Below are positions 1 to 64,000 of a stretch of DNA of 64,000 bases, piece by piece (position 1 is the stretch's first letter; each line of letters opens with the position of its first letter). The position numbers and the translations under genes are program-made. Source of the stretch: Branchinecta lynchi (taxonomy: Eukaryota; Arthropoda; Branchiopoda; Anostraca; Branchinectidae). Below the pieces are notes generated by a model, which ran no database searches, was not told the origin of the DNA, and saw nothing but the letters and a program-made list of their open reading frames with translations. The stretch is taken from positions 21,872,641 through 21,936,640 of the forward strand of contig JAKZAP010000018.1 in NCBI GenBank assembly GCA_023053575.1, given 5' to 3'.

Positions 1-404
1 TTCGTTGATGAAAACTTGGATGTCCTACTTTCATAAATTCCTGATATCCTTATGATTTTTTTTTTAAAGTTTGAAGTTCGATAACTCAAACGATTTGCAA
101 GGAGCCATATCTTTCTAGTGCAATAATACAATTACGCTGTTTCCTTGAAATTTTCCGAGAAAAATGTCTATTTCTTTGAGATATTTGTTCTTTATTGAGA
201 GATGAAACGAAATCCAATTGTGCTTTTAAATCATAGGGTTGGGGATTTATGTGTGTAGTTGAACAGACCTCAACCCTCCTCGTTCATGGGTAAGTGGGCC
301 CAATTTGCCCATGAGTTAAAGTTTCGACCCGTGACCGAAATCAAACTGTAAGCTGGTATAGTCGATGATATTTAGGTCTGGGTAGAATATAAGGTTAAGT
401 TCAG

Positions 405-2420
405 TGTTATTCTGATAGGAACCGAGAAGAAGGTATGTTAACTATTATAAATTTTTCGAAGGGATTTTTTTGTTTAGGTAGTAGCCTACTAAATCTTTTT
501 TTCTTGGTAGTACTTAGCTGCTACTTTGTAGGGAATTTTCGTTTTGTGAAATGGCGACTATTGTGACCTGTGCGTTTCTGTTTATAACTAAACAATCCTT
601 ATCCAACACCATCTTTTTCATTTGTGCCGAAACAGATGCCATCTAGCGGAGAACTCGATAGATTTAATTTATCGAGGCGGGCTCTTAAGAGAGATAGAAT
701 TGATCAACCTTAAACCAGTGTTGCCACCGGTTGCAGAATTCTGTTATTTGTCATACATTTTCGCTTACAAGTTGAGGCGTATAATTATGAAGATGATAAA
801 GGGAGGTTTCTCGTTGATAGTTGGTGAAAAGGACCAAGTTTGTTTTTTTCCAGCCAAAAGTCACAGGTTCGATCATCAAAATTGGCAACACTGAAGTTTT
901 AAATAATGGACTGTTTAATCGGAGCAACATCAAGACAAAATACTGTGGTAAGGTAATTGCTCAATAGCTGCCTTTTGGAGAGTAGAGGAAATAAGCTGAA
1001 GTAAGCTGGAAGTAATGTTGTTTCAGCTGAAAAGTTGCATTTTCATTAGGAATATGATTGTCACAAGGTATGGCCCAGAGTGGTTGGCTAGGAAAGACAA
1101 CATTTTCTTTTAGTTTTGGACATTTTTTCTCCAATGTTTTTCAGAATCTTTCTGGATTATTTTCAGTGTTTTTTTTCTTCTGAAAGTGATGTCTTTTATT
1201 TCTTTTTGGAGATCAGGTTCTCCTTCTCAGTAGTTGAGGAAAAGTACTCGAAGAACTTCTGTGGAGGTTGATACGGCTTCGTATCATCCTCTCTGGAAGC
1301 TGATACCGTATCGTATCAACGTCTTCAAAACTCATTGTCATGATATAACTAACTACCCTGTGGGACATAGGAGGATACACACTAAATACTTGTTCAAGAA
1401 AAGTTATTAAAGGTTAACTTCAGACATCGAGGTTGATATCGGAAAATAACAACAAGACGGCCATTGAAAATAACCTGTCCGAGCCGAAGGCGAGGCGGTT
1501 TATGAAAAGTATCAGCCAAGCACAGCGAGGTTGATATTTTTAAATGGCCGTCGAGATTGTTATACTGGTATGAACCGAGATGGAGGTATGTTAACTATTA
1601 TAACTTTTTCGAACAGAACATTTTTATGGGTAGTTCTTATTCTTCTTTTGTTGTACTTTTTCGGTACTGGAGGTAGGAAATTTCTTATTTGAGTAAAATA
1701 GCAACCGAAGTCTACTGTAGAGCTAATAAAATAACTACTTTTGGGACCCAAGCACTTCAATTTCTGCCAATATAGTCTTTTACTTTTTTTGGCGATTCAG
1801 ATGCCATCTAGCGGTCATTAAAACCTACTACAGATCTACTAAAATGGCTCTAGGGTTCGTGGAAGTTAAAAAGTAAACAATAACAAACCAAACGTGAAGG
1901 CTTCTGACATAATTCCAGAACAAAGACAGTGATTTTTGCTGAATAACTAGCCTTTGGAAAGCAAGGGATAGTAGGATGTTGTCTCAGTTGAAAACCTGTA
2001 TTTTGAGTGGTAATCTGACTATGTCAAGTTATGACCTAGGGCACAGACTGGTTATCTAAGAGAGTAAAATTTTCTGTCATTTTTCAACATTTATTCTATT
2101 TCTTATTTTATTTTTGTTTATTTTTTTAGTATTTTTTTTTATTTTACTGAAAAAAAATTTCTAATTATTTTTTGTGAAAAGTCAGCTTCTATTTTTCAGT
2201 ATTTGAGAAAAAGTGCTCGATGAACTCAGTATTTGAGCAAAGTGATCAATGAAATTCTGCGGTGGCTATTACGGCTTAGTATCAGCCTCTCTGGAGGCTG
2301 ATACGATGTCGTAACATCCTCCACAAAAGTAATTTTCATAAAATAACTTCCTGTGGGACGTAGGAAGATATGCATTACATACCCATTCGAGAAAAGTTAT
2401 TAGTGTTTATTTAGCCTCGA
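405..2420. repeat. Diverged tandem duplication, about 1.1-kb unit
   Basis: Two copies (about 405-1430 and 1555-2420) share blocks in the same order: 'aaccgaga..gaggtatgttaac', 'gccatctagcgg', a 'gaataactagcctttggaaag'-like block, and a palindromic block around 'gctgatac..gtatc' (1265-1320 and 2262-2320). Similarity is interrupted and clearly old. No coding potential was seen; short open frames here are chance. The stretch 1-400 shows nothing recognisable. Confidence 0.55.
1445..1562. repeat. Small foldback (MITE-like) element
   Basis: Imperfect inverted ends: 'aataacaacaagacggccat' at the left faces 'atggccgtcgagattgttat' at the right, about 118 bp apart. No ORF. A target-site duplication could not be settled by eye. 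It lies at the junction of the two copies of the 1.1-kb duplication. Confidence 0.4.
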
Positions 2421-2787
2421 ATGGGCCATACATAGATTTGTATGTACACTACATACAAATATTTTAATACATTGAAAACAGTATACCCCCCCCCCATCTC
2501 GTTAGCTGGTCCCAGATTTTCTATGAGTTAAGTTTGTCTATGACAGGTTTCAAGTTCAACTCATGTATATTTGGGGAGATATATCTATGGATGACGATTT
2601 TGGTGTAACAGTAACAAATAAGACGAAGTGACGTACTTTAATCTTTACTGAACACTTGGAAACTGGAAGGTTCTGTTAGATGATCAATGATACCCAATTT
2701 GTCACAATTCTGAATGAATTATTACAAAGGGGGACTTAGGCTGCTACGATTTAGTTTATTGCACTTGTTAGTACCTTGCTAATGGAA

Positions 2788-2830
2788 AAGATATTTAAAG
2801 GGTCGGATGGGCTGGCAGACCATTCAGCGT
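2788..2830 (+). promoter_or_regulatory. Possible TATA/initiator core promoter
   Basis: A TATA-like 'atatttaaag' near 2790 is followed about 25-30 bp downstream by 'ccattcagcg', which resembles an animal initiator (TCA+1). The spacing suits a core promoter, and a candidate exon with splice-like borders begins about 250 bp downstream. This is pattern evidence only; such matches are common in AT-rich DNA. Confidence 0.25.
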
Positions 2831-3071
2831 TGGAATTCAAGCTGTTCGTACAAGATCTTCAACGTCTCTTTGGATTTAAACTTGCGTTTTGTTTTAAAGC
2901 TTTTACAGTGGGATGATTACGATTAGGTTATTTTAATATTGTTTGGTTATCGGGAATTTGAAATTTCTTGGTTCTGATACTGTTTGCCTGTAAAATGTGA
3001 TAAACATTTTACTTTCACACTCCACGTCTGAGCGCTTGTGCACTTGTTTAAATTATATTATTCCCTTTTAG

Positions 3072-3434
3072 GATTCTAAGGCTGTTGCTTGTTTCGTCCG
3101 CTGTGTGCCTGTCAACTCAGTACCAGGATGCGATGCCCCGCTTCTTCTTCTTCAACAAGCTCTTCTTCAACAGACCCTCGAAATACCTGACACTACAAGC
3201 GCAAATTCCTGCCTTGGCCGCGTTCACCAAAATAATCACGAAGTCCTCCACAACAACAACAACCACGACAACCTTTGCCACGTGCTACCAGCTGCTCTCC
3301 AGTACGATGGCGATCTGTTCGCGAAAGAAAAGGCAATATGACTGGATGATACTACCGGATCACCCTGTCGAGATGCCGATGATAGGCCCAGCGCCCCTGT
3401 ACCAGCCGGAGTACAGATTCATGAGCTATATCAA
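3072..3434 (+). CDS. Possible host-gene exon, unknown product
   Basis: An open stretch is bordered by a pyrimidine-rich acceptor-like 'ttattcccttttag' ending at 3071 and a donor-like 'gtaagtaag' right after 3434. In the frame with ATG at 3133 the peptide has about 100 residues. It runs from a Phe-rich start through a Thr run to a proline-rich tail with a basic RKKR, and the frame stays open to the donor. Another frame is also open to 3339, so the frame choice is uncertain. No family was recognised. A TATA/Inr-like motif lies upstream at 2.79 kb. No convincing second exon was found, and 'tttcag' acceptors near 5957 and 6521 are only suggestive. It could be a chance open frame. Confidence 0.3.
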
Positions 3435-3689
3435 GTAAGTAAGCCTACTTCTCTAAAGCATGGTTTATAACATAGTCGATAAACTCCATGACTGTAACAA
3501 TGGCTAAGTGTATGACACTTAGTTGAGCACCATTTATTTTCACGCGACGTTTACTTCTGACTTCTGGCATGTAAAGTTTAATCGAATATGGCTCAGTTTC
3601 GACAGTCTAATTACCGATCACCAGGGGTGGTTCAAGGGGACACGGGGCGATAACAACCCCCCACGCCGCAGAGAGTCGTGTAGAATAAG

Positions 3690-4080
3690 TTATCAAATAT
3701 GAATTTTGCCGTATGACTTGTTTCTAGTCCTATGTTTTGATCTTGACAGATTCACAGTTGTGTGTTCTTAGTTTGTCAGAATGAAAGTCGTATGTTCTGA
3801 GCTTGCCACAGAGATATCAAATTGTGATAGCTTCGCCTGCGAACGACCTGTTTCTTGTGGCATTTTGATTTTCTAGTCGTATATTATGAGACAGTCGTAA
3901 GAATTGAGCTTTTGAGAATGATAGACGTATGTTTGGAGTTTACCTATCGTGAATTTTGCCTGGAAACCTATTTCTAGTCATATGATTATGTAGAGATTTT
4001 CTGTAAGTCAGATCTACGAGACAATCGTATATTTTGAGCTTGTTAGTCGGATGTTTTGAGCTTGTCAGAACGACATTAAT
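3690..4080. repeat. Degenerate short tandem repeats
   Basis: Variants of 'agtcgtatgttttgagcttg' recur at irregular spacing (near 3715, 3780, 3880, 3925, 4020 and 4045). They look like an old minisatellite. No ORF is attached. The rest of 3440-4980 holds nothing I can identify apart from weak repeats of 'ttcgcct..gcg' near 4490 and 4605. Confidence 0.35.
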
Positions 4081-4982
4081 GCAGTTACTGAATAGTGATT
4101 TTCACCATATCATATGACACACAGTTTAACCGCAACTGGATTTGTAGCAAAACCTCTGTATTTTAGCCGAAAACAGGCTGGTTTGGTTTTTGTTTGTTTG
4201 ACCATAAACCGGCTCTGTAAGCACTGTGATGATCGGCCTGATGTTTCAACAACTTTCTGTTCAGGAGAATTAAAACCAAATTTACTTACTCTCTTTTCCA
4301 TTCTGGAAGGCCACGGCCCACTACCTTTTCTCGGAAAGGGTCGAGTGGAAGCGCTACCATGTACTAACTTCCGGCAAAACATCCCACCCCGTTTGGGAGT
4401 TACTTGAGTGGAAATCATAGGCATCTCCTAGTTTCGTTAGGAATCTAAAAAAATTCTGAAAGTAAATGTTTCCAAAAACTTCGCCTACAGCGTCTTCGAA
4501 CGGCAGGTCATTTTGGTGAGGTTGTGGCTTCGAATTTGAGCCGCGTTAGAAGCTAAACTTGTTTTTTGGAAATAGTTGAAACCAGAAAAGATGCGCGTTT
4601 AAAAAATTTCGCCTGCGGTGCCTTTCGTATACTTCGACCCTTATCTCCATTTCATTGAAGGGTGCGTAATTCAGCTGAGAATTTAGGCTTTAGATTTTCG
4701 GGTCTGAGCAACATTAATAGCTACAGTTAATGTTGGAAACTGTTGTATTTTTCCAGAAAAAGGTCGACTAAAAAATGTTTGCCTGCTCATCTCAATTTCA
4801 GGTTGTCCTGGGTGCATATGTTAGAGCCTGCTACCGAAGCTTCGCTCTCTACAGCGGGAATCCCTGGATCCGCGTCTTGGAATCCCTGTTGTTTATGTGT
4901 TTATTATTCCATTCCAATTCTGGCCTTTTGCCTAAGCTTTTCTAAAATAGGTATTAATTTTCCTTGAAGTTCTTACGTTTAT

Positions 4983-5356
4983 ACTGTCAGAAGATTCATA
5001 ACAGATTGCGCATAACACTTTCAAGAATAACACCTTTTCACTTAGAAATAAAGTGTTATGACCAATTAAGTTTATACTATTTCGTGCCTAGATCTCCAAC
5101 AACACCTTCAATAGGTAAAAATACTAAAGTGTCAGAAGTTACATAACGACAACAGGAGGATGCAACAGATAACACTTTGGAATGTTATCTGTTATGTTTC
5201 TTTCGTTCCCGTTAGTATTTTTACCAATTGAAGCTGTTGTTGGAGATCTAGGCACGAAATAGTGTATACTTAATTGGTCAGAACACTTTATTTCTCAGTG
5301 AAAAGGTGTTATTCTTGAAAGTGTTATGCGCAATCTGTTATGAAACTTCTGACAGT
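4983..5356. repeat. Inverted-repeat MITE, about 374 bp
   Basis: Long inverted arms: 'actgtcagaag' then 'cataacagattgcgc' at the left mirror 'gcgcaatctgttatg' then 'cttctgacagt' at the right, and the arms pair for roughly 150 bp. The centre holds a smaller hairpin, 'agataacac..gttatct'. No transposase, so this is a non-autonomous DNA transposon or foldback element. The target duplication is unclear. The apparent ORF starting at 5340 begins in the right arm and is not a gene. Confidence 0.6.
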
Positions 5357-5495
5357 GTATCACCTGTGGTGCTGTGTTTTTTGTCTAATGTCTCTAATCG
5401 GTGTGACTGCCGGGCATCAGCCAGTCGTATGTTGTGAGGTCGCCATCCCCCATGCTCGAAGCACTTCGAACCGAGGCCCTCCCTGTCACTTGACA

Positions 5496-5579
5496 CTGCC
5501 TTGGGAACTGATTGCGATGTTCTTTTTTTATAATTTGTTTTGCTTACTTCTTTCGAGGGGGGGGGGGGGGGGGGGGGGG
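5496..5579. repeat. Dispersed repeat ending in a 23-bp poly-G tract
   Basis: The block from 'gccttgggaactgattg' to 'tacttctttcgagg' recurs at about 6813-6880. In this copy it ends in 23 consecutive G residues (5557-5579). In the second copy an AT-rich stretch takes their place. The tract creates misleading poly-Gly and poly-Pro frames. Confidence 0.6.
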
Positions 5580-6580
5580 ATAATAAGAATGATAATGTCA
5601 CTGCCCAACCCAATGAAAATGTTTTACTTCAGTATTATGCTACTCATGTAATCGATTGCATCGGATGAACTTTTCCTTCATACTTGTGAAATTTTAGCAA
5701 CTACAACGATAAACGATTGCCGAGAAATATATATGTTTTGGATAGCATGCAGTAGCGTGCTGTCTTTCGGTAGGCAGGTTCATATTCTGAACGAGCTGAA
5801 GGTGTAAAAAAAAATCACTTCTCTTGAGTCAAAATAATTCAGTTTAGAAAACGCAAAGTATAAGAATAATCTGGCTTCGCAGTTGTCCGTTAACAGTTGC
5901 TGCTTCATATCAGCTGCAGCCTCCAGCTATCACAATCGACAGCTTATTATATTTTCAGAACGCCTATTTTTTACCAAAATATCCAACTTTCCGAGAAGAT
6001 TTCTGCCAGCCTTCTGAAACACTTTCCGCAGAAACTTTAACGACTCAGGGCAAGGAGACTACTGCAGAAACCTATAGAACATTTCGGTCACAGCACAAAG
6101 AGCATCGGACAGTTATTCCGGCTCTGTCTTTCATATCGCAAAAACCATCCTTTCTTCCACTGGGTTTGATTTTTAGTCAACAGTCAAGTAGTAGTTAGTT
6201 GCTTTCCCGAGTTTTAGCGTTGACAGTCTGGCTTACCAGCAAGTGCTACCTAGTCAAAGACGGCATAGCTCTTCGTCTACGTAGTTGTTGTCGAGACCTG
6301 GTGATCATTTCTGTGAGCATACAGTTGACCGGAGCCAATTTACTTTAGACCGCACAGACCTCAGCCAGCAAGAACTCCAATAGTCCATGAAGAAATGAAC
6401 CACTTTGCCCCCGATATCCAATCCAGCATAAATCCAGCCCCAAGTTCAGCCAGATTTTTCCTGAAGGAATACAGCACAACAACGATTGTCTCAACGGTTA
6501 GTCTGTTTTTCCTTATTTCAGTCACCCACATTTCTACCGAAAATTATGCCTAGAGTAAGTAGGTTACGGTATAGATCTTT

Positions 6581-6584
<4 letters not shown>

Positions 6585-6616
<32 letters not shown>
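6585..6616. repeat. Poly-T tract (32 bp)
   Basis: A 32-base T run lies in otherwise featureless non-coding DNA. It could be the reversed poly(A) tail of an old retroposed sequence, but no recognisable body adjoins it. The stretches 5660-6580 and 6900-9240 show no gene or recognisable repeat. Confidence 0.6.
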
Positions 6617-6618
<2 letters not shown>

Positions 6619-9239
6619 CTTGTTGCCATGGCCTTTTGGCTTTTTTTGTGCAATTAAATCTTATCTATCTTATCTATGAAGAGGCCAATCGCCTATTTTT
6701 GAATTGTATTATTAATTTTTGTAAATAGAATTTTTGCCTCGCCAGAATAAGTTCAGACAAAAATGATTTCATCCAGGATTTTTCTTTAAATTCTTTTGCT
6801 GCATCTTTTTAACGCGGCCTTGGGAATTGATTGAGATGTGTTCTTTTTATAATCTGTTTTATTTACTTCTTTCGAGGAAGAAAAATTATTAATTATAAAG
6901 ATAATTATTATAAATAATTATTACAAGTAAATATTATATTTTCTATCCACGCAAACAGAAAATACTGCACTTCTGTGAACAACATCAAACGAATTAAATC
7001 TCTACTATAGATTAACTAGCTTCACACAAATTTTGACGGAAGAAATTCGCATGCGACTGTTAAAATCGTACTATGTGTGCACGGACATACTGAAGTCTGA
7101 ACTACCCATCAAATTCCATCGCTAAAACCTGGTCATGTGTAACTTTTGACATAATCTTCAAGGCTGGCACTCCCACGTGTCAACGTCACATGCCAGTTCA
7201 GGAATGCAGATTGTTGTATATATGTACTAAGGAGACAAAGAGTAAACATGACTAACAAAACCTAGCACGGAACAAAAGACGTCACAGCTAACTGTGAAAT
7301 CCTTTTAGTTCTTATCTAGACAGATAATTACTTGAATCTCCAACCTGCAATCAAGTTCGATTTCATAGATTTACTATTCATGTTCACCTAATTCCATGAC
7401 AACGCTGATCTACAATCATAATGAATGAAGATGATTGCAGGGCCTATCAATTTGACAATTTGACAGCTAAATAGGTTTCAAAAGGCAAAATGCAAAGCGA
7501 TTTTCTAAAATTACTTAAATTTGCCCCCAAAAGAACAAATGTTTAGTTTGTATATTAAACATGGAAATCGGAGCCCAAAATGATTGTTTTCTGACCCTTC
7601 TAAAGTATGACTGAAATGACGCCACTTCATCCTACCCAAGCAGCAGAGAACAGTGAGGCCACGGTGGTTCTGCTCTTTTATTATGTTGATAATAAGATAA
7701 CCATCAAACTGAAACAGAAAGGTCTCTGGAGTCCTTAGCCTACGTATGCATCATACAGGCAATACATTAGTATTTAGGTAAGAGTCCTGGCCGTCCAGGC
7801 CGAAGGGTTAGCTTGCTTTACCCGTAAGGGTAGGGCCGCTGATTCTACTCACGGTGGTGCGTAGTGTTTAGTTTGGAACTGAAACTGGTGGCGTAACCGT
7901 CTAAGACGAGCCAAAGCCCACCCACCCAAAATCTGGGGAAGGTGTGTGAAAGCATCTGCATAGCATGCTCCCAACATCTCATTGTACAGTAGAGGTATGC
8001 GTATGTGGACGTCTGCTAACACTGAACGATCGCCGATGAAAAAACGCAAACCAGGCATGTTTTTACTATAAAACACATGTAATCCGTTCACGTTTTTGTC
8101 ACTTTTTGAATATTTTGCTGATTCACAGCTGACAGTGACCCAACTGCCACCTAGTGTTCCTTCCACAGCTTGTACACTTTGCCAGGAGGAAGGCACCTTC
8201 AACGGAGAAGATGGCGGTCCGAACCTGTGCATGCCTAAATCAGAAGAATGAGCTAGTTTGTAAATTCAAATTAAAAGAAATTTAATTGAATTTCTACTTC
8301 AAGTTTGTGCCAGGATAAACCTGACATAGTTGGCTTTTAGCTGATATCAAGTTTGTTATTTTTCCTTTTCATTTGACTGTTTAGACGCAGGTAACAAGGC
8401 CAGTGTAGTGGAATAGTTGAAGAAGTGTTCAATTAAGCATACCTCTACTGTATTGGCTGGCTGAGGGCAGATGATCGGGGATCCGCACCGCTAGTTAAGC
8501 CTGTATAGGTTGATGTTCATACCTTACCTTTTTAGCAATGAGCTAAACCATGGTTACTATTTCTAGGTGACTTCAACAGTACAAGGTTCAAGCACCTTAA
8601 CAAGAATTCTACCATGCGTGCCACTGACAGGAGTACAGGGCACACTTTGCAATCCTTCCGTGGTACCAACAAGCAGCTGCACATCAGCAACTGGTAGTAC
8701 TAGTGGCTGCTAGGGAATTAGTTATTTTTCTGCAGGAAATTGTTAAGGCTGAAAGACCTCGTCTTTTTCCCTTTTTTGTTCTTTATTAAGTTATTTATAA
8801 GTAAGTTATCTCAGACTCATTCTAACTAGCACATTCCTACAACTTGACATTCTCTTCTGTTCTACTTCTGGTTGCTCAGCATGAAAATCAGCTGCGATTG
8901 CCACAGTAAATGACATCGGAAACTTACGACACGCAGTACTTTACGATATGACCAACCTCAGCCCGAAATCCTCGTCAGAATTGTCTCTAGCATTTTGATG
9001 CAGAAGCCTACAGGTGGTTGGCGGGTGGTTTGCTGCTTGAACCGCTAAGTTGCTTAAACTACAAAAAATCTGTAGGACATGACATTCAGAAATCCATGCT
9101 GACGACTCAGAAACTTCGGAATCTCACAGACTAAAGGTGATGCGACCATCAGGTTTTCTTCGTGTTTCGGTCCCGATGTACACAGTATAGAACCTTTCGG
9201 CTTTTAACCATCAGAATGTTCTTTGTCCTAGTATATCTG

Positions 9240-11935
9240 AAAGCAAACCCGTCAACTGGAATTCCAGCCCCCCTCCAGCACCTCCTAGAGTGCTCGGATT
9301 CAGTCAGGTTCTGTCAATGCTGTACCTAGGTCTTATGCTTCTTCTTCCCACCAAGTTCCATCCTGACCCGTTACCCCTCCATCCTAAGCGTGTAACGAGA
9401 TTTCTGGTCCCCCTCAAACTTCTCGCAAAGGTTATCGTATCCGGTCGGGACTTGAAGGAAAATTATGAGAGACTGGCTCTTGTCAATGATCAAGTTTACT
9501 TCAGATCCGATTATTCCTTCGAAAGTTATGGAATACACAATGTTCCGAATTCCCACTCCCTCTACCCCGCACCCCCGATTGCCAGATCGAGAAAGCTCAT
9601 ATTTCCAAGCCAACCTTGTCGGATCCTTGATATGCGCGCTCGATTTGATCGTCCTAACACATCTTGCAGTAGCTAACTCGGGGTCACCGGAATTCCGGAC
9701 GGCGCCAGGATCCGATCAGGTTCCGTAAATGACATACCTAGGGCTTGTGCTTGTTCCTCCCAACAAGTTTCGACGTCGACTCTTAGCGTGCCACAAAGTT
9801 TCCAGTGCCCCACCCCCACCCTCCAACTACAAAGTTATCCAATCCGGTCCGAACGTGGAGTGGGAAACTTGAGACATGCCGTCTTTCCAGAAATCAAGTT
9901 GCATCCAGGTTCGATCCCTCATTTGAAAGCTATGAATGACACAAGATTCCCCCTCTCTCCACTCTCCTACGATGGTCAGATGTAAAGTTGACTGCTTCCA
10001 AGTCAATCTGTCCGGGTCCCTCATACGCCTGCCAAGTTTCATTGTCTTAACATATCTAGAAGGACCCTAACTCGCGATCCCCGGATTGACCAACCCAACG
10101 ACCAACAGAAAAGCCATCAGTATATGGCTCTTGGCATGGGATGAAATGGAATGATAAACTGACGTGAAACCACGAACAGAAATGGATAGAAACAGATAGC
10201 GGCACTTTGAATGAATGAATGGATTTACTACATGCTGCCTAGTAATAAGGCATTTGAACAGTACATACAGAAAAAAGGTAAATGAAACGCTTAACAAGAA
10301 ATACAGAGGGTACAAAAAATCTACAACTACAATAAACGATAAATAAACACAAAACAAGAAATACACAACGAAACACGAAAAGAACAATACATTTACTGGA
10401 TTAGCTGGCGCAATGGGTAGAAAGGCGGTTGAATGATGGCAGAAGATGTTGACTTATTTCATTTTCTTGAAAGTTGGGCCCAAGACACAAAACTTCCCAA
10501 TGATTTGGTTATTGCGCATGCGACGAGGAAGGTACAGAAAAACGGAAATATTTGAACCTTTTCGGACCCGTGGGAGAATGACCCTTTTTCGTTTCTGTTA
10601 ATTTGAAGATATTTTGGTTGTGGGGCCCAGCGACTGCCGCACATATTTAGCAATTATAGATTTTAGTCCATCTTCAATTCGAAACTGGTGTCTGCCTGCT
10701 GGCCTGCTAGAATGAAGCTTTCCACTCAAAAACAGAAACGTGGTATAATGAAACGAAAGCTTAGCTCTTCAGATAGTTCTCTCTGACATAGATTATAGGG
10801 TACAACTCCACGTCACTTCAAACACCGTATGCTCTGGCTCGAGGACGAGCAAAAAACATCCTTTTTGGCCCCAGGCAAGAGTTCTACAGAGCTTTCCGAA
10901 GTTTGAGGTTATATTCATCCGTCCAGCCTAAGATCTACACTTTCCGGGAAAACGCAGAGGTTAGACCCTTACCACTTTCTAGTAATAAGGTAAATCCGCG
11001 GCGTAGGAAAAAATTCAAAAAATCATGAGCAACGAGCTCATATGGCACTTGATACGACTAGGTGGTACAAGAAAGCACAGTAGAACGCCACAAAATACCC
11101 CGACATAAAAAAATTCTGCTCGGACCTAGAAAAAGGATATATAATTTCACTTAAGTCTGAGCATTTCCGGCATCGCCTCGGATCATCTAGAGCAAATGAC
11201 TTTTCTAACTTCCAAGTTTCAACCCAACAGATCCACTCTATAGTCCCTAGATGTGCCACACGATTTTCGGTACCTCCCCTCCAACTTCCTCTACCGCGGC
11301 CAAATCTGATTTGGACTCCTAAATGGATCTTATGAAGCATTTCTGTTAAACCGATGAAGTTTCACTCTAATCTGAGAGCTTTTTGGGTACCTCAGGTAAC
11401 TCTCCCAACCCTCTCCCACTGTGTTTGGATCCGGTTCGAACCCTAAATATCTAGGGGATGTGATCACTCTACATTCCAAGTTTCATTCAAATCACTCCAC
11501 TTGTTTGACCCCAATGCGAGCCACAATATTTCCGGGACTTCCCTTCCAACTCGCTCCACTGTGGCTGAATACGAATCGGAAACATAAACGTCGGATGTCT
11601 GACGTGTCCTATTCCCGTCCATCAAGTTCGAGTGGAATCGGAGCATAGCCTATCTGCAAATTTCCTATTCCCACTTCACCCCCTCTCTTACCGTGCCAGA
11701 TCTGACCCAGACGCCCAAGAACGAATCAAGCCCGCATAAACTCTGTACCGTCCAACTTTCATCCCACTCTGTCAATCCGTTTGGTGGTTAGGAAGCATGT
11801 TTTGCTTGACTACGTCATCAGTTTTTTTTCATCCATAAGGGTTACCTCGAATCAGACCGCCCTTTCGAAACTTACGGAAGTCGGTGATTCCCGGATTCCC
11901 CTTCTAGTAGGCTACAGGAAAATTAGCTCCTAAAA
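9240..11935. repeat. Old dispersed repeat family with caagtttcat blocks
   Basis: Diverged copies of a roughly 0.4-kb unit are marked by 'ccaagtttcatc', 'ggatccgatcaggttc', 'tacctaggtcttatgct' and 'aagttatgaatgacac' blocks (for example 9290, 9705, 9890, 10030, 11207, 11479). Related sequence occurs at 26.8-27.1, 48.8-49.3, 52.0-52.8 and 53.6-53.85 kb. Frames here are short, overlap on both strands and show no protein family, so I call it non-coding. Confidence 0.5.
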
Positions 11936-12365
11936 GAGTTCGACCCGAAACAAATTGCAACAGAAATGATTTTTACGCCATCTTGTAGAGAAAAAAAAAA
12001 GCTGAACAACATATCGAAAGTTGCATATCCAGGCTCGACGCAAAATAAGCGTTTTTTGGCTTTTACTGTCATTTTCTTACGTCTTTCGAAACAAAATATA
12101 AGATTTTCGTGGTTGTCCGTTATTCTTCAACTGAAGTACGATTCTAATGCAAAATGACAAGCTGGAACTGAAAATGAAGTCAGAGTGGGCGTAAAAAGGA
12201 CCAGAAAAATGTTAATGTTACTTTTTCAACCTATTTTGCAAAAAAGTAAAAACTTTCGTCCTGGTCCAATTTCTTTGAACGAAAGTGCGATCCTGACCTA
12301 GAATCTCGAGCTGAGATCGAAAATAGAATCGAATTGGGTGTCTACTGTGCCTGAAAGAAGTTTCG
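11935..12365 (+). repeat. Left copy of an inverted dispersed repeat pair
   Basis: About 430 bp that reappear in reverse orientation at 26335-26765. Shared landmarks are 'gatttttac', 'aaaataagcgttttttggc', 'gtggttgtccgttattctt' and 'cgaaagtgcgatcctgac'. The copies differ at many positions. They flank the LINE and its insertion. Confidence 0.6.
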
Positions 12366-12675
12366 AAACCATAACGTTTTGTAACGTTACAACGCTGCCA
12401 AAACCACGTGAAATAAATATTTATAGAACAACTCAAATCACTAAAACTCTTGGTAAATAAACTCTAAAAAAAGCTGGATACTACCAAATTGTTATTTATT
12501 GGCTGTTGATCGCCGGAAATCCACTCAATTCTGTTAGTGGCTCGTGCTGCTTCTGCTGGGTGAAGTCATTTCATGCCACCGGAAGCACGTTGGAAACGAA
12601 ATTTGAATTTCTTACGCGCTCAATGTTGCCACGATACCCAAAATTTGAATCTTCGGAGAGTTTTTGATAAGGAAG

Positions 12676-13599
12676 ATGAGCAACAAACGTCAAAGGCAAT
12701 CCCCGGGAAAAGACGTGGATTATTGCAAAGCATGCAATGACGGACTTAAGGACGACAGCTCTGCTCTTTCTTGCGACATGTGCAACTCTTGGCTATGCAT
12801 CGAGTGCATCGACATGACCGAAGCTGAATACGGTCTGTTTACAAAAATGACTCGTCGGCTTGGGTCAGTGTGGTACTGCCCCATTTGCAAACAGAAAGGA
12901 CTTTCCACGCAAAGTATTACATCGGGAGAAATTAAAGACACCATCAAAAGCGAAATCAAGTCTGCCTTCACAAATATTGAAGCGAGGCTTCAAGATAAAT
13001 TTGAACAGTTGCTGAAACCTCTAGAAGACCGTATATCAGAGATAGAAAAAGAGCTATCAAACAAATGTTCCATTGACGAAGTGAAAAAGCATGTTGCTGA
13101 ATCACTTCAGCTTGAGTTTAACGACCTTAGTGTAAAACTTAAGGATGACTTGTCAGTAATGTCGGTTGCGTGTGCCCCCGCGATCGGGGCAGACCAGTTA
13201 CTGGACTTGGCGGATAAAATGAAATACTTGATCCTGTTCGGCCTTCCTGAAACCGGATCTAGCAACAGGAAAGAGCTAAACCAGGTCGATCTCGAATACA
13301 TTAACAACGAATTGCTGAAAGACTGTCCTGTGAAATCAAGTTTCTCTGTCCGTCTTGGTCGACTGCAAAAAACCAGCCCAAGACCAGTCAAGTTAATGCT
13401 TAACGTTCCAGTTGATAGAGATGTAGCGGCTTTGATGCTCGCTACCAATCAAGCAGCGATTCGGCGGAAGGTACCCAACTTCGGATTTTCCCACGACCGT
13501 ACAGAGGTGGAGCTGAAACAGAGGAAACAATACAACTCACTGAAAGATCAGCTAAAGCAGAAAACCGATGCTGGTGAGACTGGTTGGAAGATCAAATAG
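12676..13599 (+). CDS. LINE ORF1 protein with PHD-type zinc finger
   Basis: About 307 residues from the ATG at 12676; the frame is open slightly upstream but without an ATG. The first 60 or so residues carry a PHD-type cross-brace pattern: paired Cys (YCKAC), CDMC, a C..C pair, and a final WYCPIC with a Trp before the last pair. A helical, charged segment follows (about 90-170), probably coiled coil. The C-terminal third, with a conserved-looking RLGRLQK segment, resembles the nucleic-acid-binding part of LINE ORF1 proteins. ORF1 proteins bind element RNA and help form the RNP. It ends just before the endonuclease frame, as expected for a two-ORF LINE. This ORF looks intact while ORF2 is broken. 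Confidence 0.75.
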   Translation: MSNKRQRQSPGKDVDYCKACNDGLKDDSSALSCDMCNSWLCIECIDMTEAEYGLFTKMTRRLGSVWYCPICKQKGLSTQSITSGEIKDTIKSEIKSAFTNIEARLQDKFEQLLKPLEDRISEIEKELSNKCSIDEVKKHVAESLQLEFNDLSVKLKDDLSVMSVACAPAIGADQLLDLADKMKYLILFGLPETGSSNRKELNQVDLEYINNELLKDCPVKSSFSVRLGRLQKTSPRPVKLMLNVPVDRDVAALMLATNQAAIRRKVPNFGFSHDRTEVELKQRKQYNSLKDQLKQKTDAGETGWKIK

Positions 13600-13687
13600 T
13601 GCAAAAGTGGTTACGAGCTAGCAAAAGAAGAACCCGGTCGTTTTCGCAACGGACACGAGAACGAAACTGCTATGGAAGGATGATCTA

Positions 13688-14563
13688 TTGGTCCTATACA
13701 CAAATGCGGATTGCCTCGCTCCCAAACACGACGAGCTAGTTTGTTTAATAAGTGAACATAATCCACATGTAGTTGTTATCACGGAAGTGCAACCCAAAAA
13801 CAGATCAAGTATATACTTCCCAGTTTTTCGTGATTATTCCGCTATTCTTAACGATGACCCTAAGCGGGGTGTCGCAGTGTTTGTGCATAGCTCGTTAAAA
13901 TACAGTATAGTTGAAGAGAGATTTTCAAAAAATTTAAGTTGTGAACATCTTGTTGTTGATGTTAAGTGCCCTGGCGCCATATCCGGGTGGCGGATTGTTG
14001 TAGTTTATCGTAGTCCCTCCTCGAGTGATGATTGTATAGTGTCTCTCATAGAGCATGTTGCCCTTACCCCTCACGAACTTTTGATTGTTGGAGACTTTAA
14101 CTTTCCTAAAATTAACTGGACTGATCGGTCAACATCCACATCAGACCAATCGCTGGAAGCTAAATTCATACTAGCTTTAGAGGATTCGTTGTTGTATCAA
14201 CATGTTGAAGTCCCCACGCGTTCCAGAAATGCATCTACCCCTACCGTTCTAGATTTGGTTATTACTAAATCCCCAAATGACATAAAAGATATCCAAGTAT
14301 TACCTCCCCTTGGAAAAAGTGATCAGCGTGATCACTTTTTACAAGTGATTTTGCTGATCCGGGCTAATTGTAATTTGTTGAAGCCGGAGCCATCTAGCGT
14401 ACGTTTTCAGTACAGTAAAGGGAAGTATGTTGAATTTCGGGAATTTATCGCGTCTGTAGATGTTGCCGGTGAACTTTTAAAACGGGAAACAGATCCCAAT
14501 GCAGCTTTCAAGTTTTTAAAAGAGTTTCTCTTGAAGGTCGAGAAAAGTTTGTTCCTCAAATAA
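13688..14563 (+). pseudogene. LINE ORF2, endonuclease part (EEP domain)
   Basis: This frame encodes an exonuclease-endonuclease-phosphatase domain of the apurinic-endonuclease type that nicks target DNA for retrotransposition. Visible motifs are an N-terminal 'NADCL' segment, 'VVVITEV' (catalytic Glu), 'VVYRSP', 'LIVGDFNFP' (Asp/Asn pair), 'LDLVIT', and a damaged 'SDQRDHF' where SDH is expected. The frame stops at 14563, but sequence continuing the polypeptide lies in another frame immediately afterwards, so a frameshift separates it from the reverse transcriptase part. No clear ATG was found at the beginning, which probably also reflects decay. Confidence 0.75.
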
Positions 14564-15536
14564 AACCAAGTAAGAATAAGTTCAGACAGAAACAAAAATT
14601 ACCGAAGTTTGTTGTAGATGGAATTAAAGCAAAAACTAAAGCTTACCGTGAGTTTATGGCTACAAGGGACCCCGCGTCATGGGCATCTTATAAGCGCGCG
14701 AGGAATAGAGCGACATTTTCTTCGGAGAAACAGGGAATCGTTTGAATCGTCAGTAATTGCATCGGCAAGAACTTGTCCGAAAAAGGATTGGAATTATGTG
14801 AATAGAGATAGCCCTAGGGAATCTGTATCGTCTTGTACGTTTGTTGGTCAACCTGGTAATGTTGTTGACAGTGATCAGGAAAAAGCTGAGTTGTTCAATG
14901 AGTTTTTTTCGTCGGTGTTTCACAATCGTTCAACCCGTCCACCGACTGATGATCCAGTAAATGTGACGTCCAGTTCTAATTTTCATGACGGTGATATAAC
15001 TATAGAGGAAGTTCTATCTGTTGTGAGCAAGTTACACACAAGTAAAGCACCCGATATTGACAGGTTCTCTAATGTTATGCTTAGGGAGTTAGCGACGTGT
15101 CTGAGCGAGCCACTGAAGTTTATATTTAACTTGTGTCTTTCATCGGGTATTTGTCCATCAGGTTGGAAACGAGCCGTTGTGAAACCTCTGTATAAATCCG
15201 GCCCTCGTAACGTTTTCAGCAATTACCGGCCAATTTCAAACACGTCCATTTTTTCTCGATTAATGGAAAAGATTCTTGTGAATCGAGTACAGCATTATTT
15301 TGAAGTGAATGAATTGTGGAGCACCTCACAGCATGGGTTTCGCAAACGAAGATCGTGTAACAGTCAGCTACTGGAAGTGATTAAAGATTTTCAGAATTTT
15401 GAAGATATAGGACAGTTGTTTGATTGTGTATACATTGACTTTTCCAAGGCATTCGACAAAGTTTCCATTAGTGTTCTAATCGAGAAGTGTAAAACGTACG
15501 GCATTGGCTCTCGCGTTATCGCGTGGGTCGAAAGCT
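14564..15536 (+). pseudogene. LINE ORF2, N-terminal half of reverse transcriptase
   Basis: The linker and first half of a LINE reverse transcriptase, spread over two frames with a further shift near 14730. From about 14990 the frame is good and shows 'SKAPDIDRFS', 'WKRAVVKPLYKSG', 'NYRPIS', 'QHGFRKRRSC' and the motif-A sequence 'YIDFSKAFD' that carries the first catalytic Asp. It is cut at 15536 by the 7-kb insertion; the remaining half resumes at 22561. Codons read beyond 15536 belong to the insertion. Confidence 0.8.
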
Positions 15537-16249
15537 CAGGGTGGGGAATGTGGTCCACCAGTCTCATTCGCGGAACACACCAGTCTCACTGTTTTGAACC
15601 ATCGGTCTCAGAAAAATGGCGCCGGGAACCACCAGTCTCGGAAACGAGACCAACAGTCTCAAATTCAGACCAACAGTCTCATCTAATTTCCAATTTATTT
15701 AAAGTAAAAAAGTGTTTTCTTTGTTTTTCTCTGTCAGTCCCTTGAATTACGCGCTTGTGTCAGCACTACAGGTAGAGTGAAGCTTGGGCTTTCAATACAT
15801 GTATTCATCTCTGCTATTGGCTTGGTACTTCTCAGTGAGTAGGGCTCAGAAAAAGCAAACAAATTTATTTTTTTGTTTTCTGTGTTGTTTAATAGACTTC
15901 TGCTACTCTGCCAACTACAACAGGTAAAGTGAAGCCTGGGCTTTCAAACGATATATGATTCACTGTTACTGGATTACCAAGTGTCACATTGGGTGGCTCT
16001 GAAAAAACTGTTTTCGTAAACAAATGTATTTTCTAGGCTGTCTATGAGATTTCTTGGAATTTTCTAACTTTGCGACCAGTTTTGGTAGACAGACATCCAT
16101 GTATCTCTACACAACTACAGTAAGCGGTCAAGTAACACTCAATGGAACCTATTATCGCTCACCAGAGCTGCATTTTATTCGCATTTCTAGTTGACTTAAG
16201 TTATTATTTTGCCGTTTTATTTGCTATTCTCAGTTGACTGATAGCGTTC

Positions 16250-17450
16250 AATTTATCCAATCTATTGAGATTGTCCACTAAAAGTTGACTTTGGACGACC
16301 GACAACAAATGGTCATTCGTTCCATGGATCACCGGTTAACCAACAGTGGAACATTTTATCGCTCACCAGAGCTGCGTTTGATTTGCATTTCCAGTTGACT
16401 GAAATAATCTTTTTGCGGTTTTATTTGCTATTCACAGTTAGCATTCAATTTATCCAGTAGACTCAGGTTGTCGACAAAAAGTTGACTTTTGCCGATCGAG
16501 ATAAAATGGTAATTCATTCCATGGTTAACCGGTTAACCTACAGTAAGCAGTCAAGTATCGCTCAATGGAACCTATTATCACTCACCAGAGCTGCATTCTA
16601 TTCGCATTTCTAGCTAACTTCAATCATCATTTTACTGTTATATTTGCTGTTCTCAGTTGATTCATATTGTTCGATTTAGCTCTTGGGTTATCCAATCTAT
16701 TGAGACTGTTGACTGAAAGTTGACTTTTGACAAACGAGAACAAATGGTTATTTGTTCCATGGTTAACCGGTTAACCTACAGTAAGTTGTCAAGTAAACCC
16801 AATGGAACCTATTATCGCTCACCAGAGCTGCGTTCGATTCGCCTTTCCAGTTGACTGAAATCATCATTTTTCCGTTTTATTTGCTATTCTCAGTTGACCA
16901 AAAGCGATTGATTTATCCAGTCGACATAAATTGTCGATTAAAAGCTGACTTTTGAAAACCAAGAACGAATGGTCATTCATTCCATGGTTAACCGGTTAAG
17001 CTACAGTAAGCGGTCAAGAGTAACGCTCAATGGAACTTATTATCGCTCACCAGAGATGGGTCCGATTTGCATTTCCAGTTGACTTAAATCATCTTTTTGC
17101 TGTTTTATTTGCTATTCTCAGTTGACTGAGAGCGTTCGATTTATCCAGTCAACTGAAATTGTCGATTAAAAGTTGACTTTTGACAACCGAGAACAAATGG
17201 TCATTTGTTCCATGGTTAACCGGTTAAGCTACAGTAAGTGGTCAAGTAATGCTCAATGGAACTTATTATGGCACACCAGAGCTGGGTTCGATTTGCATTT
17301 CCAGTTGAATTAAATCATCTTTTTGCTGTTTTATTTGCTATTATCAGTTGACTGATAGCATTCAACTTATCCAGTTGACTGAGATTGTCAACTAAAAGTT
17401 GATTTTTGACAACTGAGAACAAATGGTCATTCATTCCATGGTTAACCGAG
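16250..17450 (+). repeat. Satellite array, about 225-bp monomer, left arm
   Basis: Monomers are marked by 'ccatggttaaccggttaa' (ccatgg near 16322, 16519, 16757, 16982, 17209 and 17434; spacing mostly 225-238 bp), 'tcgctcaccagagctg' and 'ttatttgctattctcagttg'. The same monomer runs inverted in the right arm of the insertion. Confidence 0.75.
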
Positions 17451-18099
17451 AATGTAAGCGTAGGTTGAGAAAAAGATTGCGGAATCCAACCAACCGGTCA
17501 CCTTTTACTGGTCATTTCAAATTGCGGCCATGAGGCCGACATTTTTTCATGTTCTAACAAATCTGGTGCTACAGAGTACGCTACCTATCCAATGATGGTA
17601 AAAAAAATAAGCTTATTCTTAATGTTTTACACTGGCTATGTAAGTCCTAGCTAAAAGTGTTCAAGTTAACCTACATGAACTAACGCACCCACTCTGGTAA
17701 TTTTGTTTTGTTGGTTTTGGTGATTCTTTTTTCACATACCATACGTTCTTTACTAGTCCTCCATGAATATTCCTCTCACTCTTTTTTTAATTGTTGAAGT
17801 ACTATCTCCTCTGCAGATGTTGATCTTGTTGTAGGAACATACTATTGTTTGTTACAGACATACTATTGTTTGTATGTTCAAGTACTATAGATTGGTGCAC
17901 GTAAGAGGTCTCTTCATGAGACCCTCAAACTGAAGCTGCTACGTACAGCATCATCAAGGAGACAAGCAAAGGGTAATTTTAGTAATTGACTAAATGTTAT
18001 AGAACATGATTAGGTCGCTTTGTCATATTGTTTTAGTGATGTTCCCTTACCTTCTTGAGTTTCCACACCCTTGCCAAGAGCTAAATCGAACAATATGAA

Positions 18100-21000
18100 T
18101 CAACTGAGAACAGCAAATAACAGAGTAAAATGATGATTTAAGTTAGCTAGAAATGCGAATAGAATGCAGCTCTGGTGAGTGATAATAGGTTCCATTGAGC
18201 GATACTTGACTGCTTACTGTAGGTTAACCGGTTAACCATGGAATGAATTACCATTTTATCTCGATCGTCAAAAGTCAACTTTTTGGTGATTCTTTTTTCA
18301 CATACCATATGTTTTACTAGTCCTCCATGAATATTCCTCTCACTCTTTTTCTAATTGTTGAAGTACTATCTCCTCTACAGATGTTGCTCTTGTTATAGGA
18401 ACATTCTATTGTATGTTACAAACATACTATTGTTTATAGGTTGAAGTACTATAAACTGGTCCACGTTAGAGGTCTCTTCATGAGACCCTCAAATTGAAGC
18501 TGCTACGTACAGCATCATCAAGGAGACAAGCAAAGGGTAATTTTAGTAATTGTCTAAATGTTATAGAACATGATTAGGTCGCTTTGTCATATTGTTTTAG
18601 TGATGTTCCCTTACCTTCTTGAGTTTCCACACCCTTGCCAAGAGCTAAATCGAACAATATGAATCAACTGAGATCAGAAAATAACAGAGTTTCAGTCAAC
18701 TGGAAATGCAAATCAAATGCAGCTCTGGTGAGCGATAATAGATTGCATTGAGTACACATATCTGTGGAAAGTCCATGCTTAAATCTACCAAAACTGGTTG
18801 TAAAGTTAGAAAATCCCAAGAAAGAGAATCTGCGTCGACTGGATAAATTGAATACTAACTGAGAATAGCAAATAAAACAGCAAAAAGATTATTTCAGTCA
18901 ACTGGAAATGCAAATCAAACACAGCTCTGGTGAGCGATAAAATGTTCCATTGAGCGATACTTGACCACTTACTGTTGGTTAACCGGTTATCCATGGAATG
19001 AATGACCATTTGTTGTCGGTCGTCCAAAGTCAACTTTTAGTGGACAATGTCAGTCGACTGGATAAACAGAACCTATCAGTCAACTGAGAATAGGAAATAA
19101 AACTGCAAAATCACGATTTAAGTTAACTGGAAATGCAAATCAAATGCAGCTCTATTGAGCGATAAAATGTTCCATTGAGCAATACTTGACCGCTTACAGT
19201 TGGTTAACCGGTGATCCATGGAACGAATGACCATTTGTTGTCGGTCGTCCAAAGTCAACTTTTAGTGGACAATCTCAATAGATTGGATAAATTGAACGCT
19301 ATCAGTCAACTGAGAATAGCAAATAAAACGGCAAATTAATAACTTAACTCAACTGGAAATGTGAATCAAACGCAGCTCTGGTGAGCAATAATAAGTTCCA
19401 TTGAGTGTTACTTGACCGCTTACTGTAGTTGTGTATAGACAGCCCCAAAATAGTATTTTAAGCATGGAACGAACTAGTACCGGACCATGCAGTCAGGTGA
19501 ACTGAATAGTGAGACAACAAAAGATTCAACAGGGTCTAGCAGGTCAGTTAAAAAAACACAGCTAATGAGTTTATCAAAGGACACCATGCGCAAGAAACTG
19601 ACTAAGCCAATATCAGAGATACACATATCTGTGGAAAGTCCATGCTTAAATCTACCAAAACTGGTTGTAAAGTTAGAAAATCCCAAGAAAGAGAATCTGA
19701 GTCGACTGGATAAATTGAATGCTAACTGAGAATAGCAAATAAAACAGCAAAAAGATTATTTCAGTCAACTGGAAATGCAAATCAAACACAGCTCTGGTGA
19801 GCGATAAAATGTTCCATTGAGCGATACTTGACCACTTACTGTTGCTTAACCGGTTATCCATGGAACGAATGACCATTTGTTGTCGGTCGTCCAAAGTCAA
19901 CTTTTAGTGGACAATGTCAGTCGACTGGATAAATAGAACCTATCAGTCAACTGAGAATAGGAAATAAAACTGCAAAATGACAATTTAAGTTAACTGGAAA
20001 TGCAAATCAAATGCAGCTCTAGTGAGCGATAAAATGTTCCATTGAGCAATACTTGACCGCTTACAGTTGGTTAACCGGTGATCCATGGAACGAAGACCAT
20101 TTGTTGTCGGTCGTCCAAAGTCAACTTTTAGTGGACAATGTCAGTCGACTGGATCAATAGAACCTATCAGTCAGCTGAGAATAGGAAATAAAACTGCAAA
20201 ATGACGATTTAAGTTAACTGGAAATGCAAATCAAATGCAGCTCTAGTGAGCGATAAAATGTTCCATTGAGCAATACTTGACCGCTTACAGTTGGTTAACC
20301 GGTGATCCATGGAACGAAGACCATTTGTTGTCGGTCGTCCAAAGTCAACTTTTAGTGGACAATCTCAATAGACTGGATAAATTTAACGCTATCAGTCAAC
20401 TGAGAATAGCAAATAAAACGGCAAATTAATAACTTAAGGTCAACTGGAAATGTGAATCAAACGCAGCTCTGGTGAGCAATAATAGGTTCCATTGAGTGTT
20501 ACTTGACCGCTTACTGTAGTTGTGTAGAGACAGCCCCAAAATAGTATTTTAAGCATGGAACGAACTAGTACCGGACCAGGCAGTCAGGTGAACTGAATAG
20601 TGAGACAACAAAAGATTCAACAGGGTCTAGCAGGTCAGTTAAAAAAACACAGCTAATGAGTTTATCAAAGGACACCATGAGCAAGAAACTGACTAAGCCA
20701 ATATCAGAGATACACATATCTGTGGAAAGTCCATGCTTAGATCTACCAAAACTGGTTGTAAAGTTAGAAAATCCCAAGAAAGAGAATCTGAGTCGACTGG
20801 ATAAATTGAATGCTAACTGAGAATAGCAAATAAAACAGCACAAAGATTATTTCAGTCAACTGGAAATGCAAATCAAACACAGCTCTGGTGAGCGATAAAA
20901 TGTTCCATCGAGCGATACTTGACCACTTACTGTTGCTTAACCGGTTATCCATGGAACGAATGACCATTTGTTGTCGGTCGTCCAAAGTCAACTTTTAGTG

Positions 21001-21760
21001 GACAATGTCAGTCGACTGGATAAATAGAACCTATCAGTCAGCTGAGAATAGGAAATAAAACTGCAAATGACGATTTAAGTTAACTGGAAATGCAAATCAA
21101 ATGCAGCTCTAGTGAGCGATAAAATGTTCCATTGAGCAATACTTGACCGCTTACAGTTGGTTAACCGGTGATCCATGGAACGAAGACAATCTCAAGAGAC
21201 TGGATAAATTGAACGCTATCAGTCAACTGAGAATAGCAAATAAAACGGCAAATTAATAACTTAAGGTCAACTGGAAATGTGAATCAAACGCAGCTCTGGT
21301 GAGCAATAATAGGTTCCATTGAGCGATACTTGACCGCTTACTTTAATCGTTTATCCATGGAACAAATGACCGTTTGTTCTCTGTTGTCAAAAGTCACCTT
21401 TAGTCGACAATGTCAGTCGACTGGATAAATTGAACGCTATCAGTCAACTGAGAATAGCAAATGAAACAGGGAAATGATGATTTCAGTCGTCTGGAAATGC
21501 GGATCGAACCCAGCTCTGGTGAGCGATGATAGGTACATTGAGCGTTACTTGACCGCTTACTGTAACTTAACCGCTTAACCATGGAACGAATGACCATTTA
21601 TTCTCGGTTCTCAAAAGTCAAATTTTAGTCCAAAATCTCAGTCGACTGGATAAATCGAACGCTATCAGTCAATGCAAATCAAACGCAGCTCTGGTGAGCG
21701 ATAATAGGTTCCATTGAGCGATACTTAACCTCTTACTGTAGTTGTGTATAGACAGCCTCA
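18100..21760 (-). repeat. Satellite array, about 225-bp monomer, inverted right arm with higher-order repeats
   Basis: Monomers are inverted relative to 16.25-17.45 kb. Landmarks include 'ggttaaccggt..atccatgg' near 18237, 18991, 19216, 19859, 20083, 20307, 20949 and 21174. Larger units recur: the stretch around 18780-19480 returns at about 19650-20560 and 20740-21350 with only a few changes. A 'gatcttgttgtaggaacat'-like block at 17.75-18.05 kb is also duplicated at 18.29-18.66 kb. Open frames of about 75 residues that repeat here are satellite by-products. Confidence 0.75.
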
Positions 21761-22560
21761 GAATAGTATTTTAAGCATGGAAAATGCACGGAAAAATAAT
21801 GGAACAAACTAATACCGTCAATCAGGTGAACTGAACAGTGAGGCGACAAAACATTCAACAGTATCAAGCAGGGCAGTTAAAAAAAACAGCTAATGAGTTT
21901 ACCATAGGAACCCAGCAACAAACTGACTAAGCCAGTATCAGCGATACATGGATTTGTTGAAAACTCATGCTTAAATCTACCAAAACTGGTCGCAAATTTA
22001 GAAAATTCCAAGAAATCGCATAGACAGCCTAGAAATTACATTTGTTTACCAAAACAGTTTTTTCAAAGCCACCCAATGTGACACTTGGTAATCCAGTAAC
22101 AGTGAATCATATATCGTTTGAAAGCCCAGGCTTCACTTTACCTGTTGTAGTTGGCAGAGTAGCAGAATTCTATTAAACAACACAGAAAAAAAAAAAAAAA
22201 AAATTTGTTTGCTTTTTCAGAGCCCTATTCACTGAGAAGTACCAAGCCAATATCAGAGATGAATACATGTATTGAAAGCCCAAGCTTCACTCTACCTGTC
22301 ACAAGCGCGTCTGTCACAAGCGCTGACACAAGCGCGTAATTCAAGGGACTGACAGAGAAAAACAAAGAAAACACTTTTTTACTTTAAAAAAATTGGAAAT
22401 TAGATGAGACTGTTGGTCTGAATTTGAGACTGTTGGTCTCGTTTCCGAGACTGCTGGTTCCCGGCGCCATTTTTATGAGACTGGTGGTTCGAAACAGTGA
22501 GACTGGTGTGTTCGATTTTCAAAACGGCCGTGAGACTGGTGGACCACATTCCCCACCCTG

Positions 22561-23537
22561 AAGCTATTTGACTGGTCGTTGCCAGCAAGTGCAAGTTGGT
22601 AATTGTCTATCGTCGTATGTCGCTGTCACAAGTGGGGTTCCTCAGGGTAGTTGCTTAGGCCCGATTTTGTTCTGTATCCTCATAAACGACTTACCGAGTG
22701 TAATCAAGGATACCTCCATAAAAAGCGGACGATGTTAAACTGTACCGCCCGATTCGTTGCCCTGTTGATGTAGCGCTACTTCAAGAAGATCTGAATTCGT
22801 TACTAGTTTGGTGTAACAAAAACTCAATGGTAATTAACAGTGACAAGTGCGTAGTTTTGCATTACCTTCAAAAACAGTCAGTGAGTTATAATTATTTTAT
22901 TGCTGGTAATATTTTGAAGTCGAAGGAGTCAGTTAAAGACCTTGGTGTTGTTTTCGACACAGGATTGAAGTTTGATAAGCATGCTAGTATTGCTTCAAGG
23001 AACGCTAATCACCGTCTGCTGATGATAAAGCGGAGTTTCTCTAAGTTTAATACAAGGAACTTTGTGACATTGTATAAGACAAAGATGCGACCATTAGTCG
23101 AGTATAACTCTTCAGTTTGGAATCCCGTAAACAAAACAGACCGGTCCCGAGTAGAGAGGGTTCAGCGCCGGGCCACAAAATTAATTCCATACCTACGGTA
23201 CTCTACCTACGATTACAGAATGAGACATCTTAATCTACCTTTATTGGAGTTCCGTCGGGATCGTAACGACATCCTGAACCCTTACAGAATTCTCAACTCG
23301 GTAGATAATTTGGACAAAAAACAGTTTTTTGAGTTTAGTTCATATCAGTCAACCCATCAGCATTCTTTGAGGTGATACTCACCAAAAATAAACCGGAAAA
23401 TTGGTCAACGTTCATTTTGTTACCGTGCATGCCAGGCATGGAATGGTTTATCGGAGGAGACCGTTTCCCAACCAAATTTACTTTCATTCAAACAACATCT
23501 TGCTGGTACAACGTTCTGCAATAGCGCGTATGTGAAC
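22561..23537 (+). pseudogene. LINE ORF2, C-terminal half of reverse transcriptase
   Basis: Continues the reverse transcriptase after the insertion. Motif B 'SGVPQGSCLGP' appears near 22630. The catalytic 'ADD' box is encoded at about 22725-22733, but a 1-bp shift just before it puts an immediate stop in the incoming frame. A good frame then runs 22827-23375, with thumb-region features ('SKESVKDLGVVFD', 'VEYNSSVWNP', 'RVQRRATK'). After another shift, a typical LINE C-terminal segment ('RACQAWNGL') precedes the 3' tail. The copy cannot encode an active enzyme. Confidence 0.75.
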
Positions 23538-24635
23538 CCTTTTTAGTTTGTATTTGTTATATGTTAAGTGTGTAGTGCAGTGCTGAAAAATGTACTAAAC
23601 ATCTGTGTGCTTGTAGAGAGAGAAGCTTCGGCTTAACGTCTTTTTCTATTAATAAATAAATAAATATGTGATCTTTGGGATTTTTTTTTTAGTAAAAACA
23701 AGAGAAAAGTAAAGTATGGATCAAAAGCTTTTCAATGCTCAGTATTTACAAAAAAATACAACATGTCCAAAGTTGCGGATCCTGACTCGACTCTAATTAA
23801 TCTCTTTTTGGCTCTTAGTGCCATGAGTTCAGATTTGGCGTATCTTGCACTAAAAAAAAAAGATTCAATATCATTAACATGCGCCATTATTATTTTTTTA
23901 AGATATTTGAGTCAGCATTTATTATCCATCAAAATGATATGAAAGATTGTTAGAAAAACAAAATTTATACCTGAGCTGGTCATTAATAGCAGAACCTTCT
24001 TGAAGACCGAATAACGTATCCTTAGAAGAAGACCCCAAGTAAAACAATGCAATCTGATAGAAAATTAGTTTGATTAATCAAAGTAATAATATCTTTTTTC
24101 TTCGATATCTACCCTGAGACCTATCTACCCTACACTGAAGTGTATTCGATATTTCTGCCATATGGCGAGCAAGCAGCAGTGTATTCTTATGCGGGCAACG
24201 TATTCCCATGATTAATACACTGCCTATGACATATTTTTGTCTACGAATTTGATTACGCATTGTTCACTACAAATCAGATGATTCGATATCCTGCGATCCG
24301 AAATTGGAAATGCTTTGATCCGAAAGTCTCGGAGAATTTCAGCAAGGCATCGACTCTTTCATCTAGTCTTGACGTCCTCTGGCTTGCCTTCTGATATCCA
24401 AGCCTGGTGGAATGGAACACAGCAATCACTTATGGTCCGGAATCATCCGGGGAAATAGTTAGCTCTTTTCATCTCATTGATTGATCTTCCAGCTATTGAC
24501 GACACATGTATTTACTGCGTTATGCGTTTTTTCCCCGACCAGGTGAGCCGATACGTGTTTACTCTCGATGTAACCTTTGACCAACCCCTGTGTTGGAAAG
24601 TCACGAAAATGGTTGAAGCAAAAACGCAACTAATA

Positions 24636-25025
24636 GTTGCGTTTTTGATCCGAATTCTCCGTTCCGAATTCTTGCTTCTAAATTCTAGATTCTCGTACAA
24701 ATTACCGTTTTTGCTCCTCTGACTTCTCCATTGTCACTTTTGACAAAAACACTAATTTTGCAGCTCGTCGCAACCCGGTATACGTGTATATGCATAATGA
24801 ACACCCAAACTCTGTTGACCAATCAGGGAGGAGAACGGAGATTGGAGAATCGATAATTCACCATCGGAGCAAATTCTCGATTCTGCAGAATCGCGAGGCT
24901 TTCCCCGTTCTCGATTCTGACAAAAACGCAAGAAAAGGAGAATTCATGTCATCTGAATAGTCCAAAAACGCGAAATAGAGAATTCGGAGGAGAATAGCGA
25001 GGAGAATTCGGATCAAAAACGCAAC
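24636..25025. repeat. MITE with 24-bp terminal inverted repeats
   Basis: The left end 'gttgcgtttttgatccgaat' is mirrored by 'attcggatcaaaaacgcaac' at the right, about 390 bp apart. The interior is rich in 'gagaattc'-type sub-repeats and has no ORF. A second end-like sequence ('caaaaacgcaac') lies just outside the left end, making a small palindrome around 24618-24647. From 23.67 to 24.63 kb nothing else is recognisable. Confidence 0.55.
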
Positions 25026-25629
25026 AAATGCTTACCCCCTAGATCAGCAGCTTTTTCAACAGTTTCCTCTCTGTGATATTTCGAAGCGTAATTTTCTGGG
25101 CCAGTACATTCTCAGTTTACTAGCTCGGACAAAAATAAAAGTGATGTTTCTTATAATACTTAGTAGATCTTTATTTTATGCATAAATAAGCTTGTATAAT
25201 TCAGATTTGAATAGGTTATTTGTTTTTGAATGATTAATGTAGCTATGTTATTTTTTATAAGCTTATTGCATTTTCCGGTACATTTTATAAAGCAAGCTAA
25301 TCAAGCTTCACAACACTATTCCACAAAGAAAAACTGTTAATAGGCACTTTAAGCCATGGAACTTCTGATGAAACGCTAGAACAATCAGGTAAACTGCATC
25401 TGCGGCTTGACTTTGGTGACATCTCAAATATATCCTTTTTTATCAAGCACTGCTGGGAGTTTTTGAATTTCCTGCCACGATATCCTAGCTCCTTTTGGAA
25501 CCAAAATGCCAGAGAGGTAACGAGAAGGGATAACAAGAAAAATGCCGATTTTCATAGCGCCTTCTAAAGGAAGTCGGAAATGTTTATTTGTGAAGCAATT
25601 AATTCAAAGTAAAGCATTAGAAGTATCTA

Positions 25630-25943
25630 AATATTCTTTGAGCCCAAGCTGACTTTGAAACATTTATTCAAACAATCTTTACACGGATACGTCAGCTCTG
25701 ATTTTTCATCAGCGATATTTCGGCCCTTCTTGGCAAGGGTCCTCGTCAGGCTGTCAATCTTCTTGTTCAACTTCGGGGAAGGAAACAAACCTGGTTACAG
25801 GTACCTGGTTACAGGTTTGTTTCCTTCCCCGAAGTTGAACAAGAAGATTGACAGCCTGACGAGGACCCTTGCCAAGAAGGGCCGAAATATCGCTGATGAA
25901 AAATCAGAGCTGACGTATCCGTGTAAACATTGTTTGAATAAAA
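25630..25943. repeat. Large near-perfect palindrome (foldback MITE)
   Basis: Left arm (from about 25663) and right arm (to about 25942) are reverse complements over roughly 125 bp each, meeting at a short 'cctggttacaggta' direct repeat near 25788-25815. Landmarks are 'gatatttcggcccttcttgg' and 'gacagcctgacgagg'. Relatives occur at 51567-51825 and, more decayed, about 29600-29700. The 104-residue open frame through it is an artefact of the palindrome. Confidence 0.7.
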
Positions 25944-26334
25944 AATTAGAAGTATCCATTGTGCTTTAAGTGCTCGTGTCGACTGCAGTAGTGTAATTCA
26001 GAGAGATGTAGCCGCCTTGAAAAACGATTTAGTTTCTACTCCAGCATGCAGAACCTGCAAGTGTCCCAACTCTACAAAATTAACAACTATTATGATGCAG
26101 AAAACCCAAAAGCTTAGTCGGTAGCCTAATCCATTACAAAGGACGAAGCTGTGAAAACCTAGTCAACACTAGCTGCAATTTGTTTATCTCTGTACTATAC
26201 AATTTATAAGTGTACGACGGGCCTTAAGCACGATTTCGATCATTGAAATTGAAAACCAGTTTAGTTCGTAATTGACTTTTCTTAAAAATTTTCTTGTTTT
26301 ACCAAAATTGGTAGATTATGTTGATGATTATGAA

Positions 26335-26765
26335 ACTTCATTCCCGCACACTAGAAACCCAGTTTGATTCCATTTTCGGTCTCAGCTGGGGATTCTATGT
26401 CAGGATCGCACTTTCGTTCAAGACAATCGGACCAGTACGAAAATTTGTACTTTTTTTGCAAAATAGGCTGAAAAAATGACATTTACTTTTTTCTGGTGCT
26501 TTATACGCCGAATCCGATATCAATTTCGATTTCAGATTGTCATTTTGCATTAGAATCGTACTTCAGTTCAAGAATAACGGACAACCACGAAAATTTTATC
26601 TTTTTTTTCTAAATACGTAAAAAAATGGTATTAAAAGCCAAAAAAACGCTTATTTTGCGTCGAGCCAGGATATGAAACTTTGGATATGTTATTCAACTTT
26701 TTATTCTCTACACGATGATGTAAAAATCATTTCGGTTGCTATTTGTTTCGGGTCAAACCTCCATT
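26335..26765 (-). repeat. Right copy of the inverted dispersed repeat pair
   Basis: Reverse-complement relative of 11935-12365: 'aggatcgcactttcgttca', 'ggacaaccacgaaaatttt' and 'gccaaaaaaacgcttatttt' match the left copy inverted. More 'aagtttcatc'-family repeat follows at 26.77-27.1 kb. From 27.1 to 28.5 kb nothing coding is visible, only poly-G/poly-T tracts near 27.82 and 27.91 kb. Confidence 0.6.
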
Positions 26766-28499
26766 TGCCTGTACTATTCCCTCAACCCCCGAAAGATGAT
26801 TGGATCAAGGAACATAAGTTTTCCTAGGGCGTTATGTCGGTTCCTTAAGTCACTAATACGCCTGCAAAGTTTCATCGTCCTTAGAATATCTGGATCTATC
26901 CTAACTGGTGACCAACGGAATCCGAGAAACACCCTCCAACTCCCCAACAGAGCTCCGACACGACTTGGTTCTGTCAATTACGTATCCAGGGCTAATGCTG
27001 GTTTTTCCCACCATGTTCCATCCTAATCCCTGGTGTCTAAGCGTTTCACGAGACTTCCGATGCCCCCTCCCCCCCCATAAGTATCTGATCTGATCCCGAG
27101 TGAAAATAAAGATAGAGACAGTTATGTAGTTCCTATGACCCTATTGTCACAATACAAACCCTGTATACGTGATTGGTCATTGTTTTGTATTGGTTCTATT
27201 TGCGTCTAAAGTTGCTATAGTCTAATAGTTTTGTATCATTCTCAATAGGTACCTGTCAATCATTAATGATGCGGCTTTTAAGGTCTGGTATGGGAGCAAA
27301 AAGATTTAGGGCTCTTAGGGGGATCGAACCCTCAGTTCCAAGTCGCTTTTGTTCTGAAGCAAAATTGTGCTTTTAGCAGTTTATGGATCAAAATAAGACC
27401 GAAATTTTTTGACTCCCTGTCAGAGAAAGTTTGCGAGGAAATTAGTTTAAAAGAAATAGTTTGGTACAACTGGTCCTTGAATTATACATGTTTAGATAGT
27501 CCGCCTTATGTCTGACTTTTCCAAGGAATTTAAAAATAGATGGTCATTTCTTTTGAAGTTACTCCTGTTTGAAGATTTCCTCTAGTTGCGGCCGCTGGGA
27601 GAAAATGCACGAGTCTTAAACTCCCTAGTCTTACGGTTATTTTTTTTTAATCTAGACCGATATCAAGGCGGTAATACGACCTCCGAGCCTGACAAGCTGG
27701 TTTTAGCAGAATATTCTGATAGGCGGTGTCACTTCTGAATAGCAGTAGTATTTTGTTCGGCTTTTGCTTTTCCATTTGTAGCTGTAGCCAGGCCCGTATC
27801 CAGGAATTTATTTCGGGGGGGGGTTGCCTGCGGGTCGGACAAAAAAGTACAAAAAAGACACAGATCAGAGGGAAAAGACTATAAAAATGGTTATTTTTGT
27901 ATTTTTTTTTTGTTTGGGGGGGGGGGGGCGCTGGATACGGCCTTGGCTCTAGCTTTAAGCTTTTTTGGAGATTCTCACCTTTTGCCAAGTCGTCTTTTCT
28001 TCTAAGTACTTATCTCCTTTCCTTGGATACAAATTTAATTTGTGACAGATAGTGGTCAACTACAGCGAGTTCACTTTTTGCAAGGTGCGAAGAAAGGTGA
28101 AAGTCGCCGTTTGTCTTTGGGGGATATGGTCAAACAGTTCCAAAGACCGAGTAGGAAAACGCAAAAAACATAAAAAGCCGTAAAACGGCAAGTGAAAAGG
28201 CGAACAAAGACGCACCAGCAATTGGAATCCACCGCTAGCTGATTCTTTTGGATTCCGACCTAACTCTCGTTTCTTAGTAATACGTTTGAATACTCATTGA
28301 CTCTAACCTGACTTGGAATCAGATGTAACAAGACCAAAGGTTTCGATGGGATCCCAAAAGTTCAATATTTGATCCGGACAATTGGGTCGTGTCTCCGCCA
28401 GACTCCTTGAACATTTTTACTATTAAAATTCAAAAACAGGTTAATAATCTGAGAAAAAGAAATTCAGGTAATGAATCAGCATGTGTGTTTACCCCTATA

Positions 28500-29320
28500 A
28501 GCCATCTCTGTTTTAACGAAAACTTCCTGCCACTTGCCAATTTCCCAGTTTTGGCCGAATTCCGGAACTACTTTTCCGGCGAAAAAAGAAAGCTCAAAAA
28601 CGAACTCAGCGTATCTTCTTTCCCCAATACTTAACATCTAATCAACTTCAAATAAAAATTCAGCTTATAAAAAATCTCCAGCCAGATTCCCGTCGAACTA
28701 TATGTCCGGGTAAAAAATGATTGTCATACACGGATTCATCATCTCTTTACCCCTAAATCGAATATCTAATCAACTACAAATAAAACTCTAACTTTTAACA
28801 ATTTTCGGTTTTGGCTGGATTTCGGGCGAACTACTTGTCTGGGTAGAAAATTGTTTTCACATAAGTGTTCAGCATGCCGTCCTACCCCTAAATCGAACAT
28901 CTAATCAACTTCAAATAAGACTTTTACTTTAAACAGACTTTCCGGTTTCGGCCGGATTCCGGGAGAACTACTTGTTCGGCGAGAAAATGGTTTTCACCAT
29001 TGTGTTCAGCATGCCGTCCTACCCCTAAATCGAAGATCTAATGAACTTCAAATAAGACTTTTACTTTTAACAGACTCTCCGGTTTCGGACGGATTCTGGG
29101 CTAACTACTTGTCCGGCGATAAAACCGTTTTCACCATCGTGTTTAGCATGTCTTCTACTCCTAAATCGAACATCTAATCAACTTCAAATAAAACTTTTAC
29201 TTTTAACAAACTTTCCGGTTTCGGCCCGACTCCGGTCGAACTACTTTTCCGATGACAAAATGATTTTCACCATGGTTTTCAACATGTCTTCTTACCCCAT
29301 AATCGACTATCACATTATCT
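28500..29320 (+). repeat. Tandem repeat, about 136-bp unit, six copies
   Basis: 'aatcgaacatctaatcaact' recurs near 28626, 28756, 28891, 29028 and 29164 (spacing about 130-137 bp). Each unit also holds 'ccggtttcggccggattccg' and 'gaactactt'-like blocks. Copies differ by 10-20% by eye. No ORF is conserved between units. Confidence 0.7.
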
Positions 29321-29429
29321 GTTTAAAAGTATTTAATTTGCCCCTTAATTTAAAACCCCTCCCCCGTCCCTAAATGTAGGGCTAAATAGCTCGTCTACGA
29401 ACTTGACCTTACTCTTGAGCCAGACAATA

Positions 29430-29570
29430 ATCACACCAAGTTTCATCAAAATATTTCATTCCCTTCGAGAGTTACAGTGCGCACAGACGGACGGACGGAC
29501 AGACGGACAACTTTTGCGATGTCATAGGTATCCCTCCACTTACGTTTTGGGATCCCAATAAATGACTCAA
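29430..29570. repeat. Dispersed repeat ending in (acgg) tetranucleotides
   Basis: 'caccaagtttcatcaaaata', then 'agagttacagtgcgcacaga', then a run of cggacggacggacagacgg (29483-29510). This layout, an 'aagtttcat' block leading into GAC-type tetranucleotides, is shared in part with 52.70-52.74 kb and with the start of the giant satellite. Confidence 0.5.
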
Positions 29571-29747
29571 AATGGATTGAATAAAATTGGTCAGTTCGAA
29601 TTATGTTCATTCCGATATTTTGATCCTTCTTGGTAAGCGTTTAAAGCTTTTCAAACCCAAGAGGATCCTTACCAGAAAGGGCTGAAATATCACCGTGAAA
29701 CATGTACATTTTAAGTTATTTCTTTTTCGATTATACTTTTATAACAA

Positions 29748-30024
29748 TGTCGTGATTTGATTAATCAACACCTTTTGTTACGTGTGTGATAATGGACGAG
29801 TAGCCCCTCGCCGCGCCGGCAGCAATGCTAATGCCGGGCGATGAGAGAAGTAAGGAAAAATGAATTTGAAATTCATTCCACTGTGAACGCTCTACCAGAA
29901 CAGTCAGTGAACGTTATTTGATAATCGTGTATTGGTGACCGAATAAGGTTAAACGGTTAAGTACCATTTGAGTTCGTTGTTAATTCTTTTGCCAGTAAAA
30001 CTTAATTTTCTTCAGACTATTGAA
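29748..30024 (+). repeat. 5' LTR of the gypsy-type element
   Basis: 277 bp, beginning 'tgtcgtgatttgattaatca' and ending near 'cagactattgaa'. It matches the split 3' LTR. It contains 16 bp ('aatgctaatgccgggc' region near 29824) missing from the 3' copy: 277 minus 16 equals the 261 bp of the 3' copy. The exact last base is uncertain because no terminal CA is obvious. Confidence 0.85.
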
Positions 30025-30039
30025 CCAATCCATGACAAG

Positions 30040-30054
30040 TGGTGTCGAAGTGCG
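30040..30054 (+). promoter_or_regulatory. Possible primer-binding site
   Basis: 'tggtgtcgaagtgcg' lies about 15 bp after the apparent LTR end. TGG at the start is common in tRNA primer-binding sites of metazoan LTR elements. The offset from the LTR edge makes this tentative. Confidence 0.3.
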
Positions 30055-30189
30055 ATTTTACTGGCATAAATTTAACAATTTGAGAGACTAAACGTAAACG
30101 TATTAATTACGAAAGTAAACCTAATAAGGCCCGATTTGTGAAATCAATCAAGGTTTTAACGATTATACAGTAGCAGTTCAACTCAGTGT

Positions 30190-30800
30190 TGGCATTTTGG
30201 TCGTGCTTTAGAGCGCATAAAAAATTGCTTCAGAGCGATTTAGGTCGTGCTTTAGAGCGCATAAAAAAATTGCTTCAGAGCGATTTAGGTCGTGCTTCAT
30301 AGCACTCTGGTCGTGCTTTAAAGCACTTCGGGTCGTGCTTCACAGGGCACAAACGTCGCTTCAAAGTGATTGAGGTAGTGCTTCACAGCACTCTGGTCGT
30401 GCTTCACAGCACTTCAGCCGTGCTTCACAGCACACAAACGTCGCTTCAAAGCGATTAAGGTAGTGCTTCACAGTGCTCTGGCCGTGCTTCACAGCACTTC
30501 GGCCGTGCTTCACAGCACACAAACGTCGCTTCAAAGCGATTGAGGTAGTGCTTCACAGCGCTCTGGCCGTGCTTCACAGCACTTCGGTCGTGCTTCACAG
30601 CACACAAACGTCGCTTCAAAGCGATTGAGGTAGTGCTTCACAGCACACAAACGTCGCTTCAAAGCGATTGAGGTAGTGCTTCACAGCGCTCTGGCCGTGC
30701 TTCACAGCACTTCGGTCGTGCTTCACAGCACACAAACGCCGCTTCAAAGTGATTGAGGTAGTGCTGCACAGCAAATTGGTCGTGCGTCAGTACAATCCAG
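30190..30800 (+). repeat. Leader tandem array of micro-palindromes, about 85-bp unit
   Basis: Between the 5' LTR and gag, 85-bp units ('aaacgtcgc' at 30436, 30521, 30606 and 30734, with one partial extra unit) consist almost wholly of short hairpins: 'gtgcttcacagcac', 'cgcttcaaagcg' and 'gtgctttaaagcac'. The leader RNA of the retrotransposon would fold into a row of more than 20 small stem-loops. Confidence 0.75.
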
Positions 30801-31162
30801 TCGCTTCACAGCAAGATCCAACTGGGAGATCTACAGAACCTTCTGGTGGCGGCTGAGAATATACTCACCACAAGATTAAGACTGGATTCCAGAGAACCGT
30901 CCGAATTCTGGAAAGGTCGAATCAGACGAACCAGGATCGTCGGGTATTTGTAAAAGCGGACCAAGAACAAGGAGCCTTGCCCGAAAAAAAGCCACCTCTG
31001 AGCGAATTTTCAAGAAGTACACTCTAAACCCAAGGGTGTGAGACAACTTCATCAGTTTCATCGCCAGATATCAAGGTTTCCAGTTATGACGCGGATTGGG
31101 AAAACTGCGTCGTAAGTCCTCTGGCTAAAGAAGAAGTCAAGTTATTCCAAAGCTGTGACAAC

Positions 31163-32243
31163 TTGCTGAACTTGGACAATTCCAGTTACGAGGACGCTTT
31201 TGAGGATTCTAATAAAACAGCTGTAGACCTTACTGACAAGGAAAGAAAGATGGATCAAGCCGAGATTGTTGAGTTGTTGAAGAAAACGATGGAAATCAAC
31301 CTCAGCGCCATGCAGACAACGATGCAATCGGCCATGGCAGCAGAAAGAGAAGCAACCAGGCAACAAATTGAGTCCTGGACAGCACAGTTTGCCCCGCTTG
31401 TTCAAGCAGACTAACCAGGCAGCAATCCAGAGCACCCCTAGTACTGTTTCTACAGCAACCATTCACGTGGCTAAATACATCGAAGGAAGTGATATCGACG
31501 TGTACCTTTCCATGTTCGAAAGGGCAGCGACCCAAAATAACTGGCCCCAGACAACATGGGCAGTCAGGTTACAGGCGCTATTCTCCGGAAAAGCAGCTGA
31601 GGCGGCTGCCCTCGTTCCGCCCACCGAAAGCAACAATTATGACCGAGTCAAGGAGACAATCCTTAGAAGATTCCAGATTACTTCCGAAACATATCGGCAG
31701 CGTTTTCGCACAATCGCGAAAGAAACTGATCAGTCTTTCACTGATTACGGGAACAAACTGGAACAACTGATGCTGAAGTGGTTAGACTGCAGTGACTACA
31801 AAACCATCACCAGTGTAGCTCATCTACAAGGCGACATAGAAGGTATCCTCCGAAAACTGTTGGTAGAAGAGTACATCAGTTCAATAAAGAATGAACAACT
31901 CAGACTCCGCTTAAGAGAGCTCAAGGATCCTACCTTAGAAGACGTGTCCCGCACTGCCGAGAGCTATTTCCTTGCACGGAAAGACGAGCGTGAGACGACC
32001 AAATTCCAGGGCCCTCCTAAGCAGAAGACAGCCCCTCCTAAGCCGAAGCCAGAAGCAGATAAGCCTGACGAAGGTCACTCGGCTGAAGCTGCTGAGAGTA
32101 AAACAGCGCGACACGAATATACAAGTGGCCCGTCTTACAATTTTGGACGAAAAGGTCACAGAGCAAAGGACTGCAGAGCTCCAAGGAAGAATGTAGAAAC
32201 TATGCTGGCCAGGAGTCCAAGCAGAGACGCTAATCCGCAGTAA
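31163..32243 (+). pseudogene. gag: Gypsy-type gag (capsid and nucleocapsid), frameshifted
   Basis: The N-terminal part lies in one frame (31163-31414: acidic start, then a helical segment rich in Met, Gln and Glu). The capsid part lies in another frame (31414-32243), so a shift separates them near 31410. The capsid region has the Ty3/gypsy-like features 'YIEGSDIDVYLSMFERAA', 'WAVRLQALFSGKAAEA' and 'LEDVSRTAESYF'. A Pro/Lys-rich stretch follows, then a nucleocapsid knuckle in which the first two Cys of the CCHC pattern are lost ('SYNFGRKGHRAKDC'). Gag forms the particle and packages RNA; this copy is degenerate. An in-frame TAA separates it from the protease. Confidence 0.75.
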
Positions 32244-32576
32244 CAGTTCCAACTTTACGGAGAAATCGAAGGTAAACCTGCCAAGATTCTGGTAGACTCC
32301 GGAGCTACTTTAACGATAGTTCACCAGAAGTTCGTGTCCCAGGAAGAAAACTGGAAAGATCAGAATGAGATATGCTGTGTTCATGGGGACCATAGAACCT
32401 ATCCTGTCCGCAAGGTGCATATCACAGCTGGACAGAACGGAGAAGTTTCTAAGGGCGAGATCGCAGTAGTTGTAAGTTCCACGCTTCCAGTGGATGCCAT
32501 CATTGGACATACTTTTCCAAGATTCCTTGATCTATGTCGACCAGCAGTTCGGGGAAAACAGCGGCAGTCTTGCTGA
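32244..32576 (+). pseudogene. Retroviral-type aspartic protease of the gypsy element
   Basis: It directly continues the gag frame after one TAA stop (32241-32243). The active-site motif 'LVDSGATLTIV' lies near 32290 and the second conserved 'DAIIGHTF' flap/helix motif near 32495. In the family the enzyme is a dimeric aspartic protease that processes Gag-Pol. The frame ends at 32576, and a shift near 32560 joins the sequence to the next ORF. The single in-frame stop could be a mutation or a readthrough site; decay elsewhere favours mutation. Confidence 0.7.
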
Positions 32577-34209
32577 CAACTCGATCTCACACATATGAAG
32601 AACAGTTCAACAGGTCAAGAGACATTCCGGAAAATGACGTCACACAGATCAATGTAGACATAGGAGAGAGCACCCAGACAGAACCAACGAGTCGCCGACA
32701 GAAAAGGAAGGCTAAGGACGTTCGTAGACGAGAGCAGACAGCCGCTTCCGAGAGTGAGGAAGATCCAACCACCTTGAATGCTAAACAGTTGAGCAAACTT
32801 CAAGCGGACGATAAGAGCCTAGAAGGATGCTGGAAAAGGCTAACCAAGGACAAGGATTCAAAATATCGGATGGGTTAGTATACCGAGTCAGCGAATCCAG
32901 GCTGGATGGCACGGAGCAGTGGCAACTTGTTCTTCCACGGATTTGTAGAAAAGCCGTCCTCCGTATCAGTCATGATATCCCAATGAGCGGACACACGGGA
33001 CGAGCGAGAAGTGCTGACAGGATCCTGCAACGTTTCTTTTGGCCTGCTCTCAGAAACAACGTGGCTCGTTACGTCAGGTCCTGTGAGGTCTGTCAACTCA
33101 CGGCAAAGGCCAAGCCTAGGGAAAGAGTGCCGATGGTTCAAATGCCCATCATTACGGAGCCGTTTCGAAGAGTAGCAATGGACATAGTTGGACCACTAAC
33201 TCCTTCCAGAAACGGATTCAAGTTCATGCTAGTGTATTCGGATTACGGGACAAGTTACCCGGAGGTATTTCCTTTGAGAACAACAAATGCCCGCAAGATT
33301 GCCGAAGCACTGGAGCAATGTTTCTGCCGCTTAGGGGTTCCGGAGGAAATCCTTACTGATCAAGGCAGTAACTTTCTGTCAAAAGGCTTAGTGGCCCTGT
33401 ACACCATGCTGGGTGTAAACGCCATAAAGACTAGGCCGTACCACCCTCAAACTGACGGCCTGGTCGAGAGGCTCAACGGCACACTGATATCGCTTCTCAA
33501 GAAGTTCACTTTCGACAATGCGAAAGACTGGGACAGGCTGGTTCCCTACATCTTGTTTGCATACAGGGAAACACCCCAGGCTTCGTGTGGATTCAGCCAC
33601 TTTGAAATGTTGTACGGTCGGCGCCCCAGAGGCCCATTGGATGTTCTCAAGGAACAATGGGAGTCGCACACTGAAAAGGAAAACGACTACCAAACAACAC
33701 CCGTGCATCATCTGCTCGTAGTTCGAGAACGCCTCCAACACATCATGGAAACGGTGCATGTAAACTTGGAGCACGCTCAAACCAGACAGAAAGTCTACTA
33801 CGACCGGAAAGCCAAACAGAGATATTTGGAAGCCGGTGACGAGGTTCTAGTATTGTTGCCAACAGGCACACATAAGCTAGAAACACGATGGAAAGAACCA
33901 TTCAAGATTATCCGAAAACTGAACGACGTCAATTACGAGGTGGAGCTCACAGGAAGAAGGAAAGGCAAGATTCTGCACATTAATCTTCTGAGAAAATTCG
34001 AAACACGTGAACCAGAATTCGCTCTTTTCTCCAAAGAATCTGACTTTGTCCCGACCTTTGATGCTTCAGAGAAAGAGGATTCAAACAAACATCTGTCGGG
34101 TGAGTCGATCAGACACCTGACAATCGAACAAAAAGAACGTCTCTTGGACATTATACATAAGTTTCGAGCGACATTCTCCGACAAGCCTGGTTCGACTGGA
34201 CGCCTGTAG
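32534..34209 (+). pseudogene. Gypsy-type integrase placed directly after protease; RT/RNase H absent
   Basis: A charged linker (32534-32878) and then a 460-residue frame (32827-34209) form the integrase, with a frame shift between them. Features in order: HHCC zinc-binding domain (H..H then 'SCEVCQ', about 33000-33100); catalytic core with 'AMDIVGPL' (Asp), 'LTDQGSNF' (Asp) and 'GLVERLNGTL' (Glu); a GPY/F-like C-terminal module around 'TRWKEPFKIIRKL'. The tail, 'IEQKERLLDIIHKFRATFSD', resembles the spacer that normally precedes reverse transcriptase, and the ORF then stops. Order PR-IN with RT expected afterwards fits Gmr1-like elements. The RT-RNase H block has been lost from this copy. Confidence 0.75.
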
Positions 34210-34313
34210 CTGTCGACGAATCAACGAGCCATTCCAAGGACGTGTGATTCGACTTAGGAAATAGGGTGCAGAAATACTTGTTCGGTGTAAATTGGGTGCA
34301 ATATAAAATCTTT

Positions 34314-34329
34314 CTTAAGGGGGGAGGAA
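34314..34329 (+). promoter_or_regulatory. Polypurine tract of the gypsy-type element
   Basis: 'aaggggggaggaa' immediately precedes the 3' LTR start 'tgtcgtga' at 34330, the expected position for the plus-strand primer of LTR retrotransposons. From 34210 to 34313 there is only short 3' untranslated sequence. Confidence 0.75.
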
Positions 34330-34391
34330 TGTCGTGATTTGATTAATCAACACCTTTTGTTACGTGTGTGATAATGGACGAGTAGCCCCTC
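34330..34391 (+). repeat. 3' LTR, first part, ending in the Polinton target site
   Basis: 62 bp matching the start of the 5' LTR, ending with 'cccctc' (34386-34391). The same six bases recur at 48053-48058 on the other side of the Polinton and are a single copy in the 5' LTR, so they are the target-site duplication. Confidence 0.9.
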
Positions 34392-35022
34392 AGTAGTTAT
34401 ATAAAGGGGGTTCTAGCTCACCCTCCCCCCAATTTCAAAACCCCATTTTAACATCAATTTCTTAAATTTTAACATCCTTTTTACCAAATTATCCCCCTTT
34501 TTAAGAACATTTTTATTTTCTTACTTCCAAAATAAAGGATACAAGAAATGAGAATATTACCCTTTACTACATATAAAATACTACAATATACTACTACTTC
34601 TTTTTTTTACATTTTTCATTTTTTATTCAAATATTACTGAGTAAACAGTTCTAAATCCACATATGTTTCTTTGTTCTTGTTTTCGCGTACAATAGGCTGC
34701 AAAACTAGATTTTTCTTTAAAAGTAATTCGTTAGCAATGGCATTATATTTCTGTGTTATAAACAAATCACAGGGTTTGTCATTATGATTAATAACTACAA
34801 CCAACTTATCACCATATTTTGTCTTAGCAATTCTCATTTTAACAATAGTATATTTCAATCCTAGAACTAGTTCTTCTTTCCTGATTGTCTCATTGTATTT
34901 ATTCATTCTGATTGTATTCAAGACTTCCTTTGTGGACTCCATTTATTAGGGGATGATTTTATTAAATAAAAATCCAGGCTCACGAACTCACATACATATT
35001 TTTATTGATAATATCTAATGTA
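34392..35022. repeat. Polinton left terminal inverted repeat (631 bp)
   Basis: Reverse complement of 47422-48052, equal in length. The only difference I found is G at 34984 against the A/T equivalent at 47460. It contains the whole 102-residue TIR gene and the last few codons of the major capsid gene. A TATATAAAGG box lies within the first 20 bp and points inward. Confidence 0.95.
34634..34942 (-). CDS. TIR-encoded small protein, copy 1 (possible OB-fold)
   Basis: 102 residues, identical in translation to the copy at 47502-47810 because both sit in the TIRs. Start context is TAATAAATGG, 37 bp after the capsid stop. The core alternates hydrophobic and charged residues around 'MRIAKTKYGDKLVVVINH' (about 36-53). 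An Ile/Val..TKYG..VVV pattern is often seen in small beta-barrel single-strand-binding proteins, so an OB-fold DNA-binding role is my inference; no family was recognised with certainty. Being present at both ends doubles the gene dose and places one copy at each terminus. Confidence 0.7.
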   Translation of the reverse strand: MESTKEVLNTIRMNKYNETIRKEELVLGLKYTIVKMRIAKTKYGDKLVVVINHNDKPCDLFITQKYNAIANELLLKKNLVLQPIVRENKNKETYVDLELFTQ

Positions 35023-36353
35023 GCTTTTCTTTCATAATATATAACACAGTAAACATTATATGGTACGGGTTGATTATCTTTCAACGTTAAACTTATTTCA
35101 ATATCAGCAGTTGTTCCATTATAAATATTTGACTCGTGTTTGGAAACATCGAAACAGAATAGTGGATATACTTCTTTAAATTCTTCTATACTAACAACAC
35201 TACCAGTATCAAATGCTAATTGTTTATAACCCAAATGTATGAACCTATTGTAAAGATTTGAGTATTTACATTTGTCATCGCTAAAATCACATTTAAGTGG
35301 TTCTTCGGGATATTTATCCCCATTAATTCTAAGTTCTATGTCTGTTAAATTCATATGATCAAACACCATATTATTCATTAATTGATTGTTATGCTTTTCA
35401 TTTTTCTGTAGCATCACAACTACTTTTGTTGGATTGTTTCTCTCAGATATAACTTTCCAAGTGTGTTCCTTATTTTGACTAACATCGCTTTTATAAGTAT
35501 TACATGCTTCCCACATCAGATTATGCTTTTTATCCTTAGCAAGACCCTTTTCTAATTCACTCATCATTTCGATACTAGGAGCTACAATAGGGATCTTCCA
35601 GGATAAATACTCGATTACTACTTTGAAATTAGTATTTCCATTTCTTATAATCATGTTGTTATCATCATTTCTTCTTAGAAATAATTTATGCGATGCACCT
35701 CTGAAGAATCGTTTGTTTCCTTTCAGAAATCCAAACAATTCTGATAATGGTAAATACATATTTACTAATTTACTGCTCTTTGTTCTGTTATATCTTTTTT
35801 CAAATCCTTTATTATAATTATTATTATTTCTCAAACTGACTGTTCCACCCCCTGCTGCAGCCCCTGCAGCCCCTGCTACTACTGGAGTTGCAGTAAACGA
35901 AGCAATAACAGGATTAATTTCTTTTCCTTGATTATAATCTTTATACCAGAAATGATTTCTTGCTGCACTTCTAGAATAATCATCAGAGTATTCAATCAAC
36001 TTTGTAACGGTAGTTGTAATACCAACATGATTAATTTTTTCAACCGATTCATCGTTTATTACATACTCAGCGGTACTGAATAAATTAAATCCATTATTCG
36101 TTAAAGTAGCAACATCGGTTGCAGCTATAGGAGTCCCATCTTGGTTTACTATTCTTACACTGACATCAAGATAACTTTCACTTGGATAAAACCAAGAATC
36201 TAATTTCTTTGTTACGAATTCAAACTCTGATTTATTAGATACATTCACATCTGTTTCTCGAATTTCTTTAAATTCATATTTAACCACTGTTTCATCCACA
36301 AGCGGTTCATCAAAAATGTTCCATTGCGGACTGATAACTTTATTTACTGCCAT
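34980..36353 (-). CDS. MCP: Major capsid protein (double jelly-roll hexon-like)
   Basis: 457 residues, the right size for Polinton/adintovirus major capsid proteins, which form hexon-like trimers of two jelly rolls. Characteristic segments are 'KKLDSWFYPSESYLDVSV' (about 49-66), 'TLTNNGFNLFSTAEYVIN' (about 83-100), a Gly/Ala-rich loop (about 159-170), then 'MYLPLSELFGFLKG' (about 199-212) and 'IEYLSWKIPIV' leading into the second roll. The start lies in a TATATAAATGG context. The stop lies inside the left TIR, so the last codons are duplicated, without the gene, at the right end. The frame is intact. The identification rests on overall pattern, not on a search. Confidence 0.85.
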   Translation of the reverse strand: MAVNKVISPQWNIFDEPLVDETVVKYEFKEIRETDVNVSNKSEFEFVTKKLDSWFYPSESYLDVSVRIVNQDGTPIAATDVATLTNNGFNLFSTAEYVINDESVEKINHVGITTTVTKLIEYSDDYSRSAARNHFWYKDYNQGKEINPVIASFTATPVVAGAAGAAAGGGTVSLRNNNNYNKGFEKRYNRTKSSKLVNMYLPLSELFGFLKGNKRFFRGASHKLFLRRNDDNNMIIRNGNTNFKVVIEYLSWKIPIVAPSIEMMSELEKGLAKDKKHNLMWEACNTYKSDVSQNKEHTWKVISERNNPTKVVVMLQKNEKHNNQLMNNMVFDHMNLTDIELRINGDKYPEEPLKCDFSDDKCKYSNLYNRFIHLGYKQLAFDTGSVVSIEEFKEVYPLFCFDVSKHESNIYNGTTADIEISLTLKDNQPVPYNVYCVIYYERKATLDIINKNMYVSS

Positions 36354-36383
36354 TTATATAAGAAAGAAATTATTAAATAAAAC

Positions 36384-36740
36384 TTATTTCAGAATCTTTA
36401 ATCCATTGCCAGTCATTAACGTTTTGATCAAGTCCTGACTTCTTTGGTTTAAAATCCTTTTATTTGTACCGATAAGATCCTTCATCGATTTTTTGTTTCC
36501 AATTACATCAATGAGTTCTTTCTTGTTTACATCGATCAGATCTTTCCCATATTCTATTGCTCTGTTTTTCAACAACTCAAATCTCGGTTTAATAATATTA
36601 TTATACATTGACATAGCCCCATCTTTTATTTGTTTTGCTGACGTTTGAAATAACTGGGAATTAACAATGTTTTTGAATACACTACCGATTCCACTTCCAT
36701 ACTGCTTTTTATAAAGTAATCGCTTGTTATTAATCAACAT
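36384..36740 (-). CDS. pVI-like minor virion protein with adenain-type sites at both ends
   Basis: 118 residues, basic and helical, with an N-terminal amphipathic/hydrophobic 'GIGSVFKNIVNSQLF' (about 17-31) like the membrane-active helix of adenoviral pVI. Two sequences fit the adenain consensus (M/I/L/N/Q)XGX|G: QYGS|G near residue 16 and MTGN|G near residue 113. Cleavage at both would release a mature protein and a short C-terminal peptide, as known for pVI, whose C-terminal peptide activates the protease. Start context is CTATAAATG. It lies between the penton-like and major capsid genes. Assignment as pVI-like is inference from layout and these sites. Confidence 0.6.
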   Translation of the reverse strand: MLINNKRLLYKKQYGSGIGSVFKNIVNSQLFQTSAKQIKDGAMSMYNNIIKPRFELLKNRAIEYGKDLIDVNKKELIDVIGNKKSMKDLIGTNKRILNQRSQDLIKTLMTGNGLKILK

Positions 36741-36772
36741 TTATAGGTAAATAATTTTATTTCACTAATCCT

Positions 36773-37495
36773 TTAAGCTTTTCTTAAATGCAGTACGTAT
36801 CCAACGTTATCACCATTCAAATCGATAGGTCTTCCCAACTGATCAGTAATTGTCATTCTCAAGGAGTAAATAAAGTCTTTTGTATTAATAGGAAGGTAGA
36901 TTAATTGTCTAGGATTCTCAACAATTTGACAACCCGGTTCTGTATTCGGAACAAATGTCCAAATGACATCTGATTTACTTTTGTTTACGATAGAACTGTT
37001 TACAAGAGAGCAGTGAATTTGAATTTTATCAACGCTTCTTGTTATATTCGGAAGCTTTGTACCTTCATTGATTTTCTTAGATATCTCACTATCCTTCTCA
37101 AATCCTAAAATCTGACACAAGTCACTATTAAATCTAAACACATATTTTTCTTGTAATAGTATGACAAATCTCATAGATGCTGGATTGGATGAAATTACAA
37201 TAGGACATTTGTCTTTTGGGGTATCAAAATACTGACACAAAAAATAATTCAAACAATCATCGTTATACATCCCATTAGGAATAGTTACATTCATCCATTC
37301 TGTTGCATTATTATCTTCATCTTTCCTGTATTGAAATGTATTATTTCCAAATTTATCACTTATATTATGCCACGAATACCACAAAGTACACTGATTCAAA
37401 CCTATTTCATAATCCCAATTACGATTCAATTCGATTGGTTGACTAAATGTTATATCAATGATACTTTCATTACCTTCAATGTTTAACAACACCAT
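36773..37495 (-). CDS. Minor capsid protein (penton-like single jelly roll)
   Basis: 240 residues. 'IDITFSQPIELNRNWDYEIGLNQCTLWYSWHNIS' region (about 13-46), 'VTIPNGMYNDDCLNYFL' (about 70-86) and the closing 'LGRPIDLNGDNVGYVLHL' (about 220-237) form the pattern seen in Polinton penton-like proteins. These fill the icosahedral vertices as pentamers of a single jelly roll. The frame is intact. The ATG falls 3 bp after the preceding stop, so that stop, AATAAA and the start lie within TAATAAATGG. It belongs to the morphogenesis cluster with the pVI-like and major capsid genes. Confidence 0.75.
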   Translation of the reverse strand: MVLLNIEGNESIIDITFSQPIELNRNWDYEIGLNQCTLWYSWHNISDKFGNNTFQYRKDEDNNATEWMNVTIPNGMYNDDCLNYFLCQYFDTPKDKCPIVISSNPASMRFVILLQEKYVFRFNSDLCQILGFEKDSEISKKINEGTKLPNITRSVDKIQIHCSLVNSSIVNKSKSDVIWTFVPNTEPGCQIVENPRQLIYLPINTKDFIYSLRMTITDQLGRPIDLNGDNVGYVLHLRKA

Positions 37496-37498
37496 TTA

Positions 37499-38329
37499 TT
37501 AGAAATAATTTTTATATATTGAATTGTAATTTCTCTTCGTAAGAAATTTATTTCGCATTAACGAATCCAAAATATCAATAGCTTCATTTCTCACCTCATC
37601 AGATGTATTTCCGTTTACTCTGCTACCTATCAAAGTGTATAATTTTGAAATCATTTCATCACAATTCATAAATATTCCAGTTCCTTGTTGTCTGATAAAG
37701 GGTATACTAGATTGAATTTTTTTTAATCTATCCTTATAGTCTTGTATAAATAAAATAATTTGATCATACTTATTCGAACTATAACTTTTACTTTTCAGAC
37801 CACCATAACTTTGACTTATAGATGTTAAATAATTCAGAGCCCCATCTATTTCGTTATGATTCTTAAGGTAATAATGAGGCATTTTAAAATAATTATCGGT
37901 ACCATTCCAGTCATCTTTATATTTTAAATTAATTTGATTTAATAATTCCACATCAATATTTAAGTTTAGATTTACGTCATATGGTTGTTCTAGATTGGGT
38001 TCTATCGCATGAGTGGGAGCTCGACTCGATTCCTCTGAAGTATTGTTCTGTAAAGCTGTTTTAAATGTATCACCTAATCTGATAAACCGTCTTCTTGAAT
38101 TATTATCACCTTCAAGTAGTTTATTAATTATCGTTTCAGCGTTCTCTTGTAATTTTTTGATGGTATCTTTAGTGTTTTCTTTTTGTGCTATAATAACTGG
38201 AGCGTTTAATTCTGAAGCATATTCCCGAAATCCTGCCTTCTCCATCTCATTTTGTTGAACCTTGCTTCTCTGAATTTCTCTGTTCTTCACTATATCCGAT
38301 AACATATCACTCAAGCGTCTTGAATCCAT
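37499..38329 (-). CDS. Polinton PX/PY-type protein, role unknown
   Basis: 276 residues. The N-terminal third is charged and probably coiled coil (heptad-like, about 1-90). The C-terminal part from about 165 holds 'IPFIRQQGTGIF', followed by helical 'LYTLIGSRVNGNTSDEVRNE' and a final helix ending in KNYF. A short Gly-rich turn followed by a helical 'leucine..gs..agn' module recurs in uncharacterised Polinton proteins placed near capsid genes, so a virion-assembly role is likely but unproven. QQGT|G fits the adenain consensus. Start context is TATATAAATGG. The frame is intact. Confidence 0.6.
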   Translation of the reverse strand: MDSRRLSDMLSDIVKNREIQRSKVQQNEMEKAGFREYASELNAPVIIAQKENTKDTIKKLQENAETIINKLLEGDNNSRRRFIRLGDTFKTALQNNTSEESSRAPTHAIEPNLEQPYDVNLNLNIDVELLNQINLKYKDDWNGTDNYFKMPHYYLKNHNEIDGALNYLTSISQSYGGLKSKSYSSNKYDQIILFIQDYKDRLKKIQSSIPFIRQQGTGIFMNCDEMISKLYTLIGSRVNGNTSDEVRNEAIDILDSLMRNKFLTKRNYNSIYKNYF

Positions 38330-38345
38330 TTATATACAAGTAATT

Positions 38346-39317
38346 TTATTTCATAATAAATTTTGAAAGTTCTTTTTCATAGAACCCTCCTTGAATTAAT
38401 TCCCCACTTTTGTCGGAAATTTCATAAGTAATGGGAATGGTAGGTCTGATGGTTGCTATCTGAAATACCTCATCCGTATAATTAGGTAAATATCCTTTAT
38501 CAAAAACACTTTTTTCTTTTTTAATTCTGACTAAATCCCCTACTTTGACGTTTCCTGTGATTTTGTAGTCATCTACTGGAGGAAACAGAGCACTAAAAAC
38601 CTTTTTCTGATTAACCTTTTTACTAGCATCAACTGGTTTCATTTGTATTGAACGGTGGTACGAGTTATTATAATTACTCACAAATAAAGGTAAAATATCA
38701 ATCCAATTAGTAGTGTTATTGTGAGTGAAATATTTCCATAACTTTTCTTTTAGCGTTCTGTTGAATCGTTCTACAATTTGCGCTTTCAATTCGCTTTCAG
38801 ATGCAAACCAGTGTATATCGTTATTTTTCAAAAAAGATTGAACATTTCTCATCACAAATTCTTTACCTTTATCAGTTTGTAGTTTCTTAGGAATTCTTTC
38901 TTTAAATATAACACTGAATGCTTTTATTATTTCAGCACCCGTTTTGTCTTTCAGAGGGATACACCAAGCATATTTACTAAAGCAATCAATAACAGTTAAA
39001 ATGTAATTTGTTTTATTATTTTCTTTTTTATATTTCTGCATGTCAACTAAATCAGCTTGCCATTGCTCATCAACATAGTGAACATACACTCGCCTCCTTT
39101 CAAAGTTATGATAGGAAGGTTTGTGTAACGTATACACATTCTCATTTTGCAACACATTTTTTATTTTATCCTTGGAAACCTTAACACCATTTTCTTTTAA
39201 TTTTCTGTAAATATCATCCACACCTGAATAATTAGAATAATACGTCTTTAAAATATCTGTTTCTGCGTTGAGGTTTTTTTTAAAAAGCGATTTTTCCTCG
39301 ATCCGCAAATAACACAA
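38346..39317 (-). CDS. Retrovirus-type integrase, open frame without its own ATG
   Basis: DDE integrase of the Polinton type, which inserts the element and creates the 6-bp duplication. Counting in this frame, the catalytic residues are D89 ('WQADLVDM'), D149 ('QTDKGKEF') and E183 ('IVERFNRTL'). An N-terminal helical region (about 20-70) precedes them, and an SH3/chromo-like C-terminal module starts near 'VKVGDLVRIKKEK'. There is no ATG before the core: the first in-frame Met lies inside the catalytic domain. The frame is the -1 frame of the zinc-ribbon ORF (39248-39415), with the phased slippery heptamer T TTA AAA at 39284-39278. It is most simply read as a frameshift extension of that ORF. 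Non-AUG initiation or a 1-bp deletion are alternatives. Confidence 0.85.
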   Translation of the reverse strand: MCYLRIEEKSLFKKNLNAETDILKTYYSNYSGVDDIYRKLKENGVKVSKDKIKNVLQNENVYTLHKPSYHNFERRRVYVHYVDEQWQADLVDMQKYKKENNKTNYILTVIDCFSKYAWCIPLKDKTGAEIIKAFSVIFKERIPKKLQTDKGKEFVMRNVQSFLKNNDIHWFASESELKAQIVERFNRTLKEKLWKYFTHNNTTNWIDILPLFVSNYNNSYHRSIQMKPVDASKKVNQKKVFSALFPPVDDYKITGNVKVGDLVRIKKEKSVFDKGYLPNYTDEVFQIATIRPTIPITYEISDKSGELIQGGFYEKELSKFIMK

Positions 39318-39415
39318 TTCCCTTTCAGCATTGGAACATTATTTTTTTGTGACACTGCCTTAAACATTGATTCAGTGTCAGTGCTCTTTTTACATTTCAT
39401 ACAATAAATCTCCAT
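39248..39415 (-). CDS. Zinc-ribbon ORF upstream of and overlapping the integrase
   Basis: 55 residues, too short for many ORF filters. The start is in the canonical TAATAAATGG context, 17 bp after the protease stop. The protein begins with YCMKCKK and has a second 'CVIC' pair about 28 residues later, followed by basic residues: a four-Cys zinc ribbon of a kind common in Polintons. It ends at 39248, but the integrase frame opens in -1 just before, over 'cgc ttt tta aaa aaa acc'. A zinc finger before the integrase core parallels the HHCC or ribbon domains of other integrases. It may work alone or as the N-terminal domain of a frameshift product. Confidence 0.7.
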   Translation of the reverse strand: MEIYCMKCKKSTDTESMFKAVSQKNNVPMLKGNCVICGSRKNRFLKKTSTQKQIF

Positions 39416-39432
39416 TTATTAGAAAACAATTT

Positions 39433-39777
39433 TTATAAACGAAAAGCTACCAACTTCATTTTCCGCTGGATGTAGGAAATGCAGTGAAAACCACAGTTTA
39501 ATTCATCTATATTTTGAACAGCAAGATTTTCATAAGCTATTTTTTTCTTTGAAGTTTTTAGATATTTAACTATTTCTTTTCCTGGAGGAATACCGAAAGA
39601 ATCGAAAAATTCGACATAGGGGGATTCAGGTAGATTACAATAGGCAACCCAATGTGTTCCAGGCATTCCACGTTTGTCATAGTTGATTACACCACATTCC
39701 GAATCGTTTATATGTTTGGGTAGCGTATCTAAAGCGAACACACCTCTAAACTGTGGTATACTCCCTAATGCATCCAT
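39433..39777 (-). CDS. Adenain-like cysteine protease (Ulp1/C5-like fold)
   Basis: In the ATG-based frame of 114 residues the catalytic set is H42 ('GTHWVAY'), D59 ('FFDSFG'), Q88 and C95 ('LNCGFHC'). The H-to-acid spacing of 17 and Q-to-C spacing of 7 equal those of adenoviral protease, which matures virion proteins at GG or GX|G sites. Conserved-looking sequence ('GPLTNFDI') continues upstream of this ATG in the same frame, back to a stop near 39847. So the true protein is longer and the ATG at 39777 is probably not the start; it also lacks the TAAATG context of other genes. The frame is -1 relative to the pX-like gene, with A AAA AAC at 39840-39834. Confidence 0.85.
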   Translation of the reverse strand: MDALGSIPQFRGVFALDTLPKHINDSECGVINYDKRGMPGTHWVAYCNLPESPYVEFFDSFGIPPGKEIVKYLKTSKKKIAYENLAVQNIDELNCGFHCISYIQRKMKLVAFRL

Positions 39778-39800
39778 AATATCAAAATTGGTTAGAGGTC

Positions 39801-40370
39801 CTACTTTACTTTTGCTTCTTTTTTGATGCCCCCGTTTTTTGACTTCCTAGGCCTTCCACGTACCCCATTACCCACAACTTTTTGTGTTCCAGGAAGTGTT
39901 AGCGCTCCACCTGTGTTGACATCATCGGTTTTTTCCTTCTTAGGTCTACCACGTACACCATTACCGGTAACTTTTTGTGTTCCAGGAAGTTTTAGCGCAC
40001 CACCTGTGTTGGTCATTTTATCCATAATTTTCTTACCAGCGAATGTACCCAAAGCAGCAGCACCACTTGTTAAAGCTGCCTTACCAAGGGTAATTGCTAG
40101 CGGTATTAAAAATGGAAGTAATCCACCCTTTTGAATCGCTTCTCTCATCTGCTTGTATGATACATCTATGTCACAACCCTTATTATTCATTTTACAGGTT
40201 TCAATTTTATCAATTTGTCGTTTACTTAAAAGTAACTTAACTGGTTCTCGTTCATTTTGTCTACTATGACTAACACGTATCTGACATTTTTGTTTAGCAT
40301 CAAAGCATTTCTTCAGCTTTCCTTTCTGAAGCTTTGACAAATAAACTGTATACTCCATTGTTTCAACCAT
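39801..40370 (-). CDS. pX-like core/minor protein with two AT-hooks
   Basis: 189 residues. The first 80 or so are basic with two similar helical blocks ending in Lys-rich 'SKRQIDKIETCK' and 'SYKQMREAIQKGG'. A hydrophobic stretch (about 81-115) starts GGLLPFLIPL, like the small adenoviral core protein pX. The tail has two copies of a roughly 30-residue unit, each with NTGGAL, LPGTQKV, GNGV and RGRP(K/R)K; RGRP is the AT-hook core that binds AT-rich minor grooves. QKGG|L and both NTGG|A sites fit the adenain XGG|X consensus. Start context is CCCTAATAAATGG. The final codons overlap the protease frame, with a phased slippery heptamer at 39840-39834. Genome packaging and condensation is the likely role. 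Confidence 0.65.
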   Translation of the reverse strand: MVETMEYTVYLSKLQKGKLKKCFDAKQKCQIRVSHSRQNEREPVKLLLSKRQIDKIETCKMNNKGCDIDVSYKQMREAIQKGGLLPFLIPLAITLGKAALTSGAAALGTFAGKKIMDKMTNTGGALKLPGTQKVTGNGVRGRPKKEKTDDVNTGGALTLPGTQKVVGNGVRGRPRKSKNGGIKKEAKVK

Positions 40371-40400
40371 TTATTAGGGAATTAATTTATCATATAAATT

Positions 40401-41135
40401 TTATTTCTTTAGTTTAGTTTTCATGAAGTCTTCTGTTTTCTTAACAAAATCTTGATCAACAGGTTTTTGCTCTAAAAGCCTTTTTAAAATGTTTACGACT
40501 GCTCTTTCAATACCATTGATATGCAGATTTTGGTCCAAATCATTTGAACCAATAAAACTGCTAATTTTTTGTTGGTTTTCGAGCTTTTTCTCAATACTTT
40601 TCCTAAGGTCAAGAAGCTTTTTGTCAATACTTTTGCTAAGGTCGCCAATCTTCGTTTCAATACTTATGCTAAGGGCTTGTTGGTTTTCGAGCTTTTTGTC
40701 AAAATCTAAAAGATACGTAGTTAACGTTCCTAAATTAACAGCATCATGTTTGTTTCTAGGATCTTGAACATTTGTGATAACTTTATTCCCAGCATCAAGT
40801 TCTTTATCAGTAACCTGAATTGTTGGTTTTACAAATAATCCTTTATCTTTGATCCTTACCATTGCATTGTCAGGAGAATCATCTACCAAGGTTAATCTGT
40901 TAATATCTTCGCTAAAATATTGATTGGCTTGCACTTGTTCTGCAGTTATTTGTTCTTTAAACTGATTCAAAATAATAGTCATCAACCTTAAGCTAATCGC
41001 ATCCTGATCTGCTTTGGCATCACCTAAATTAACAATTCGCCTATCCTGTAGGTTAATGTTACCGTTTTCGTCAGTAACTACCTTTACATTCGATTCGTTA
41101 CTAACCTTTTTTCCGACACTACCAAATTTATTCAT
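40401..41135 (-). CDS. Fibre- or spike-like protein (repeats plus coiled coil)
   Basis: 244 residues. Two related segments, 'RRIVNLGDAKADQDAISL' (about 32-49) and 'NKVITNVQDPRNKHDAVNL' (about 117-135), follow the pattern K-I-T-N-(L/V)-xDP-xxx-DAVN known from trimeric phage and virus tail-fibre shafts. A long heptad-rich stretch follows (about 145-200), with duplicated 'KKLENQQ' units and a run of SIDKKLLDLRKSIEKK type. A trimeric attachment protein or scaffold is therefore plausible; function is inference. Start context is TATAATAAATG. It lies between the ATPase and the pX-like gene. The frame is intact. Confidence 0.5.
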   Translation of the reverse strand: MNKFGSVGKKVSNESNVKVVTDENGNINLQDRRIVNLGDAKADQDAISLRLMTIILNQFKEQITAEQVQANQYFSEDINRLTLVDDSPDNAMVRIKDKGLFVKPTIQVTDKELDAGNKVITNVQDPRNKHDAVNLGTLTTYLLDFDKKLENQQALSISIETKIGDLSKSIDKKLLDLRKSIEKKLENQQKISSFIGSNDLDQNLHINGIERAVVNILKRLLEQKPVDQDFVKKTEDFMKTKLKK

Positions 41136-41151
41136 TTATTATAGAAATAAA

Positions 41152-41829
41152 TTATCCGGTAAATTTTTCAAAGTTTTTCCTGTACTTAAGGGTTTTATCT
41201 TTTATTTTTAAATCTATGAAGAAAAAACCGTAGCCCTTGGTTGCAGTCTCGAATTGTTTGAGAAATTTTTCATCGTCTATACTGGATACATGGCTTTGTC
41301 TTATTAATTTTACTTCTTTTGGATTAGAACACTGAAAGAATGCAAAATAATTGCACTGGAGTCTTACCACCTTTGGCGTTTTATGATAGCTTTGAGACAA
41401 GTAAATAATTGAGGCATTTTTCTTTCTTCCTCTTATGAATAAATCTTCTATTTTCTTCTGGTCTTTTTCAGTGACAAAATCGTCAAAGATAATCAAGTTT
41501 TGGTACTCAGGGTCTAAGTCGTCCACATCGACAATATCATCAAGATTGTTACTTACTGTTAAGACTTTCGATTTGCATTGTGACTCCAAAGTGGTTAAAT
41601 TGGTTATAAGGTCTTGATATTTATCTTCTTCAAGATCTTTAGCATACAAGTATATTCGGTTGAAACAAAGATATTCATAAATTAAATTCAAAAGAAGGTT
41701 AGTTTTCCCTGTTCCAGAACTTCCACAAATTAATAATCTAAATGGCCACTGAGGTGCAAGGTCGTGCTTATTCTGATAAGTGTTCTTTTCACTAAAGTCA
41801 TAGACTTTGATTGGAGCCTTTTCATTCAT
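41152..41829 (-). CDS. FtsK/HerA-type genome-packaging ATPase (A32-like)
   Basis: 225 residues, the usual size for Polinton packaging ATPases, which pump DNA into the capsid. Walker A is GSSGTGKT at about 36-43 and Walker B is LIIFDDF at about 111-117. A downstream 'ASIIYLSQSYHKTPKVVR' (about 139-156) corresponds to the sensor/arginine region of the family. The frame is intact. Start context is CTAAATAAATG. Upstream lies a 21-bp tandem repeat array separating it from the polymerase stop. Together with capsid, penton and protease genes it makes the element look capable of forming virions. Confidence 0.9.
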   Translation of the reverse strand: MNEKAPIKVYDFSEKNTYQNKHDLAPQWPFRLLICGSSGTGKTNLLLNLIYEYLCFNRIYLYAKDLEEDKYQDLITNLTTLESQCKSKVLTVSNNLDDIVDVDDLDPEYQNLIIFDDFVTEKDQKKIEDLFIRGRKKNASIIYLSQSYHKTPKVVRLQCNYFAFFQCSNPKEVKLIRQSHVSSIDDEKFLKQFETATKGYGFFFIDLKIKDKTLKYRKNFEKFTG

Positions 41830-41874
41830 TTATTTAGGAAGAATTTTTCATTATAAGATTTACTTGAGTATTTT

Positions 41875-42036
41875 AAGTATATACTTGATTTTTTGAAGTA
41901 GGTACTTGAATTTTTTAAGTAGGTACTTGAATTTTTTAAGTAGGTACTTGAAGTTTTTAAGTAGGTACTTGAAGTTTTGAAGTAGGTACTTGAAGTTTTG
42001 AAGTAGGTACTTGAATTTTTTAAGTAGGTACTTGAA
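41875..42036. repeat. 21-bp tandem repeat between ATPase and polymerase genes
   Basis: About seven units of 'aagtaggtacttgaattttt' with small changes (aat to aag, final t to g). Each unit carries a near-palindrome, aagtaggtactt, once per two helical turns. It fills the longest internal gap between minus-strand genes, so it may be an upstream control region of the ATPase gene or a spacer. Confidence 0.8.
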
Positions 42037-42037
42037 T

Positions 42038-45000
42038 TTAATGTTTATAACCTAAAGGTAAAGTGTGTATTTTATCGCTTGTTACTATCCTTTTATCATC
42101 CTTAGGATCTAACGCTTTTTTATTCTGTTCTTCTAGAAACATTTTGTGCTTGTATGATCTTAAGTTATACTGGGTTATAGAAAGGTTTTCCGTTTTACCA
42201 AACAGTACATCCTTATAGTTTTGAATGGTAATTTTATCTTTAACGATATTGGTTTTTATTCCTTTCAGTTTTTTGCTAGCTTTTGAAGGGTCTTGGTTGT
42301 CCTTTAAATAAGCATATACCTTTGATCGTAATCCAACAAACTCTGTCATAACCTGTCCACCTAATTCATCTTTCATCATTCCTATCACTTTCTTATTTAC
42401 ACTAGGAAACCCATATGGATTATCTTTCGCATAATCAGATGTATCGAACCTCTCATTCAAATCTTGTTTGATATCTTCATAGAAATCTTCGGTTCGAATG
42501 TCGTATATGAAAGAATCAGTGTCCATATAACACAAATCAATTTTATCTCCATATTTAGGCTTCATATAATCATAATGGAATTCATACATCAATAACTTGG
42601 ATAGTTCTAATACAGCAAAGCCGATATACATTGGTTTGTCTAATTTTATCTTTTCCTTTGACATTCTTGCTACTGAAAAGTTTTCACTGAATATTATTTC
42701 AGATTTAAAGTTGGGTTTCTTTATTATTTTTTCTCTTGTTGTATCATCCGTTATTATTTCCATATCCGCTCGCTTCCTTACGTTTTCCATAGTTTTTCCA
42801 AAGCAAGCATTATTCATAAGCTTAAAGAAATCCTTTTCAAAATCATTTGTACCTTTAGTTCTAAGTGCTGTGTTGTGGTCTATATATCCGTTTAAGTAAG
42901 CACTTTCAGTGAATCCTAGTATTCTGTGTACTCTTTTCAATATCAAACCTTTTTGTAAATAGAATTCTAGGTTCCTGTGGTGAACTACATAGTTAGTTTT
43001 ATCTAATACTGTGGTACATAGCTTACCGTTAAAGTGTTCGGGTGCTAATGGTAAATCCTTGTGTAATTCGTGTAGTTCTTTTGGATATTCTAAGTCTACC
43101 TCATATATAGCACCCACATCTTGTCTCACCGACTTAATCGTAATCACCGACTTGATATGACTTTTCAGATGGTTGTAATACTCGATTGATTCATATTCAT
43201 TCCTTTCTTTCAAATCATCCGGTATGGAAATGAATTGGAAATCATTCGCGGGTAAATTCTGCGACATCGCCCACCCATATAAATTATTTTTATCCAAATA
43301 CACTAAATAATTAGATGGCTTATTCTTATTATAATCACTTGTATATTTATTATTTGCTTTTGCGTATCTTTTTATACATTGGGATACACCACCTCTTATT
43401 CCTTTTTCTATAAAGGTATACATGTCTTCCTTTGAGAATAACGGCAAGTCTACTTTCGAATGCTTTAGGAAAGCATCCCATGTTAGTCCTGGAGCTGAGA
43501 AGTAATGAAGTGGATCCAGATCATAATTATGTATACACACATTTCTGAAATTCTCCACAACGTCTGATAGAATTAACACATCACTTTTTAGGTACAACTT
43601 GGTATAATCAAGTAATGTTTTACAGTTAAATTGTTTCCATATAGATACCGCTCTTTTATAATCACTTTTGTCAATACCTTTCCCCGTCAACCTAGAATAA
43701 AAGCTTTCTATTGGTGGTAAGTTTGTACAATTCATTTTATCGAAACTATCCACGAATTCATAGGGATACACACCTTTTTTAATTATTTCTTTGAATTCAT
43801 CGTCATTTTTGAAGCTGTTAGATGTGTACTTGAAATTCTGTCTTAGATGATTACAAGGTACTTTGCAATCACATGTTGCTAAATTTGCTGATAGTTTGTC
43901 TAAAGATGAAGCCATAAATCTAATTGAATCTATAAACCGCATCTCATATTTTATTTCCGTATCCGTCTTTCTTATACTTATTGATTTCGAGAATGAGATG
44001 AAACTTTCTGCACTTTCAAAAATTCCGTTATCAGGTATCAATTCTCTAACAAATAAATGAGAGTCATATTTTGATAAATTATGCATTACTACCGGGATAT
44101 GCCTAGGAATCCTGTATTTCATATTACATTCAGCATGAGCAAATCCCCTATCTTCTCCTGTCATGTGGTCGTGATCAAAGTGAGGATTTTCAGTAATTTC
44201 AGTTGTACAGATGTGACAAGTCTTATTCATTAGATTTTTCCATTTTTTGGTAATTTCTGCATTGGTATAAGTATGGTTTCTTTGTCTGCTTTCATATTTG
44301 TTTGCAATTTCTGTGGATACTTTTGTAACGGTTTTAACAAAATGTTTTGCAGCGTCTTCACCGAAATAATCGTAGTATTTGTTCTGGTTTGTATCAAAGG
44401 AACAGCATACCTGAAATCCGTAAGCAAATGGCTTCTGTTTGGCCACTTTTATTGTTTTCTTCCCGTGTACTTGATTGTATTCTTCGTTATAAGACTCAAA
44501 GTCGGCTATTATGCAATAAGGTACTTTCATTTGTTTTGCAATATTTTTATATTGTATACTTGAACCTTCAGGAGGCATTATAATATCAGGATCTTCGCAA
44601 TTATTTTTACTTTCATGTTTTTCAAAGCATTCTTCCTTCTTAAAATGCCTTCCGCAATAAGTGCAGAGGTATGTCTTTGTTTTCTTTTTAGATATTTGAG
44701 GACCAACTAATCTGCTCAGATCCTTTACCAGTACATAATGATTATCGAAATATAATAAATTAATAACATGTTTAGCTGTTTTGCCATTGATTGTACTTTT
44801 TAGTATATGACTTCTGATAATTTTCTCTTTTTCAATTTGAAATAAACAAATCTTAATGTTGTATCTATTTTCAAATTTGTGTATATCTTTAGTATCCATT
44901 GGGAAGTTGGTAACCCCTTCGAAATCAAATTGGTTCTCATATTGCTTATATTTCGAAAGTCTCTCAGCGTTGTCCTTGGTTGGGTATAAATGTGCTAAGA

Positions 45001-45052
45001 TGGACCAAAGAAAGCATTTTTGATCTAAATTTTTTATATTTATGCACGCTTT
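42038..45052 (-). CDS. polB: Family B DNA polymerase (protein-primed type), catalytic part
   Basis: Positions count from the ATG at 44899 (953 residues); conserved sequence continues in frame upstream to about 45052. C2H2 finger (about 79-101); exonuclease ExoI 'DFESYNEEY' (D133, E135), ExoII 'NLSKYDSHLF' (about 274-283), ExoIII 'YLKSDVL' (Y436-D440); an HNH/endonuclease VII-like 'CHIC..DHDHMTG..RG..H..CN' insert (about 228-259); polymerase motif A 'DKNNLYG' (536-542), motif B 'KLMNNACFGKT' (about 693-703), motif C 'YMDTDS' (about 791-796). All catalytic residues look intact. The region before 44899 ('CINIKN', 'CFLWSILAHLYP') is family-typical, and the ATG at 44899 lacks the TAAATG context. 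Translation therefore probably enters from the upstream ORF by -1 shift at A AAA AAG (45055-45049). Replicates the element. Confidence 0.9.
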   Translation of the reverse strand, partial: KACINIKNLDQKCFLWSILAHLYPTKDNAERLSKYKQYENQFDFEGVTNFPMDTKDIHKFENRYNIKICLFQIEKEKIIRSHILKSTINGKTAKHVINLLYFDNHYVLVKDLSRLVGPQISKKKTKTYLCTYCGRHFKKEECFEKHESKNNCEDPDIIMPPEGSSIQYKNIAKQMKVPYCIIADFESYNEEYNQVHGKKTIKVAKQKPFAYGFQVCCSFDTNQNKYYDYFGEDAAKHFVKTVTKVSTEIANKYESRQRNHTYTNAEITKKWKNLMNKTCHICTTEITENPHFDHDHMTGEDRGFAHAECNMKYRIPRHIPVVMHNLSKYDSHLFVRELIPDNGIFESAESFISFSKSISIRKTDTEIKYEMRFIDSIRFMASSLDKLSANLATCDCKVPCNHLRQNFKYTSNSFKNDDEFKEIIKKGVYPYEFVDSFDKMNCTNLPPIESFYSRLTGKGIDKSDYKRAVSIWKQFNCKTLLDYTKLYLKSDVLILSDVVENFRNVCIHNYDLDPLHYFSAPGLTWDAFLKHSKVDLPLFSKEDMYTFIEKGIRGGVSQCIKRYAKANNKYTSDYNKNKPSNYLVYLDKNNLYGWAMSQNLPANDFQFISIPDDLKERNEYESIEYYNHLKSHIKSVITIKSVRQDVGAIYEVDLEYPKELHELHKDLPLAPEHFNGKLCTTVLDKTNYVVHHRNLEFYLQKGLILKRVHRILGFTESAYLNGYIDHNTALRTKGTNDFEKDFFKLMNNACFGKTMENVRKRADMEIITDDTTREKIIKKPNFKSEIIFSENFSVARMSKEKIKLDKPMYIGFAVLELSKLLMYEFHYDYMKPKYGDKIDLCYMDTDSFIYDIRTEDFYEDIKQDLNERFDTSDYAKDNPYGFPSVNKKVIGMMKDELGGQVMTEFVGLRSKVYAYLKDNQDPSKASKKLKGIKTNIVKDKITIQNYKDVLFGKTENLSITQYNLRSYKHKMFLEEQNKKALDPKDDKRIVTSDKIHTLPLGYKH

Positions 45053-46113
45053 TTTATTTTTTCGAAATCTGGCAGTATTTTAAACGTTCCTCCCATGTAA
45101 GATTCTATTCGTGTCATCCTATAATCAATTCCTTCATACCGACTAAATTGTAGCCCAGATCGAGGGGTATTACTTAAAGAACTCAGTCTCTTGTTATTAT
45201 CATCCAAATGATTATGAGTAAGAATGCTATTTTTATTTAAAATCCAAGAAGTACTGTTGTAATATACTACTACTTCTTCATCATTCTCCTGTCGATGGAA
45301 AATAACCCGAGTTACAAACTGAACTCTATATTGATTTATTTCGTTCATTCGCCGCTGTATATCTGCGAAAGTAAAAGCAATAAGAGTATGCTCGTCAACT
45401 CCATTACCTTGAACTGAAACGTTTACAGTGAATATATTCTCACTTTCGCTAAAAATAGTAGGCTGCTGTTCTTCTTCAGTTCTAAATAAATGATCAGGAA
45501 TTAATTTTTCTACTTGGATTTTTTTCTTATTTATGAAGAGAGTTGATAAACCAATTGGTTTCTGTCTACTGTTGTCACGTCTTTCTGTTTGATCTCTTAT
45601 GATATCTCTATTTTTCTGTACGGAATCTTTATGTTTGGTAATAATATTATTATAGTATTCTCCAACTCTTTTTAGTTCTTCTTCTCGGTTTCCGCGAGTT
45701 GATAGGTTCTTGTTTTTCAGAAATTTCTTTAATTCGCTTGTCTCTTTTTCTTTGTTATCATTGTATTCTTGTTTTAGTTTTGTAATGGTGATATTATTTT
45801 CTTTTATCTCATCTTCCAGAATGGTTCGTAATCTCGGTTCTGGTTTGTAGTCGGATGGTCTGTTCTTATTATGAGTTCTTTCGTTTCTGCGTTCAATTTT
45901 AATTTTATCTTCAGCTATCAAAATATACTTATTAAGATGGTTTATTATATTATTTGTTATTTCATGTTTCTTAGCTCCATTTGTTTTGATTTTATTAATT
46001 TTCGCATAAGTCCGCAGTTCATTATATGTGTATAGCGATAATCTTTGTATAACCGCTTTGTTGTTTGATATAACCTTTTTACAAAGCTGAATAACCTCTG
46101 CAGTATTCATCAT
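45040..46113 (-). CDS. N-terminal ORF of the polymerase gene, with SAP-like domain
   Basis: 357 residues. 'LSLYTYNELRTYAKINKIKT' onwards (about 25-60) fits a SAP DNA-binding motif. A long charged coiled-coil-like stretch follows (about 65-185). The rest ('WILNKNSI', 'YEGIDYRMTRIESYMGGTFK') is the kind of sequence found just before the exonuclease domain in single-ORF Polinton polymerases. The frame ends at 45040, two codons after the phased heptamer A AAA AAG; the catalytic part continues in -1. It is therefore the front part of the polymerase, or a separate product made when no shift occurs. Start context is CCCCTATTAAATG. The divergent 86-bp repeat array lies upstream. Confidence 0.75.
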   Translation of the reverse strand: MMNTAEVIQLCKKVISNNKAVIQRLSLYTYNELRTYAKINKIKTNGAKKHEITNNIINHLNKYILIAEDKIKIERRNERTHNKNRPSDYKPEPRLRTILEDEIKENNITITKLKQEYNDNKEKETSELKKFLKNKNLSTRGNREEELKRVGEYYNNIITKHKDSVQKNRDIIRDQTERRDNSRQKPIGLSTLFINKKKIQVEKLIPDHLFRTEEEQQPTIFSESENIFTVNVSVQGNGVDEHTLIAFTFADIQRRMNEINQYRVQFVTRVIFHRQENDEEVVVYYNSTSWILNKNSILTHNHLDDNNKRLSSLSNTPRSGLQFSRYEGIDYRMTRIESYMGGTFKILPDFEKIKKRA

Positions 46114-46199
46114 TTAATAGGGGAACATTTTTATTAATAAATTTCTCCCGTCTGCGTTTTCTCAGTCGTAAAGAAAAGCACTGGTTTCAGTATGCGTTT

Positions 46200-46535
46200 C
46201 ACAGAGCAAGCGCTATCTATATTCTCTCCGATCAATCAAGAAAGTTTCAGTAGAGTTCCGTAGATAGCAGATGTGTTTTGTGTTTCACGGAGCAAGCGCT
46301 ATCTATATTCTCTCCGATCAATCAAGAAAGTTTCAGTAGAGTTCCGTAGATAGCAGATGTGTTTTGTGTTTCACGGAGCAAGCGCTATCTATATTCTCTC
46401 CGATCAATCAAGAAAGTTTCAGTAGAGTTCCGTAGATAGCAGATGTGTTTTGTGTTTCACGGAGCAAGCGCTATCTATATTCTCTCCGATCAATCAAGAA
46501 AGTTTCAGTAGAGTTCCGTAGATAGCAGATGTGCT
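46200..46535. repeat. 86-bp tandem repeat (four copies) between divergent genes
   Basis: 'caagcgctatc' occurs at 46207, 46293, 46379 and 46465, exactly 86 bp apart, and the copies are nearly identical. Each unit has inverted 8-mers, gctatcta and tagatagc, about 45 bp apart. The array separates the leftward polymerase gene from the rightward membrane-protein gene, a suitable place for a shared promoter/enhancer or a replication element. No ORF spans it. Confidence 0.85.
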
Positions 46536-46595
46536 CCGAATCGCGAACCTTTCATTCAATCAAATAATTTCTGAAACAATTTTATTACATAATAA

Positions 46596-47018
46596 ATGGA
46601 AGAATTAGAAAAGAAAATGTATGTTTACCGTCGCAGTTACAAGTACTACAATCGTATAAGTAATAGCTTACTTGTATCCAAATTCCTCTTTTCAGCAGCA
46701 GGAATGTCTGCGTTTCTAGTGCTACCTTTAGCTTCTTTAAGTTTGGGTGCTGTTATCATCGAAATAATTGAAAAGCAGTTAAGCATTGCTGATAGAAAAG
46801 CAGAATTTAGGACAAATTACAATTTTTATACTGAGTTGTTCTCAATGCTAAAATGCGGACAATTAACAATTGAGGAGGTAATTCAGAGAGAAACAGAGAT
46901 GCGTAAAACCTTTCGATTTTTTCCTCGCGAAAAATACATGAAACAGGTTCGCTTGAACGGCTATAAATATTGTAAGAACGAAACTATCAAAATACAAGAA
47001 AATTTACCAAAAATATAA
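46596..47018 (+). CDS. Small membrane protein of the Polinton
   Basis: 140 residues. A basic N-terminus precedes a hydrophobic region (about 24-58) that can form one long or two short membrane helices ('LLVSKFLFSAAGMSAFLVLP', then 'ASLSLGAVIIEII'). A charged helical C-terminal half follows, with 'YTELFSMLKCGQLTIEEVIQ' (about 87-106). Similar short hydrophobic proteins recur in Polintons, with unknown function; membrane or virion-entry roles are guesses. It is on the opposite strand to the main gene block, with start context CATAATAAATGG. The frame is intact. Confidence 0.65.
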   Translation: MEELEKKMYVYRRSYKYYNRISNSLLVSKFLFSAAGMSAFLVLPLASLSLGAVIIEIIEKQLSIADRKAEFRTNYNFYTELFSMLKCGQLTIEEVIQRETEMRKTFRFFPREKYMKQVRLNGYKYCKNETIKIQENLPKI

Positions 47019-47029
47019 AATTTTTGCAA

Positions 47030-47253
47030 AACCTCCCACCCCAGACTTTGAAGATTGAAGATGTTTATTTGTCGTCTTATTATTTTTTATGGTGTGTCTG
47101 GGGTAGCCCCGTATGGGGAGGAAACTCATCTCTGAGTTTTTTTCGCCATCACTCACTATCAACGGATTGCTGGTAGTGGGATTCGATCTCACGACATCGT
47201 TGATACAATGGTTTCCAAGATTGCACGACTTAGAGCATTCTGCCAACGGGGCC
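47030..47253 (-). repeat. Possible tRNA-derived SINE insertion
   Basis: Read on the minus strand from about 47253, the sequence starts gccccgttggcagaatgctc, resembling a tRNA A-box (tggcagaatgc). About 50 bp later comes 'agatcgaatccc', resembling a B-box (ggttcgaatcc). A non-tRNA body with a 'cccatacggggctacccc' palindrome follows, then an A/T-rich end near 47050. The base composition differs from the AT-rich Polinton around it. Flanking duplications were not resolved. No gene lies in 47019-47421. Confidence 0.5.
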
Positions 47254-47421
47254 CGAAAAATCTCCGCAACGAAATGTTTTGTGATGTGAATACTAATGCG
47301 CAATGAGATTTTCTGTTTTTTGTTGCCCTAAGAGCTTTATCAGTACTAGAGGCAGAATTGTGGGTACGTCGAGGAGATTTTAATTTGATGATGTGATGAA
47401 TATCGATTTGGATTTTTTTTT

Positions 47422-48052
47422 TACATTAGATATTATCAATAAAAATATGTATGTGAGTTTGTGAGCCTGGATTTTTATTTAATAAAATCATCCCCTAATA
47501 AATGGAGTCCACAAAGGAAGTCTTGAATACAATCAGAATGAATAAATACAATGAGACAATCAGGAAAGAAGAACTAGTTCTAGGATTGAAATATACTATT
47601 GTTAAAATGAGAATTGCTAAGACAAAATATGGTGATAAGTTGGTTGTAGTTATTAATCATAATGACAAACCCTGTGATTTGTTTATAACACAGAAATATA
47701 ATGCCATTGCTAACGAATTACTTTTAAAGAAAAATCTAGTTTTGCAGCCTATTGTACGCGAAAACAAGAACAAAGAAACATATGTGGATTTAGAACTGTT
47801 TACTCAGTAATATTTGAATAAAAAATGAAAAATGTAAAAAAAAGAAGTAGTAGTATATTGTAGTATTTTATATGTAGTAAAGGGTAATATTCTCATTTCT
47901 TGTATCCTTTATTTTGGAAGTAAGAAAATAAAAATGTTCTTAAAAAGGGGGATAATTTGGTAAAAAGGATGTTAAAATTTAAGAAATTGATGTTAAAATG
48001 GGGTTTTGAAATTGGGGGGAGGGTGAGCTAGAACCCCCTTTATATAACTACT
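47422..48052. repeat. Polinton right terminal inverted repeat (631 bp)
   Basis: Reverse complement of 34392-35022. It includes the second copy of the TIR gene and a silent duplicate of the last codons of the major capsid gene (about 47460-47480). Confidence 0.95.
47502..47810 (+). CDS. TIR-encoded small protein, copy 2
   Basis: 102 residues, same protein as 34634-34942 because of the inverted repeat. The start is TAATAAATGG after a 'tttaataaaatcatcccc' leader, identical in both copies. Here it follows the membrane-protein gene and the SINE-like insertion, so its upstream region beyond the TIR differs from copy 1. Function is unknown; an OB-fold-like beta pattern is suggested. Confidence 0.7.
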   Translation: MESTKEVLNTIRMNKYNETIRKEELVLGLKYTIVKMRIAKTKYGDKLVVVINHNDKPCDLFITQKYNAIANELLLKKNLVLQPIVRENKNKETYVDLELFTQ

Positions 48053-48058
48053 CCCCTC

Positions 48059-48257
48059 GCCGCGCCGGCAGCGATGAGAGAAGTAAGGAAAATTTAATTC
48101 GAAATTCATTCCATTGTGAATGCTCGACCAGAACAGTCGGTGAACGTTATTTGATAATCCTGTATTGGTGACCTAATAAGGTTAAATGGTTAAGTACCAT
48201 TTGAGTTTGTTGTTAATTCTTTTGCCAGTAAAACTTAATTTTCTTCAGACTATTGAA
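48059..48257 (+). repeat. 3' LTR of the gypsy element, second part
   Basis: Continues the LTR from 'gccgcgccggcagcgatgag' to 'cagactattgaa'. It lacks the 16 bp present in the 5' LTR. Host sequence resumes at about 48258. Confidence 0.9.
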
Positions 48258-48415
48258 GCGTAATTTCAGTTTCGCAATGTGGTTTTTTTTTTTGTTAACT
48301 TACTTTGAGTTCTTGTCTAGTCTTTCGTACTACGTTACTTTGATTCTCTGTAGTTTCGATTTCAAAAGTATTGGGCATATTCAGTGCTTATGGGAAATCA
48401 TTTAAACATACTGTA

Positions 48416-48670
48416 GTTGTCTTTTGACGTTCCTGTAATCCAGCGACCGGCAAATACGAAACGATTCCGCTCATACCTAGGAACATACGCACATCTGCCA
48501 GTTGTCCTCTGACGTTCTTGTAATTCAATGACTGGCATATACGAAACGATTCCCCTCATACCTAGGAACATTAGCACATCTACTAGTTGTCTTCTGATGT
48601 TCTTGTAATCCAGTGAACGGCAAATACGGAACCATTCAGCTCATACCTTGGAACATATGCTCATTAGCTA
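48416..48670 (+). repeat. Three tandem copies of an 85-bp unit
   Basis: 'gttgtc' landmarks at 48416, 48501 and 48586. Each unit contains 'gacgttcttgtaatccag' and 'catacctaggaacat' variants. No ORF. Confidence 0.7.
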
Positions 48671-48829
48671 AGATCCGCTATAGTTTCACCGTCGGAAGAT
48701 AAAACACATTCAGGCTTCTCTAAGGACGTATAGACCAGCACCCAGGAAACCTGGGGAACCTCAGAAATAATACGGGCATGGGCATTTTGGGATGGTTTAT
48801 CTATAGTTCTCTGTCTTTTTTTTCACTCG

Positions 48830-49300
48830 GGATCGGATCTCACTTCTTCACGGAGCATTTGAGACGATAGCTCTTTCCACTTGCCAAGTCTTATTCAATT
48901 CGATCATCCGTTCAAAAGATCATCCTTTCCACTAGACTCCGGATTCTCCACTCAACCCATGATGGTCAGATCGGGAAACAACTATTATCAAGTCAGTCTG
49001 TTCGAGTCCCTGATATGCCTTCCAAGTTTCATCGTTCGAGCACATCAGGAAGTATTGAACTCGCCCGAATCTCTCCCCCCTCAATTCCCCACAATGCCGA
49101 ATCCGGTCCAGTTATGTCGATGGTGTATCTAGGGAATGTGCTTGTTCTACCCACCAAGGTTCATCCCGATCCCTACCAGGGGTGTCCCAAAGAGGGGATG
49201 ATTCCCCCTCCCCCCTGCTTTTTGCTAAGTCGTATCAGTCATTTATTTTGGCCTCGCCGAGATCCCGGCCATTCATTTTAGTCAAAGAGAATCCGCATCG
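48830..49300 (+). repeat. Dispersed repeat of the caagtttcat family
   Basis: Shares 'ccaagtttcatcgtt', 'gaatccggtccagttatgtc' and 'caccaaggttcatcccgatc' blocks with 9.2-11.9 kb and 52.0-52.8 kb. Open frames are short and inconsistent. The stretch 49.3-50.75 kb has nothing recognisable. Confidence 0.45.
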
Positions 49301-50759
49301 TTTTAAGAAACTGTTAATTTTGGCATTGTCCAGCTTCAGTGGTAAGCCCGTCCCTATGTCAATCAAAGGCAAGCTGAGTCGTTAAGGTTTCACAACCCCG
49401 ATGGCGGCAGCAATTTGCCAACCTGTTTTACACGTATCAGATTAGTATCTATCTCACTTAGGTCTCTTAGATTTTAGCCTGTCAAAATTACAACAGGTTA
49501 GTTGTTAAAGTGAAGTCAGACTGGATAAAAGTAATAAGCCTTATAGACCAAAAGCGAGAGACAAGATAATATGCTTGAATTGAAGGTCAGACTTTGACTA
49601 CAAGTAGAAAAGAAGTCATGGAATTATTATACATATTGGAAAAGCCATCAGTATTCAATGGACAGGAGACCCGCGAAAAAAGTGCACCCACAACAGTTCA
49701 AAAATGTCGATTACAAAGCACTTCTGGAAAAGGTATAAAGCCTGGAAAATTTTAGCCATTTAGCTGGCGTAATGTAATGAAAGAGTTATTATATTTGGTT
49801 TCTAGGTTGTACGCTCTGTATAAAACTTAGTTCAGACCATTTCTCATTTAGTTGCGAAAAACAGTTGTCTATAAAGTATTTCCTAATTTGAGATTAATAG
49901 TTGATTCTTGCAATTGATAACTATAGGGCTAAGATATTATTCTTACGTTTCTATCCGTTATAGCAACTTATTATTCTTGGGAAAAGTGTATATCATTATT
50001 TCGGGTAGTTGCACTACACATCTGGCTAAATTTTTAATTATCTTTGCTATTAAAAGTCTGTTTTTCCGTCACTAAGAATCTGCGAAATTTAATCAATGTT
50101 TTTGTATGGAGAATACAAAAAAAAAAGGTAAATCGTTCTTCTTACGTCTCCTGGGACGGAAATTCCAACTGACTTTAAAAACTTAAGAGTTAAAAACATT
50201 TTGGCGTATGTTCTTTCCAACTTTAAACTTGAATTGGCGGTTAAAGGCGTCCAAATTCAGTCGAGCCCATTTTGCCTGTATTTTCGTCATCCTTGAATGT
50301 AGAGGAATGTCCGACTTATATCATGTCACTGTACAGTAGCCCGTAGCCCTTCATATTGTTTCTTCAAACTGGTGACGGCTGCGATTTGTTGGAGGGAGAT
50401 GGGCAAAACACCTATCCGTTTATTTTGAATTCTGCGCCCGTTCTTGACGCGATCAGAAGAATCAGCGCCGATAAGTATTCTGTGGTCGTGACAGGCGCCG
50501 AGGTGGCTCCACCCCCGGTACTTGAGAATCGGGAAAAAAAAGATGCTTCGATTGATTCAAGTCTTCTCAATTCTCCCCTTATTTATTCTTGGTGCAACGC
50601 TTGAAAAAGACAAGGAATATTTTAGTATATACCCGAAATACCCGAAATAAATACGCCGGAATAGGTCATTCAAGTCGGAAGGCAGATTTTAGGCCTTGAC
50701 TAAGACTCACAAAAATAGCCGTTCCCAGACGGGAGTTTTCCGTATGCCAAAAGTTATTT

Positions 50760-51500
50760 TACTCCGTTTTATCTTTCTGTTCAGGTACTGTAAATTTCCG
50801 TTCGCCAACATGAATATTTCTGTTTAAGCCGAAATTTCCATTTAGATATATTTCAGAAGTTTTCCGTACGAGAGTGGTGAATTTCAGTCTGATTTTAACG
50901 CTGGTGTACAGAAAATTTCTGTTTCGCGAGAAACCGAAAGTTTTCTGTTTTCTGTCATACATATTTACGCCCGGGACACAGAAATTTTCAGTTTAACAAG
51001 AAACGGCAATTTTTCTTTTGAGGTTCAGAAAAATACGCTACTGTACAGGATTATTCCGTTTTTAAAGAAAAATAAGATTTGGATTCTCCCCGCGCCGTTC
51101 AGCAATAGGAAACTTCAGTACCTGAACAATTATATTTATGCTGGGATAGGGAACATTTCATTTTTGGCAAGAAACGGAAGTTTCCGGTTGAGCTCCAGAA
51201 AATGTACATTCAGCAACAGCAAACTTCACCACATGAACAATTCATATTTATTTTTATACTGTGATACGGAATTTTTTCTTTTTAGCAAGAAACGGAAATT
51301 TTCGGTTCAGCTCCAGGAAATTTACAACAATTCATATCTATTTGTATGCTGGCATACGGAATTTTTCTTTTTAGCAAGAAACGGGCAGTTTTACATTAAG
51401 CTTCAACAAATTTACGTCCAGCAACAGGAAACTTCAGCACCTGAACAACTTATATAGCAAGAAGCGTTAAGTTTTTCGTTGAGCTTTAAACAAATCACGC
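50760..51500. repeat. Degenerate tandem repeat, about 105-bp unit
   Basis: 'agcaagaaacggaaattttc', 'cagcaacaggaaacttcag' and 'tttatgctgggata' variants recur about four to six times. Overlapping frames on both strands read partly through it but share no conserved protein. A related block occurs near 53.34-53.65 kb. Confidence 0.5.
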
Positions 51501-51566
51501 TACTCTACAGGATATTCCATTCGGAGAGAAAAATAAGACCGCCGCAGATATTTAGCAAATAAATAA

Positions 51567-51825
51567 ATATTCCTTGAGCTCAAGCTGACTTTGAGACATT
51601 TATTCAAATACTGTACACAAAGGATATGTCAGCTGCGATGCTTCATCATCGATATTTCGGCCCTTCTTCGCAAGGGTCCTCTTCAGGCTATCAATCTTCA
51701 CGGTCAACTTCGGGAAAGGAAACAAACCTGCAATCATCGCTGCCAAAGCATCGCAGCTGACATATCCGTTTTATGCATCATTTGAATAGATGTTTCAAAG
51801 TCATCTTGGGCTCAAGGAATATCTG
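51567..51825. repeat. Foldback MITE related to the 25.6-kb palindrome
   Basis: Inverted ends 'tattccttgagc..caag..tgactttga'. The interior has 'gatatttcggcccttcttcg' and 'tcagctgcgatgct' against its mirror 'agcatcgcagctga'. No ORF. It is less perfect than its relative at 25.63 kb. Confidence 0.6.
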
Positions 51826-52069
51826 GCGCTTTAAGCAAGTTAGAAAGTCATTTATAAGCAAAACCCTTGAGGTAGAAATGAAAATGGGCCCTTGGGAATC
51901 AGAAAAATGTATCTTTTGGTAAAAAGTTTTTTTTTTTTTCACTTTGGAGTTAATATATATATGCACTTTAGAGGGGCTAAAAACTCATCTGTAAGCATGT
52001 ACTTGAGATACAAATGATCATGGGCCCTTGGGGACTATGAAAGTTTATCGTTAGATCAGAAACACCTCT

Positions 52070-52760
52070 TCTTGTCAGTTATCAAGTTTCCTTCGGGTCC
52101 GACCAACCGTTCACAAGTTACATCACACAAAATTTTGGTAATCCGGATTCCAGTTAACAGTACGACATCCGCGACCCAAGCTCTTTCCAACTGTCAAGTT
52201 TCATTTGTGTCCGATGCCCCGTTTAAAAGTTATGTTCTCCCTCTTCTACCCCCCCACCATGGTCGGGTAGGTGCCTGCCAAGTTTCTTCGTCCTACTATA
52301 TCTGGAAGTACCTTAACCCGTGATAACCGTAATTCAGGGACCCACCCTCGAGCTCCCCCTAGAGTGCCCGGATCCGATCCGGCTATGTCAACGATGCACC
52401 TGTGCTTGCTCTTCCCATCAAGTTTCGTCCTGATCCCTCCACTATAAGCGTGTCACGATATCTTTGGTACCCCCTCCACCTCCCCCCAAAGTTGTTGGAT
52501 CCAGTCCAGACGGAGAAAGGGACATGTGAGGCATGTCATTTAGGTCCGATCACCCGTTAGGCATGACTGAATATTCCGGATTCCCCCTCCCTCCACTCCC
52601 CCCACGATGGTCGAATCGGGGAAGTGACTATTTTCAAGTCAGTTTGGTCTGGTCCCTGATATGCCTGCCAATTTTCATCGTCGTAGCACATCTGGAAGTA
52701 CCCTAGCCCGTGATCAACGTACCGACCGACCGACAAAAAGATTGATCGGTGTATGGCACT
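52070..52760 (+). repeat. Dispersed repeat of the caagtttcat family, ending in ccgaccgac
   Basis: Several diverged blocks ('gtcaagtttcatttgtgtcc', 'ggatccgatccggctatgtc', 'gccaattttcatcgtcgtag'). The last block ends at 'gtaccgaccgaccgac' (52718-52733). Open frames nearby are not conserved. From 52.8 to 53.65 kb there is only weak repeat sequence. Confidence 0.45.
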
Positions 52761-53786
52761 TGGGCGGAAGGCAAGTGACATGGGAACCGGGACAAAACCA
52801 AAGTGTTGCTCTCGCAACACAAAAAGATTTGGCTTCTTCCTCAGTGCCGTTGAACAACAAGAAACTTGTAAGAAACACTGTTTCCAACCGTTCTCGAGTA
52901 GAAATAACCGGTTTTGTTCCAAGTTAAAAATGCCCAGTAAGTTCGAAAGTATTAGTAGCCAACTTCAATTGTACTTTTTTTGCCCATGTAAAAGCCATAG
53001 AATTATTTGAAAAACCTCACTGCAATCCGTGCTTTTATGTTCGATTTTCTGTTAAGTTGAACAAAAACTGAACCAATTTGAAGATTTAATGTCTCGTCTA
53101 CAATGTCAAAGCCTCAACTTGCAAATTATAATGAGTACTGGCATTCCTAGATATTCTAAAGAAAGTACTTAACTTTTGGTATAAATACAGTTAAAGAATT
53201 TTAAAATATCCATTAACAAGGTAGCCTCGAAATTTTTCTTCAGATGAATGAGATCCAAGTACTCTGACTAAGAAATTTTGAATTTATGGAAGGATGGCCC
53301 TCTTCCCAATCCCCCAGCGGGCCCCGGCCCTTGCACTGGAACGGAAAGGTGTCAGATAGTTTTCCCTTCAGGAACGGATAAAGTACTGTAACGGCTGTTG
53401 CCGACATTTTTCTGTTCCTGAAATGAACTTTTTCGTCCGTATACAGTACATTTTACACCACCTTAACAGGAATCTTCTTTTTTTTTCCATCGAACTTTAA
53501 TGCTTGGATACAACAACTTTCTGCCCGTGAACAGAAATCTTTTCGTCCCAGAAAACTGCTGCAGCGGGACAGGAATATTATGTTCAGCAGCAGAAAGTTT
53601 AAGGGTGCAGAAACTTTCCGTTTTTCAAGAGATTTTGGGTGTCCCCCTCCAGCCAACCCCCCCCCCCCCAGTTATCGGATCCGATCTAAACTTAACAATG
53701 AACATCCAAGACACTTGTTCTTGATACCTGTCAAGTTTAATGCACGCCCGATTGTCCGTTTCAAAGTTATGAATGTTACTAATTTC

Positions 53787-54165
53787 CGGATTTCCCATCT
53801 TGCCAATCCACCATTGATGGCTGGATCGGGGATCCGATCAGTCTTGACTGACTGTCTGTCTTTCTGTCTGTCTTGACTGACTGTCTGCATGTTTCGACTG
53901 ACTGTCTGTCTGTCTTGACTGACTGTCTTGAATGACTGTCTTGACTGACTGACTGTTTGTCTGTCTGTCTTGACTGACTGACTGACTGTCGGTCTGTCTT
54001 GACAGACAGACAAACAGTCAGTCAGTCAAGACAGACAGACAGTCAGTCGAAACATGCAGACAGTCAGTCAAGACAGACAGAAAGACAGACAGTCAGTCAA
54101 GACTGATCGGATCCCCGATCCAGCTATCAATGGTGGATTTGCAAGATGGGAAATCCGGTCTGTCT
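53787..54165. repeat. Large palindrome at the head of the satellite
   Basis: Left arm from about 53792 ('ggatttcccatcttgccaat', 'ggatcggggatccgatcag', first satellite units) is mirrored by the right arm ending near 54162 ('gatcggatccccgatcc', 'attgcaagatgggaaatcc'-like). The centre is near 54000, where the strand of the 21-bp units flips. The arms differ at only a few positions, so the inversion is recent. Confidence 0.75.
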
Positions 54166-54341
54166 TGACTGACTGACTGACTGTCTGTCTGTCTGTCTTA
54201 ACTGATATTTTGATGTTGATTTAACTGACTGTCTGTCTGTCTGACTGTCTGTCTGTCTGACTGTCTGTCTGTCTGTCCTAACTGATCTTTTGATTTTGAT
54301 GTAACTGACTGTCTGTCTGTCTTGACTGACTGTCTGTCTGA

Positions 54342-54379
<38 letters not shown>

Positions 54380-56329
54380 TGACTGTCTGTCTGTCTGTAT
54401 CGACTGACTGTCTGTCTGTCTTGACTGACTGTCTGTTTGTCTTGACTGACTGTCTGTCTGTCTTGACTGAGTGTCTGTCTGTCTTGACTGACTGTCTGTC
54501 TGTCTTGACTGATTGTCTGTCTGTATCGACTGACTGTCTGTCTGTCTTGACTGACTGACTGTCTGTCTGTTTGTCTGTATGTCTGTCTTGAGTAACTGTC
54601 GTATGTCTGTCTATCTTGACTGGCTGTCTGTCTTGACTGACTGTCTTTCTGTCTTTCCTGACTGACCGTCTGTCTTTCCTGACTGACTGACTGTCTGTCT
54701 GTCTGTCTTGACTGACTGTTTGTCTGTCTGTCTTGACTGACTGTCTGTCTGTCTGTTTTGACTGACTGTCTGTCTGTCTGTCTTGACTGACTGTCTTGTA
54801 TGTCTTTACTGACTGTCTGTCTGTCTTGACTGACTGTCTGTCTGACTGTCTTGACTGACTGTATGTCTGTCTGTCTTTCCTGACTGACCGTCTGTCTTTC
54901 CTGACTGACTGACTGTCTGTCTGTCTGTCTTGACTGACTGTCTTTCTGTCTGTCTTGACTGACTGTTTGTCTGTCTGTCTTGATTGACTGTCTTTATGTC
55001 TGTCTTGACTGACTGTCTGTCTGTCTGTTTTGACTGACTGTCTGTCTGTTTTGACTGACTGTCTGTCTGTCTGTCTTGATTGTCTGTCTGTCTGTCTTGA
55101 CTGACTGTCTGTATGTTTCGACTGTCTGTCTGTCTTGACTGACTGTATGTCTGTCTGTCCTGACTGACTGACTGTCTGTCTGTCTGACCTGACTGACTGA
55201 CTGTCTGTCTGTCTTGACTGACTGTCTGTATGTTTCGACTGACTGTCTGTCTGTCTTGACTGACTGTCTGTATGTTTCAACTGACTGTCTGTCTGTCTTG
55301 ACTGACTGTCTGTCTGTCTTGACTGACTGTCTGTCTTTCTGTCTTGACTGCCTGTCTGTTTGTCTTGACTGACTGTCTGTCTGCCTGTCTGTCTGTCTTG
55401 AGTGACTGTCTATCTGTATTGGCTGACTGTCTGTCTTGGCTGACTGTCGGTCTTTCTGTCTGTCTTGACAGACTGTCTGTATGTTTCGACTGTCTGTCTG
55501 TCTTGACTGACTGTATGTCTGCAGACTGACTGACTGTCTGTCTATCTGACCTGACTGACTGACTGTCTGTCTGTCTTGACTGACTGACTGACTATGTGTC
55601 TTTCTTGACTGACTGACTGACCTTGTGTCTCTCTTGACTGACTGTCTCTCTGTCTGTCTGTCTTAACTGACTGTCTGTCTGTCTTGACTGACTGTCTGTC
55701 TGTCTTGACTGACTATCTGTTTTTCTTGACTGACTGTCTGTCTGTCTTGTCTGTCTGTCTTGACTGACTGTCTGTATGTTTCGACTGACTGTCTGTCTGT
55801 CTTGACTGACTGTCTGTCTGTCTCTCTGTCTGTCTGTCTGTCTTGACTGACGGTCTGTCTGACTTCACTGACTGTCTGTCTTTCTTGACTGACTGACAGT
55901 ATGTCTGTCTGTCCTGACTGACTGACTGTCTGCCTGTCTTGACTGACTGACAGTCTGTCTGTCTGTCTGTTTTGACTGACTGTCTGTACGTCTTGACTGC
56001 CTGTCTGTCTGTCTTGACTGACTGTCTGTCTTTCTGTCTTTCTTGACTGACTGTCTGCATGTTTCGACTGACTGTCTGTCTGTCTTGACTGACTGTCTTG
56101 ACTGACTGTCTTGAATGACTGACTGTTTGTCTGTCTGTCTTGACTGACTGACTGACTGACTGTCGGTCTGTCTTGACTGACTGACTGACTGTCTGTCTTA
56201 ACTGATATTTTGATGTTAATTAAACTGACTGTCTGTCTGTCTTGACTGACTGTCTGTCTGTCTGACTGTCTGTCTGTCTGACTGTCTGTCTGTCTGTCCT
56301 AACTGATCTTTTGATTTTGATGTAACTGA

Positions 56330-56363
<34 letters not shown>

Positions 56364-59300
56364 TGACTGTCTGTCTGTCTGTATCGACTGACTGTCTGTC
56401 TGTCTTGACTGACTGTCTGTTTGTCTTGACTGACTGTCTGTCTGTCTTGACTGAGTGTCTGTCTGTCTTGACTGACTGTCTGTCTGTCGTGACTGATTGT
56501 CTGTCTGTATCGACTGACTGTCTGTCTGTCTTGACTGACTGTCTGTCTGTCTTGACTGACTGACTGTCTGTCTGTTTGTCTGTATGTCTGTCTTGAGTAA
56601 CTGTCGTATGTCTGTCTATCTTGACTGGCTGTCTGTCTTGAATGACTGTCTTTCTGTCTTTCCTGACTGACCGTCTGTCTTTCCTGACTGACTGACTGTC
56701 TGTCTGTCTGTCTTGACTGACTGTTTGTCTGTCTGTCTTGACTGACTGTCTTTCTATCTGTCTTGACTGACTGTCTGTCTGTCTGTTTCGACTGACTGTC
56801 TGTCTGTCTGTCTTGACTGACTGTCTGTATGTCTTGACTGACTGTCTGTCTGTCTTGACTGACTGTCTGTCTGTCTGTCTTGACTGAGTGTCTGTCTGTC
56901 GTTCCTGACTGACCATTTTTCTTTCCTGACTGACTGACTGTTTGTCTGTCTGTCTTGCCTGACTGTCTTTCTGTTTGTCTTGACTGACTGTCTGTCTGTC
57001 TGTTTTGACTGACTGTCTGTCTGTCTGTCGTGACTGACTGTCTTGTATGTCTTTACTGACTGTCTCTCTGTCTTGACTGACTGTCTGTCTGACTGTCTTG
57101 ACTGACTGACTGTCTGTCTGTCTTTCCTGACTGACCGTCTTTCTTTCCTGACTGACTGACTGTCTGTCTGTCTGTCTTGACTGACTGTCTTTCTGTCTGT
57201 CTTGACTGACTGTTTGTCTGTCTGTCTTGACTGACTGTCTTTATGTCTGTCTTGACTGACTGTCTGTCTGTCTGTTTTGACTGACTGTCTGTCTGTCTGT
57301 CTTGACTGTCTGTCTGTCTGTCTTGACTGACTGTCTGTGTGTTTCGACTGTCTGTCTGTCTTGACTGACTGTATGTCTGTCTGTCCTGACTGACTGACTG
57401 TCTGTCTGTCTGACCTGACTGACTGACTGTCTGTCTGTCTTGACTGACTGTCTGTATGTTTCGACTGACTGTCTGTCTGTCTGGACTGACTGTCTGTATG
57501 TTTCAACTGACTGTCTGTCTGTCTTGACTGACTGTCTGTCTGTCTTGACTGACTGTCTGTCTTTCTGTCTTGACTGCCTGTCTGTTTGTCTTGACTGACT
57601 GTCTGTCTGCCTGTCTGTCTGTCTTGAGTGACTGTCGATCTGTATTGGCTGACTGTCTGTCTTGGGTGACTGTCGGTCTTTCTGTCTGTCTTGACAGACT
57701 GTCTGTATGTTTCGACTGACTGTCTGTCTTGACTGACTGTATGTCTGTCTGTCCTGACTGACTGACTGTCTGTCTGTCTGACCTGACTGACTGACTGTCT
57801 GTCTGTCTTGACTGACTGACTGACTATGTGTCTTTCTTGACTGACTGACTGTCTCTCTGTCTGTCTGTCTTAACTGACTGTCTGTCTGTCTTGACTGACT
57901 GTCTGTCTGTCTTGACTGACTATCTGTCTGTCTTGACTGACTATCTGTTTTTCTTGACTGACTGTCTGTCTGTCTTGTCTGTCTGTCTTGACTGACTGTC
58001 TCTATGTTTCGACTGACTGTCTGTCTGTCTTGACTGACTGTCTGTCTGTCTCTCTGTCTTGACTGAATGTCTGTCTGTCTTCACTGACTGTCTGTCTTTC
58101 TGACAGTCTGTCTGTCTGTCCTGACTGACTGACTCTCTGCCTGTCTTGACTGACTGACAGTCTGTCTGTCTGTCTGTCTTGACTGACTGTCTGTCTGTCT
58201 GTCTGTACGTCTTGACTGCCTGTCTGTCTGTCTTGACTGACTGTCTGTCTGTCTGTCTGTACGTCTTGACTGCCTGTCTGTCTGTCTTGACTGACTGTCT
58301 GTCTGTATGTCTGTCTGACAGACTGTCTGTATGTTTCGACTGACTGTCTGTCTGTCTTGACTGACTGTCTGTCTGTCTGTTTTGACTGACTGTCTGTCTG
58401 TTTTGACTGACTGTCTGTCTGTCTGTCTTGACTGACTGTCTTGTATGTCTTTACTGACTGTCTGTCTGTCTTGACTGACTGTCTGTCTTACTGTCTTGAC
58501 TGACTGACTGTCTGTCTGTCTTTCCTGACTGACCGTCTGTCTTTCCTGACTGACTGACTGTCTGTCTGTCTTGACTGACTGTATTTCTGTCTGTCTTGAC
58601 TGACTGTTTGTCTGTCTGTCTTGACTGACTGTCTGTCTGTCTGTTTTGACTGACTGTCTGTCTGTCTGTCTTGACTGTCTGTCTGTCTGTCTTGACTGAC
58701 TGTGTGTGTGTTTCGACTGTCTGTCTGTCTTGACTGACTGTATGTCTGTCTGTCTTGACTGACTGTCTGTATGTTTCAACTGACTGTCTGTTTGTCTTGA
58801 CTGACTGTCTGTCTTTCTGTCTTGACTGCCTGTCTGTTTGTCTTGACTGACTGTCTGTCTGCCTGTCTATCTGTCTTGAGTGACTGTCTATCTGTATTGG
58901 CTGACTGTCTGTCTTGGCTGACTGTCGGTCTTTCTGTCTGTCTTGACAGACTGTCTGTATGTTTCGACTGACTGTCTGTCTTGACTGACTGTATGTCTGT
59001 CTGCCCTGACTGACTGACTGTCGGTCTGTCTGACCTAACTGACTGACTGTCTGTCTGTCTTGACTGACTGACTGACTATGTGTCTTTCTTGACTGACTGA
59101 CTGTCTCTCTGTCTGTCTGTCTTAACTGACTGTCTGTCTGTCTTGACTGACTGTCTGTCTGTCTTGACTGACTATCTGTTTTTCTTGACTGACTGCCTGT
59201 CTGTCTTGTCTGTCTGTCTTGACTGACTGTCTGTATGTTTCGACTGACTGTCTGTCTTGACTGACTGTATGTCTGTCTGCCCTGACTGACTGACTGTCGG

Positions 59301-62300
59301 TCTGTCTGACCTAACTGACTGTCTGTCTGTCTGTCTTGACTGACTGTCTGTGTGTTTCGACTGTCTGTCTGTCTTGACTGACTGTATGTCTGTCTGTCCT
59401 GACTGACTGACTGTCTGTCTGTCTGACCTGACTGACTGACTGTCTGTCTGTCTTGACTGACTGTCTGTATGTTTCGACTGACTGTCTGTCTGTCTGGACT
59501 GACTGTCTGTATGTTTCAACTGACTGTCTGTCTGTCTTGACTGACTGTCTGTCTGTCTTGACTGACTGTCTGTCTTTCTGTCTTGACTGCCTGTCTGTTT
59601 GTCTTGACTGACTGTCTGTCTGCCTGTCTGTCTGTCTTGAGTGACTGTCGATCTGTATTGGCTGACTGTCTGTCTTGGGTGACTGTCGGTCTTTCTGTCT
59701 GTCTTGACAGACTGTCTGTATGTTTCGACTGACTGTCTGTCTTGACTGACTGTATGTCTGTCTGTCCTGACTGACTGACTGTCTGTCTGTCTGACCTGAC
59801 TGACTGACTGTCTGTCTGTCTTGACTGACTGACTGACTATGTGTCTTTCTTGACCGACTGACTGTCTCTCTGTCTGTCTGTCTTAACTGACTGTCTGTCT
59901 GTCTTGACTGACTGTCTGTCTGTCTTGACTGACTATCTGTTTTTCTTGACTGACTGTCTGTCTGTCTTGTCTGTCTGTCTTGACTGACTGTCTGTATGTT
60001 TCGACTGACTGTCTGTCTGTCTTGACTGACTGTCTGTCTGTCTCTCTGTCTGTCTGTCTGTCTTGACTGAATGTCTGTCTGTCTTCACTGACTGTCTGTC
60101 TTTCTTGACTGACTGACAGTCTGTCTGTCTGTCCTGACTGACTGACTCTCTGCCTGTCTTGACTGACTGACAGTCTGTCTGTCTGTCTGTCTTGACTGAC
60201 TGTCTGTCTGTCTGTCTGTACGTCTTGACTGCCTGTCTGTCTGTCTTGACTGACTGTCTGTCTGTATGTCTGTCTGACAGACTGTCTGTATGTTTCGACT
60301 GACTGTCTGTCTGTCTTGACTGACTGTCTGTCTGTCTGTTTTGACTGACTGTCTGTCTGTCTGTCTTGACTGACTGTCTTGTATGTCTTTACTGACTGTC
60401 TGTCTGTCTTGACTGACTGTCTGTCTTACTGTCTTGACTGACTGACTGTCTGTCTGTCTTTCCTGACTGACCGTCTGTCTTTCCTGACTGACTGACTGTC
60501 TGTCTGTCTTGACTGACTGTATTTCTGTCTGTCTTGACTGACTGTTTGTCTGTCTGTCTTGACTGACTGTCTGTCTGTCTGTTTTGACTGACTGTCTGTC
60601 TGTCTGTCTTGACTGTCTGTCTGTCTGTCTTGACTGACTGTGTGTGTGTTTCGACTGTCTGTCTGTCTTGACTGACTGTATGTCTGTCTGTCTTGACTGA
60701 CTGTCTGTATGTTTCAACTGACTGTCTGTTTGTCTTGACTGACTGTCTGTCTTTCTGTCTTGACTGCCTGTCTGTTTGTCTTGACTGACTGTCTGTCTGC
60801 CTGTCTATCTGTCTTGAGTGACTGTCTATCTGTATTGGCTGACTGTCTGTCTTGGCTGACTGTCGGTCTTTCTGTCTGTCTTGACAGACTGTCTGTATGT
60901 TTCGACTGACTGTCTGTCTTGACTGACTGTATGTCTGTCTGCCCTGACTGACTGACTGTCGGTCTGTCTGACCTAACTGACTGACTGTCTGTCTGTCTTG
61001 ACTGACTGACTGACTATGTGTCTTTCTTGACTGACTGACTGTCTCTCTGTCTGTCTGTCTTAACTGACTGTCTGTCTGTCTTGACTGACTGTCTGTCTGT
61101 CTTGACTGACTATCTGTTTTTCTTGACTGACTGCCTGTCTGTCTTGTCTGTCTGTCTTGACTGACTGTCTGTATGTTTCGACTGACTGTCTGTCTTGACT
61201 GACTGTATGTCTGTCTGCCCTGACTGACTGACTGTCGGTCTGTCTGACCTAACTGACTGACTGTCTGTCTGTCTTGACTGACTGACTGACTATGTGTCTT
61301 TCTTGACTGACTGACTGTCTCTCTGTCTGTCTGTCTTGACTGACTGTCTGTCTGTCTTGACTTGCTGTCTGTCTGTCTTGACTGACTGTCTGTCTGTCTT
61401 GACTGACTGTCTGTCTGTCTTGACTGACTGTCTGTCTGTCTTGACTGACTGTCTGTCTGTCTTGACTGACTGTCTGTCTGTCTTGACTGACTGTCTGTCT
61501 GTCTTGACTGACTGTCCGTCTGTCTGTCTGTCTTGACTGACTGTCTGTCTGTCTGCCATGGCCCACTGTCTGTCTGTCTGTCTGTCTTGACTGACTGTCT
61601 GTCTGTCTGTCTTGACTGACTGTCTGTCTGTCTTACTTACTGTCTGTCTGTTTTGACTGAATATCTGTCTGTATTGACTGACTGTCTGACTGTATTGGCT
61701 GACTGTCTGTCTGTCTGACTGATTGTCTGTCTTCTTGGCTGACTGTCTGTTTGTCTGTCTACCTTGACTGACTGACCGTCTGTCTGTCTGTCTTGGCTGA
61801 CTGTCTGTCTGTCTGTCTGTCCTGACTGACTGACTGTCTGTCTGTCTTGATGGACTGACCGACTGTCTGTCTTTCTTGAATGATTGACTGATCTTCTGTC
61901 TGTCTTTCAGTCTGTCTGTTTGACTGACTGTCTGTCTCTCTTGACTGACTGTCTGTCTCTCTGTCTTGACTGACTGTCTGTCTGTCTGTCTTGACTGACC
62001 GTCTGTCTGTCTGTCTTTTTGACTGACTGACTGTCTGTCTTTTTGACTGACTGACTGTCTGTCTGTCTGTCCTGACTGACTGACTGTCTGTCTGTCTGTC
62101 CTGACTGACTGTCTGTCGGTCTTGACTGACTGTCTGTATGTTTCAACTGTCTGTCTGTCTTGACTGACTGTGTCTGTCTGTCTTGACTGACTGTCTGTCT
62201 GTCTTGACTGACTGTCTGTCTGTCTTGACTGACTGTCCGTCTGTCTGTCTGTGTGTCTTGACTGACTGTCTTTCTGTCTGTCTTGACTGACTGTCTGTCT

Positions 62301-64000
62301 GTCTTGACTGACTGTCTGTCTGTCTTGACTGACTGTCTGTCTGTCTTGACTGACTGTCTGTCTTGACTGATTGTCTGTCTGTCTGTCTTCTTGGCTGACT
62401 GTCTTTTTGTCTGTCTATCTTGACTGACTGACTGTCTGTCTGTCTGTCCTGACTGACTGACTGTCTGTCTGTCTTGACGGACTGACCGACTGTCTGTCTT
62501 TCTTGACTGATTGACTGATCTTCTGTCTGTCTTTTTGCCTGTCTGTTTGACTGTCTGTCTCTCTGTCTTGACTGACTGTCTGTCTGTCTATCTTGACTGA
62601 CTGACTGTCTGTCTGTCTTTTTGACTGACTGACTGTCTGTCTTTTTGACTGACTGACTGTCTGTCTGTCTGTCCTGACTGACTGACTGTCTGTCTGTCTG
62701 TCCTGACTGACTGACTGTCTGTCTGTCTGTCTTGACTGACTGCCGGTCTGTCTGTCTTGACTGACTGCCGGTCTGTCTGCCTTGACTGACTGTCTGTCTG
62801 CCTTGACTGACTGTCTGTCTGTCTGTCTCGACTGCCTGTCTGTGTGTCTTGACTAACTGTCTTTCTGTCTTGACTGACTGTTTGTCTGTCTGTCTTGACT
62901 GACTGTCTGTCTGTCTTGACTGACTGTCTGTCTGTCTTTACTGACTGTCTGTCTGTCTTGACTGACTATCTGTTTTTCTTGACTGACTGTCTGTCTGTCT
63001 TGTCTGTCTTGACTGTCTGTCTGTCTGTCTTGACTGACTGTGTGTGTGTTTCGACTGTCTGTCTGTCTTGACTGACTGTATGTCTGTCTGTCTTGACTGA
63101 CTGTCTCTATGTTTCAACTGACTGTCTGTTTGTCTTGACTGACTGTCTGTCTTTCTGTCTTGACTGCCTGTCTGTTTGTCTTGACTGACTGTCTGTCTGC
63201 CTGTCTATCTGTCTTGAGTGACTGTCTATCTGTATTGGCTGACTGTCTGTCTTGGCTGACTGTCGGTCTTTCTGTCTGTCTTGACAGACTGTCTGTATGT
63301 TTCGACTGACTGTCTGTCTTGACTGACTGTATGTCTGTCTGCCCTGACTGACTGACTGTCGGTCTGTCTGACCTAACTGACTGACTGTCTGTCTGTCTTG
63401 ACTGACTGACTGACTATGTGTCTTTCTTGACTGACTGACTGTCTCTCTGTCTGTCTGTCTTAACTGACTGTCTGTCTGTCTTGACTGACTGTCTGTCTGT
63501 CTTGACTGACTATCTGTTTTTCTTGACTGACTGCCTGTCTGTCTTGTCTGTCTGTCTTGACTGACTGTCTGTATGTTTCGACTGACTGTCTGTCTTGACT
63601 GACTGTATGTCTGTCTGCCCTGACTGACTGACTGTCGGTCTGTCTGACCTAACTGACTGACTGTCTGTCTGTCTTGACTGACTGACTGACTATGTGTCTT
63701 TCTTGACTGACTGACTGTCTCTCTGTCTGTCTGTCTTGACTGACTGTCTGTCTGTCTTGACTTGCTGTCTGTCTGTCTTGACTGACTGTCTGTCTGTCTT
63801 GACTGACTGTCTGTCTGTCTTGACTGACTGTCTGTCTGTCTTGACTGACTGTCTGTCTGTCTTGACTGACTGTCTGTCTGTCTTGACTGACTGTCTGTCT
63901 GTCTTGACTGACTGTCCGTCTGTCTGTCTGTCTTGACTGACTGTCTGTCTGTCTGCCATGGCCCACTGTCTGTCTGTCTGTCTGTCTTGACTGACTGTCT
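53847..64000 (+). repeat. Giant satellite, 21-bp unit of TGAC/TGTC tetranucleotides
   Basis: More than 10 kb, continuing past the window. The unit is one T plus two TGAC and three TGTC tetranucleotides (clean 21-bp spacing at about 61360-61510), with variants such as ttcgactg, tttcctgactgaccg and long tgtc runs. Higher-order copies are visible: 60600-61600 matches 63000-64000 at an offset of exactly 2400 bp with one difference seen; others lie about 1938, 2013 and 2226 bp apart. The minus strand has no stop codons in the basic unit in any frame, which explains the long Ser/Gln/Asp/Arg-rich open frames. They are not genes. Confidence 0.9.

Follow-up and report, generated by a model that had tools for sequence, protein, structure and literature searches.

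Conserved -1 frame overlaps at the integrase and protease genes of a Polinton family are consistent with ribosomal frameshifting

The window, a stretch of 64,000 nucleotides from Branchinecta lynchi, contains a Polinton/Maverick element at positions 34392-48052, with its main genes on the minus strand. Polintons are defined by long terminal inverted repeats and a 6-bp target duplication, and this element is bounded by 631-nt terminal inverted repeats (34392..35022 and 47422..48052) that are 100% complementary and flanked on each side by the 6-bp target-site duplication CCCCTC (34386..34391 and 48053..48058), none of these features being assigned a strand. Its gene set comprises PolB, an rve integrase, a Ulp1/adenain-like protease, an A32-like packaging ATPase (41152..41829, minus strand; Pfam PF04665, E 2.1e-13) and a double-jelly-roll major capsid protein (34980..36353, minus strand; Pfam PF21738, E 1.9e-27). 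The identity of PolB rests on homologues, Pfam having yielded accessory domains only. The element is present in many copies within the same 575.7-Mb genome, and scoring for the counts given below was confined to the top candidates that each search of the genome returned. Searching viral contigs recovered one distant PolB locus and one distant integrase locus; a further search of viral contigs gave no locus, and other genome contigs gave none.

Three pairs of open reading frames (ORFs) in the element overlap with a -1 offset, and each overlap holds a heptamer in the phase of the zero frame, as described in the initial annotation. At junction 1, a 55-aa zinc ribbon ORF (39248..39415, minus strand; DUF5679, Pfam PF18930, E 6.4e-11) is followed in the -1 frame by the integrase (38346..39338, minus strand; rve, Pfam PF00665, E 2.2e-14), and the T5A8 run at this site includes the slippery sequence T TTA AAA AAA (39275..39284, minus strand), in which two in-phase heptamers overlap, T TTA AAA (39284-39278) and A AAA AAA (39281-39275). 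At junction 2, the upstream ORF encodes a pX-like basic protein of 189 aa (39801..40370, minus strand) with a weak AT-hook-like motif and a 93-nt internal duplication, and the -1 frame (39433..39846, minus strand) encodes an adenain-like protease, whose AlphaFold model (mean pLDDT 81.9) matches the adenovirus protease 4wx4 in Foldseek (E 9.8e-06); the heptamer is A AAA AAC (39840-39834, minus strand). At junction 3, a SAP-bearing ORF (45040..46113, minus strand; Pfam SAP_new25), which is the N-terminal part of PolB, is separated in the window copy from a PolB frame of 1013 aa (42038..45079, minus strand), with A AAA AAG (45055-45049, minus strand) at the break. The zero-frame stops, placed by the initial annotation 2 to about 10 codons past the heptamers, lie 9, 10 and 2 codons downstream at junctions 1, 2 and 3, respectively.

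Heptamers by themselves are weak evidence, being common enough in so A-rich an element: 25 occur in phase per 3756 codons (13 frames counted). The chance of at least one in-phase heptamer in an overlap of equal length is 0.18, 0.095 and 0.083 for junctions 1, 2 and 3 (product 0.0014), and it amounts to 0.36, 0.14 and 0.11 when codons are shuffled inside each upstream ORF. What decides is conservation. Comparison with other copies of the genome, which had been proposed as a check, upholds junctions 1 and 2 as family-wide, whereas junction 3 is confined to the window copy among the copies examined.

Across 30 of 30 loci, the window's own being one of them, no indel crosses junction 1 or junction 2 and both heptamers are unchanged; the junction 2 heptamer is also unchanged in all 8 covering stretches among 9 further ones. 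Of 150 copies scored for the zinc ribbon, 136 end it at 55 aa and 8 continue it into the integrase; a second scoring, which overlaps the 150-copy set, found the two in a single frame in 3 of 120 copies. Two copies, L064 and L068, no longer have a clean -1 arrangement. The open frame of the integrase measures 315-337 aa in 126/126 scored copies, none of which (0/126) is long enough to hold the zinc ribbon, and the length of pX is 188-190 aa in all 150 scored copies. Moreover, among 26 continuous-PolB copies that were matched by eye to an integrase row, 25 have a 330-aa integrase frame.

The shifted frames themselves are constrained. In six copies each, and with no stops, dN/dS is 0.03-0.12 for the integrase frame, a range biased downward because the copies were chosen by protein similarity, and 0.09-0.19 for the protease frame; one further protease comparison gave 0.53, based on 3 changes. 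In the two other frames the ratio, where defined, is 0.9-3.7 and 0.73-1.58, and many of them contain stops. As judged from these sequence comparisons, the shifted integrase and protease frames evolve as proteins, under purifying selection. Also in favor of a shift at junction 1, L074 shows, upstream of the heptamer, 6 silent changes and 1 non-silent change in the zinc-ribbon frame, while the integrase frame acquires a stop there.

Neither shifted frame has a good AUG of its own. No ATG precedes the catalytic core of the integrase (before DLVDM) in 30/30 loci, including the window's own. In the protease, residues L18, N20, D22 and I23 are invariant in 7/7 aligned rows and all lie upstream of the ATG at codon 24, which sits within helix 20-27 of the AlphaFold model, and similarity to P0178 begins at residue 17. 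By alignment and model, the conserved start of the protease precedes its only early AUG. Junctions 1 and 2 combine the features asked of -1 programmed frameshifting, namely a -1 overlap that contains an X XXY YYZ heptamer in phase with a stop soon after, and an arrangement that is conserved along with selection on the shifted frame. A downstream stimulatory structure is common in such frameshifting and is not required; pseudoknot-free folding revealed none at junction 1 (z 0.07, 0.10) or at junction 2 (z -0.08, 0.67), in line with the initial annotation, which had seen no clear pseudoknot.

Judged by the other copies, the polymerase is outside this scheme, the break belonging to the window copy. 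Of 48 copies scored, 39 have SAP and PolB in one continuous frame of 1358 aa and 2 others measure 1356 aa, and the 201 nt around junction 3 differ in length from the window in all 29 other loci, so that the arrangement is not conserved among copies. We examined the 120 PolB relatives listed out of 3076 matches: in 98 of these 120 the ORF continues upstream for 150 residues or more, in 14 for 50-149 and in 8 for fewer, and the SAP piece aligned to none of the 120 (E<1e-3). A programmed shift at SAP/PolB was rejected on the grounds of the private break and the 39/48 continuous copies. The proposal that the element controls exactly its three enzymes in this way fails because SAP and PolB share one frame in most copies and 98/120 listed relatives have such an upstream region. 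A coral Polinton carrying the terminal protein as a separate gene is described in part of a preprint (PMC11071308), so a split terminal protein is not unheard of, yet the break here is private to one copy.

Relatives from other sources bear on the two conserved junctions. P0122, an integrase from elsewhere that is 71% identical, has an N-terminus which, back-translated in the next frame, fits the end of the zinc ribbon, the overlap being inferred from the protein. P0241 (89%) and P0242 (60%) are stand-alone pX proteins, known as pX proteins alone. DUF5679 and rve occur in a single protein in 6 of 120 listed integrase relatives (P0161, P0197, P0202, P0222, P0231 and P0232), which makes a zinc-ribbon-integrase fusion a natural architecture; these have the same domains in the same order within one ORF, whereas in the window the zinc ribbon and the integrase are joined only via a -1 shift. 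Similarly, P0130, P0170, P0173, P0178, P0186 and P0196 carry the same protease and rve domains as here in one ORF, unlike the window's protease, which comes after pX.

Based on these results, we propose, with a probability of about 0.75, that conserved -1 ribosomal frameshifting produces the integrase and protease of this Polinton family, a reading drawn from sequence comparison. Most ribosomes on the zinc-ribbon gene would terminate after 55 residues, and a minority would move back by one base on T TTA AAA AAA to yield a zinc-ribbon-integrase fusion; likewise, most would terminate pX at 189 residues, and a minority would slip at A AAA AAC to yield a pX-protease fusion. In the fusions, the zinc ribbon may help the integrase to bind DNA or a partner, and pX may load small numbers of protease molecules into the particle, by analogy with Gag-Pro. 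We infer that it is the ribosome, not RNA polymerase, that slips, and the same holds for the precise site and ratio of slippage and for what the fusions do. The initial annotation had suggested retrovirus-like -1 expression, which other copies support well for integrase and protease and which does not hold for the polymerase (39/48 continuous).

Slippage could instead occur during transcription, RNA polymerase adding or dropping bases on A runs so that the fusions come from a minority of transcripts. The T5A8 run of junction 1 would suit such a process, several of the atypical copies inspected have a different run, and +1 transcriptional slippage is reported for one IS3-family element (PMC6211511). 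We consider it unlikely, since junction 2 has just six A before C, unchanged in 30/30 loci, the codons possible for F-F-K-K-G limit the A run of P0122 to at most 6, and the heptamers stand exactly in the phase of tandem slippage. Independent starts by leaky scanning or reinitiation, with the integrase using near-cognate codons and the protease the internal AUG at 39777, have a similarly low probability: ATT 39254, AAG 39248 and ACG 39245 are in frame with the integrase close to where its domain begins, the protease ATG is in frame 23 nt past the pX stop, and several relatives have an initial M of their own not far from the integrase or protease domain, but the conserved L-N-DI of the protease precedes that ATG, which falls in the first helix, the integrase frame lacks an AUG before its core, and such starts leave unexplained why relatives fit the same overlap.

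That all junctions are damage, an amplifying master copy having lost its frames and the family having been moved by enzymes from elsewhere, seems very improbable to us. Junction 3 is such a case and in a few copies the integrase is in frame with the zinc ribbon, but the shifted frames in the compared copies show low dN/dS and carry no stops, which disfavors it, and P0122 still fits the -1 overlap at 71% identity. Homopolymer errors of assembly or sequencing at all three junctions have a negligible likelihood. All three lie in A runs, and at junction 3 the assembly alone does not distinguish the break from an error; for junctions 1 and 2 we rejected this explanation, given their equal lengths and unchanged heptamers in 30/30 loci on many contigs, and P0241 and P0242 agree at junction 2. 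An intron bridging junction 1 is likewise unlikely, as it would need to be very short: from the point where the DUF5679 match ends (39284) to the conserved tyrosines of the integrase (39242) there are only 42 nt.

Among known systems, A AAA AAC is used at a retroviral gag-pro junction. Conserved frameshifting in the Polinton would share with gag-pro the heptamer class and a protease made at low ratio as a fusion with a particle protein, and would differ in belonging to a dsDNA element with separate genes and no downstream structure found. We know of no DUF5679 upstream domain in IS3-family OrfA/OrfAB. In that bacterial family, the upstream ORF is joined to the transposase by a -1 shift, according to PMC5771124, and the likeness to the Polinton would be an analogy of expression alone. 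Related elements are the adintoviruses, for which the consulted part of a preprint (PMC11071296) gives -1 slippery sites predicted by KnotInFrame; the candidates presented there concern Penton C-termini and possible Hexon-Adenain fusions, not zinc-ribbon-integrase or pX-protease. The same source defines adintoviruses by an integrase with a C-terminal chromodomain, together with a PolB bearing an N-terminal OTU-like domain and a hexon recognizable as adintoviral. Against the first of these traits, Pfam at E 0.01 matched only rve in the window's integrase, which terminates ahead of the chromodomain position in its relatives.

With somewhat less assurance than for frameshifting as such, we think it probable that this lineage expresses its integrase and maturation protease only as -1 fusions, an independent, stimulator-free strategy resembling Gag-Pro and OrfAB in a dsDNA element, kept beyond one genome, in which the slip rate would set both the transposition rate and the protease dose per particle. 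If so, integrase and protease are missed or cut short in the gene annotation of such Polintons, because both would be without a usable AUG. A dsDNA mobile element would also have evolved frameshift dosage control for the kinds of enzymes so controlled in retroviruses and bacterial insertion sequences, and the pX-protease fusion, which predicts a low-copy protease borne by a structural protein, would offer a way to ask if Polintons form particles at all.

The initial annotation described three pairs of overlapping ORFs in this Polinton, each offset by -1 and with an X XXY YYZ heptamer in phase in every overlap, and the offsets and heptamers were confirmed at their positions. The presence of a heptamer alone says little, since such heptamers are not rare in the element: 25 occur in phase in 3756 codons (13 frames), and the chance of at least one in an overlap of the given length is 0.18, 0.095, and 0.083 for junctions 1 (zinc ribbon/integrase), 2 (pX/protease), and 3 (SAP ORF/PolB), or 0.36, 0.14, and 0.11 with codons shuffled.

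Comparison with other copies in the same genome separated the junctions. The programmed shift proposed for SAP/PolB did not withstand it: a PolB query against the 575.7-Mb assembly gave 1554 candidates, and of the 48 places scored, 39 carry an uninterrupted 1358-aa frame and 2 one of 1356 aa; the frame is shorter in the other 7, among them the window copy (1013 aa). None of the 29 other loci fetched (30 with the window's own) matches the window in length across the 201 nt surrounding junction 3. In relatives elsewhere, 98 of the 120 listed PolB hits (3076 in total) have at least 150 residues upstream in the same ORF, and the SAP piece aligned to none of these 120 at E<1e-3. The accessible part of a preprint (PMC11071308) describes Polinton PolB as including terminal-protein and OTU-like domains, with one coral exception. 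Because most other copies are continuous and PolB relatives carry an N-terminal part in the same ORF, junction 3 is, among the copies examined, a private break of this one, from mutation or assembly error.

Contrary to junction 3, the arrangement at junctions 1 and 2 is family-wide. A DUF5679 query gave, among the best 150 of 824 places, with frame lengths counted by eye, 136 zinc-ribbon frames of 55 aa, 4 of 44, 1 of 45, 1 of 64, and 8 running on to 350 or 356 aa, in which the integrase continues the zinc-ribbon frame. Among the best 126 of 1871 places found with the integrase, likewise counted by eye, 108 frames have 330 aa, 7 have 337, 8 have 323, 2 have 325, and 1 has 315, all of them too short to take in the zinc ribbon. 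A query with P0122, an integrase relative from the protein collection, gave 350 or 356 aa in 3 of 120 scored places, at least 2 of which are also among the 8. All 150 pX frames scored of 953 have 188 to 190 aa, two of them with one internal stop. Since the searches order places by their resemblance to the query and only the best candidates are scored, these counts reflect the closest part of the family. At 30 integrase loci, the window's own included, neither junction is crossed by an indel and the two heptamers do not vary. For the 48 PolB copies, inspection by eye turned up 32 integrase rows at the appropriate distance (30 of 330 aa, 1 of 350, and 1 of 310), and the integrase has 330 aa in 25 of the 26 rows paired with a continuous PolB.

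We also read 11 short junction-1 stretches picked for odd frame lengths or divergence. Six keep the -1 offset; the clean arrangement is lost in L064 and L068, and L080 lacks the start of the zinc ribbon. In L066 and L070, small length changes in or beside the T/A run place the two domains in one frame, a small minority class (8/150 overall). Before the heptamer, the zinc-ribbon frame has 6 silent and 1 non-silent changes in L074 and 5 and 1 in L076, and in this stretch the integrase frame of L074 has gained a stop; these changes, small in number and including shared ones, agree with selection acting on the zinc-ribbon frame up to the run and on the integrase frame beyond it. The junction 2 heptamer is kept in all 8 stretches covering the site (9 were read; L075 misses it).

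The shifted frames evolve as proteins. Measured against the window in six copies each, all free of stops, dN/dS is 0.03 to 0.12 for the integrase after the zinc-ribbon stop and 0.09 to 0.19 for the protease after the pX stop. For a seventh protease copy, L061, dN/dS was 0.53, resting on three changes. Where defined, the two other frames gave 0.9 to 3.7 and 0.73 to 1.58, and many of their rows contain stops. PolB, as a control, gave 0.09 to 0.12 in six copies that have diverged and 0.39 in one that is almost identical. When the variants of 29 copies are pooled, pN/pS is 0.09 in the integrase (18 silent changes, 7 non-silent) and 0.27 in the protease (21 of each). The underlying counts are small, and the integrase copies were picked on protein similarity, which lowers dN/dS; the protease played no part in that choice.

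Both enzymes lack a good independent start. In the integrase frame, no ATG precedes DLVDM at any of the 30 loci. The protease ATG at 39777 is residue 24 of the frame and lies inside the first helix of the structural model (residues 20 to 27); upstream of it, L18, N20, D22, and I23 are invariant in seven aligned rows. Three protease relatives (P0170, P0173, and P0178) start MKPL[T/S]NVDIS and a fourth (P0130) MKLLTNIDIS, in two more (P0186 and P0196) the motif lies as far as about 17 residues from the N-terminus, and similarity to P0178 begins at residue 17 (48% over 113 residues).

Beyond this genome, close relatives in the protein collection include the integrases P0121 (88%), which starts inside the integrase and is uninformative on the overlap, and P0122 (71%). 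Read back into the neighbouring frame, the P0122 N-terminus is compatible with C-G-S-K/R-K/R-N-R-F-L-K-K, the zinc-ribbon end, suggesting that P0122 keeps the -1 overlap; if its ribbon keeps F-L-K, the genetic code forces T TTA AAA. Stand-alone pX proteins also exist (P0241, 89%, with the same last residues, and P0242, 60%). In other families, DUF5679 and rve share one protein (6 of the 120 listed integrase hits), or protease and rve do (6 of 120), so a zinc-ribbon-integrase protein would follow an architecture already known, here probably reached in a different way.

The simplest account is that two tRNAs would slip simultaneously, at junction 1 on T TTA AAA, or on the A AAA AAA that overlaps it, and at junction 2 on A AAA AAC. 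Folding in the 93 nt and 63 nt downstream does not exceed chance; barring an overlooked pseudoknot, a shift at either site would therefore be modest and lack a stimulator. We conjecture that fusion to pX would serve as a carrier that delivers small numbers of protease molecules to DNA or to the particle; pX is basic, and its AT-hook match is weak. Its gene contains a 93-nt duplication (39818-40003, 80% identical) with a GRPKK-like motif twice, and some copies have gaps there. For Polintons, Mavericks, or adintoviruses, we found one frameshift proposal in the mainly openly accessible literature, an adintovirus preprint (PMC11071296) that used KnotInFrame. Its accessible part proposes -1 shifts near the Penton end and possible Hexon-Adenain fusions, and neither of the fusions considered here, zinc-ribbon-integrase and pX-protease.

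The element spans 34392-48052, with 631-nt terminal inverted repeats free of mismatches and a 6-bp CCCCTC duplication. It encodes a double-jelly-roll capsid protein, an A32-like ATPase, an rve integrase, a DUF5679 zinc ribbon, a SAP-bearing ORF, and a PolB identified from homologues. The protease frame has no Pfam match; a profile built from it and its relatives matches, within the protease part, the African swine fever virus protease S273R (E 1.7e-6), and the AlphaFold model of the frame (mean pLDDT 81.9) best matches adenovirus protease 4wx4 (E 9.8e-06). Each terminal repeat holds a 102-aa ORF (34634-34942 and 47502-47810), hence two per element. An 86-bp tandem repeat (46196-46533, 3.9 copies, 99%) lies immediately upstream of the SAP-PolB gene, where it might serve as a promoter or in replication, and a 21-bp one (41861-42039, 8.5 copies) separates the PolB stop from the ATPase gene. 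A retroelement-like integrase frame, Ty3/gypsy-like by eye, adjoins the left end (32815-34209), and a tandem array of the 21/25-bp TGACTGTCTGTC occupies about 9.8 kb (54178-64000) up to the window end, where contig C9 ends.
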